From assembly GCA_027452045.1 (NCBI GenBank), contig DAIDHH010000133.1, positions 1 to 36,974 on the forward strand: a stretch of DNA of 36,974 bases, in the 5' to 3' direction. A program made the translations under genes and the position numbers. Under the pieces are notes generated by a model. That model was not told where the DNA came from. It saw only the letters and a list, made by a program, of their open reading frames with translations, and did not search any database. Shown here piece by piece: positions 1 through 36,974 of the stretch (its first letter is position 1; each line of letters begins with the position of its first letter). Source of the stretch: Gammaproteobacteria bacterium. GTDB taxonomy: Bacteria; Pseudomonadota; Gammaproteobacteria; Steroidobacterales; Steroidobacteraceae.

Positions 1-630
1 GTTGAACACCGCATTGACATTGGTGTTCGGATCGCCGTGCGCCGTGATGCCGTAGCCGGCGTTGACATCGACCTGGGTGGCATCGAGCACCGGCTTGTTG
101 GTGATGTAGCGCACCACGCCCGCCTGGGCGCCGGCGCCGAACAGGGTTCCTTGCGGCCCCTCGAGGATCTCGATGCGCTGCAGATCGACCGCATAGATGT
201 CGAGATTGCGGCCCGGCAGCATCGCCGACTGGTTGTCGAGGTAGACCGCTACGTTCGGAAACCCGCCGACCGAGCCCTGACCCTGGGTGCCGAGCACCCC
301 GGTCGAGAGGCCGCGCATGAAGACCACGCCCTGGCCGGGACCCATGCTGCCGGTGGTGACGTTCGGCAGGTACTTCACGTAATCGTCGAACGTCTGCACA
401 TTGAGGTTTTGCAGAGTCTTTCCGGTGAGCGCCTCCATGGTGATGGGCACGTCCTGGATGTTCTGCGCCCGGCGTTGCGCGGTAACAACAACCTCTTGCA
501 ACTGCAGTCCATTGCTGCCATTCGCCGCAGTGGTCGCGGACCCGCTCGCATTGGCGGCGAGTACCGCATGGGCAGCCGAAGCGCTCAAGATGGCGGCAAC
601 GGTGCGTGAGAGCTTCTGGTTCGATTTCAT
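1..630 (-). CDS. TonB-dependent outer membrane receptor, N-terminal part (gene runs off the left edge)
   Basis: The minus strand reads open from an ATG at 628-630 to the window edge (210 codons, no stop). Seen: a signal-peptide-like N-terminus (MKSNQKLSRTVAAILSASAA), a TonB-box-like stretch (LQEVVVTAQRR, about residues 44-54), then plug-domain hallmarks such as VPITMEAL, the RIEILEGPQGTLFGAGAQAG stretch and VRYITNKP. A Shine-Dalgarno-like GAGGTAG lies just before the ATG. The family imports siderophores, vitamins, sugars or other larger ligands through the outer membrane using TonB/ExbBD energy. The substrate cannot be read from the plug. It diverges from the GMC oxidoreductase gene. The barrel is outside the window, so completeness cannot be judged. 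Confidence 0.9.
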   Translation of the reverse strand, partial: MKSNQKLSRTVAAILSASAAHAVLAANASGSATTAANGSNGLQLQEVVVTAQRRAQNIQDVPITMEALTGKTLQNLNVQTFDDYVKYLPNVTTGSMGPGQGVVFMRGLSTGVLGTQGQGSVGGFPNVAVYLDNQSAMLPGRNLDIYAVDLQRIEILEGPQGTLFGAGAQAGVVRYITNKPVLDATQVDVNAGYGITAHGDPNTNVNAVFN

Positions 631-965
631 GCGCCTACCTCTGCACGTTGTGAACTTTATCCGGGTACGGCCCTGGCCCGTCCGCGCCCCTTCCCCCCCC
701 GGGTGGGCATGCCGCGCGTCGAGGCGCTGCGGTCTGATGCAGCTCATGGTCGCGCATCCTCAGGACGCATGACTTGTGAGCACACGACACGCATGTTGCG
801 CCATTGCGACGTGCGGCGGCAAGCATTGAGGAGACTCCCATAGCCCACGCAGCCTTCACAGCCGAGAATTTCTATGGCGCCATCGGGAAAAAGCATGGTC
901 CGTGCTCGAGCGGATTCGTATGCTCGCCGAGGGGGCCGCGCCACCTGCGGCCGCATTGAGCACCG
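631..965. other. Divergent intergenic region between TonB receptor and GMC oxidoreductase
   Basis: This 335-bp stretch must hold the promoters of both divergent genes. I saw no convincing sigma-70 promoter, no good hairpin and no copy of the repeated motifs found elsewhere in the window. A run of eight C residues lies near 693-700. No coding signal is convincing on either strand; the open frames crossing it look like extensions of frames antisense to or overlapping the neighbours. Confidence 0.5.
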
Positions 966-2585
966 ATGTCGCACTACGACTACATCATCGTCGGCGCCGG
1001 CTCCGCGGGCTGCGTGCTCGCGCGACGTTTAAGCGATGCCGGACAGCGTGTGCTGCTTCTCGAGGCGGGCGGTTCCGACAGGAGCCCCTGGATCCGCGTC
1101 CCCGTCGGCTACGCGCGCACCTTCAACGATCCGCGATACAACTGGATGTACCAGGCCGGGCCCGATCCCGGTCTCAACCACCGGGGCGCGCACTGGCCGC
1201 GGGGCAAGGTGCTCGGCGGCTCGAGCTCCATCAACGCCATGGTGTTCGTGCGCGGCCAGCCGGCGGATTTCGAGGACTGGCGCGCCGCGGGCAACCCGGG
1301 CTGGGGCTGGGCGGAAGTGCTGCCCTATTTCAGGAAGCTCGAAGATCACCCGCTCGGCCCCTCGCAGTGGCACGGCGCGGGCGGACCCGTGCACATCGAT
1401 ACGCCCTCCGATGCGCTGCATCCGCTCTGCACCGCATTCATCGCCGCCTGCGCCGAAGCCGGCATACCCGCCACACAGGATTTCAATGGCGCCGAGCCCG
1501 AGGGCGCCGGCTTCTGGCAAGTGACCATCCGCGATGGGGTGCGTGTCTCGGCCGCGAGCGCCTATCTGCGGCCCGTGATGCGCCGACCCACGCTGCGCGT
1601 CATGCTCGAAGCGCACGCGCAGCGGGTCACGTTCTCCGGCACGCGCGCCACCGGAGTGGAATATTTGCGCGCCGGCGCGCTCGAGCGCGCAACCGCCGGC
1701 GAGGTCATCCTTTCGGCCGGCGCGATCGGCTCACCGCAACTGCTCGAGCTCTCCGGCCTCGGGAACCCGGAACTGCTCGGGCAGTTCGGCATACCCATCG
1801 TCGCCGCGCTTCCCGCCGTCGGCGAGGGCCTGCAGGATCACGTCTGCGTCGTGTATGCCTATCGCGCGAAGGTCCCCTCGCTCAACGAGGAGCTTCGCCC
1901 CCTGGCGGGCCGGGTCAAAGCGGCGCTGCGCTATGTGCTGCACCGCGACGGCCCGCTCGCGATGAGCGTGAACCAGGCGGGCGCGTTCGTGCGCAGCCGC
2001 CCCGGCCTCGAGCGTCCCAATCTGCACATTTACTTCAATCCCGCGAGCTACAGCACCGACACCGCCCGCCAGAGCCGCAGGCTCATCCGTCTCGACCCGT
2101 TCCCGGGGTTTCGCATGTCGTTCAACACCTGCCGCCCGACGAGTCGCGGCAGCGTACACATCCGCAGTGCCGATCCGTCCGCGAGCCCGGCCATTGCACC
2201 GAACAGCCTCGCCACGGCCGAGGACATCGCCGATGTCTACGAAGGGGCGCGCGTGCTGCGACGCATCACCGGCGCCGGACCGCTGGCGCGCATCATCGAA
2301 TGCGAGCTCGAACCGGGCAAGGCGGTGCGCACCGATGCCGAGGTGCTGGAAGACTTCCGCCAGCGCGGCGGTTCGGTGTTCCATCCCTGCGGCACCTGCG
2401 CAATGGGACCGGACCCCACGCGGGCCGTGGTCGACTCGCGCCTGCGGGTGCACGGCATCGCGGGACTGCGCGTGGTGGACGCCTCGGTGTTCCCGGCGGT
2501 CACTTCCGGTAACATCAATGCGCCGACTTTGATGGTGGCCGAAAAGGCCGCTGACCTCATACTCGAGGACAGTCGCACGAAATGA
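966..2585 (+). CDS. GMC-family FAD oxidoreductase (choline dehydrogenase-like)
   Basis: A 539-aa flavoprotein of normal family length. Seen: the dinucleotide-binding GAGSAG at residues 10-15, GMC signature 1 at about 77-98 (HWPRGKVLGGSSSINAM), GMC signature 2 at 252-266 (GAIGSPQLLELSGLG), and the catalytic region with His473 in FHPCGTCAMG and Asn516 in TSGNINAPT. The family oxidises alcohols such as choline, aryl alcohols or polyethylene glycol to aldehydes, passing electrons to a quinone or oxygen. A choline-type substrate would fit the methylated-amine theme, but the family is too broad to assign one. Only 12 bp separate it from the MFS gene downstream, so the two are probably co-transcribed. 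The ATG start puts the Rossmann motif at the usual position. Confidence 0.93.
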   Translation: MSHYDYIIVGAGSAGCVLARRLSDAGQRVLLLEAGGSDRSPWIRVPVGYARTFNDPRYNWMYQAGPDPGLNHRGAHWPRGKVLGGSSSINAMVFVRGQPADFEDWRAAGNPGWGWAEVLPYFRKLEDHPLGPSQWHGAGGPVHIDTPSDALHPLCTAFIAACAEAGIPATQDFNGAEPEGAGFWQVTIRDGVRVSAASAYLRPVMRRPTLRVMLEAHAQRVTFSGTRATGVEYLRAGALERATAGEVILSAGAIGSPQLLELSGLGNPELLGQFGIPIVAALPAVGEGLQDHVCVVYAYRAKVPSLNEELRPLAGRVKAALRYVLHRDGPLAMSVNQAGAFVRSRPGLERPNLHIYFNPASYSTDTARQSRRLIRLDPFPGFRMSFNTCRPTSRGSVHIRSADPSASPAIAPNSLATAEDIADVYEGARVLRRITGAGPLARIIECELEPGKAVRTDAEVLEDFRQRGGSVFHPCGTCAMGPDPTRAVVDSRLRVHGIAGLRVVDASVFPAVTSGNINAPTLMVAEKAADLILEDSRTK

Positions 2586-2597
2586 CGGGGGTGCCTG

Positions 2598-3947
2598 GTG
2601 AATGATGCGAGCAGCGGCGCGGGCGCCGACCCGGGGCCCGTGGTGAGCCCACACGATCGCCACGCCCCTTCCGAGGCAACGACCCTGGCGCAACGCTGGT
2701 ACGTCGCGTTCATGATGTGCCTCGTATACACGCTCAGCATCTCCGATCGCTATTCGATATCGACCGTTCTAGAGCCCATCCGGCGTCAGCTGCATCTATC
2801 GGACGCCAACGTCGCATTTCTCACCGGCGTGTCGCTCGCGATTTTTTACGTCTTTTTCGGCATTCCGCTCTCCTGGCTCATCGACCGCTACAGCCGACGC
2901 AATATCATCGGCGCCTCCCTGGTGGCCTGGTCGGTATTCACGGCGGCAACGGGCGTGTCGCGCAGCTACGCGCAGCTCCTCTGGGCGCGCATCGGTGTCG
3001 GCATCGGGGAGGCCGGCGGCACCCCGGGAGCCAACTCGATCCTGTCGGATTATTTCCCCGCCGCGCGCCGCCCCATGGCATTGCAGGTGTTCGCGCTCGG
3101 CGCGCCCATCGGCGCCTGGATCGGATCCCAGATCGCCGGCGCACTCGCCTATCATTACGGCTGGCGCACGATGTTCCTGCTGCTCGGTCTTCCCGGGGTC
3201 GTGGCCGGCGCGCTCATCTTTCTCACCATCCGTGAGCCGCGCCGGGGACGGCTCGATGCGGGCGAGCAGGCCGCCGCCCCCGCCATCCTCGAGACCCTGC
3301 GTTTCCTCTGGAAGCAGCGCTCGGCCGTGCACCTGATGGTGGCCGGCGCCATCGTCGCGCTCTGGGGCTGGGGGCTCATGTGGTGGACACCGGCGTTCCT
3401 GATGCGCGCCTACTCGCTCAACGTCGGGCAGGCCGGGGCCATCCTCGGACCGGTGCACCTCATCGGCGGCAGCGCCGCGATGATCGGCAGCACGTGGCTC
3501 CTGTCGCGCCCCTTTTTCGCAGATCCGCGCCGCATCGTGCGCTGGCTAGGGGCCTACATCGCCTTCGCGACGCTCGTCACCGCCGTCATCTACTCGAGCC
3601 ATTCCCTGACGCTCACCCGCTGGCTCCTGTGGCTGTTCGTCCCGGCACTGTACGTGTACATCGGCGCAAGCTTCGGCATCCTCAACAATCTCGCCCTGCC
3701 GAAGATGCGCGCCATGTACTGCGCCGTGACGCTCTTCATCGCCAACGTGTGCAATCTGATCATCGCGCCGCAGGCGGTGGGAATGCTGAGCGACTGGTTC
3801 GCGCCGCACCACGTGCCGAACGCGGCGTCATTGCGCCTCGGGCTGCTGTGTCTCGTGCCGACCGGCTTCTGGGCAAGCTGGCACTTTTTCCGCTCCTCCC
3901 GCGATCTGCTGGAGGACGAACGCAGAGCGAAAAGCATCCCGGCCTGA
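2598..3947 (+). CDS. MFS transporter, spinster-like
   Basis: A 449-aa protein with about 12 hydrophobic segments. An early YTLSISDRYSIS segment, a WLIDRYSRRN loop 2-3 motif and a GIGEAGGTPGANSILSDYF stretch resemble the spinster-like MFS subgroup, which is common in proteobacteria beside dehydrogenases and TonB receptors. Start is GTG at 2598, 12 bp after the GMC stop. A further ATG lies three codons downstream in another frame and is not used. Being in an operon with the GMC oxidoreductase suggests transport of that enzyme's substrate or product across the inner membrane (inference). The ligand is unknown. The last about 20 residues are hydrophilic and charged. Confidence 0.88.
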   Translation: MNDASSGAGADPGPVVSPHDRHAPSEATTLAQRWYVAFMMCLVYTLSISDRYSISTVLEPIRRQLHLSDANVAFLTGVSLAIFYVFFGIPLSWLIDRYSRRNIIGASLVAWSVFTAATGVSRSYAQLLWARIGVGIGEAGGTPGANSILSDYFPAARRPMALQVFALGAPIGAWIGSQIAGALAYHYGWRTMFLLLGLPGVVAGALIFLTIREPRRGRLDAGEQAAAPAILETLRFLWKQRSAVHLMVAGAIVALWGWGLMWWTPAFLMRAYSLNVGQAGAILGPVHLIGGSAAMIGSTWLLSRPFFADPRRIVRWLGAYIAFATLVTAVIYSSHSLTLTRWLLWLFVPALYVYIGASFGILNNLALPKMRAMYCAVTLFIANVCNLIIAPQAVGMLSDWFAPHHVPNAASLRLGLLCLVPTGFWASWHFFRSSRDLLEDERRAKSIPA

Positions 3948-3954
3948 AGCCGGG
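3938..3954. terminator. Possible hairpin at the end of the MFS gene
   Basis: CCCGGC and GCCGGG form a 6-bp GC-only stem around a 5-nt loop that contains the MFS stop codon. It sits between two convergent genes (the MttB-1 gene ends at 4003), where a terminator is expected. No U-tract follows on either strand, so intrinsic termination is doubtful. Confidence 0.25.
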
Positions 3955-4002
3955 GGCAGGACGCAAGGGAAAGCCCGCGCAGCCCCATGGCCACCGGGAT
4001 CC

Positions 4003-5532
4003 TCAGGTCACCGGCGCCGCCCCACCCTCCGCGGTTCGCCGGGCGATGAACTCATCGAGCGCTGGGGCGCAGGCCGCCGCGACAGCCGGCGCGGTGAACT
4101 CGGCAAGCACCTGCTTCCACTTGTCCCGCGCGCGCTCGGCGGCGGTGCGCTCGCCGCCTTCCTTCCACGTGCCGAAGTTGGACATGTCCGCGATGAGCGG
4201 CTCATAGAACGCCGAGCGGTAGCGCGCCATCGTGTGAGCGGCCGAGAAGAAGTGCCCGCCCGGCTGCACCTCGGCGATCGCATCGAAGCCGAGCGTATCC
4301 TCATCGGCCGGCGGCGCCACGCACAGCTCGGCCAGCATCTGCAGCACCTCGACGTCCATCACGCACTTTTCGTACGAATGGGTGAGCCCGCCTTCCATCC
4401 AGCCGGCTGCATGCAGACAGAGGTTCGCCCCGGCGAGTACGCTCGCCCACAGGGAGAACTGGGTCTCCCACGCCGACTGGGCATCCACTACGTTGGCCGC
4501 CGTGCCCGCCCCGGCACGCCAGGGCAATCCCACGTGGCGCGCGAGCTGCCCTGCCCCGAGAGTGGCCTGCAGGTGAGTGGGCGTGCCGAAGGCGGGCGAG
4601 CCGGATTTCATGTCGACGTTGGAGAGAAAGCTGCCGTAGAGCACCGGCGCGCCGGGGCAAGAGAGCTGCGCGAGCGTGATTCCAGCAAGCGCCTCGGCAT
4701 GCTGCAGCGTGAGTGCGCCCGCGATGCTGATCGGCGCCATGGCCCCCGCCAGGCAGAACGGCGTCATGACGGTGAGCTGCCCGTTGCGCGCGAAGTCGAT
4801 GAGCCCCTGGGCCATCGAAATGTCGAGCGTGCGCGGTGAGTTGCTGTTGATGATGGTGTAGGAATGAACCGCGGAGCGAAACGCCTGGGCATCGAGGCCG
4901 CGCGCCAGGCGGATCATCGCGAAACAGTCCTCGACCTGCGCGCTGCCGCGCGCCGAGAGGTGCGGCAACTTGTCCGAGAGGGTCAACTGCAGGCGCATGG
5001 TCGCGTAGTGACGGACATGCACCGGGACGTCCTGCGGCTCGACGAAGTTACCGAGCGTGTGCAGCACGTCGAAGTGCTGGTTGAGCTTGGTAAGCTCGGT
5101 CAGATCCGCGAGCGATCCGGGCCGCCGGCCGCGCTCGAGGTCGCTCGCATTGGGGCAGCTCGAGCCACCGATGAAGATCATCGTCCCGGGAGCGAACTCG
5201 ACCGTGCGCCGCGGGTCCGCGCCCACGCCGTGGAAGGACCGCGGACAGCTCTCGAGGGCGTGCCCGATGATCTCGCGCCCGAGACGCACCATCTGCGTCT
5301 GCTCATCGACCAGCGCCCCCGCCTGACGGTAGAGGGCGCGCGCCTCGGGCAGCAGCACCTTGATGCCGAGCGCCTCGTTGACCCGCAACGCGTTCTCGTG
5401 GATCGCGGCCACCGCGTCGTCCGAGAACACGCGCTGTGGCGTGAATGGATTACGCAGCTGGCGGTAATCGGCCGCGCGAGGGGCAGCGCTCTGCCGGGTG
5501 CCCGGGCCGGACTGACGTCGGTTCTGTCGCAT
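4003..5532 (-). CDS. MttB-family (COG5598) corrinoid methyltransferase, paralogue MttB-1, non-pyrrolysine
   Basis: A 509-aa protein of the trimethylamine methyltransferase family. These are TIM-barrel enzymes that move a methyl group from a quaternary or tertiary amine to a cognate corrinoid protein. Seen: an Arg-rich N-terminus followed by RQLRNPF, AGAMAPISIAGALTLQHAEA, SNVDMKSGSPAFGTP and AGWMEGGLTHSYEKC, all with direct counterparts in the two paralogues here. No UAG interrupts the frame, so it is of the MtgB-like type rather than the pyrrolysine TMA enzyme. It is the last gene of the sarcosine oxidase cluster, 59 bp after soxG. A TATATT box (5541-5546, minus strand) lies only 8 bp before the ATG and a 30-bp repeat lies just upstream, so it may also have its own promoter. 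Its corrinoid partner is presumably the protein at 30933-31634. Substrate unknown. Confidence 0.9.
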   Translation of the reverse strand: MRQNRRQSGPGTRQSAAPRAADYRQLRNPFTPQRVFSDDAVAAIHENALRVNEALGIKVLLPEARALYRQAGALVDEQTQMVRLGREIIGHALESCPRSFHGVGADPRRTVEFAPGTMIFIGGSSCPNASDLERGRRPGSLADLTELTKLNQHFDVLHTLGNFVEPQDVPVHVRHYATMRLQLTLSDKLPHLSARGSAQVEDCFAMIRLARGLDAQAFRSAVHSYTIINSNSPRTLDISMAQGLIDFARNGQLTVMTPFCLAGAMAPISIAGALTLQHAEALAGITLAQLSCPGAPVLYGSFLSNVDMKSGSPAFGTPTHLQATLGAGQLARHVGLPWRAGAGTAANVVDAQSAWETQFSLWASVLAGANLCLHAAGWMEGGLTHSYEKCVMDVEVLQMLAELCVAPPADEDTLGFDAIAEVQPGGHFFSAAHTMARYRSAFYEPLIADMSNFGTWKEGGERTAAERARDKWKQVLAEFTAPAVAAACAPALDEFIARRTAEGGAAPVT

Positions 5533-5577
5533 ACCAGCTCAATATACCGACGGTGCCGCTCGAGCGTACCGGTGGGA

Positions 5578-5607
5578 GCGATTCAGAAAACTCATGGCGC
5601 TATCGCG
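5578..5607. repeat. 30-bp repeat, copy 1; candidate operator upstream of MttB-1
   Basis: This element matches 29299-29328 at 26 of 30 positions. The ends form the inverted repeat GCGAT-N19-ATCGC, with an identical core AAAACTCATGGCG. This copy overlaps the last codons of soxG and begins 45 bp upstream of the MttB-1 start. The symmetric ends and the upstream position suggest a dimeric regulator site; a shared mobile or duplicated remnant is the alternative. Confidence 0.45.
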
Positions 5608-6212
5608 AGCCGGCATACCGGCCGGAATTCGAACCCGAATTGCGCCGCGCTGTCGCGGATCGCCCGATACAGGCTGTGGGCGAAGCTGCGTCCGACGCAG
5701 ATCTCGAACACCGGCGGGTCCTGCCCGGCCTGCTCGAGTCGCCACAACGTCACGCTCATGTGGGCGGCCACCGTCTGCGCGATGTCGCCCGGGGCAAAGG
5801 TGCGCTCGTGCACGTCGATCGGCACTAGCTTGGCCAGACACTCTCGCACCCTCGGCCCCTCGAGGCGCAAGGTGGCGTAGGCAGCGCTCAAATCGATGAC
5901 CGCTGCGTAGCCGCCGAACGCCGACCTCAGGGACAGCGCGAAGGCATCGCCGGCGCCCTCACAAGTCATCATCCAGGATTCGGGGCCGATGCCCGCCACG
6001 GCGAGCTGATGGCAGCGCGCGCGGCGCGGTCCCTTGGGCAAGGCAATGCCGTAGCGCTGGTGGAACAACCGATCGAGCGGCTCCAGCTGCCCATTGCGGG
6101 CGGTGAGGCGCGCGATGCCGGGCTCACGCTCGATCGCGATCACCGCGCCCGCGGCGCCTTCCGGCGCCACGCCCGCAAACGCCGCCAGGGGTTGCATGGG
6201 AATCTCGTTCAT
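5592..6212 (-). CDS. soxG: Sarcosine oxidase subunit gamma
   Basis: A 206-aa protein whose family is recognised from its place directly after soxA and from its GcvT-like fold features. Visible segments are RLEGPRVRECLAKLVPIDVH and MSVTLWRLEQAGQDPPVFEI, ending in a RSFAHSLYRAI segment typical of the SoxG C-terminus. It is the gamma subunit of the cytoplasmic heterotetrameric sarcosine oxidase, which converts sarcosine, THF and O2 to glycine, 5,10-methylene-THF and H2O2. Its ATG overlaps the soxA stop by one base (TGATG), so translation is coupled. The last codons lie within the 30-bp repeat. Confidence 0.9.
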   Translation of the reverse strand: MNEIPMQPLAAFAGVAPEGAAGAVIAIEREPGIARLTARNGQLEPLDRLFHQRYGIALPKGPRRARCHQLAVAGIGPESWMMTCEGAGDAFALSLRSAFGGYAAVIDLSAAYATLRLEGPRVRECLAKLVPIDVHERTFAPGDIAQTVAAHMSVTLWRLEQAGQDPPVFEICVGRSFAHSLYRAIRDSAAQFGFEFRPVCRLAIAP

Positions 6213-9181
6213 CAGCTTCTCACCCGCTCGCCCGTCGGATCGTAGAAGACCGCAGAGACGACCTCGACGGTCGCGTCTTCACCGCGCAGCGGATCGTATG
6301 CGCGAATGGTCTCGCCCATGCGATCGCGGCCCCGGCTGAGGAACCCGAGCCCGATCCAATGGCCGAGGGTGGGAGAGAATGCTGCCGAGCTCACGAATCC
6401 CTGGTCGTTCGACAGTGTCGCAGGCGCGCCGGTGGGCAACAGGTGTGCGCCCGCTGCGAGCCGCGAGCCGGGCTCGCGCGGCTTCAGCCCGACCAGAACG
6501 GGCCGATCGGCGGCGGTCAGCCCCGGGCGCGCCGCGAGCACGCTGCCGATGAAATCCTTCCCGGTCGAGACGAGTCGCTCGAGACCGAGGTCGCGGGCGG
6601 TGGTCGTGCCGTTGATCTCCGCTGCGGCGACATGCCCTTTCTCGATGCGCATCACGCCGAGCGCCTCGGTGCCGTAGGGCACGACGCCCCCTGGCGCATC
6701 GGCGGCGATCAGCGCGCGCATCGTGAAGTCCCCGTAGCGGGCCGGCACCGCCAGCTCGTAGGCGAGCTCGCCCGAGAAGGAGATGCGAAACACTCGCACG
6801 CCGATACCGCGCCATGAACACTCCGCGCAGGCGAGGAACGGGAAGGCTGCGTTCGACAGATCGAGCGCCTCGCCGAAGAGCATCGACAGGAGCGCTCGGG
6901 ATCCGGGACCGGCGATCGAGTACTGCGCCCATTGTTCGCTCACCGGAGTCAGCTGGACATCGAGCTCGGGCCAGAGCACCTGGCGCGCATGCATCAGGTG
7001 CTGCATCACCCGGGCCGCGTGGGCGGTGCTCGTCGAGAGCAGATAGTGGCACGGGGAAAGGCGCGCCACCGTGCCATCATCGAGCACCATGCCGTCTTCA
7101 CGCAGCATCAGGCCGTAGCGGGCCCTGCCGACGGTGAGCGTCGAGATTCTGTTGGCGTAAATCCGCTCGAGAAACGCCCCGGCATCGGCCCCCTGGACAT
7201 CGACCTTGCCCAGGGTCGAGACGTCGCAGACACCCACCCCGGTGCGCACGGCGGCAACCTCCCGAGCCACCGTGACGCGCCAATCGGTCTCACCGGCCAC
7301 GGGGTACCAGCGCGCGCGCCGCCACTCCCCGGCATCGACGAAGACTGCCCCCCGCTCACACGCCCATCCGTGACTCGGAGTGTGCCGGAATGGCCGGTAT
7401 TCTCTCCCGCGCGCGCGGCCCGCGAGCGCGCCTATGGCGAGCGGCGTATACGGCGGCCGGGCAGCGATCGTTCCAAGATCGCTCAGCTCGCGCTGCGTCA
7501 GGGCGGCAAGCAGCGCATGTCCGTTGAGCTGGGAAGTCTTGCCCTGGTCGGTGCCCATGCCGAGCGTGGTGTAGCGCTTGAGGTGCTCCGGGGACCGGAA
7601 CCCTTCGCGCGCCGCGAGGCCAATGTCATCGAGAGTCACATCGTGCTGGTAATCGACGAACGCCTTGCCGCGACATCCGGCAACGAACCACAGCGGAGCC
7701 GCCCCTACCTGCTCATCCTCGCAATGCCAATGTTCGCGGTGCGCCTCGAACCCCGCCTCGCGCGCGGCATCCCGGCCGGCATCGACCCCCATGCTGAGCG
7801 CCGCGGACAGCGAGAACTCCCCGGCCGCCGCCCCCACGGCGGTCATGCCGCGCGGCAAATCGCCCGGCACGTAGGCGCTGAGCGCCTCGGACCAGCGCGG
7901 GCGCCCGCCCAGGTGGGTGGACAACGCCACGTTCGGACTCCAGCCGCCGGCCAGCGCAATCGTGTCGGCAGGGAACTTCCGGGTCCGCCCCCCCTCCTCG
8001 CGCACCTCGAGGCGCTCGACACTCCTGCGGCCGCGGGCACGCAGGACCTGTGCGCCGAGCATGACCTCGGTGCCCTGGCGGCGTGCCTCGGCAGCAAGAG
8101 CGGGTGGCGCGGTGCGGCGCGCATCGATGATCACCGGCACATCAAGTCCCTCGCGCCGCAGATCGAAGGCGGTCTTCCAGCCGTCATCGCACGTCGTGAA
8201 CAGCGCCACATGCCGCCCCGGCGCGACGCGAAACCGATTGAGGTAGGTGCGCACCGCTGAGGCGAGCATCACCCCGGGCAAATCGTTGCCACCGAATACG
8301 ATCGGGCGCTCGAGGGCGCCCGTGGCCAACACCGCGCGCCGCGCGACGATCTTCCACAGGCGTTGCCGCGGCTGATGTCCCTCGGGCCGCGGCAGATGAT
8401 CGGATACGCGCTCGAGGGCGCCGAAGGTGTTGCCGTCGTAAAGCCCGAACACCGTCGTGCGCGTCATGAGCCGCACCTGCGCCAGCGAGCGCAGCTCACC
8501 GCTCACGCGAGCGGCCCAGGCCGAGCCGCCCTCGCCCTCGATCTCGAGGCGATCCCCGTTGAGACGTCCTCCGGGCAGGAAGTCCTCGTCACAGAGGATG
8601 ACCCGCGCGCCCGCGCGCCCTGCGGTCAATGCCGCGGCAAGTCCCGCCGCCCCGCCACCGATCACGAGCAGGTCGCAGAATGCATGCGCACCTTCGTACG
8701 TGTCGGGATCGGCCTCCAGGCTCGCCCGCCCGAGCCCGGCCGCGCGCCGGATCGCAGGCTCGTAGAGCATCTCCCAGAAGGCCGCCGGCCACATGAAGGT
8801 CTTGTAGTAGAAGCCCGCGGCGAAAAGCGGAGCGAGGAGGGAGTTGACCGCCCCCGCATCGCAGGCGAGGGACGGCCAGCGGTTCTGACTGCGCGCGCAC
8901 AGGCCCTCGAAGAGCTCGATCATCGTCGCGCGAGTATTCGGCTCCCGATGCGCCCCCTCGCGCAGCTCGACCAGTGCATTGGGCTCCTCGGAGCCCGCCG
9001 AGAGCACGCCCCGCGGCCGATGATATTTGAACGAGCGCCCCATCAGCCTCACGCCCGCCGCGAGCAGCGCCGAGGCGAGCGTGTCACCCGGATGGCCGAC
9101 GTATCCTCTGCCATCGAAGGTGAAGGAAAGCCTCCGCCCGCGCTGGATGGCCCCCGCGCCCTCGAGCCGGTTCGGGCTCAT
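6212..9181 (-). CDS. soxA: Sarcosine oxidase subunit alpha
   Basis: A 989-aa protein, normal for SoxA. Domains in order: an N-terminal ferredoxin-like region (about 15-105, with FTFDGRGYVGHPGDTLASAL and SFKYHRPRGVLSAGSEEPNA), an NAD-binding FAD/NAD-type domain (GGGAAG at 175-180), and a C-terminal GcvT-like folate-binding half. The C-terminus accepts the formaldehyde-level carbon onto THF. A longer frame begins upstream at 9436, but it would overlap soxD almost entirely. The ATG at 9179-9181 overlaps the soxD stop as ATGA and gives the family N-terminus, so I use it. It lies in the order soxB-soxD-soxA-soxG, the standard order for this enzyme. Confidence 0.95.
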   Translation of the reverse strand: MSPNRLEGAGAIQRGRRLSFTFDGRGYVGHPGDTLASALLAAGVRLMGRSFKYHRPRGVLSAGSEEPNALVELREGAHREPNTRATMIELFEGLCARSQNRWPSLACDAGAVNSLLAPLFAAGFYYKTFMWPAAFWEMLYEPAIRRAAGLGRASLEADPDTYEGAHAFCDLLVIGGGAAGLAAALTAGRAGARVILCDEDFLPGGRLNGDRLEIEGEGGSAWAARVSGELRSLAQVRLMTRTTVFGLYDGNTFGALERVSDHLPRPEGHQPRQRLWKIVARRAVLATGALERPIVFGGNDLPGVMLASAVRTYLNRFRVAPGRHVALFTTCDDGWKTAFDLRREGLDVPVIIDARRTAPPALAAEARRQGTEVMLGAQVLRARGRRSVERLEVREEGGRTRKFPADTIALAGGWSPNVALSTHLGGRPRWSEALSAYVPGDLPRGMTAVGAAAGEFSLSAALSMGVDAGRDAAREAGFEAHREHWHCEDEQVGAAPLWFVAGCRGKAFVDYQHDVTLDDIGLAAREGFRSPEHLKRYTTLGMGTDQGKTSQLNGHALLAALTQRELSDLGTIAARPPYTPLAIGALAGRARGREYRPFRHTPSHGWACERGAVFVDAGEWRRARWYPVAGETDWRVTVAREVAAVRTGVGVCDVSTLGKVDVQGADAGAFLERIYANRISTLTVGRARYGLMLREDGMVLDDGTVARLSPCHYLLSTSTAHAARVMQHLMHARQVLWPELDVQLTPVSEQWAQYSIAGPGSRALLSMLFGEALDLSNAAFPFLACAECSWRGIGVRVFRISFSGELAYELAVPARYGDFTMRALIAADAPGGVVPYGTEALGVMRIEKGHVAAAEINGTTTARDLGLERLVSTGKDFIGSVLAARPGLTAADRPVLVGLKPREPGSRLAAGAHLLPTGAPATLSNDQGFVSSAAFSPTLGHWIGLGFLSRGRDRMGETIRAYDPLRGEDATVEVVSAVFYDPTGERVRS

Positions 9182-9447
9182 GCCTCGCGGGCCTCGCTGG
9201 CAAAGCGCACCGCCCGGATCTCGTGCGTGCGGGTGTCGCGTGTCACCTCGAGCCACGAGCGGCAGCCGGATGCGTGGTACCACAGCTCCCGGTGGACTCC
9301 CGCCGGGTTGTCGCGCAGATACACGGCCTCGAGAAACCGGGCCGCAGCATCCTCGCGATCGGGCAGCGGGCGCGGGCATCCGGCTTCGCCGAAGCAGGTG
9401 AACTCGCTGAGATCCCGGTCGCCGCAAAAGGGGCAAGCGATGCGCAC
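9178..9447 (-). CDS. soxD: Sarcosine oxidase subunit delta
   Basis: An 89-aa zinc-binding subunit starting at GTG (9445-9447), 9 bp after soxB, with a GAGGG ribosome-binding site. Seen: CPFCG with Cys5 and Cys8, then WYHASGC with His58 and Cys62. This matches the Cys-x2-Cys...His-x3-Cys zinc site known in SoxD, offset by one residue. It is a small structural subunit of the heterotetramer. The 4-bp ATGA overlap with soxA indicates translational coupling. Confidence 0.95.
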   Translation of the reverse strand: MRIACPFCGDRDLSEFTCFGEAGCPRPLPDREDAAARFLEAVYLRDNPAGVHRELWYHASGCRSWLEVTRDTRTHEIRAVRFASEAREA

Positions 9448-9456
9448 GAGCGGCCC

Positions 9457-10707
9457 TCAGTGAAGGTTCGGATGCGGTCCCTGCCCCTTCTCATCGAGCA
9501 GGTGTCCGGTGGCGAAACGGTCGAGGCGGAAGGCGCGCGCCACTTCATGGCTCTCCTCGCGCGCAAGCAGGTGCGCGAAGCAGTATCCCGAGGCGGGCGT
9601 CGCCTTGAACCCCCCATAGCACCAGCCGGCGTTGAGATAGAGCCCCTCGAGCGGCGTGCGATCGATGATCGGCGAGCCATCCATCGACATGTCCATCACC
9701 CCGCCCCACGAGCGCAGCAGCCGCAGGCGCCCGATCATGGGCATCAGCGCCATGCCGCTCGCGCACACCTCCTCGACCATCGGCAGGTTGCCGCGCTGCG
9801 CATAGGAGTTGTATCCGTCGAGGTCACCGCCGAAGACGAGCCCCCCCTTGTCGGACTGGCTGACGTAAAAATGCCCCGCGCCGAAGGTGACCACGCAGGG
9901 AATGAGCGGCTTGACCGCCTCGGACACGAACGCCTGCAACACGTGACTCTCGATCGGCAGGCGCAGCCCCGCCAGCGCCGCCACCCTGGAGGAGTGGCCC
10001 GCGACCGCAACGGCCACCTTGCCCGCCCTGATGTCACCCCTCGAGCTGCGCACACCGACGATACGCCCGCCTTCACGGATGAGGCCCGTCACCTCGCAAT
10101 TCTGCACGATGTCCACGCCGAGCCCGCTCGCCGCCCGCGCATAGCCCCACACGACCGCATCGTGCCGCGCCGTGCCGCCGCGGCGCTGCAAAAGGCCACC
10201 CTGGATCGGGAATCGCGCGTTCTCGAACTCGAGAAACGGCAGCATGCGCCGCACCGCCTCCCGGTCGAGCAGCTCCGCGTCGACCCCGTGCAGGTGCATG
10301 GCGTTACCCCGGCGGACGTAGGCGTCGCGTTGCGCATCCGAGTGGAACAGGTTGAGCACTCCGCGCTGACTCACCATCACGTTGTAGTTGAGATCCCGCT
10401 CGAGCCCCTCCCACAGCCGCATCGAGAGCTCGTAGAACGGATTGTTGCCGGGCAGAAGGTAGTTCGAGCGTATGATGGTGGTGTTACGGCCGGCGTTGCC
10501 GAGACCGATGCCGCCCTTCTCGAGCACCGCCACCTCGCGCACGCCATGCACCTTTGCGAGGTAGTACGCCGTGGCGAGCCCGTGCCCGCCGCCGCCGACG
10601 ACGATCACCTCGTAGCCGGACTTCGGCGAGGCATCGCGCCACGCGGGCTCCCACCGCCTGTGTCCCGAGCAGGCCTCCCGCAAGATCCTCCAGAGCGAAT
10701 AGCGCAT
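9457..10707 (-). CDS. soxB: Sarcosine oxidase subunit beta
   Basis: A 416-aa flavoprotein of the DAO family and the catalytic subunit of heterotetrameric sarcosine oxidase. Seen: GGGGHG FAD-binding motif at 38-43, and His182 in RRGGTARHDAVVWGYARA, the position of the histidine that binds FMN covalently in characterised SoxB. The C-terminus has PIIDRTPLEGLYLNAGWCYG with GGFKATPASG. FAD oxidises sarcosine and electrons pass to FMN and O2. The gene starts 15 bp after the serine hydrolase gene, so that hydrolase is in the same transcript, which is not the usual sox arrangement. Confidence 0.95.
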   Translation of the reverse strand: MRYSLWRILREACSGHRRWEPAWRDASPKSGYEVIVVGGGGHGLATAYYLAKVHGVREVAVLEKGGIGLGNAGRNTTIIRSNYLLPGNNPFYELSMRLWEGLERDLNYNVMVSQRGVLNLFHSDAQRDAYVRRGNAMHLHGVDAELLDREAVRRMLPFLEFENARFPIQGGLLQRRGGTARHDAVVWGYARAASGLGVDIVQNCEVTGLIREGGRIVGVRSSRGDIRAGKVAVAVAGHSSRVAALAGLRLPIESHVLQAFVSEAVKPLIPCVVTFGAGHFYVSQSDKGGLVFGGDLDGYNSYAQRGNLPMVEEVCASGMALMPMIGRLRLLRSWGGVMDMSMDGSPIIDRTPLEGLYLNAGWCYGGFKATPASGYCFAHLLAREESHEVARAFRLDRFATGHLLDEKGQGPHPNLH

Positions 10708-10722
10708 CAGGGCGGGCTCGAG

Positions 10723-12453
10723 TCAAAAGGGCGACATGCGATCCACCATGCGGATCGTGCGCGTGCCTGCCCCGGAGCTGGCGCTCTCCCCGGGCGGCAG
10801 CTGCCCGGCCTTGGCGATGCGGATCGTGATCAGAGAGTTCGGATACAGCACGACCTCGTTCTCCCCCCAGCCGCGCATGGTGGGAAGAAAATACTGCCGG
10901 CCGCTCACCGCGCCCACGTAGGGCGTGAAGTGAAACCCCATCTTGTAGAGGCTGCCGGTCTTAGGTCCCCGCTCGGCGCCCGGCGCCAGGCCGAGCGAGG
11001 CGTCCCCGCCCTGAACCAGCGCCTCGCGCGCGCTCAACAGATCCTCGGTGAGTCCCCGGTGCAGGATCTGGCGCGAACCGGCGGCGCCGCGGTTCTGATA
11101 GAGCAGCGCAATCTTGCCGAGGTCATCGAGCAACGGATAGTAGCCGGCATGGAACCAGGGGACGCCGCGCTTGCCGTCCGGCTCGCGGGTCCTCACGACG
11201 GGCGCGTACGGGATACCGATCGGCTTGAACACCTCGCTTCTCAACATGTCCCAGACATCCGCCTGCGCTCCGCGCACGGACTTCAGGAACCGATCGATCG
11301 CGGCGCCGAGCAGGTAGTAGTCCTGGTCGCGGTAGCGCATGACCGTGCCCGGATCCCACGGATAGGGACGGTCGGCGAGGGCCATCTGCCGCACCTTCTC
11401 CCCATGCGAGCGCGCCGCGATCCACTCGTCGTATGCGCCATCGAGGTAGCCGTCCTGAGGGTCGTTCGGGTGGGTCTTGAAGCTTCCCGCGCCGCCGAAC
11501 CCGCTCGCCATGTTGGCCGCGTCGATGAAGCGGACGCGGCGGTATTTCGCATCGAGCCCCTCGAGGTAGTCGCCGACCTTGAGCGTGAGAACATAGGGTC
11601 CGTAGAGCTGCGCGAGGCGAAGCAGCGCGAGGGGCGCGGCGATGCCCTTCATGATCGAGCGGACCCCGAAGCGCATCTCGAGCGGATACGGATAGTTGCC
11701 ATAGGGCGTGCGCGCCTCCTGGTAATAGAGGACGCCATCGCGCACCAGGCCGGTCTGCACGCGCCACTGCTCGCGCACCGGCGCGCCGAACTCATTGAGG
11801 CGCCCGCGCTGAAACTCCCGGGCGAGATCGTTCAAGGGCCTGTGGGGCAAGCGGCGCGCGAGATCCGCAACACCCTGGGCGCGCTGCGCGGCGGAGTCTG
11901 CCGCCTTGGGCTCGAGCCAGCGGGCCTCGGCGCTTCCCCAGGCGATGAAGTGTTGCTTCAGCAGGTACGGGGCTGTCTGCTGGACGAACTGGAACCTGAG
12001 CTCGCTCACCTGCCGGTCCTTGTACAGGAATTTCGCGAGCCCCTGATGCGCGTGCGTATCGCTGTTGCTGACGAGCATCAGCGGAAACGCGGCGCACGAC
12101 CACCCGCCCTCGCCCGCCTCACGCCACACGCGGCCAAATTGCGGAATGACGCACCAGAAGCTCGGCGTGCGTCCCGGATTGGCCTCGCGGACGATCTGTC
12201 CGCGCTGCAGCGGCATGAGCACCCCGTCCGCCGTCACGAACTCGAGCGTGAGCCCCGGAAAGATCGACGCATCGCCATGTCCTTCGAGATCGACGTGCTC
12301 CACCTCGGGCAACATGCGCATGCGCGCCGGGGAGATGCGTAGCGCTGCGCAAAACTCCGGCGCCGCTTCCGCGCCCGGCCCCGGGAAGAACGCCTCGTTG
12401 GGGGACGGGGAGTCCATCATACCGCTGTCGCTCATAGCTCGGCTTTCCGTCAT
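10723..12453 (-). CDS. Serine hydrolase, beta-lactamase/penicillin-binding-like (SxxK)
   Basis: A 576-aa protein if the ATG at 12451-12453 is used. The longer frame from 12546 would run 85 bp into the AraC gene. A start six codons further in is also possible. Seen: Ser266-Ile-Met-Lys269 (SxxK nucleophile and base) in VRSIMKG, and RYRDQDYYLLGAAID where the family usually has YxN; here Asn is replaced by Asp. The N-terminal about 250 residues do not match a domain I recognise. No signal peptide is evident, so it is probably cytoplasmic. Members of this fold hydrolyse amide or ester bonds. Its place between the AraC regulator and soxB suggests it releases a methylated amine from an ester or amide precursor (inference). 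Confidence 0.8.
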   Translation of the reverse strand: MTESRAMSDSGMMDSPSPNEAFFPGPGAEAAPEFCAALRISPARMRMLPEVEHVDLEGHGDASIFPGLTLEFVTADGVLMPLQRGQIVREANPGRTPSFWCVIPQFGRVWREAGEGGWSCAAFPLMLVSNSDTHAHQGLAKFLYKDRQVSELRFQFVQQTAPYLLKQHFIAWGSAEARWLEPKAADSAAQRAQGVADLARRLPHRPLNDLAREFQRGRLNEFGAPVREQWRVQTGLVRDGVLYYQEARTPYGNYPYPLEMRFGVRSIMKGIAAPLALLRLAQLYGPYVLTLKVGDYLEGLDAKYRRVRFIDAANMASGFGGAGSFKTHPNDPQDGYLDGAYDEWIAARSHGEKVRQMALADRPYPWDPGTVMRYRDQDYYLLGAAIDRFLKSVRGAQADVWDMLRSEVFKPIGIPYAPVVRTREPDGKRGVPWFHAGYYPLLDDLGKIALLYQNRGAAGSRQILHRGLTEDLLSAREALVQGGDASLGLAPGAERGPKTGSLYKMGFHFTPYVGAVSGRQYFLPTMRGWGENEVVLYPNSLITIRIAKAGQLPPGESASSGAGTRTIRMVDRMSPF

Positions 12454-12461
12454 AGTGCTTC

Positions 12462-13490
12462 TCAGCCATGCGGCCCTTCTCGAAGCGCCGCGGCGAGCGC
12501 GGCCGGAGCGTCTCCGGGGGCCGTTCCGGACCGTCGCGCGCCCCACCGCTCCTCTCTCGGGGCGACACCGAACATGCGCTTGTACGCGTGGGAAAAATGC
12601 GAGGCCGACTTGAAGCCGGTCTCGATCGCCACCTCGAAGATCGAGGCGGCGGTGGTGGTGAGCAGTGCGCGGCCTCGATCGAGACGCAACTTGAGGTAGA
12701 AGGTCCGCGGCAAGACCTCGAGCTCGAGGCGAAACAGACGCTCCATGTGCCGCAACGAAAGGCCGCTGCCGGCCGCGATGGTCGCGAGCGACGGCGCCCC
12801 ATCCTGCGCCCCCGAGTGCATACGCTCGATGATGTGCAGCAGCCTCGCGCTCGCCCCGGGATAGCGGGCCCGCAGCGCCATGCGCTGCGGATCACCGTGG
12901 TCGCGGATGCGCGGATGAATGAACTGCTCGGCCACCGAGGCGGCGAATTCCGCGCTGGTGTGCCGCTGGATGAAATCGAGCATCATGTCCATCGCGGCCG
13001 TGCCTCCCGAGCAGGTGCACACCCTGTCGTCGATCACGAACAGCTCATCGACGAGCCGGATGCCCGGATACCGTCTGCGGAAATGCTCCGCGCACTCCCA
13101 ATGCACCGTGCAACGGCGGCGATCGAGAAGCCCCGCCTCGGCGAGCAGGAACGGCGCGGTGCTGATGCCCCCGATGCGCACGCCCCGCGCGGCAAGCCAC
13201 CGCAGCCGGTTGCGCAGCGGCCGGTTGGACTGACACTGCAAGGGATCCAAGCCCATGCACACGAGCAGGACGTCGGCGGCGCGCAGCTTCGCGAGCGGCA
13301 GATCGACCGCCACCGTGATGCCATTGCTTGCGGCGACGGGGGCGCCATCGGGCGATACCAGATCCCATTGATACAGCGTCTGCCCCGCGAGGCGATTGGC
13401 CGCCCGCAGCGGCTCGATGGCGGCGGCAAAGGCCATCATGGAGAACTGGGGTATCAGCAGGAAGGCGAAGCGCATCAGGATTGACCGCAT
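12462..13490 (-). CDS. GlxA-family transcriptional regulator (DJ-1/PfpI domain plus AraC HTH), GbdR/CdhR-like
   Basis: Seen: a DJ-1/PfpI amidotransferase-like N-terminal domain (RFAFLLIPQFSMMAFAAAIE, LRAADVLLVCMG, GISTAPFLLAEAGLLD) and a C-terminal AraC/XylS HTH (LSLRHMERLFRLELEVLPRT, then ATETGFKSASHFSHAYKR with I in place of T at its second position). This architecture is shared with GbdR and CdhR, which activate betaine, dimethylglycine, sarcosine and carnitine catabolism in pseudomonads. Start chosen at ATG 13488-13490 (342 aa). The frame is open to 13577, which would overlap the divergent MttB-2 control region; 13475 is another option. No good ribosome-binding site favours any of them. 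As first gene of the operon that carries the sox genes, it probably senses an intermediate and controls itself. Confidence 0.87.
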   Translation of the reverse strand: MRSILMRFAFLLIPQFSMMAFAAAIEPLRAANRLAGQTLYQWDLVSPDGAPVAASNGITVAVDLPLAKLRAADVLLVCMGLDPLQCQSNRPLRNRLRWLAARGVRIGGISTAPFLLAEAGLLDRRRCTVHWECAEHFRRRYPGIRLVDELFVIDDRVCTCSGGTAAMDMMLDFIQRHTSAEFAASVAEQFIHPRIRDHGDPQRMALRARYPGASARLLHIIERMHSGAQDGAPSLATIAAGSGLSLRHMERLFRLELEVLPRTFYLKLRLDRGRALLTTTAASIFEVAIETGFKSASHFSHAYKRMFGVAPREERWGARRSGTAPGDAPAALAAALREGPHG

Positions 13491-13584
13491 CGCGGCGAGC
13501 CGCGAGAGCGAGCGGACGCCGCGGCCGGATCGGCGCGATCGGCGTCGCGCGAACGCATGCCTGTGTCGGGTTTGCACATACGCG

Positions 13585-13601
13585 CTGTCATGCCATGGCA
13601 G
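13585..13601. promoter_or_regulatory. 17-bp near-perfect palindrome between AraC regulator and MttB-2
   Basis: CTGTCATG-C-CATGGCAG: the two 8-bp arms are reverse complements except for one position. It lies in the divergent control region of the AraC/sox operon (minus) and MttB-2 (plus), where an operator is expected. No second copy was found elsewhere in the window, so assignment to the adjacent regulator is only positional. Confidence 0.4.
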
Positions 13602-13637
13602 ATTCTACGCGCAGCCAGCCCGCATGCAACTCAACCT

Positions 13638-15173
13638 ATGGAAGCGCATCGACGCCGCGAAGGCGCGAGATCCCGCCGCACCGCCGATGGGCGGTTGGCC
13701 CAAAGTCCGTGGCAAACGGTCACGAATCCGTTCGCGCCGTGGGAGGTGCTCACCCCCGAGCAGCTCGAGGCCATCCATCTCACCTCGCTGCGGATCCTCG
13801 AGGAACTTGGTATCGAGTTGCGCTCGGCACCGGCTCGGGCGCTGATGCGCGCGGCCGGAGCCGAGGTCGATGAGGCGAATGAGACGGTGCGGCTCGATAG
13901 GGGCTTACTGCAACAGGCGCTCTCGGGCGTGCCGGCCTCCTTCACCCTGACACCGCGCAATCCGGCCCGGCGGCTCGCATTCGGGGGCAACCACGTCAAC
14001 TTCGGCCTGGTGGCCGGGCCGCCGAACGTCCATGACCGCGAGCGCGGCCGGCGCGCCGGCAACCTCGCCGATTACTGCGACTTCATACGCCTGGCGCAAT
14101 ACTTCAACACCATCCACCTGATCGGCAACCAGGTGTGCGCGCCGGTGGAATTGCCGGCGAACTCGCGCCACCTCGACACCTACCTCGCCAACCTCACCTA
14201 TTCGGACCGGGTCTATCACTGCACGGCCATCGGTGCGGGCCGGGCGCTCGATGGCATCCGGATGATGGCGCTCGCCCGGGGCGTGACGCTCGAGCAGATG
14301 GCCGACAGTCCCGGCGTGATCACCATCATCTCCGTCAACAGCCCGCGCCGCTTCGATGAGGCCATGGCCGAGGGCCTGATCGCCATGGCGAGCCATGGTC
14401 AACCGGTGGTCATCACTCCCTTCACCCTCATGGGCGCCATGGCGCCGGTGTCGCTCGCGGCGGCGCTCGCGCAGCAGAACGCCGAGGCGCTGTTCGGAGT
14501 GGCGCTCGCCCAGGCGGTGCGGCCCGGCACGCCCGTCATGTACGGCGCGTTCACTTCGAATGTGGATCTGCGCTCCGGCGCGCCCGCCTTCGGCACGCCC
14601 GAGCACGCCAAGGCGAACATCGCGAGCGGTCAGCTCGCCCGACGCTACGGACTACCCTACCGGACCTCGAACGCGAGCGCATCCAATGCCGCCGACGCCC
14701 AGGGCGTCTACGAGACTGAAATGTCGCTTTGGGGCGCGATCCTCGGCGGATCGAACCTCGTGTATCACGCGGCCGGATGGCAGGAGGGCGGACTCACCGC
14801 CTCCTTCGAGAAACTCGTGCTCGATGTGGAAATGCTGCAGATGATGATCGAGCTGTTGAAGCCGATCGTCGTCAATGAGGCCGAGCTCGGGTTCGAGGCC
14901 GAGCGCGGCGTGCAGCCCGGGGGGCATTTCTTCGGCGAGCCGCACACCATCGAGCGCTACCAGCACGCGTTCTACCGCCCTCTGGTCTCGAACTGGCAGA
15001 ACTACGAGAGCTGGCAGGCGGGCGGCGGGCACGATGCGCTCGAGCGCGCCACCGCCATCTGGAAACGCGCGCTCGCGGAGTACGAGCAGCCACCGATCGA
15101 GCCCTCGATCCACGAAGCGTTGCAGGAGTATGTCGCCCACCGACGAGAGGAAATCGGCGACGAAGAGCCTTGA
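13638..15173 (+). CDS. MttB-family (COG5598) corrinoid methyltransferase, paralogue MttB-2, non-pyrrolysine
   Basis: A 511-aa protein from ATG 13638. This start gives an Arg-rich N-terminus and places VTNPFAPWEVL at the same distance as RQLRNPFTPQRVF in MttB-1. The frame is open upstream to 13557, through the palindrome, which makes the longer form unlikely. Family blocks seen: ITPFTLMGAMAPVSLAAALA, SNVDLRSGAPAFGTPEH, YHAAGWQEGGLTASFEK and GVQPGGHFFGEPHTIERYQH. No UAG is present. The likely reaction is methyl transfer from a methylated amine to the corrinoid protein. It diverges from the GbdR-like regulator and is followed by a decayed transporter, which suggests it once formed a catabolic unit with its own uptake system. 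Confidence 0.9.
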   Translation: MEAHRRREGARSRRTADGRLAQSPWQTVTNPFAPWEVLTPEQLEAIHLTSLRILEELGIELRSAPARALMRAAGAEVDEANETVRLDRGLLQQALSGVPASFTLTPRNPARRLAFGGNHVNFGLVAGPPNVHDRERGRRAGNLADYCDFIRLAQYFNTIHLIGNQVCAPVELPANSRHLDTYLANLTYSDRVYHCTAIGAGRALDGIRMMALARGVTLEQMADSPGVITIISVNSPRRFDEAMAEGLIAMASHGQPVVITPFTLMGAMAPVSLAAALAQQNAEALFGVALAQAVRPGTPVMYGAFTSNVDLRSGAPAFGTPEHAKANIASGQLARRYGLPYRTSNASASNAADAQGVYETEMSLWGAILGGSNLVYHAAGWQEGGLTASFEKLVLDVEMLQMMIELLKPIVVNEAELGFEAERGVQPGGHFFGEPHTIERYQHAFYRPLVSNWQNYESWQAGGGHDALERATAIWKRALAEYEQPPIEPSIHEALQEYVAHRREEIGDEEP

Positions 15174-15302
15174 AAGAATCAAGGCGACTGCGGCTCGCCG
15201 GGATTCACCACGACAGGCGGTCGCAGCGTCAACGCGGCGCGCACTTGCGCCGGGGAGTGCCCTGGTGCAATCGGGTTACAAGCGATTTGCAACGGAGGCG
15301 GC

Positions 15303-15347
15303 ATGAAGCGCGAAACGCTGTCCGGCTTGCGTGGAGAGGTCTATTGA
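15303..15347 (+). CDS. Possible 14-residue leader peptide before the decayed MFS gene
   Basis: ATG at 15303 preceded by a strong GGAGG (15294-15298) opens a frame for MKRETLSGLRGEVY and a stop. The stop TGA (15345-15347) overlaps the TTG start proposed for the MFS gene (TTGA). Strong ribosome binding plus stop/start overlap would fit translational coupling. There is no homology support, and it may be a chance frame or a relic of an older start. Confidence 0.25.
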   Translation: MKRETLSGLRGEVY

Positions 15348-16497
15348 ACGAAGCCGCCGAGTCCGCGGACGTCGCCGCGCTCAACTAGATCGAGTCCCTT
15401 TCGGGGAGGTGCCTCGGCGCGGGCATGATCGGCAATGTACTCGAATGGTATGACTTCGGGCTGTACGGGTTTCTCGCGCCGCTGATCGGCGCGCATTTCT
15501 TCCCCTTCGCGAACCCGATCGCCTCGCTCCTCGGCGCCTACGCCGGATTTGCCATCGGCTTCGCCATGCGTCCGATCGGCGGCATGATCCTTGGACACAT
15601 CGGCGATCGGCTCGGCCGGCGCATGGTGCTGCTTCTCTCGGTGGCCAGGATGGGCGCCGCGACGGTGCTGATCGGAGTCCTGCCGACCTACCGGCAGATC
15701 GGTATCTGGGCCCCGATCCTGCTGGTTGCGATACGCCTGCTCCAGGGACTGTCGGTGGGGGGCGAGTTCACCGGCTCGGTCTCCTACCTGATCGAGACCG
15801 CGCCGCGCAACCGGCGCGGGTTCGCGGGCAGCTTCGCCAACATAGGCTCCGAAGGCGGCTACATCCTCTCCTCGGCGCTCGCCGCCGGCACGGTCGTACT
15901 ACTGGAGCGACATGCCGCGGCTCCCTGGATCTGGCGTCTGCCGTTCCTGGCCGGCGGGGTGCTCGCGGTGCTCGCCTGGGTGTTTCGCCGACAGCTGACC
16001 CGATCCGGTTACGAGCCGGATCACAGCCAGGCGGCGCACCGTGAACTGCCGTTGATGCAAGCGTTCAGCGAGTCTCCGCGCGCCATGGCGCTTTTGATGC
16101 TCTTCACCTGGGGCTACGGGGTGCTCAACTACCTGACGCTGGTGTTTCTGCCGACTTTCGCCAGCAAGTTCGGTGGCATCGGCGCCGGAGCCGCCCTGAC
16201 GGTGAACTCGGCGCTGCAACTGGCCGCAGTAGCGCTGATCCCGCTGTCCGGATGGATCACGGACCGTTCGTGCGCCGTCGTTTCCTGCTGCTCGCGGTGT
16301 TCGCGCTCGTGGCCCTGAGCTCGGTGGCCTTCAACGTCGGGCTCGGCTTCGGCGGCGGCACCGCCCCGCTCATCGCCACCGCGCTCATCGGTCCGCTGGG
16401 CCGGCTCGGGGGCGCCGGCTATATGACGCTGTGCGCGCTCGTGTCCTTCGGCGCTCTGTATCGGATGAGCGACCGCAGCCGCGAGCCGCTCACCTGA
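15344..16497 (+). pseudogene. Decayed MFS metabolite:H+ symporter (ProP/ShiA type)
   Basis: Three lesions are visible. (1) From a TTG with GGAGAGG ribosome-binding site (15344) the frame meets TAG at 15386-15388, then continues in the same frame through IESLSGRCLGAG into MIGNVLEWYDFGLYG, the family N-terminus. (2) At about 16265-16272 the frame must shift, consistent with loss of one base: GWITDRS continues as VRRRFLLLAVFALV in another frame. (3) After ALVALSS the protein jumps to VAFNVGLGFGGGTAPLI, omitting the roughly 55 residues that normally lie between these blocks (late helices and the FPTRVR-type motif). An ATG at 15425 could still make a 297-aa truncated protein. An unfixed sequencing error could explain the frameshift but not the internal gap. 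Confidence 0.8.
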
Positions 16498-16514
16498 GCG
16501 AGGATCCCTCGCTC
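16496..16514. terminator. Perfect hairpin between convergent genes
   Basis: GAGCGAGG and CCTCGCTC form a perfect 8-bp stem with a 3-nt loop. It lies between the end of the decayed MFS gene (its stop lies at 16495-16497) and the end of the CocE-like gene, in an 18-bp gap between convergent reading frames. Its position fits a bidirectional terminator. There is no clear U-tract on either side, so strength is uncertain. Confidence 0.5.
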
Positions 16515-18521
16515 TCAAATGAAATCGCGCGCGATGGCCACCTCCCACTGCCGCTCGGCCACGAGCTCGCCGTTGAGACGGGCGGTCAGGGTGCCGCTGA
16601 CATGGAAATTGTCCCGGTCGCTGCGCATCCGCGTCCAGGTGTTGATCACGGTCCGCCACCCTTCGCGGCCCATCTCGTAGGTTTGCGTCAATACATAGCG
16701 CGCCGACAACGGATCGTCGTCCTTGATCGTCAATTCACGCTTCAGACTATGAGCGACCTGAACATCGACCTCATCGAAGCGCAGGATGCCTTCGCCGAAC
16801 AGGCCGCCGATGCCTTCAGTAATATAGGTCGCCTCTCCGGTGACGGCATTCTGGATGCTGAGCCGACCGACGCTGCCGGGATCGATCAGCGTAACGGGCG
16901 TCTTCGGGCCGTGGACCGGCCCCCCGAACCGGACCTCCGGGTACTGACCCGCCTGACGAACGGGCAGCTCGAGAGCGCTGCCCGTGGCGCGGATCGAAAT
17001 GGTAGCCGCGTAGGGCGCGGGCCAGATGATCGGCCAATAGGCCGTCGCGATTGACAGCCTGAGGCGATGCCCGGGGGGGAATCGATGGCCGCACGCGTTA
17101 AGCGCCACGGTCACGTCGTAGAAGCGACCCGGCTCGAGCGCCGCAGGGCATTCATGGCCGTCCCGATGAGTGAGATTGAGCACCTGATAACTAACGCGCG
17201 TGACGCGATCATCCGGTGCGATGTCAGACAGACGTACCGAGAGCTGCGCGACGGGCGCATCGGCGGCGACTTGCAGGCGCAGAGCCGGCGCGCCAAGAAC
17301 GCAGATCTCCTCATCGAGAACGGCGCTGTCGAATACCAGGGCGCCGCCGTCGTCGAGCCTTTGGTCCGTCGGCTGTTCCCCCGGGCAGCCGGTCGCCATC
17401 CATTCACCTGCCGCCTTGCCGTGACTCTGTGGCGAGCGCACGGCGAGTACCACGCCGGTTTCGTCCGGCCGCTCCTGGAGGCTTCGATCCGCGTGCAAAT
17501 GCAGTCGCCGCGGCCGGATATTCGGCGAGGGGTAGGCAGGCTCGCCGACCCAGCGGCCCGGTATGAACGCGCGGGTGCCGTCCGGGGCGACGGGATCCTC
17601 GAGGTAGGCCCGTAGCATCGGCTCATCCATGATCCCGGTGTCCCGCCCCTTGAGCCAGTGATCCCACCAACGCACCGCCTCCTGCAGATAGCCGATCGCG
17701 GGCCCGGGCACACCGTCATGCGGGTAGATGTGCCCCCAGGGACCAATGATGCCGCGCCGCGGCACCGCAAGTCCCTGCAGCAGCCGTGGCACGGCATTCG
17801 TGTAGGCATCCGACCAGCCGCCGATCGCCAGCACCGGGCACTCGATCGCCGCAAAATCCTCGCATACGGACCCGTGCCTCCAGTAATCATCGTAGCGCTG
17901 GTGAGACAGCCAGAGCGCCGGAAAGAACGGCAGCCGCTCGAGCCGCTCGAGCCACTGGTTTCGCCAGCCCGGGCCGACGATGTGCGGATCGGGCGGCCGG
18001 CTCTGGTAGGCCAGCATGATACTGCCCCACCATAGATTATCGTTGAGCAGACACCCGCCCATGTAGTGAATGTCGTCGGTATAGCGATTGTCCGTCGAGA
18101 AAGCCGTGATGATCGCCTTCAGCGCGGGCGGGCGGCGGGCGGCGACCTGCAGGGCGTTGAACCCGCCCCATGACTTGCCTTGCATGCCCACCGCGCCGGT
18201 GCACCAAGGCTGCCCGGCAATCCACGCAATCACCTCAAGGGCGTCGTCCTGCTCCTGCTTCAGGTATTCGTCCTTCAGCTCGCCATCGGACTCGCCACAA
18301 CCGCGCATGTCGACGCGGATGGCCGCGTAGCCGTGCTGCGCAAAGTACCCGTGCATGGGCTCATCGCGCGCGCGCGTACCGTCGCGCTTCCGATACGGAA
18401 TATACTCGAGCACCGCGGGGACCGGGTCGCGCAACGCCGTCTGCGGAAGCCACAGCCTGGCGCCGAGACGGCAGCCGTCGCTCAGCGTAATCCAGACATG
18501 TTCCTCAACATGCACTGACAT
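16515..18521 (-). CDS. CocE/NonD-family hydrolase (X-Pro dipeptidyl-peptidase S15 type)
   Basis: A 668-aa alpha/beta hydrolase. The ATG at 18519-18521 has an excellent GGAGGA ribosome-binding site; the longer frame to 18680 would overlap the MFS gene. Seen: nucleophile Ser117 in GKSWGG, acid Asp238 in GGWSDAYTNA, base His264 in GPWGHIYPH, and the C-terminal jelly-roll domain typical of the family (about 370-668). Relatives hydrolyse cocaine, alpha-amino acid esters, cephalosporin side chains or Xaa-Pro peptides. No signal peptide is seen. It is the last gene of the DgcA-like/MFS unit, so it may free a methylated amino acid from an ester or peptide (inference). Confidence 0.9.
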   Translation of the reverse strand: MSVHVEEHVWITLSDGCRLGARLWLPQTALRDPVPAVLEYIPYRKRDGTRARDEPMHGYFAQHGYAAIRVDMRGCGESDGELKDEYLKQEQDDALEVIAWIAGQPWCTGAVGMQGKSWGGFNALQVAARRPPALKAIITAFSTDNRYTDDIHYMGGCLLNDNLWWGSIMLAYQSRPPDPHIVGPGWRNQWLERLERLPFFPALWLSHQRYDDYWRHGSVCEDFAAIECPVLAIGGWSDAYTNAVPRLLQGLAVPRRGIIGPWGHIYPHDGVPGPAIGYLQEAVRWWDHWLKGRDTGIMDEPMLRAYLEDPVAPDGTRAFIPGRWVGEPAYPSPNIRPRRLHLHADRSLQERPDETGVVLAVRSPQSHGKAAGEWMATGCPGEQPTDQRLDDGGALVFDSAVLDEEICVLGAPALRLQVAADAPVAQLSVRLSDIAPDDRVTRVSYQVLNLTHRDGHECPAALEPGRFYDVTVALNACGHRFPPGHRLRLSIATAYWPIIWPAPYAATISIRATGSALELPVRQAGQYPEVRFGGPVHGPKTPVTLIDPGSVGRLSIQNAVTGEATYITEGIGGLFGEGILRFDEVDVQVAHSLKRELTIKDDDPLSARYVLTQTYEMGREGWRTVINTWTRMRSDRDNFHVSGTLTARLNGELVAERQWEVAIARDFI

Positions 18522-18544
18522 CGTCTCCTCCCGGGATGTTGCGC

Positions 18545-19768
18545 TCACGCTCCACCGCCTCCGATGCCTCGCAATACCTGATCGGCGCGCTTTGCATTGA
18601 CCCGTACCGTGCGCCCGTGATTCCACGAGGAAACCGCGTACATCGCAATGCTGGCGCAGGCTGCGACAACGACTATCCACACCACGGCATGATAGTCATT
18701 GGGCGACACGAACGGGGCCGCCAGCGCGGCACCGCCTGCCGAGCCGAAAAACGCGCACGCACCGGTGAGCGCAACCGCGCGGCCGGTGGCATCGACGCTG
18801 TTGACCAGCGTGAACTGATGCGCGAGCGAGTAGCACCAGGCGAAGTAATAGAGGACCCCCGCCGCACCAAAGGCGAGCACGCCATCGCCCGCGCCCAGCA
18901 AGGCGGCGGCGATGAGCATGAGACAGGCTGCGAACGACAACGACGGGAGGCTCCCGAACCGCTTGCCCTGAGCGGCCGCGAGCAGTCCGCCCGGAATTCC
19001 GGCGGCCACGCTCAGAGCGACACAGTCGGCGATGGTGCGCGTCGTCATGCCCTCGGCCTGTCCCATCAACTCGATGTACGTCCAATACGCCCCGGCGCCC
19101 ACGAAGAAGATCGCGAAGCCAATGAATGCCAGCAGCGTCGCCGGCCGCAGGAGGCCGGTCCGGGCCTCGGGCGGTATCGCACGTCCCCGCGCAGGCAGCA
19201 GAGGCGCCAGAACGAGCGCAAGTCCCGCCGGGACCGCGAGCAGGATCAACACCCCGTTCAGTCCCGAAACAGCGAGCAGGGAAGGGCCCGCCCAGATGGC
19301 GGCAATCTGATATGCGGCCTGCGCCGAGACGGCGGTGCCGAAGCTTCTCTCCGACTCATGGCGGTCGGACACGATCGTCATGCCGAGCGAGAAGGCGGCG
19401 CTGCCAAAGAAGGCCGCGGCGGCCTGCATCGATACGAAGACCCAGTGGCCCCGCACGCCGAGGGCCGCGAGCAGACACAGACACATCCCGCCAAGCGCAG
19501 TTGCGGCCGCGCGTGGCCAGGGCACCGAGCGGACCCAGAACCCGGCCAACACGGCGCTAATGCCGGAAGCCACGGTCAGCGCCGATGACATGACCCCGGC
19601 CTGCGGTGCCGAGAATCCGAGTTTGTCCGCCGCCCCCGCGGTGAGCAGCGGCAGGATGTTGAACATGCTGGCGCCGATCACCACGAGCGCGAGACCTGCC
19701 GCTGCGCTTGAGGTGCGCTCGGGGCGGGGCGAAATGGTCTCGATGGTCTCTTGCACTGAGAACTCCAC
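18545..19768 (-). CDS. MFS transporter
   Basis: A 407-aa, strongly hydrophobic protein with about 12 segments, for example LALVVIGASMFNILPLLTAG at the N-terminus. A conserved-looking FFVGAGAYWTYIELMGQAEG segment lies mid-protein. It belongs to the major facilitator superfamily; I cannot place it in a substrate-specific subfamily. It starts 4 bp after the DgcA-like stop and ends 23 bp before the CocE-like hydrolase, so the three genes form one operon. The context suggests uptake of a methylated amine or of the hydrolase substrate. Confidence 0.85.
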   Translation of the reverse strand: MEFSVQETIETISPRPERTSSAAAGLALVVIGASMFNILPLLTAGAADKLGFSAPQAGVMSSALTVASGISAVLAGFWVRSVPWPRAAATALGGMCLCLLAALGVRGHWVFVSMQAAAAFFGSAAFSLGMTIVSDRHESERSFGTAVSAQAAYQIAAIWAGPSLLAVSGLNGVLILLAVPAGLALVLAPLLPARGRAIPPEARTGLLRPATLLAFIGFAIFFVGAGAYWTYIELMGQAEGMTTRTIADCVALSVAAGIPGGLLAAAQGKRFGSLPSLSFAACLMLIAAALLGAGDGVLAFGAAGVLYYFAWCYSLAHQFTLVNSVDATGRAVALTGACAFFGSAGGAALAAPFVSPNDYHAVVWIVVVAACASIAMYAVSSWNHGRTVRVNAKRADQVLRGIGGGGA

Positions 19769-19772
19769 GTGA

Positions 19773-21812
19773 TCAAAGATCTTTGACCAGCCTCAGGGCA
19801 TCGTAGATCGCCGCATGTGTGTTGCGCGAGGCGATTGCATCGCCGATACGAAAGAGCTGAAAGCTTCCACGGGGATTCGGCTGGGCGATCTGGGCAACTC
19901 CGGTGACGAGCCGCTCATGGTCGATTTCCCCGAGGTTCACGGACAGGGGCTTGAGCGCGAAATACAGCTCATCATTGGGGATCGTCCCATGATTGACCAC
20001 GATCTGATCGACGCGCCTTTCCTTGCGCACGCCGCCGTAATCGCTGCCGACGACGGCGAGCAGCCGCCCGCCCTCCCGAGCGACCCGTTCGAGACGGAAT
20101 GTCACCGTGAATGTGACCTCGAGTTTCTGCAGGCTGCGCATGTACGGGACAAGATTCATGCCCATGATTTCCGGCGCGAAATTGCGATCCGGTGTCATGA
20201 CTTCGAGTTTCGCGCCGCTCTCGGCGATGATCTCGGCGGCCTGAAGTCCGGTGTGATCGCCGGCATCATCGAACATGAGCACGTCGGAGCCTGGTGCGAC
20301 GCTCCCGGAGAGAATATCCCAGCTCGAAACCGTCAGAGCATTTCCCGACTCCAGGACTTCGGTGTGCGGCAGGCCCCCGGTGGCCACGATGACCACATCG
20401 GGACTCTCCGCGATCACCTCCTGCGCCTCGGTCCACGAATCGAAGCGAAAGCGCACTCCGCGCGCGGCGCACTGCGCCATCCTCCAGTCGATGATACCGA
20501 GCATCTCCCGGCGCCGGGGAGTGCGGGCGGCCAGCCGAATCTGGCCACCCGGCTGCGAGGCCGCCTCCAGCACGAGCACTTCGTGACCGCGCTCCGCCGC
20601 GACACGCGCCGCTTCGAGCCCGCCGGGCCCCGCGCCGACGATGACGACCTTGCGCCTCGCCGGGGCCGGCGCGATCTCGTGCGGCATCGCCAGCTCCCGG
20701 CCGGTAGCGGCGTTATGGATACAGTAGGCCGATCCGCCCTGGTAAATCCGGTCGAGGCAATAGTTGGCGCCGACGCAGGGTCGGATATCCGCTTCCCGCC
20801 CCCCGGCGAGCTTGCGCACGATGTGCGGATCGGCCATATGAGCGCGGGTCAGGCCCACCATATCCAACTTTCCGGAGGCGATCGCGTACCTTGCGGTGGC
20901 GATGTCCTGTATGCGCCCCGCATGAAAGGTCGGCAGACCGGTGGCTGCGCGGACCTCGCCCGCGAAATCAAGGTGTGGAGCGCTCGGCATGCCTTGGATG
21001 GGGATCACATCCGTCAGCCCGGCATCGGTATCAATGTGCCCGCGGATGACGTTGAGGAAGTCGACCATCCCGCTTTCCTTGAGGCGCCGGGAGATCTCGA
21101 GCCCTTCCTCGCGGGTCAGCCCGCCCGCGAGCAGCTCATCGGCCGTGTAGCGGATGCCGACGATGAACTCCGGACCCACGCGCTTGCGGATCGCGGCGAG
21201 CACCTCGAGGGTAAAGCGCATGCGGTTCTCGAGCGAGCCGCCGTAGGGGGAATGCAGATGATTGGTCAGGGGCGACCAGAACTGGTCCATGAGGTGCCCA
21301 TAGGCCTCGAGCTCGATGCCATCGAGCCCAGCACTGTGCATGCGCTGCGCAGCATCGGCGAAATCCGTCACGATCCGCCGGATATCCCACTCCTCGATCT
21401 TCTTGGGAAAGGCGCGGTGGGCAGCCTCCCTGCGGTGTGACGGCGAGACCACCGGCAGCCAGAAATTGCGGTCCCACCGGGTGCGGCGGCCGAGATGGGT
21501 GATCTGAATCATGACGGCGGCGCCGTGCTCGTGACAGGCATCCGCCAGGTCCCGCATCCACGGCACGACCTCATCTTTGTAGAGTAGAAGATTGTTGAAG
21601 GCTGGCGGGCTGTCGCGCGAGACCGCCGCGGAACCCGCCGTCATGGTCATCGCGATGCCGCCCTTGGCGCGCTCGACGTGGTAGGCCCGGTAGCGCGCCT
21701 TAGGCATGCCCTCCTCCGGATAGGCCGGCTCGTGCGCCGTCGTTATGATCCGATTGCGCAGCGTCAGGTGCTTCAGTTGGTAAGGCTGCAACAGTGGATC
21801 GATCGAAGTCAC
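19773..21812 (-). CDS. NADH:flavin oxidoreductase of the DgcA/N-methylproline demethylase type
   Basis: A 679-aa protein from GTG 21810-21812, preceded by AGGAAGAGA; the frame is open to 21887 but the extension is low-complexity and has no family match. Domains: an old-yellow-enzyme-like FMN barrel (1 to about 340), a Cys cluster (Cys346, Cys352, Cys364), then an FAD/NAD domain with GAGPGG at 393-398. The block YGHLMDQFWSPLTN (171-184) and RPCVGANYCLDRIYQGG are, from memory, characteristic of DgcA (dimethylglycine to sarcosine) and of N-methylproline demethylase of the stachydrine pathway. It would oxidatively remove an N-methyl group as formaldehyde. The TMADH family usually has four clustered Cys; I see three here. 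A conserved TTGCTAGGA motif lies 79 bp upstream. Confidence 0.88.
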   Translation of the reverse strand: MTSIDPLLQPYQLKHLTLRNRIITTAHEPAYPEEGMPKARYRAYHVERAKGGIAMTMTAGSAAVSRDSPPAFNNLLLYKDEVVPWMRDLADACHEHGAAVMIQITHLGRRTRWDRNFWLPVVSPSHRREAAHRAFPKKIEEWDIRRIVTDFADAAQRMHSAGLDGIELEAYGHLMDQFWSPLTNHLHSPYGGSLENRMRFTLEVLAAIRKRVGPEFIVGIRYTADELLAGGLTREEGLEISRRLKESGMVDFLNVIRGHIDTDAGLTDVIPIQGMPSAPHLDFAGEVRAATGLPTFHAGRIQDIATARYAIASGKLDMVGLTRAHMADPHIVRKLAGGREADIRPCVGANYCLDRIYQGGSAYCIHNAATGRELAMPHEIAPAPARRKVVIVGAGPGGLEAARVAAERGHEVLVLEAASQPGGQIRLAARTPRRREMLGIIDWRMAQCAARGVRFRFDSWTEAQEVIAESPDVVIVATGGLPHTEVLESGNALTVSSWDILSGSVAPGSDVLMFDDAGDHTGLQAAEIIAESGAKLEVMTPDRNFAPEIMGMNLVPYMRSLQKLEVTFTVTFRLERVAREGGRLLAVVGSDYGGVRKERRVDQIVVNHGTIPNDELYFALKPLSVNLGEIDHERLVTGVAQIAQPNPRGSFQLFRIGDAIASRNTHAAIYDALRLVKDL

Positions 21813-21891
21813 GCGTCTCTTCCTGAATGTGCCGACTCGGGGAGGACCATAAGCCGGCGGAGCGCGGCTCGGCCTTGGCTGTCGCACGCGA

Positions 21892-21908
21892 TTGCTAGGA
21901 AATCAGCT
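21892..21908 (+). promoter_or_regulatory. Regulon motif TTGCTAGGA, copy A
   Basis: One of three 17-bp copies in the window (consensus TTGCTAGGARWTYRRCY). The first nine bases are identical in all three. This copy lies 79 bp upstream of the DgcA-like GTG, in reverse orientation relative to that gene, as the other two are to theirs. It is also 92 bp upstream of the divergent TPR-sulfotransferase. Confidence 0.65.
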
Positions 21909-22000
21909 ATTTCGAGCCCGCGCCGCTTGCTCGTTCCCGGGCAGGCTCGACCGTGGGACCGACGCGCGGTATAAGATGCAATACATTCGGGATACCGCGT

Positions 22001-23479
22001 ATGACAGCTGCACCACCCGACCTCGAGGCCTTCCGCCTGATGCAGGCTGGTCGTCTCCCGGAGGCGCTGGTTCTGGCCGAGCGCGCGATCGCAGGCAAGA
22101 GCGCGTGCACATCGACTCACGGCCTGTTGGCGACGATCCTGGTGCGGCTCGGTCGTGTCTCCGAGGCGGACTTGCTCATCGAGAATGCGGCCAGACTCGA
22201 GCCGGTGAGCGCCGACGCCTGCGATGCCCTCGCTTACGTCTCGCTGCATCTTGGCCGCCACGAGCGCGCCAATGCGCTTTACAGACGTGCGACGGAGCTG
22301 GCGCCGGGCACCGGGCGGCATTGGTACAACCTCGCCTCCAGCGAGCGCAGCTTCGGCAGGCTCGCGGAAGCAGAAGCCGCCTGCGATCGGGCAGTCGCGC
22401 TCGATGACCGGGAGTATCGCAGCTACCTGCTGCGCTCGGAGCTTCGCGTCCAGAGGCCCGAGGCCAATCACGTAGCAGAGCTGCGCCAGGCACTCAGCCG
22501 GCCGGGACTCGAGGACCGGGCACGGGTGTTTCTCGGCTACGCCCTCGGAAAGGAACTCGATGACCTGCGGCAGTTCGATGCGGCGTTTCGCTGGTTCTCC
22601 GAGGCCGCGGGCACCCGCCGGCGACACCTCGCGTACGACGTGGGGAGCGATGAGCACAAGCTCCGGCGCATCGCGCAAGCATTCCCGGGAACGGCACCAC
22701 CGCCCGGCGGCGCAACAGAGGACTCCAGACGGTTCATTTTCATCGTCGGACTGCCCAGATCCGGCACCACCCTGCTCGAGCGCATCCTGACCAACCTGCC
22801 CGGCGTACATTCCAACGGAGAGACCGAGCACTTCGCGAGCGCGCTTCTCGGCGCATCCTTCTCGAGGGATGGTTCCGCAAGTGGCGCGCATCGGGACGTG
22901 TTCGAGCGCGCCGCCGCGGCCGATCCGGCGGTCGTGGCGGCGCGTTACGCGAATTTCGCGGCCGGCGAGCGCCGCGACGGATTCATCGTCGAGAAGCTGC
23001 CTATGAACTACCTCTATCTCGGCGCCATCCGTCGCGCCCTGCCTCGGGCGAGACTCCTCCTCGTAAGCCGGGCTCCGCTCGACAGCTGCTTCGCCATGTA
23101 CCGGACTTTGTTCGGAGCCGCATATCCGTTCAGTTACGACTTCGAGGATCTGGCGCGTTACTATGCGGCGTATCATCGGCTCATGGCGCACTGGCGAGCC
23201 GTGCTCGGAGAATCCATCCACGAGGTGTGTTACGAAGCGCTGGTACGCGATCCGGTCGGCACGGCTTCGGCAGCTGCGCGCTTCTGCGGCCTCGCGTGGA
23301 ACAACGACGCCATCGCGATCGAGAGCAACTCGGCGGTCTCGCTCACCGCCAGCGCCGCGCAGGTGCGGCGGCCGATCTACGGCACTTCCTCCGGACGCTG
23401 GCGCCATTACCATACCCATCTTGCCCCGCTCATCGAGGGACTGCGCCGCCGGCAGATCCGCCTGCCCGATGGCGCCTGA
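22001..23479 (+). CDS. TPR-repeat sulfotransferase family protein
   Basis: A 492-aa protein. The N-terminal half (about 1-200) holds degenerate TPR helices (LLATILVRLGRVSEADLLI, LAYVSLHLGRHERANALYRR, WYNLASSERSFGRLAEAEAA). The C-terminal half is a PAPS-type sulfotransferase with the 5'-phosphosulfate loop GLPRSGTTL at 250-258 and a likely 3'-phosphate-binding RAPLDSCFAMY. Start is ATG 22001; the frame is open to 21953 but the upstream ATG lacks support. A TATAAG box lies 25 bp before the ATG. This fused architecture is widespread next to TonB receptors in proteobacteria; the acceptor is unknown. It converges on the TonB receptor gene with a 7-bp gap. Confidence 0.88.
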   Translation: MTAAPPDLEAFRLMQAGRLPEALVLAERAIAGKSACTSTHGLLATILVRLGRVSEADLLIENAARLEPVSADACDALAYVSLHLGRHERANALYRRATELAPGTGRHWYNLASSERSFGRLAEAEAACDRAVALDDREYRSYLLRSELRVQRPEANHVAELRQALSRPGLEDRARVFLGYALGKELDDLRQFDAAFRWFSEAAGTRRRHLAYDVGSDEHKLRRIAQAFPGTAPPPGGATEDSRRFIFIVGLPRSGTTLLERILTNLPGVHSNGETEHFASALLGASFSRDGSASGAHRDVFERAAAADPAVVAARYANFAAGERRDGFIVEKLPMNYLYLGAIRRALPRARLLLVSRAPLDSCFAMYRTLFGAAYPFSYDFEDLARYYAAYHRLMAHWRAVLGESIHEVCYEALVRDPVGTASAAARFCGLAWNNDAIAIESNSAVSLTASAAQVRRPIYGTSSGRWRHYHTHLAPLIEGLRRRQIRLPDGA

Positions 23480-23486
23480 GCCGGGG

Positions 23487-26060
23487 TCAGAATATGTACG
23501 CCAGTCGTACCCCGAGCACGCGCGGCTGATTTACGACGTAGTCATTCGTAAGGTTGTCGAGCGCGACCAGTGTCGGGGGTGCGAGGATCTCCCGCTTGTC
23601 GGCGATGTTGGTAAGGTAAATCGTCGCTCGCCACGGGTCGTGGCTCACCGCGGCCGAGGCATTCATGACCAGGTAGCTCGATGACTGCTGGACACCCGTC
23701 GTGCCTTCGGCGCTCGTGAGCCCCATGACAACGGCGCTGCGGTAACTGCCGTTCAGCGAGAGCGACAGCGCATATCCGGGCTTGAGCATGCGCTGATAAT
23801 CGATGGCTGCCGTTATGCTGGTCTTCGGACTGCCCGGCAGTCGCTCGCCCGAAGTGCCTGTGATCTCCCCGGGAACGATGACACCCAGGCCGTTATTCGC
23901 CGGCAGCGAGAAATCGCTGGTCAGCTTGGCGTCGGCATACGAGACGCCCACGTCGTACGTCAGGCCGCGCAGGAGGAGCGGGCCGGAGCTCTCAAGCTCG
24001 AATCCCTTGGATTCCGCCGTGTTGGCGTTGTACACGGCGAGATTTCCGGACGGCAGACTTGATGATATCTGCGGCTTGTCCCATTTGACGTCGAACACAT
24101 CGAAAGCGTAGGTGAAGCCGTCGGCAAATCGCCCCTTGAAACCGCCCTCGTAGTTGTTCGTCCGGTCCGGCGCATAGCTCGCGAGCAGCGGGCTTTCCTC
24201 AAAGGGCCCGGTCAGCGGCACCGAATTGGCTCCGCCACGGCGGAATCCCTGCGACCACAGCGCATAAACGTACTGGTCCGCAGCGTACTCATAGGAGATG
24301 TCCACCTTGCCGATGTTCGTCGCGCTCGGGGCGCGGTGCGGGGTCGCCGGGATCAGGGTCGGGAACGCGAAATCCTCGTAGAGCTGCGCATCGGTGAATT
24401 GCTCCTCAAAGTGCCGGTAGCCACCGGTTACCTGGGCATGGGGGGCGAAATGCCATGTGAGATCTCCATAGACGGACTTTTCCTCGAAGCGCTGCGTATC
24501 GACCTGTGTGAAGACGATGTCGCCCGGCCCGCTGGTCACCATGCATTGCGGATACGTCGATCCATAGTAGACCGCGCCCGTGCAGCCCTGTGCGACCGAG
24601 CGCTCCGGCGAGCCCGGATTCGCAATGTTCCACGCGCCCGCGCGTGTCTCGTTGGCGTAGAACGCCCCTACGACGTAGTCGAACAGGTTCCAGAGCCGGG
24701 TCTTCGACACCAGGCGCAGCTCCTGCGTGAAGGCGTGAGCGTGGTCGTCGAACTCGTAGTCGTATACGAACCGGGGATTGGTCGGCGTGCCAGCGTAGTA
24801 CGGCAGATATGCACCGCCATCGACGCCTGCCAACCGGTAGGTGTCATCTTCGAGCAGCCCTCCAGTGGTGGTGCGGTACGAGCTCGTCGATGAGAGCGTG
24901 GCAAATCCGACGTCGTAGCTCATGTCGAGGCTGGTGAGATTGGTGTAGCGTGAGAATGGCTGATCAATCTGCGAGAACTCCTGGTAAGGACCGCCCGCTG
25001 GCAGGGTAACGGCCGGATCGAGGGGCGAGACCCCACCCGAAAAATCCGGATTGACCTGTGGCCCGCCATCGCCCCGCAGCCCCGTATGGAGGATTGCGAG
25101 CACGGCCTTGAAGGAGTCGAACGGCTTCCAGAGGAGCGCCGCACGTCCAGTGAAGGTCTTCTGCCAGTTCCAGTCCGCGCGGTCGGTATAGATGCCCGAG
25201 CTGCCCACCGGATCGGCGGGATTGGCCAGCTCGGGAATGCCGCTGAGTCCCGGACTCGTGCGCTTCAGCAACCCGTAGACGTTGATCCAGCCAGGCTGGT
25301 AGTCGTACTTGGCGGCTGCCCGGAATGCCATGGTGCCACCGACCGGCAGGTTGACGATGCCCTCCAGAGTGTAGCCCGTGCCGCTCGAGTGGGCCACGCT
25401 GTCCCCGCCCATCTCGACCTTGCCCGATACGGTGTGCAGCCGCGGATCGTTCGGAATCAGACGGATGGCGCCGCCGAGGGAGCCGGCGCCGTAGAGCGTA
25501 CCCTGCGGACCGCGCAGCACCTCGATGCGCTTCAGGTCAATGAGCTGGATGTACCCGCCGACGGGGGAGTTGCCGACGTAGACGCCAACCGGGCTCTGCT
25601 CGAAGCTGCGAAAGCCGCGGGTCGGCTCTCCAGTGGCGTTGATTCCGCGGATGATGGGCACCGTGGCGCCCGCCAGTCGCGAGCCGTAGTCAAACATGCT
25701 GAGGCCCGGCACCTCGTCGGCGAGTGAGGCGATGTCCGTGACGCCCGCGTTGGCGAGCTGTTGCGGTGTGATGACTGTCAGGCTGTAGGGAACGGACTCG
25801 ACCGTCTGCGGACGGCGGGTCGCGGTAACGGTAATCTCCTGGAGCGCGGCGGGAACCGGATTCACCTGCCCGGGAGGGTCAGTCCGGCTTGCCGGCACGG
25901 ACTGCTCGCCCGAGGCGGAACCGGCGGTCGCATCGGCCCAGGCCGCACTCGACACGCCGTAGAGGGCGAGGCATACCGCCGCGCCGACAGTGGTCATCGC
26001 CCGGCGCCGCACCCGAAAGGCGGCTCTCGCACCGCCGCGTCGCACACCGAATTCTTTCAT
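23487..26060 (-). CDS. TonB-dependent outer membrane receptor
   Basis: A complete 857-aa receptor. Seen: an Arg-rich then hydrophobic signal peptide (about 1-42, ending AAWADA), a TonB-box-like LQEITVTATRR (about 73-83), plug motifs including RIEVLRGPQGTLYGAGSLGG, a long beta-barrel, and a C-terminal aromatic residue (LAYIF) as expected for outer membrane insertion. GGGGGC precedes the ATG. It probably imports a ligand too large or scarce for porins. A copy of the TTGCTAGGA motif lies 113 bp upstream, linking it to the DgcA-like operon and to MttB-3, so its ligand is likely the carrier or precursor of the methylated amine (inference). Confidence 0.95.
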   Translation of the reverse strand: MKEFGVRRGGARAAFRVRRRAMTTVGAAVCLALYGVSSAAWADATAGSASGEQSVPASRTDPPGQVNPVPAALQEITVTATRRPQTVESVPYSLTVITPQQLANAGVTDIASLADEVPGLSMFDYGSRLAGATVPIIRGINATGEPTRGFRSFEQSPVGVYVGNSPVGGYIQLIDLKRIEVLRGPQGTLYGAGSLGGAIRLIPNDPRLHTVSGKVEMGGDSVAHSSGTGYTLEGIVNLPVGGTMAFRAAAKYDYQPGWINVYGLLKRTSPGLSGIPELANPADPVGSSGIYTDRADWNWQKTFTGRAALLWKPFDSFKAVLAILHTGLRGDGGPQVNPDFSGGVSPLDPAVTLPAGGPYQEFSQIDQPFSRYTNLTSLDMSYDVGFATLSSTSSYRTTTGGLLEDDTYRLAGVDGGAYLPYYAGTPTNPRFVYDYEFDDHAHAFTQELRLVSKTRLWNLFDYVVGAFYANETRAGAWNIANPGSPERSVAQGCTGAVYYGSTYPQCMVTSGPGDIVFTQVDTQRFEEKSVYGDLTWHFAPHAQVTGGYRHFEEQFTDAQLYEDFAFPTLIPATPHRAPSATNIGKVDISYEYAADQYVYALWSQGFRRGGANSVPLTGPFEESPLLASYAPDRTNNYEGGFKGRFADGFTYAFDVFDVKWDKPQISSSLPSGNLAVYNANTAESKGFELESSGPLLLRGLTYDVGVSYADAKLTSDFSLPANNGLGVIVPGEITGTSGERLPGSPKTSITAAIDYQRMLKPGYALSLSLNGSYRSAVVMGLTSAEGTTGVQQSSSYLVMNASAAVSHDPWRATIYLTNIADKREILAPPTLVALDNLTNDYVVNQPRVLGVRLAYIF

Positions 26061-26173
26061 CGCTTTTGCCCCCGAGTTTTATACCGAGACTTGACGCCTG
26101 GATATCCTGCCCGGGCCGCTTCGGCAAACGATACGCGCACGGTTGGCGCGTAACCTTCGATGGCGCAGTGGAT

Positions 26174-26190
26174 TTGCTAGGAATTTGACC
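26174..26190 (+). promoter_or_regulatory. Regulon motif TTGCTAGGA, copy B
   Basis: TTGCTAGGAATTTGACC, 113 bp upstream of the TonB receptor start and in reverse orientation to that gene. It lies in the 250-bp gap (26061-26310) between the receptor and the end of the AraC gene. Apart from this motif and a TATAAA near 26079-26084 (minus strand), I see nothing else in that gap. Confidence 0.65.
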
Positions 26191-26310
26191 GCAAAGGGCG
26201 CGTGGACCCCGCAGCTGTGCAGCGGCGCGCAGCCCACTCCCGCTTCCTTGCCCCTTGGCGGTGCACGCCTGCCGCGTTGCGCGCCGGAGTGGTGCGATGG
26301 GCCAGTTGGG

Positions 26311-27390
26311 TCAGCGCGATCTGCCGCGCCTCACGTCGATCGGCCGCATGCCGAAGTGGCGTCGAAAGGCGGTGGTGAAGGAGGTGGGATGAGCGTAGCC
26401 AATCGCCTCGCCAGCCTGCTCGACCGAGCACCCCTGGTCGCGGATCAGGTTCAGCGCGTGACGCATACGGCAGCGCAGACTGAAATCGAAGATCGTTTCC
26501 CCGAAGACGGCCTTGAAGCCCTTCGTGAGAATCGACTTCGACATGCCAACCGTGCGGGCGAGCTTGTCGATCGTCGGCGCGGGCACGAACTGGCGCATGA
26601 GTATGGCGCGCGCCGCATGCAGGCACTTGAGCTCACGGTCGCTGTACTGCTCCGCCGGTGCCCCGGTGAGCGCCGACAGACCCGCCACCGCATGACACAC
26701 GAGCTCCAGGGCAAGCGCCTCGGTATACACGAGCGCGAGCGGTCCGATGTGCTGATTGTCGATGAGTCGCGTGGCGACCTCGAGCGTCTGCGAGGACAGC
26801 GGATGTTGGCAGTAGTTGATCTTCTGCGCGGAGCTCGAAACGAATGCCTTGAGCGGCTCGGGGAACTCCACGCCCGCGGGCAGGAAGGTCTGCGCCAGAA
26901 ACTCCGGCCGCATGCTGACGATGATGAACTGCTCGCGAGCCCGTGGTGCCGTCCACTCGCTGATGTCGACGCCCTTGGGCTGTGACCAGACCAGCAGCGA
27001 TGGGCGGTTCCACCTCACCGGCTCGGTGCGACTCACCGCGAGGGTCAGATCGCCGGAGATCTTGAAGTCGAACTGCACAAGTCCGTCGCCCGGCACCAGC
27101 TCGACCCGAGGGTCCTTGTAGGCGAAGTTGGCGACCACAACGTAGATCTCGTCCCGGATACGGGTGAATTCCCAATAGCCCTCGCCTTCCTCCGGGGCGA
27201 CGGCCACGCGCGCACCAATCACATCCCGCGTCGGGTGGCGCAGGATCCGCTCAACATGCGGGGCGCGCTCGAGGCTCGCGAACGCATCAGCGAGTGTATG
27301 ACCAGGTCCGGCCAGTATTGCCCGGAAAAGCCCCTGGTTGCCGGACCAGCCGTCATGCCCTTCCTCAGGCTTATGGTTTCCCGAGCTCAC
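26311..27390 (-). CDS. AraC-family transcriptional regulator
   Basis: A 359-aa protein from GTG 27388-27390, which has a GGAG 11 bp upstream; the frame is also open to a TTG at 27477. The N-terminal about 250 residues form a ligand-binding region I do not recognise. The C-terminal about 100 residues are a double HTH: TIDKLARTVGMSKSILTKGF, VFGETIFDFSLRCRMRHAL and AIGYAHPTSFTTAFRRHFGM. The first half of that HTH plus the SxxKGFK pattern is usual for the family. It is transcribed away from MttB-3, with TTGCTAGGA copy C between them, and lies next to the TonB receptor that has copy B. It is the best candidate regulator of those sites. Confidence 0.9.
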   Translation of the reverse strand: MSSGNHKPEEGHDGWSGNQGLFRAILAGPGHTLADAFASLERAPHVERILRHPTRDVIGARVAVAPEEGEGYWEFTRIRDEIYVVVANFAYKDPRVELVPGDGLVQFDFKISGDLTLAVSRTEPVRWNRPSLLVWSQPKGVDISEWTAPRAREQFIIVSMRPEFLAQTFLPAGVEFPEPLKAFVSSSAQKINYCQHPLSSQTLEVATRLIDNQHIGPLALVYTEALALELVCHAVAGLSALTGAPAEQYSDRELKCLHAARAILMRQFVPAPTIDKLARTVGMSKSILTKGFKAVFGETIFDFSLRCRMRHALNLIRDQGCSVEQAGEAIGYAHPTSFTTAFRRHFGMRPIDVRRGRSR

Positions 27391-27562
27391 GATGGTCGAT
27401 TCTCCGCCCCGGGATGATCTGAAATTTTCCCCGGAGGCATGCTGGCGATCGGCATACTGCGCGGCAAATTGCCGCAACTGTCCGCAGCGCGCAAGCCCCG
27501 CGTCGCCGCACTGTCATGCCTGAGCCTGACCTCGGGTCGGCACGCAGTTCGATGGCAATCGT

Positions 27563-27579
27563 GGCCGAACTCCTAGCAA
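27563..27579 (-). promoter_or_regulatory. Regulon motif TTGCTAGGA, copy C
   Basis: Read on the minus strand: TTGCTAGGAGTTCGGCC. It lies 106 bp upstream of the MttB-3 ATG and reverse to that gene, like the other two copies. It is within the 295-bp divergent region between the AraC gene and MttB-3 and may also serve autoregulation. Confidence 0.65.
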
Positions 27580-27685
27580 AGGCATGCTTGAGCCAAGCCC
27601 CGCGGCGCGGCTGGCACGCTATCGTCTTGCATGCATCTCGCATATCTTGACACGTTGCGATGGCAACCTATGGCGGAGAAAACCC

Positions 27686-29236
27686 ATGGCCGATGAGACG
27701 GGATCGCCGCGCAGGGTTCGAGCGAGCGCGCGCGATGCGCGCAAGGCCCAGCGTGCGGTCCGCCCGGCGGGCCCGGCGTACATCACGCGCGCCATTCCCC
27801 CCTACGAGCTGCTCTCGCCGCAGGGGCTCGAAGCCATCGAGCGGCACGCCGATCGGCTGCTCGAGGAAATCGGCCTCGAGATTCGGGGCGACGCAGAGGC
27901 CATTCGGCTCTGGCAACAGGCGGGGGCGACCCTCTCGGACGATTGGCGCGTCCACGTGCCGGCGGGACTGGCTCGCGAAATCGTTCGCCGCACGGCCCCG
28001 GGCGAGTTCGTCCAGCATGCGCGCAACCCCGCTCACAGCGTGCGCATCGGCGGCCCGAATACCGTGCTCGCGCCGGCATATGGATCGCCGTTCGTATCCG
28101 ATCTCGATCGCGGCAGGCGCTACGGGACGATTGAGGATTTCCGCAATTTCGTGAAGCTGGCTTATCTTTCGCCCTGGCTGCACCACTCGGGCGGTACGGT
28201 GTGCGAGCCCGTCGACGTCCCTGTCGCCAAGCGGCACCTGGACATGCTGTACGCCCACATGCGCTATTCAGACAAGCCGTTCATGGGATCCGTCACGACC
28301 GCAGCTCGGGCGGCGGACTCGATCGACATGTGCCGCATCCTGTTTGGAAAGGAGTTCGTCGAGAGCCATTGCGTCATTCTGGGCAACGTCAACGTCAATT
28401 CCCCTCTCGTGCTCGATGGCGAAGCGAGCCGTGTCATCAGAACGTACGCTGCAGCCAACCAGGCCCCGGTCTGCGTGCCCTTCATCCTTGGGGGCGCAAT
28501 GGGGCCGGTCACCACGGCGGGGGCACTCGCGCAGTGCTTCGCCGAGGCCATGTTCTGCGTCGCGCTCGGCCAGCTCGAGCGCCCCGGCTCTCCGGCCATT
28601 CTTGGCAATTTCCTGTCGTCGATGTCATTGCGCAGCGGCGCCCCGACGTTCGGCACTCCGGAGCCGGCCCTGGCCTACTTCGCCATCGGCCAGCTCGCCC
28701 GCAGGCTCGGTGTCCCACTGCGCTGCGGAGGGAATCTTTGCGCATCCAAGGTGCCAGACGCACAGGCGGCCTACGAGAGCGCGAACTCGATGTGGCCTGC
28801 ATTCCTCGCAGGGGCGAACTTCATACTGCATTCGGCAGGCTGGCTCGAAGGGGCCCTGGTCATGTCCTACGAAAAGTTCATCATGGACGTGGATCAGTGC
28901 GGCGCCCTGCACACCCTTGCCCGGGGATTGGCGCTCGATGAGAACGCCTTCGCGCTCGCGGCCTTCCAAGAGGTCGGGCCGGGGAAACACTTTCTCGGAT
29001 CCCGGCACACCCTGGCCAATTACGAGACCGCTTTCTACGATTTCGATCTCTCTGACAACAATTCCTTCGAGCAGTGGAGCGCCGAGGGGGCGCAGGATCA
29101 CCTGGCGCGCGCAAACAAGCGGTGGAAGGCGATGCTCGAGCGCTACGAGGCGCCGCCGCTGGATGCGGCGAAGGACGAGGCGCTCCGGGAGTTCATCGAG
29201 CTCAGAAAAGCCGCTCTGCCGGACGATATGGCCTGA
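27686..29236 (+). CDS. MttB-family (COG5598) corrinoid methyltransferase, paralogue MttB-3, non-pyrrolysine
   Basis: A 516-aa protein from ATG 27686, preceded by GGCGGAG; the frame is open to 27584 without a better start. Seen: PYELLSPQGLEAIERHADRL, GSPFVSDLDRGRRYGTIEDF, WLHHSGGTVCEPVDVPV, ILGGAMGPVTTAGALA and SDNNSFEQWSAEG. From memory this is the form common in Rhodobacterales and Rhizobiales next to the same corrinoid/DUF1638/MetF set. It is clearly more distant from MttB-1 and MttB-2 than those are from each other in sequence pattern. No UAG is present. It is the most likely primary partner of the corrinoid protein at 30933, with only an MFS gene between. Confidence 0.93.
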   Translation: MADETGSPRRVRASARDARKAQRAVRPAGPAYITRAIPPYELLSPQGLEAIERHADRLLEEIGLEIRGDAEAIRLWQQAGATLSDDWRVHVPAGLAREIVRRTAPGEFVQHARNPAHSVRIGGPNTVLAPAYGSPFVSDLDRGRRYGTIEDFRNFVKLAYLSPWLHHSGGTVCEPVDVPVAKRHLDMLYAHMRYSDKPFMGSVTTAARAADSIDMCRILFGKEFVESHCVILGNVNVNSPLVLDGEASRVIRTYAAANQAPVCVPFILGGAMGPVTTAGALAQCFAEAMFCVALGQLERPGSPAILGNFLSSMSLRSGAPTFGTPEPALAYFAIGQLARRLGVPLRCGGNLCASKVPDAQAAYESANSMWPAFLAGANFILHSAGWLEGALVMSYEKFIMDVDQCGALHTLARGLALDENAFALAAFQEVGPGKHFLGSRHTLANYETAFYDFDLSDNNSFEQWSAEGAQDHLARANKRWKAMLERYEAPPLDAAKDEALREFIELRKAALPDDMA

Positions 29237-29298
29237 AAAACCCCGCGTGTCGGCCGTGCGCCGCCGCGCAGATCACATTATCGGGCGCTCGCCGCGGC

Positions 29299-29328
29299 GC
29301 GATTCGTAAAACTCATGGCGTCATCGCG
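29299..29328. repeat. 30-bp repeat, copy 2; candidate operator upstream of MFS gene
   Basis: Matches 5578-5607 at 26 of 30 positions. The outer inverted repeat is slightly longer here (CGCGAT...ATCGCG including the flanking base). It lies 62 bp after the MttB-3 stop and upstream of the MFS gene, in the only sizeable gap between MttB-3 and the corrinoid operon. Confidence 0.45.
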
Positions 29329-29461
29329 TTGCTGAATAACGACACGGTGTGCAATGCCCGCACCGCGCCGTGGTAACATGCGCGTGATCCGGTCAACCGC
29401 GAGCAGCGGACTGTTCTGTTCCGGCGGTGCTCTCCGCTACGCCTCCGACGAGCCATCCATC

Positions 29462-30811
29462 GTGAGTTCCCCACACGAAGGCAACGACCTTCGCCCCCCT
29501 CCAAGTGCGCTTTCGGCGACCTGGCAGCTGCTGCTCGGCGTGGGCATCCTCATGCTCGGGGCGGGTCTGCAGAGCACCGAGATCAGCCTGCGCGCCACGC
29601 TGGAGGGATTCGCCGCGCCGGTCACCGGGATCATCATGTCGTGCTACTACCTCGGCTACCTGGTCGGGACCGCGGCGGGGCCCCATCTGGTGCGGCGCGT
29701 CGGGCACATCCGGGTATTCGCCGCGATGGCTGCGGTCGCCTCCGCAGCCATCCTGGTCCAGGGCATTTTCGTGCATCCTCTCTCCTGGGCGCTGCTGCGC
29801 GGGGTCTCCGGCACGAGCTTCGCCGCGCTTTATGTCGTGATCGAGAGCTGGCTCAACGGTTGCTCCACCCGCGCCACCCGCGGGCGGCTGTTCGCCCTGT
29901 ACATGGTCGTGCTCTATGTCGGCCTCGGCGCCGCCCAGTTCCTGCTGATCCCCGCCGACCCGCGCACGGCGACGCCTTTCATGCTCGCCGGGGCATCGAT
30001 TTCGCTCGCCATGGTGCCGATCCTCGTTGTCGCGCAGCGGGCACCGGAGATCACGGTGCCGCGCAAGGTGAGCTACCGGGAGCTCTATCGCGACTCGCCG
30101 CTCGGTGTCGTCGCGGTCACCATTGCCGGCATGGTGACCTCGAGCGTCTACTCCATGGGACCGGTCTATGCGCAGCTTTCCGGCCTCGGAACCTCCGGCG
30201 TGGCGACCTTCATGGGCGTGAGCGTCATGGCCGCCGTTCTCGGCCAGTACCCGATCGGCCGCTTGTCCGATCGCATGGATCGGCGCACGGTCATCGCCGG
30301 CGTATGTGTCATGGCGGCCGTGTGCGCAGCGGCATTGGCCACGTTTCGCCACCTTCCGCAGATTGTCTTCCTCGCCCTGACCGCCTCGTTCAGCGTCATG
30401 GCGTTCACGATCTACTCCCTCGCGGTATCGCACGTGAACGACCATCTGGAGTCGTCCCAGATGGTCGCTGCCAGCGGCGCGCTCCTGCGGCTGAACGGGC
30501 TCGGTGCCGCGATCAGCCCCGTGCTGCTTGGGGCCCTCATCGCCGCCTATGGCCCGAGATCCTACTTTGCGACCCTCGCCTCGCTCACGATCCTGCTCAG
30601 CGCGTTCGACCTGTGGCGTAAGCGTCGCAGGGAGGCCGTGCCCGCCGAGCTCAAAGGCCGGTTCATCGCCGCCGGGCCACAGGGGCCGGGCCCCCGCATT
30701 GCGACCAGTTCTCTGGGCTCTGCGAACGCTGCGCCCCCACCGCAGGGCGCCCCGCCCGCCCCCTCGCAGGACCCCTTGGACGAGCGCACCGCCGGGGATG
30801 CGGGGCATTGA
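29462..30811 (+). CDS. MFS transporter (YcaD-like)
   Basis: About 449 aa if the GTG at 29462 is used, which leaves 17 residues before the first membrane segment (WQLLLGVGILMLGAGLQ). ATGs at 29378 and 29354 are open in the same frame; none has a good ribosome-binding site, so the start is uncertain. The pattern of 12 segments with a GRLSDRMDRR loop and EGFAAPVTGIIMSCYYLGY near the N-terminus resembles the YcaD-like MFS group. The tail (about 40 residues) is Pro/Ala-rich and hydrophilic. It lies between MttB-3 and the corrinoid operon and is preceded by the 30-bp repeat. Probably import of the methylated substrate or export of the demethylated product. Confidence 0.85.
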   Translation: MSSPHEGNDLRPPPSALSATWQLLLGVGILMLGAGLQSTEISLRATLEGFAAPVTGIIMSCYYLGYLVGTAAGPHLVRRVGHIRVFAAMAAVASAAILVQGIFVHPLSWALLRGVSGTSFAALYVVIESWLNGCSTRATRGRLFALYMVVLYVGLGAAQFLLIPADPRTATPFMLAGASISLAMVPILVVAQRAPEITVPRKVSYRELYRDSPLGVVAVTIAGMVTSSVYSMGPVYAQLSGLGTSGVATFMGVSVMAAVLGQYPIGRLSDRMDRRTVIAGVCVMAAVCAAALATFRHLPQIVFLALTASFSVMAFTIYSLAVSHVNDHLESSQMVAASGALLRLNGLGAAISPVLLGALIAAYGPRSYFATLASLTILLSAFDLWRKRRREAVPAELKGRFIAAGPQGPGPRIATSSLGSANAAPPPQGAPPAPSQDPLDERTAGDAGH

Positions 30812-30932
30812 GCACCCGGGAAGCACTTGACTGGCGGGATGTCGTCTATGGGCACGTGGCCGTCGCAATTCAACCAGCTTTCCGGCCCCTCTCCATTACC
30901 CTTTCAACCGCACGGCCCTATCAGGAGCTAGC

Positions 30933-31634
30933 ATGAGTGACGACAGCGACTTCAATCTGCGTGACCTGAACGATCAAGAGCTGACCGAGCAGGTTCACGA
31001 CGATCTGTACAACGGGCTGAAGGACGAGGTCGTCGAAGCGACCAATCTCTTCCTCGAGCGCGGCTGGGGCGCGGAGAGGGTACTGAACGATGCCTTGGTC
31101 GAAGGCATGCGCATCGTCGGCATCGACTTCCGGGACGGCATCCTGTTCGTTCCGGAGGTGCTGCTCGCGGCGAACGCCATGAAGGCGGGGATGGAGATCC
31201 TGCGCCCGCTCCTTGCCGAGACCGGCGCCGAGCCCATCGGCAAGGTCGTGATCGGCACCGTCAAGGGCGACATCCACGACATCGGCAAGAACCTCGTGTC
31301 GATGATGCTGGAAGGCGCCGGGTTCGAGGTCATCGACCTCGGGATCAACAATCCGGTCGAGAAGTACCTCGAGGCTCTCGAGAAGCACAAGCCCGACATT
31401 CTCGGCATGTCCGCGCTCCTGACCACCACCATGCCCTACATGAAGGTGGTGATCGACAAGATGCGCGAGCTCGACATCCGCAAGGACTTCATCGTGCTGG
31501 TCGGCGGAGCGCCGCTCAACGAGGAGTTCGGCAAGGCCGTGGGGGCGGATGCGTATTGCCGCGACGCGGCGATTGCGGTCGAGACCGCCAAGAGCCTGAT
31601 CGCCGCCCGCCGCGCGGCGCGCCACGCCGCCTGA
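30933..31634 (+). CDS. Corrinoid (B12-binding) methyltransferase protein, MtbC/MtgC-like
   Basis: A 233-aa protein with AGGAG before the ATG. Residues about 10-95 form the B12-binding helical cap; about 100-225 form the Rossmann B12-binding domain with the lower-ligand motif GDIHDIGKN (Asp113-x-His115-x-x-Gly118), plus the later MSALLTTTM and VLVGGAPLN segments. It accepts the methyl group from a MttB-family protein on Co(I) and donates it to THF through the pterin methyltransferase encoded downstream. It is the only corrinoid protein in the window, so it probably serves all three MttB paralogues unless others lie elsewhere. It is the first gene of a tight seven-gene operon. Confidence 0.95.
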   Translation: MSDDSDFNLRDLNDQELTEQVHDDLYNGLKDEVVEATNLFLERGWGAERVLNDALVEGMRIVGIDFRDGILFVPEVLLAANAMKAGMEILRPLLAETGAEPIGKVVIGTVKGDIHDIGKNLVSMMLEGAGFEVIDLGINNPVEKYLEALEKHKPDILGMSALLTTTMPYMKVVIDKMRELDIRKDFIVLVGGAPLNEEFGKAVGADAYCRDAAIAVETAKSLIAARRAARHAA

Positions 31635-31649
31635 GGCCGATGCGCCAGC

Positions 31650-32267
31650 ATGGACTTGCGCGGCAGCGTTCTCGTCATCGCCTGTGGTGCGCTTGCCCGC
31701 GAGATCCACGCGCTTCGGCAAGCCAATGGGTGGGCGTTTGACGTCAAGTGCTTGGGCCCCGAGCTGCACAATCGACCGGAGCGCATAGCGCCGGCGGTAC
31801 GGGCCGAAATCCGCGCCAATAAGGCAGAGTATCGGACGATCTTCGTCGCCTATGCCGAGTGCGGCACCATGGGACAGCTCGATCAGGTGCTCGCGGAGGA
31901 AGGCGTGGAGCGCCTGCCCGGCGCGCATTGTTATGAGTTCTTCGCCGGTGCGCCGACCTTCGCCGCACTCGCGGACGCTGAGCCGGGCACCTTCTACCTG
32001 ACAGACTTCCTCACCCGCCACTTCGAGCGCCTCGTGATCGGCGGACTCGGCATCGACCGGCACCCCGAGCTCGCCGAGACGTATTTCCGCAACTACCGCC
32101 GGGTGGTTTATCTGTCGCAGGCACGCTCGGACGAACTCCTCGAGCAGGCGCGGAAGATCGCATCGCGGCTCGGTCTTTCATTCGAACATCGTTTCACGGG
32201 ATACGGGGAGCTTAAGACCCGTCTCGCCACCCTCGCACGAGGCACAGCGCCGGCATGGCAAACCTGA
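31650..32267 (+). CDS. DUF1638-domain protein of the corrinoid/C1 operon
   Basis: A 205-aa protein of unknown function. The segments SVLVIACGALAREI, VKCLGPELHNRPERIAPAV, VAYAECGTMGQLDQVLAEEG and GAHCYEFFAG fit DUF1638. Cys12, Cys34, His40, Cys71 and Cys94 lie in these blocks and could bind a metal (inference). The family co-occurs with corrinoid methyltransferases in methanogens and alphaproteobacteria. Its position between the corrinoid protein and MetV suggests a role in corrinoid or Fe-S handling. The 3' end overlaps the next gene by 13 bp. Confidence 0.85.
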   Translation: MDLRGSVLVIACGALAREIHALRQANGWAFDVKCLGPELHNRPERIAPAVRAEIRANKAEYRTIFVAYAECGTMGQLDQVLAEEGVERLPGAHCYEFFAGAPTFAALADAEPGTFYLTDFLTRHFERLVIGGLGIDRHPELAETYFRNYRRVVYLSQARSDELLEQARKIASRLGLSFEHRFTGYGELKTRLATLARGTAPAWQT

Positions 32268-32593
32268 TCATCATCTCCTGGCGCAACATCCCCGCCCAGG
32301 TGATCGTCAAGCGCGCTCGCGAGACGGCCAAGGTGCAACTCTCCCAGCGCTTCCAGGAAGCGGTGGACCGGGCCGCCATGCGCGCCGGCCGCGGCACCTC
32401 CAACGCCTACCTCGCCGACTGGCAGCGCAGCGCGCCGCGCCCCTGCGGAGAGGACCTTCAGGGCGAGGCGGCCGCCGAGGCGGCCCGGATCGAGGCGGCC
32501 TACAGCGACGAGCGCCTGGAAGCGCTCGTGCGCTCCAAGGGAGTGGATGCCTCTTCAGACACCCCCTTCTCTCCCGAGCCAAGCGAGGCTTGA
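32255..32593 (+). CDS. Small 'virulence factor' family protein
   Basis: A 112-aa protein. The first about 60 residues (LIIISWRNIPAQVIVKRARE, FQEAVDRAAMRAG) match a small family usually called conserved virulence factor, a name carried over from automatic annotation. The rest is Ala/Glu-rich. In alphaproteobacteria it typically sits in the same C1 operon between DUF1638 and the methyl-THF reductase genes, so a C1 role is more likely than virulence. It overlaps the DUF1638 gene by 13 bp and touches the next start (TGATG). Confidence 0.8.
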   Translation: MANLIIISWRNIPAQVIVKRARETAKVQLSQRFQEAVDRAAMRAGRGTSNAYLADWQRSAPRPCGEDLQGEAAAEAARIEAAYSDERLEALVRSKGVDASSDTPFSPEPSEA

Positions 32594-33051
32594 TGTACGC
32601 CGTACGACTCTGGTCGGTGCGCCATGCGCGCGGCCTGAACGCCTTCTACCGTCGCTTCGAGAACGCTCTCGCAACGCTCCATCCGCTCTTCAAACGTATG
32701 GGCTACGAGCGTCTGGAGCGTCCGGTGGCGGCCGTCGAGCACACGATCAAAGGCTTTCTCTTTGATTGCAGGATGTGCGGCCAGTGCGTGCTCTCCTCCA
32801 CCGGCATGTCCTGCCCGATGAACTGCCCCAAGCAGCTACGCAACGGGCCCTGCGGCGGGGTGCGCGACAACGGCCACTGCGAAGTGCGGCCGGAGATGAA
32901 GTGCGTGTGGCACCAGGCGGTCACCGGGAGTGCGCGTATCGACGGCGGCCGCGAGGCGCTGAGCCAGGTGCAGCCTGCCGTCGATCGGCGTTTGCAGGGT
33001 CGCTCCTCGTGGCTGCGCGTCACGCGCGAGCGTGCGGGAGAGTCGGCGTGA
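32593..33051 (+). CDS. MetV-like Cys-rich methylenetetrahydrofolate reductase partner (MTHFR_C domain)
   Basis: A 152-aa protein from ATG 32593, which overlaps the previous stop by one base. The Cys-rich centre has Cys59, 62, 65, 74, 78, 87, 96 and 104 in DCRMCGQCVLSS, MSCPMNCPKQL, NGPCGGV, NGHCE and MKCVW. This is the MTHFR C-terminal domain found as MetV in acetogens and other anaerobes, where it forms a complex with MetF and can carry metal or Fe-S sites. A stand-alone MetV beside MetF in this operon suggests a MetFV-type complex that oxidises methyl-THF with an electron acceptor other than NAD(P). Confidence 0.85.
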   Translation: MYAVRLWSVRHARGLNAFYRRFENALATLHPLFKRMGYERLERPVAAVEHTIKGFLFDCRMCGQCVLSSTGMSCPMNCPKQLRNGPCGGVRDNGHCEVRPEMKCVWHQAVTGSARIDGGREALSQVQPAVDRRLQGRSSWLRVTRERAGESA

Positions 33052-34070
33052 TCTTCGAGGACGAACCGGTTCCGGGCTACCCGTTGCCCATTCTCCCCGG
33101 CCACACGTCCCCGGGGCGTCTCGAGCGGATCCTGCGCGCGGGCCAGTTCGCGGTCACCGCCGAGCTTGCCCCGCCCGATTCGGCGGACCCCGATGAAGTC
33201 TTCCAGCGGGCCAAGATCTTCGACGGCTACGTCGATGCCATCAACGCCACCGACGGGAGCGGAGCCAACTGTCACATGTCGAGTGTCGCGGTGTGCGCGC
33301 TCCTTACCCGCCTGGGCTACGCCCTCGTGATGCAGATCTCCTGCCGCGACAAGAACCGCATCGCCATCCAGGGCGACATCCTGGGGGCAGCCGCCATGGG
33401 CGTGTGCAACATCCTGTGCCTCACCGGCGATGGCGTACAGGCCGGGGACCATCCACAGGCCCTCCCGGTGTTCGATCTCGATTGCATGTCGCTGCTCACG
33501 ACGGCGCGGACGCTGCGCGACGAGCACCGGTTCCTGAGCGGCCGCAAGCTCACCTATTCTCCCCGGGTGTTCCTCGGGGCCGCATCCAACCCCTTCGGCA
33601 AGCCACTCGAGTGGCGGGCCGATCGGCTCGCCAAGAAAGTCGCCGCCGGCGCCCAGTTCGTGCAGACGCAGTACTGCTATGACGTCCCGCTGCTCAAAAC
33701 CTTCATGCAGCGTGTCGAGGACCTCGGGCTCCTCGGCAAGGTATTCATCCTCGTTGGCGTCGGCCCCTTGCGCTCGGCGAAGACCGCCGAGTGGATGCGC
33801 GCGCACGTTCCGGGACTACACATCCCCGATGCCATCGTAAAGCGCCTTGCCGGCGCCCAGGACCAGGCGCGCGAGGGCAGGAACCTCTGCGTCGAGCTCA
33901 TTCAGCAGATCCACGAAGTGAAGGGTGTGGCCGGCGTGCATCTGATGGCCTATCGCCAGGAAGAAAGCGTTCCCGACATCATCGATCGCTCCGGAGTGCT
34001 TCAGGGACGCATCCCCTGGTACCCGGGTCGCGATCCTCAACGCAGCCCACAAAGAGTAGCCGCATCATGA
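33048..34070 (+). CDS. metF: Methylenetetrahydrofolate reductase, MetF family
   Basis: A 340-aa TIM-barrel flavoprotein starting at GTG 33048, which overlaps the preceding stop (GTGA) and has GGGAG upstream. The frame is open to 32766, but that would overlap the MetV-like gene. Seen: the N-terminal AVTAELAPPDSADP with Glu39 at the usual catalytic-acid position, DAINATDGSGANCHMSS, LQISCRDKNR-type (MQISCRDKNR) and ILCLTGDG. In a demethylation operon it would run in reverse, from methyl-THF to methylene-THF. Lacking a fused C-terminal regulatory domain, it is of bacterial MetF type and likely pairs with the MetV-like protein. Confidence 0.95.
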   Translation: MIFEDEPVPGYPLPILPGHTSPGRLERILRAGQFAVTAELAPPDSADPDEVFQRAKIFDGYVDAINATDGSGANCHMSSVAVCALLTRLGYALVMQISCRDKNRIAIQGDILGAAAMGVCNILCLTGDGVQAGDHPQALPVFDLDCMSLLTTARTLRDEHRFLSGRKLTYSPRVFLGAASNPFGKPLEWRADRLAKKVAAGAQFVQTQYCYDVPLLKTFMQRVEDLGLLGKVFILVGVGPLRSAKTAEWMRAHVPGLHIPDAIVKRLAGAQDQAREGRNLCVELIQQIHEVKGVAGVHLMAYRQEESVPDIIDRSGVLQGRIPWYPGRDPQRSPQRVAAS

Positions 34071-34993
34071 CCGACACCGTCCTCAGCTCAGCCACCCGCG
34101 AAGTCATCATCGGCTTCGAGCGCCCCTTCGTCATGATCGGAGAGCGCATCAACCCCACGGGCAGGAAGATCCTGGCGGCGGAGATGGCCGCGGGCGATTA
34201 TTCGCGGGTCGAAGCGGACGCGCGCGCTCAGGTGGTCGCTGGAGCGCACATGCTCGACGTCAATGCCGGCATTCCGCTCGCGGATGAACCGGCGATTCTT
34301 GCCAAGGCCGTGCAGCTGGTGCAGTCGGTGACCGACGTGCCGCTCTCGATCGACTCCTCCATCGTGGCGGCCCTCGAGGCGGGCCTCGCCGTCTACAAGG
34401 GCAAGGCGCTGGTGAACTCCGTCACCGGCGAGGAGGAACGCCTCGAATCGGTGCTGCCGCTCGTGAAGAAGTACGGCGCGGCGGTGGTCGCCATTTCCAA
34501 CGATGAGACCGGGATCTCCGAGGACCCGGACGTACGCTTCGAGGTGGCGAAGAAGATCGTGCACCGCGCCGCCGATCATGGCATCCCGGCCTGCGACGTC
34601 GTGGTCGACCCGCTCGTCATGCCGATCGGGGCCATCAACAAGGCGGGCGTGCAGGTAATGCACCTGCTCAAGCGCCTGCGCAGCGAGCTCAAGGTGAACA
34701 CCACCTGCGGCGCCTCCAACATCAGCTTCGGACTGCCGGCGCGCGAGGGCATTACCGCCGCCTTCCTCATCTCCGCGATGGGCGCCGGCATGACCTCCGC
34801 GATCATGAACCCGCTGCACACCGAGATCGTGCGGGCCATCATGGGGGCGGATGTCATGATGGGACATGACCCGGACTGCGCGCGCTGGATCCGCCGCTTC
34901 CGCGAAGTACCGGCCCCTGGAGCGCCAGGGGCTCCCGGTGAGGGCGCTGCGCGTGGCCGGCGCGAGGGAGGACATCGCCGCCGTGTCAGCTGA
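34067..34993 (+). CDS. Methyltetrahydrofolate:corrinoid methyltransferase (pterin-binding, AcsE/MtgA-like)
   Basis: A 308-aa protein from ATG 34067, overlapping the metF stop as ATGA. The frame open to 33791 only reads through metF. Seen: pterin-binding-domain motifs GERINPTG (25-32), DVNAG (64-68), SIDSS (94-98), VNSVTGEEERLES and NTTCGASNISFGLP. The last about 25 residues are a Pro/Gly/Arg-rich tail. It moves the methyl group between the corrinoid protein and THF, here presumably from methyl-Co(III) to THF, linking MttB chemistry to MetF. It lacks its own B12 domain, as expected. Confidence 0.95.
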   Translation: MTDTVLSSATREVIIGFERPFVMIGERINPTGRKILAAEMAAGDYSRVEADARAQVVAGAHMLDVNAGIPLADEPAILAKAVQLVQSVTDVPLSIDSSIVAALEAGLAVYKGKALVNSVTGEEERLESVLPLVKKYGAAVVAISNDETGISEDPDVRFEVAKKIVHRAADHGIPACDVVVDPLVMPIGAINKAGVQVMHLLKRLRSELKVNTTCGASNISFGLPAREGITAAFLISAMGAGMTSAIMNPLHTEIVRAIMGADVMMGHDPDCARWIRRFREVPAPGAPGAPGEGAARGRREGGHRRRVS

Positions 34994-36974
34994 GCCCAGC
35001 GCCCTCGTCGTCTTCACGCCCTCGGGCAAGCGCGGACGCTTCCCGCTCGGCACGCCGCTCCTTCAGGCGGCCCGCTCCCTCGGCGTGGACATCGATTCGG
35101 TCTGCGGCGGACGGGCGATCTGCGGGCGCTGTCAGGTGCTCGTCATGGAGGGCGAATTCGCCAAGCACGGCGTCCTATCAAACGCAGCGCACCTCTCGCC
35201 GGCGGGCGAGGCGGAGGCGAGCTACGCGCGCCGTCGCAGCCTCCCCGACGGTCACCGCCTCTCCTGTCAGTCCCTCATCGAGGGGGACCTGGTGGTGGAT
35301 GTGCCCGCATCGAGCCAGGTGCACCGCCAAGTGGTGCGCAAACGCGCCGACGTGCGCGCCATCACCCTGGATCCGGTGGTACGGCTGCACTACGTCGAGG
35401 TGCGCCAGCCCGACATGCACGACCCCGCGGGCGACCTGCAACGGCTGAAGGAGGCGCTCAAGCGCGAGTGGGATCTCGGCACCCTCCACTGCGACCTCCA
35501 GGTCCTGCAGCACCTGCAGCCGGCGCTGCGCAAGGGAGAGTGGCAGGTCACGGTCGCCGTGCACGCCGGCTCCCGGATCATCGGCATCTGGCCGGGCTTC
35601 CACGAGCTTGCCCTCGGGCTTGCCGTGGACATCGGCTCGACCACGATCGCCGCGCACCTGTGCAACCTCGAGACGGGCGAAGTCCTCGCCTCGAGCGGCG
35701 CCATGAACCCGCAGATCCGCTTCGGCGAGGACCTCATGAGCCGGGTGTCCTACTCCATGATGCACCCGGGCGGCGCGGTGCAGATGACCGCCGCCGTACG
35801 CGAAGCGCTCAATCAACTCGCCGCCGAAGTGACGCAGCAGGCGAACGCCACCCCCGAGGACATCCTCGAGGTGACCCTCGTCGGCAATCCCATCATGCAT
35901 CACCTGCTGCTCGGCATCGACCCGGTGGAGTTGGGCGGCGCCCCCTTTGCGCTCGCCACCGATGAGGCGACGGAGCTACGTACTGCGGATCTGGGATTGA
36001 ACCTGCATCCCAACGCGCGCGCGTATGCCCTGCCATGCGTCGCCGGTCATGTCGGCGCAGATACTGCCGGCATGATCCTCTCGGAACGACCCGATCTCAA
36101 TGACGACATCACATTGCTGGTTGATGTCGGCACCAACGCCGAGATCGTCCTCGGCAACCGCGAGCGCCTGCTCGCCTGCTCGAGCCCGACCGGCCCGGCC
36201 TTCGAGGGCGCGCAGATCAGCTCCGGTCAGCGCGCCGCCCCGGGCGCGATCGAGCGCGTACGCATCGACCCCGAGACCCTGGAGCCGCGCTTCAAAGTGA
36301 TTGGCTCGGACCTGTGGTCGGATGAGGCGGGATTTGCGGAGGCGATCAAGGACACCGGCGTCACCGGCATCTGCGGCTCAGGGATCATCGAGATCATCGC
36401 CGAGATGTATCTCGCGGGCATCATCAACCAGGACGGCGTGGTCGACGGCTCACTCGCCGCACGGAGCCCGCGCATCGTCCCCCAGGGCCGCACCTTCAGC
36501 TACCTCGTGCACCAGGGCGAGCAGACCCTCATGGTCACCCAGAACGACGTGCGGGCAATCCAACTCGCCAAAGCCGCCCTTTACGCGGGCATCAAGCTGC
36601 TGATGGAGCACTTTGGCACCGAGCACGTCCACCGCATCCGCCTCGCCGGCGCCTTCGGCGCCCACATCGACGTCAAGTACGCGATGCTGCTGGGGATGAT
36701 CCCCGACTGCGACCTCGCTCAGGTCGCATCCGCAGGCAACGCCGCAGGCACCGGCGCGCGCATCGCGCTGCTCGATGTCGGCTCGCGAAAGACCGTCGAA
36801 ACGCTCGTGCACAAGGTCGAGAAGATCGAAACCGCCCTCGAGCCGCGCTTCCAGCAACACTTCGTCGAGGCCATGGGAATACCCCACTCGACCGCCCAGT
36901 ACGTGCAGCTGCGCAAGGTGGTGGACCTGCCCGCCGCCAAACCGACCGCCCCGCGCGAAAACGCCCGGGGCCGC
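34983..36974 (+). CDS. Corrinoid-activating protein with 2Fe-2S and ASKHA domains (RamA-like), C-terminus off window
   Basis: Open from GTG 34983 to the window end (664 codons, no stop); overlaps the preceding gene by 11 bp. An in-frame GTG at 34938 is an alternative. Domains: a plant-type [2Fe-2S] ferredoxin (about 8-108; Cys41-x5-Cys47-x2-Cys50 and Cys95), a linker, and an actin-like ASKHA ATPase with AVDIGSTTIAAHL (214-226), LLVDVGTNAEIVLGN and GICGSGIIEIIAEM. The C-terminus reaches LAGAFGAHIDVKYAM and ARIALLDVGSR, so most of the gene is here. The family uses ATP hydrolysis to reduce inactive Co(II) corrinoid back to Co(I), which would matter in oxygen-exposed cells. Confidence 0.95.
   Translation, partial: MSAEPSALVVFTPSGKRGRFPLGTPLLQAARSLGVDIDSVCGGRAICGRCQVLVMEGEFAKHGVLSNAAHLSPAGEAEASYARRRSLPDGHRLSCQSLIEGDLVVDVPASSQVHRQVVRKRADVRAITLDPVVRLHYVEVRQPDMHDPAGDLQRLKEALKREWDLGTLHCDLQVLQHLQPALRKGEWQVTVAVHAGSRIIGIWPGFHELALGLAVDIGSTTIAAHLCNLETGEVLASSGAMNPQIRFGEDLMSRVSYSMMHPGGAVQMTAAVREALNQLAAEVTQQANATPEDILEVTLVGNPIMHHLLLGIDPVELGGAPFALATDEATELRTADLGLNLHPNARAYALPCVAGHVGADTAGMILSERPDLNDDITLLVDVGTNAEIVLGNRERLLACSSPTGPAFEGAQISSGQRAAPGAIERVRIDPETLEPRFKVIGSDLWSDEAGFAEAIKDTGVTGICGSGIIEIIAEMYLAGIINQDGVVDGSLAARSPRIVPQGRTFSYLVHQGEQTLMVTQNDVRAIQLAKAALYAGIKLLMEHFGTEHVHRIRLAGAFGAHIDVKYAMLLGMIPDCDLAQVASAGNAAGTGARIALLDVGSRKTVETLVHKVEKIETALEPRFQQHFVEAMGIPHSTAQYVQLRKVVDLPAAKPTAPRENARGR

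What the first reader, a model, noticed from the sequence alone, without database searches (positions are those of the whole stretch)
21892..27579. A 17-bp motif (TTGCTAGGA core) at three promoters defines a candidate AraC regulon
Copies at 21892-21908, 26174-26190 and 27563-27579 share nine identical leading bases and a degenerate second half (consensus TTGCTAGGARWTYRRCY). Each lies 79-113 bp from the start codon of its gene (DgcA-like operon, TonB receptor, MttB-3), and all have the same orientation relative to that gene. I found no fourth copy by eye. The motif ties uptake, methyl transfer and oxidative demethylation together and sits next to an AraC gene.
Basis: seen in the sequence. Interest (0 to 1): 0.8.

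Follow-up and report, generated by a model that had tools for sequence, protein, structure and literature searches.

The report
AraC-type promoter motif regulating demethylation genes
The three copies are real, conserved promoter sites that very probably put a methyl-transfer and demethylation pathway under one AraC-type regulator; this is a new but ordinary kind of bacterial gene switch.

Summary
TTGCTAGGA occurs exactly three times in the window, at the stated places, and only four times in the 3.72-Mb, 75%-complete genome. The fourth lies between an AraC paralogue and an MttB gene. Counting the window, the core stands at the MttB3 promoter in 7 of 7 loci, the TonB promoter in 8 of 8 (two with one mismatch) and the DgcA promoter in 6 of 11. 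In the genus the 17-mer goes with the AraC protein: 8 of 8 AraC+ and 0 of 29 AraC- genomes. Toward the gene it reads GGCCGAAYTCCTAGCAA, then CNAAG 13-14 bases on, then a TATNNT -10 box 39-40 bases after the 17-mer in 32 of 33 curated sites. This fits an AraC-type activator with a strong distal and a weak proximal half-site, as published for MtlR and AraC; the weak half-site is poorly supported in the window's own group. Further targets in relatives (Rieske oxygenase, dimethylglycine-dehydrogenase-like protein, S15-type hydrolases) fit a quaternary-amine demethylation regulon. Binding is untested. New member of a known kind.

The parts
21892..21908 (-). distal AraC half-site (17-mer) of the DgcA-operon promoter; in gene direction AGCTGATTTCCTAGCAA
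21873..21878 (-). proximal CCAAGG element of the DgcA promoter
21846..21851 (-). predicted -10 box TATGGT of the DgcA promoter
19773..21812 (-). DgcA-like FMN/FAD oxidoreductase, first gene of a predicted operon with MFS (18545-19768) and an S15-type hydrolase (16515-18680)
   Evidence: Pfam PF00724 and others; operon inferred
26174..26190 (-). distal half-site of the TonB-receptor promoter; in gene direction GGTCAAATTCCTAGCAA
26154..26159 (-). proximal CGAAGG element of the TonB promoter
26128..26133 (-). predicted -10 box TATCGT of the TonB promoter
23487..26060 (-). TonB-dependent receptor
   Evidence: Pfam Plug
26311..27390 (-). AraC-family regulator, predicted to bind the motif: strand-rich N-terminal domain and C-terminal double HTH
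   Evidence: co-occurrence
27563..27579 (+). distal half-site of the MttB3 promoter; in gene direction GGCCGAACTCCTAGCAA
27593..27598 (+). proximal CCAAGC element of the MttB3 promoter
27620..27625 (+). predicted -10 box TATCGT of the MttB3 promoter
27686..29236 (+). MttB3, MttB-family methyltransferase with an open frame throughout (no in-frame stop to be read as pyrrolysine)
   Evidence: Pfam MTTB; PDB relatives 4yyc, 2qne, 9yce
29354..34993 (+). same-strand genes after MttB3, possibly read from the same promoter: MFS, corrinoid protein (30933-31634), DUF1638, PF13769, MTHFR (32766-34070), pterin-binding methyltransferase (33791-34993)
   Evidence: Pfam; operon extent inferred

Best explanation
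The 17-bp motif is the strong, promoter-distal half-site of the AraC-family activator encoded at 26311-27390. One monomer reads it with its two helix-turn-helix units; the nearly invariant TCCTAGCAA would be the promoter-proximal half of that site and GGYYGAAY the distal half. If the -10 box starts at -12, the 17-mer covers about -69 to -53. A second, weaker half-site, whose only conserved part is CNAAG near -39 to -34, lies against the place of the -35 box, which is not recognisable. With inducer, probably a quaternary amine or a derivative of it, the second monomer would occupy the weak site and help sigma/RNA polymerase to use the TATNNT -10 box, switching on the TonB receptor, the DgcA operon, and MttB3 with the methyl-transfer genes behind it. 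Shown by sequence: the site, its conservation, the fixed spacing, the co-occurrence with the AraC lineage. Inferred: binding, activation, dimer occupancy, inducer, operon extent.
For: Genome: 4 of 4 exact TTGCTAGGA copies at linked promoters. Promoters aligned, window included: core exact in 7 of 7 MttB3; exact in 6 of 8 TonB and 2 with one mismatch; exact in 5 of 11 DgcA and 1 with one mismatch. Genus: TTGCTAGGANNYNNRSY in 8 of 8 genomes with an AraC of 54% identity or more and 0 of 29 others (Fisher p 2.6e-8). Composite promoter pattern in 10 of 11 genomes with this AraC (E<=1e-170) and 1 of 47 others (p 2.3e-9). A TATNNT starts 39-40 nt after the 17-mer in 32 of 33 curated sites, against 0 of 4,950 positions upstream of the sites. 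AAG stands 15 or 16 nt after the 17-mer in 32 of 33. No TTGACA-like -35 in the four promoters printed. Paralogous AraC proteins (55-58% identity) have the same core beside MttB1-like genes. Base -7 is G in 25 of 26 sites of the window's AraC group and C in 15 of 15 of the paralogue group, while the first HTH differs (SKSILTKGFK in the window protein against SETSLKRGFK in most paralogues). Published model with the same layout: MtlR, strong upstream and weak downstream half-site (PMC4514859, passages).
Against: No binding or expression data. The DgcA promoter has no core in 3 of 11 loci and two mismatches in 2 more. Two further TonB loci were not aligned: L081 (gene begins at the contig end) and L082 (gene fragment, no copy beside it). 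Paralogues at 54-55% (L073/L092, L074/L095) and more distant ones (32-49%, L094, L096, L131-L137) have no exact copy in the loci fetched. G010 carries an AraC of this lineage (54%) but not the composite promoter, and its one 17-mer match is not at a linked gene. A repeat of the whole 17-mer at +21 is strong in the paralogue group (mean 10.0 of 17 identities, but 3 distinct 17-mers only) and weak in the window's group (5.15 of 17, not the top shift), so the proximal half-site rests mainly on CNAAG. Raw counts hardly exceed the reversed control: 24 against 18 for the 17-mer in the 8 AraC+ genomes. The composite pattern is loose: 63 of 396 genomes of the order match it. The sites are not independent (16 distinct 17-mers among 26) and were curated by eye.
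Confidence: 0.82

Rival explanations
1. The sites are real but bound by another regulator, for example the GbdR-like AraC at 12462-13577 of the same window.
For: That protein is also AraC-type, its best NCBIfam match is the betaine regulator GbdR (E 6.6e-89, 298.5 bits, below the cut-off of 480), and it lies about 8 kb from the first site. Six genomes with the motif (G000, G003, G006, G010, G017, G021) have such a protein too.
Against: GbdR-like proteins at E<=1e-60 occur in 21 of 60 genomes; 12 of these are genus genomes without any 17-mer match (G001, G002, G009, G014, G015, G016, G018, G024, G026, G027, G031, G032), and none is found at that threshold in G005 and G013, which have the motif. 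Published CdhR half-sites are GGTCGC, called very similar to those of GbdR (PMC5806209, passages), unlike this core. In L081, L082 and L086 the site sits beside an AraC of the 26311 lineage.
Confidence: 0.06
2. The regulator acts mainly as a single-site (monomer or class I) activator, or as a repressor, and CNAAG belongs to the core promoter rather than to a second half-site.
For: A 21-bp direct repeat is weak in the window's AraC group. Another promoter class beside the AraC paralogues has the 17-mer with TATGAT 49-51 nt away, about one helical turn further, and no AAG at the usual place in 7 of 8.
Against: Constant distance to the -10 box, no recognisable -35 box in the four promoters printed, and CNAAG just upstream of -35 fit activation with contact at -35; the +21 repeat is clear in the paralogue group.
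Confidence: 0.25
3. Chance repeat or mobile-element remnant.
For: Allowing one mismatch the window shows no clear excess over shuffles.
Against: Genome-wide rarity, conservation at orthologous promoters while flanks diverge, same strand and same spacing.
Confidence: 0.02

Closest known systems
MtlR / PmtlE of Pseudomonas fluorescens (AraC/XylS family)
   Same: Strong upstream half-site about -72 to -58 and weak downstream one about -50 to -36, upstream of the -35 region; the weak site is needed for induction by mannitol (PMC4514859, abstract and passages).
   Different: Other sequence (AGTGC-N5-AGTAT), other genes (mannitol); here the proximal element is reduced to CNAAG in the window's group.
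E. coli AraC at araBAD (I1/I2)
   Same: [quoted passage not shown] our inferred pair centres near -50.
   Different: No CRP site or looping site was looked for; other target genes, and no Pfam-named N-terminal domain.
GbdR / CdhR of Pseudomonas aeruginosa
   Same: AraC-family regulators of quaternary-amine catabolism (PMC5806209, passages).
   Different: They belong to the glutamine-amidotransferase-1-like subfamily; CdhR uses GGTCGC half-sites with a 15-bp spacer and is called class I. The 26311 protein has no DJ-1/PfpI domain and another site.

Membership tests
AraC/XylS regulator family | C-terminal domain with two helix-turn-helix motifs (HTH_18, HTH_AraC) | tested here: met
   Pfam HTH_18 E 2.1e-19 and HTH_AraC E 2.5e-10; predicted helices 251-357; Foldseek to full-length AraC-family structures E about 1e-9 with low TM-scores (0.24-0.32 of the query) and rmsd about 15
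AraC/XylS regulator family | N-terminal ligand/dimerisation domain | tested here: inconclusive
   A strand-rich N-domain followed by helices is predicted, but Pfam names no N-terminal domain and no ligand is known
AraC/MtlR-type promoter (strong distal, weak proximal half-site) | 17-bp-scale distal site at a fixed distance from -10 | tested here: met
   32 of 33 curated sites with TATNNT 39-40 nt after the 17-mer
AraC/MtlR-type promoter (strong distal, weak proximal half-site) | second direct-repeat half-site about 21-22 bp downstream, against -35 | tested here: inconclusive
   +21 is the best shift in the paralogue group (10.0 of 17), weak in the window's group (5.15 of 17); CNAAG position conserved
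AraC/MtlR-type promoter (strong distal, weak proximal half-site) | inducer-dependent binding and activation | not testable with these tools
   needs gel shift, footprint or reporter
GbdR/CdhR (GATase-1-like AraC regulators) | DJ-1/PfpI N-terminal domain | tested here: not met
   no Pfam match for it in the 26311-27390 protein; present in the other AraC at 12462-13577

The most novel reading that the evidence does not exclude
A previously undescribed regulatory code for non-pyrrolysine MttB methyltransferases in uncultured gammaproteobacteria (aerobic by inference, from the oxygenase and oxidases in the clusters): one AraC lineage co-ordinates outer-membrane uptake, corrinoid-dependent demethylation and oxidative demethylation. 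Duplicated AraC-MttB pairs have split the code by changing the first HTH and base -7 of the site while keeping the TCCTAGCAA half, so the site type would predict which MttB paralogue handles which amine.
Probability: 0.3. Interest if true: 0.6.

Novelty: new member of a known kind. Interest (0 to 1): 0.45.

Why it matters
It gives a promoter signature with which the targets of an unstudied MttB pathway can be found without culture. It links genes of unknown substrate (TonB receptor, S15-type hydrolase, DgcA-like enzyme, Rieske oxygenase in a relative) to one demethylation pathway, and it offers a small natural test of how duplicated AraC proteins change specificity in one half-site. A search for papers holding AraC, MttB and glycine betaine found one paper, a salt-stress transcriptome with a single AraC mention (search listing only). 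A search with four terms (trimethylamine methyltransferase, AraC family, TonB-dependent receptor, Steroidobacter) found no paper holding three of them. The library is open-access PubMed Central only, so earlier work elsewhere cannot be excluded.

Tried and rejected
Looked for the motif near the 54-55% paralogues (L092, L095), the 63-64% paralogues (L083, L084) and the family-level relatives (L131-L137): no exact copy, except at the MttB3 promoter of L084. Considered the GbdR-like AraC as the binder: rejected on co-occurrence. Counting with mismatches genome-wide: 278 hits at up to 2 mismatches against 572 for the reversed control, uninformative. Composite pattern over the order: 63 of 396 genomes match; for example G041 has 11 hits against 8 of the reversed control, and the matched letters look AT-rich. 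Within the genus it gives 24 hits against 13 for the reversed control over 58 genomes, so the AraC+/AraC- contrast (23 against 1 hits; reversed control 2 against 11) and the places carry the argument, not the raw count. Three genomes with only weak AraC matches (G308, G030, G020, E 1e-40 to 1e-29) were counted as AraC-. The 17-mer pattern: 24 hits against 18 of the reversed control in the 8 AraC+ genomes, 0 against 15 in the 29 others, and 4 hits in 3 of 23 genomes outside the genus. Searching papers for the 9-mer returned 216 papers; none of the 20 titles listed is about a bacterial promoter.

Rows dropped before the spacing counts: one search scanned 29 sources (the window and 28 loci). I dropped 3 of 35 exact hits (L139, L147, L152, no linked gene or promoter elements) and 24 of 33 one-mismatch hits, nearly all because they were not at a linked promoter; one of them (L085 14841) does lie by an S15-type gene, behind a kept site. 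The 8 sites beside the 5' side of the AraC paralogues were kept as a separate class. That leaves 33 sites (26 + 7). The curation was by eye. Of the 33 loci, 22 were scanned; the other 11 (L097-L107, low identity or short matches) were not.

Full report
Observation. Read toward the genes, the three end in TCCTAGCAA, 79, 113 and 106 bp from the start codons. With one mismatch the window shows no clear excess (5 against 2.67); for the exact word a Markov model expects 0.009 copies, a post-hoc figure.

Whole genome. In the 3.72-Mb, 75%-complete genome the 9-mer occurs four times: the three window copies and one on contig C196. The fourth lies between an AraC paralogue (57% identity) and an MttB1-like gene, with the same orientation to the gene. 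In the 98%-complete relative G003 it occurs eight times: six at linked promoters, and two elsewhere (C38, C70) that lack the other promoter elements.

Relatives. AraC relatives were sought in 60 genomes and in a named collection (33 loci); 22 of those 33 (L075-L096) were scanned. Window included, the core stands at the MttB3 promoter in 7 of 7 loci aligned; at the TonB promoter in 8 of 8, two of them with one mismatch; and at the DgcA promoter in 5 of 11 exactly, 1 with one mismatch, 2 with two, 3 without. TonB genes of L081 (at a contig end) and L082 (a fragment, no copy beside it) were not aligned. The site moves with the genes: in L081 and L082 it stands upstream of DgcA next to AraC. New places fit the same theme: at two S15-type hydrolase genes in L085, at the 5' end of a Rieske-oxygenase frame followed by an S15-type hydrolase in G005 (L138), and upstream of a DAO/GCV_T (dimethylglycine-dehydrogenase-like) gene in L091, divergent from the AraC paralogue.

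Co-occurrence. Among 37 genus genomes the 17-mer pattern is in 8 of 8 with an AraC of 54% identity or more and 0 of 29 without; one of the 24 hits, the only one in G010, is not at a linked gene (L139). The composite pattern (core, AAG, TATNRT) is in 10 of 11 genomes with the AraC at E<=1e-170 and 1 of 47 others. Raw counts against the reversed control are much less impressive and are given under Tried and rejected. The GbdR-like second AraC does not follow the motif.

Promoter anatomy. In gene direction: 17-mer, 13-14 nt, CNAAG (then G or C in the window, A in some relatives), about 20 nt, TATNNT. The -10 box starts 39 or 40 nt after the 17-mer in 32 of 33 curated sites; none of 4,950 positions upstream of the sites begins a TATNNT. 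No -35-like hexamer is seen in the four promoters printed. The 33 sites hold 16 + 3 distinct 17-mers in the two groups, so they are not independent. At the 5' side of the AraC paralogues a second class of 8 sites has TATGAT 49-51 nt away, about one turn of helix further.

Mechanism. If the -10 box starts at -12, the 17-mer covers about -69 to -53, and CNAAG lies near -39 to -34. A half-site pair at this place is the layout published for MtlR (strong upstream, weak downstream) and AraC (direct repeats partly overlapping -35). A second copy at +21 is clear for the paralogue group (10.0 of 17 identities) but weak for the window's group (5.15 of 17). The likeliest model is constitutive occupancy of the strong site and inducer-dependent occupancy of the weak one; this is inference. 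Between the two AraC groups, base -7 of the site (G in 25 of 26 against C in 15 of 15) changes together with the first HTH (SKSILTKGFK in the window protein, SETSLKRGFK in most paralogues), while TCCTAGCAA and much of the second HTH are kept. This suggests, but does not prove, that the second HTH reads the constant half.

Protein. The protein has HTH_18/HTH_AraC at its C-terminus and a strand-rich N-terminal domain that Pfam does not name; the AlphaFold model has mean pLDDT 83 and its best Foldseek matches are full-length AraC-family proteins (CsvR, ToxT, Rns, CuxR), with low TM-scores. It is not of the GbdR/CdhR type.

Pathway. MttB3 resembles solved MttB-family proteins, among them one named glycine betaine methyltransferase (9yce; also 4yyc, 2qne). 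The genes after it on the same strand encode an MFS transporter, a corrinoid protein, DUF1638, PF13769, MTHFR and a pterin-binding methyltransferase, so the MttB3 promoter may drive a full methyl-transfer branch. The true amine and the inducer are unknown. The loci L075-L095 come from assembled (gamma)proteobacterial genomes without species names (record titles).

Papers. Passages of PMC4514859, PMC7408454, PMC5806209 and PMC12478193 were seen; others only as search listings.

Verdict. A sound observation and a sound interpretation, here extended to a promoter model. It is a new AraC regulon of a known kind; its value lies in the pathway that it marks.

Noticed in passing
window 30933-34993: Corrinoid protein, DUF1638, PF13769, MTHFR and pterin-binding methyltransferase follow MttB3 on the same strand: a likely methyl-transfer branch, without a motif copy of its own.
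   Followed up: partly
window 12462-13577: A second, GbdR-like AraC regulator (DJ-1/PfpI + HTH_18) lies beside MttB2; the motif does not follow it across genomes.
   Followed up: yes
L086 2121, L091 9686, L093 9632, L067 9162 and 4 more: A second promoter class with the same half-site but TATGAT 49-51 nt away, on the 5' side of the AraC paralogue (the divergent gene was identified in L091 only: DAO/GCV_T).
   Followed up: partly
L138 3718 and 7879 (G005 contig C131): Two motif promoters: one at the 5' end of a Rieske-oxygenase frame before an S15-type hydrolase, one pointing off the contig end to an unseen gene.
   Followed up: partly
L088 8031-9558: The MttB1-like gene matches in two pieces and the stretch holds a stop codon: frameshift or assembly error.
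   Followed up: no
L092 and L095, region between AraC and MFS1: These 54-55% paralogues lack the motif; conserved stretches such as CACTATCNGCTAATTT upstream of MFS1 may be their own site or promoter.
   Followed up: no
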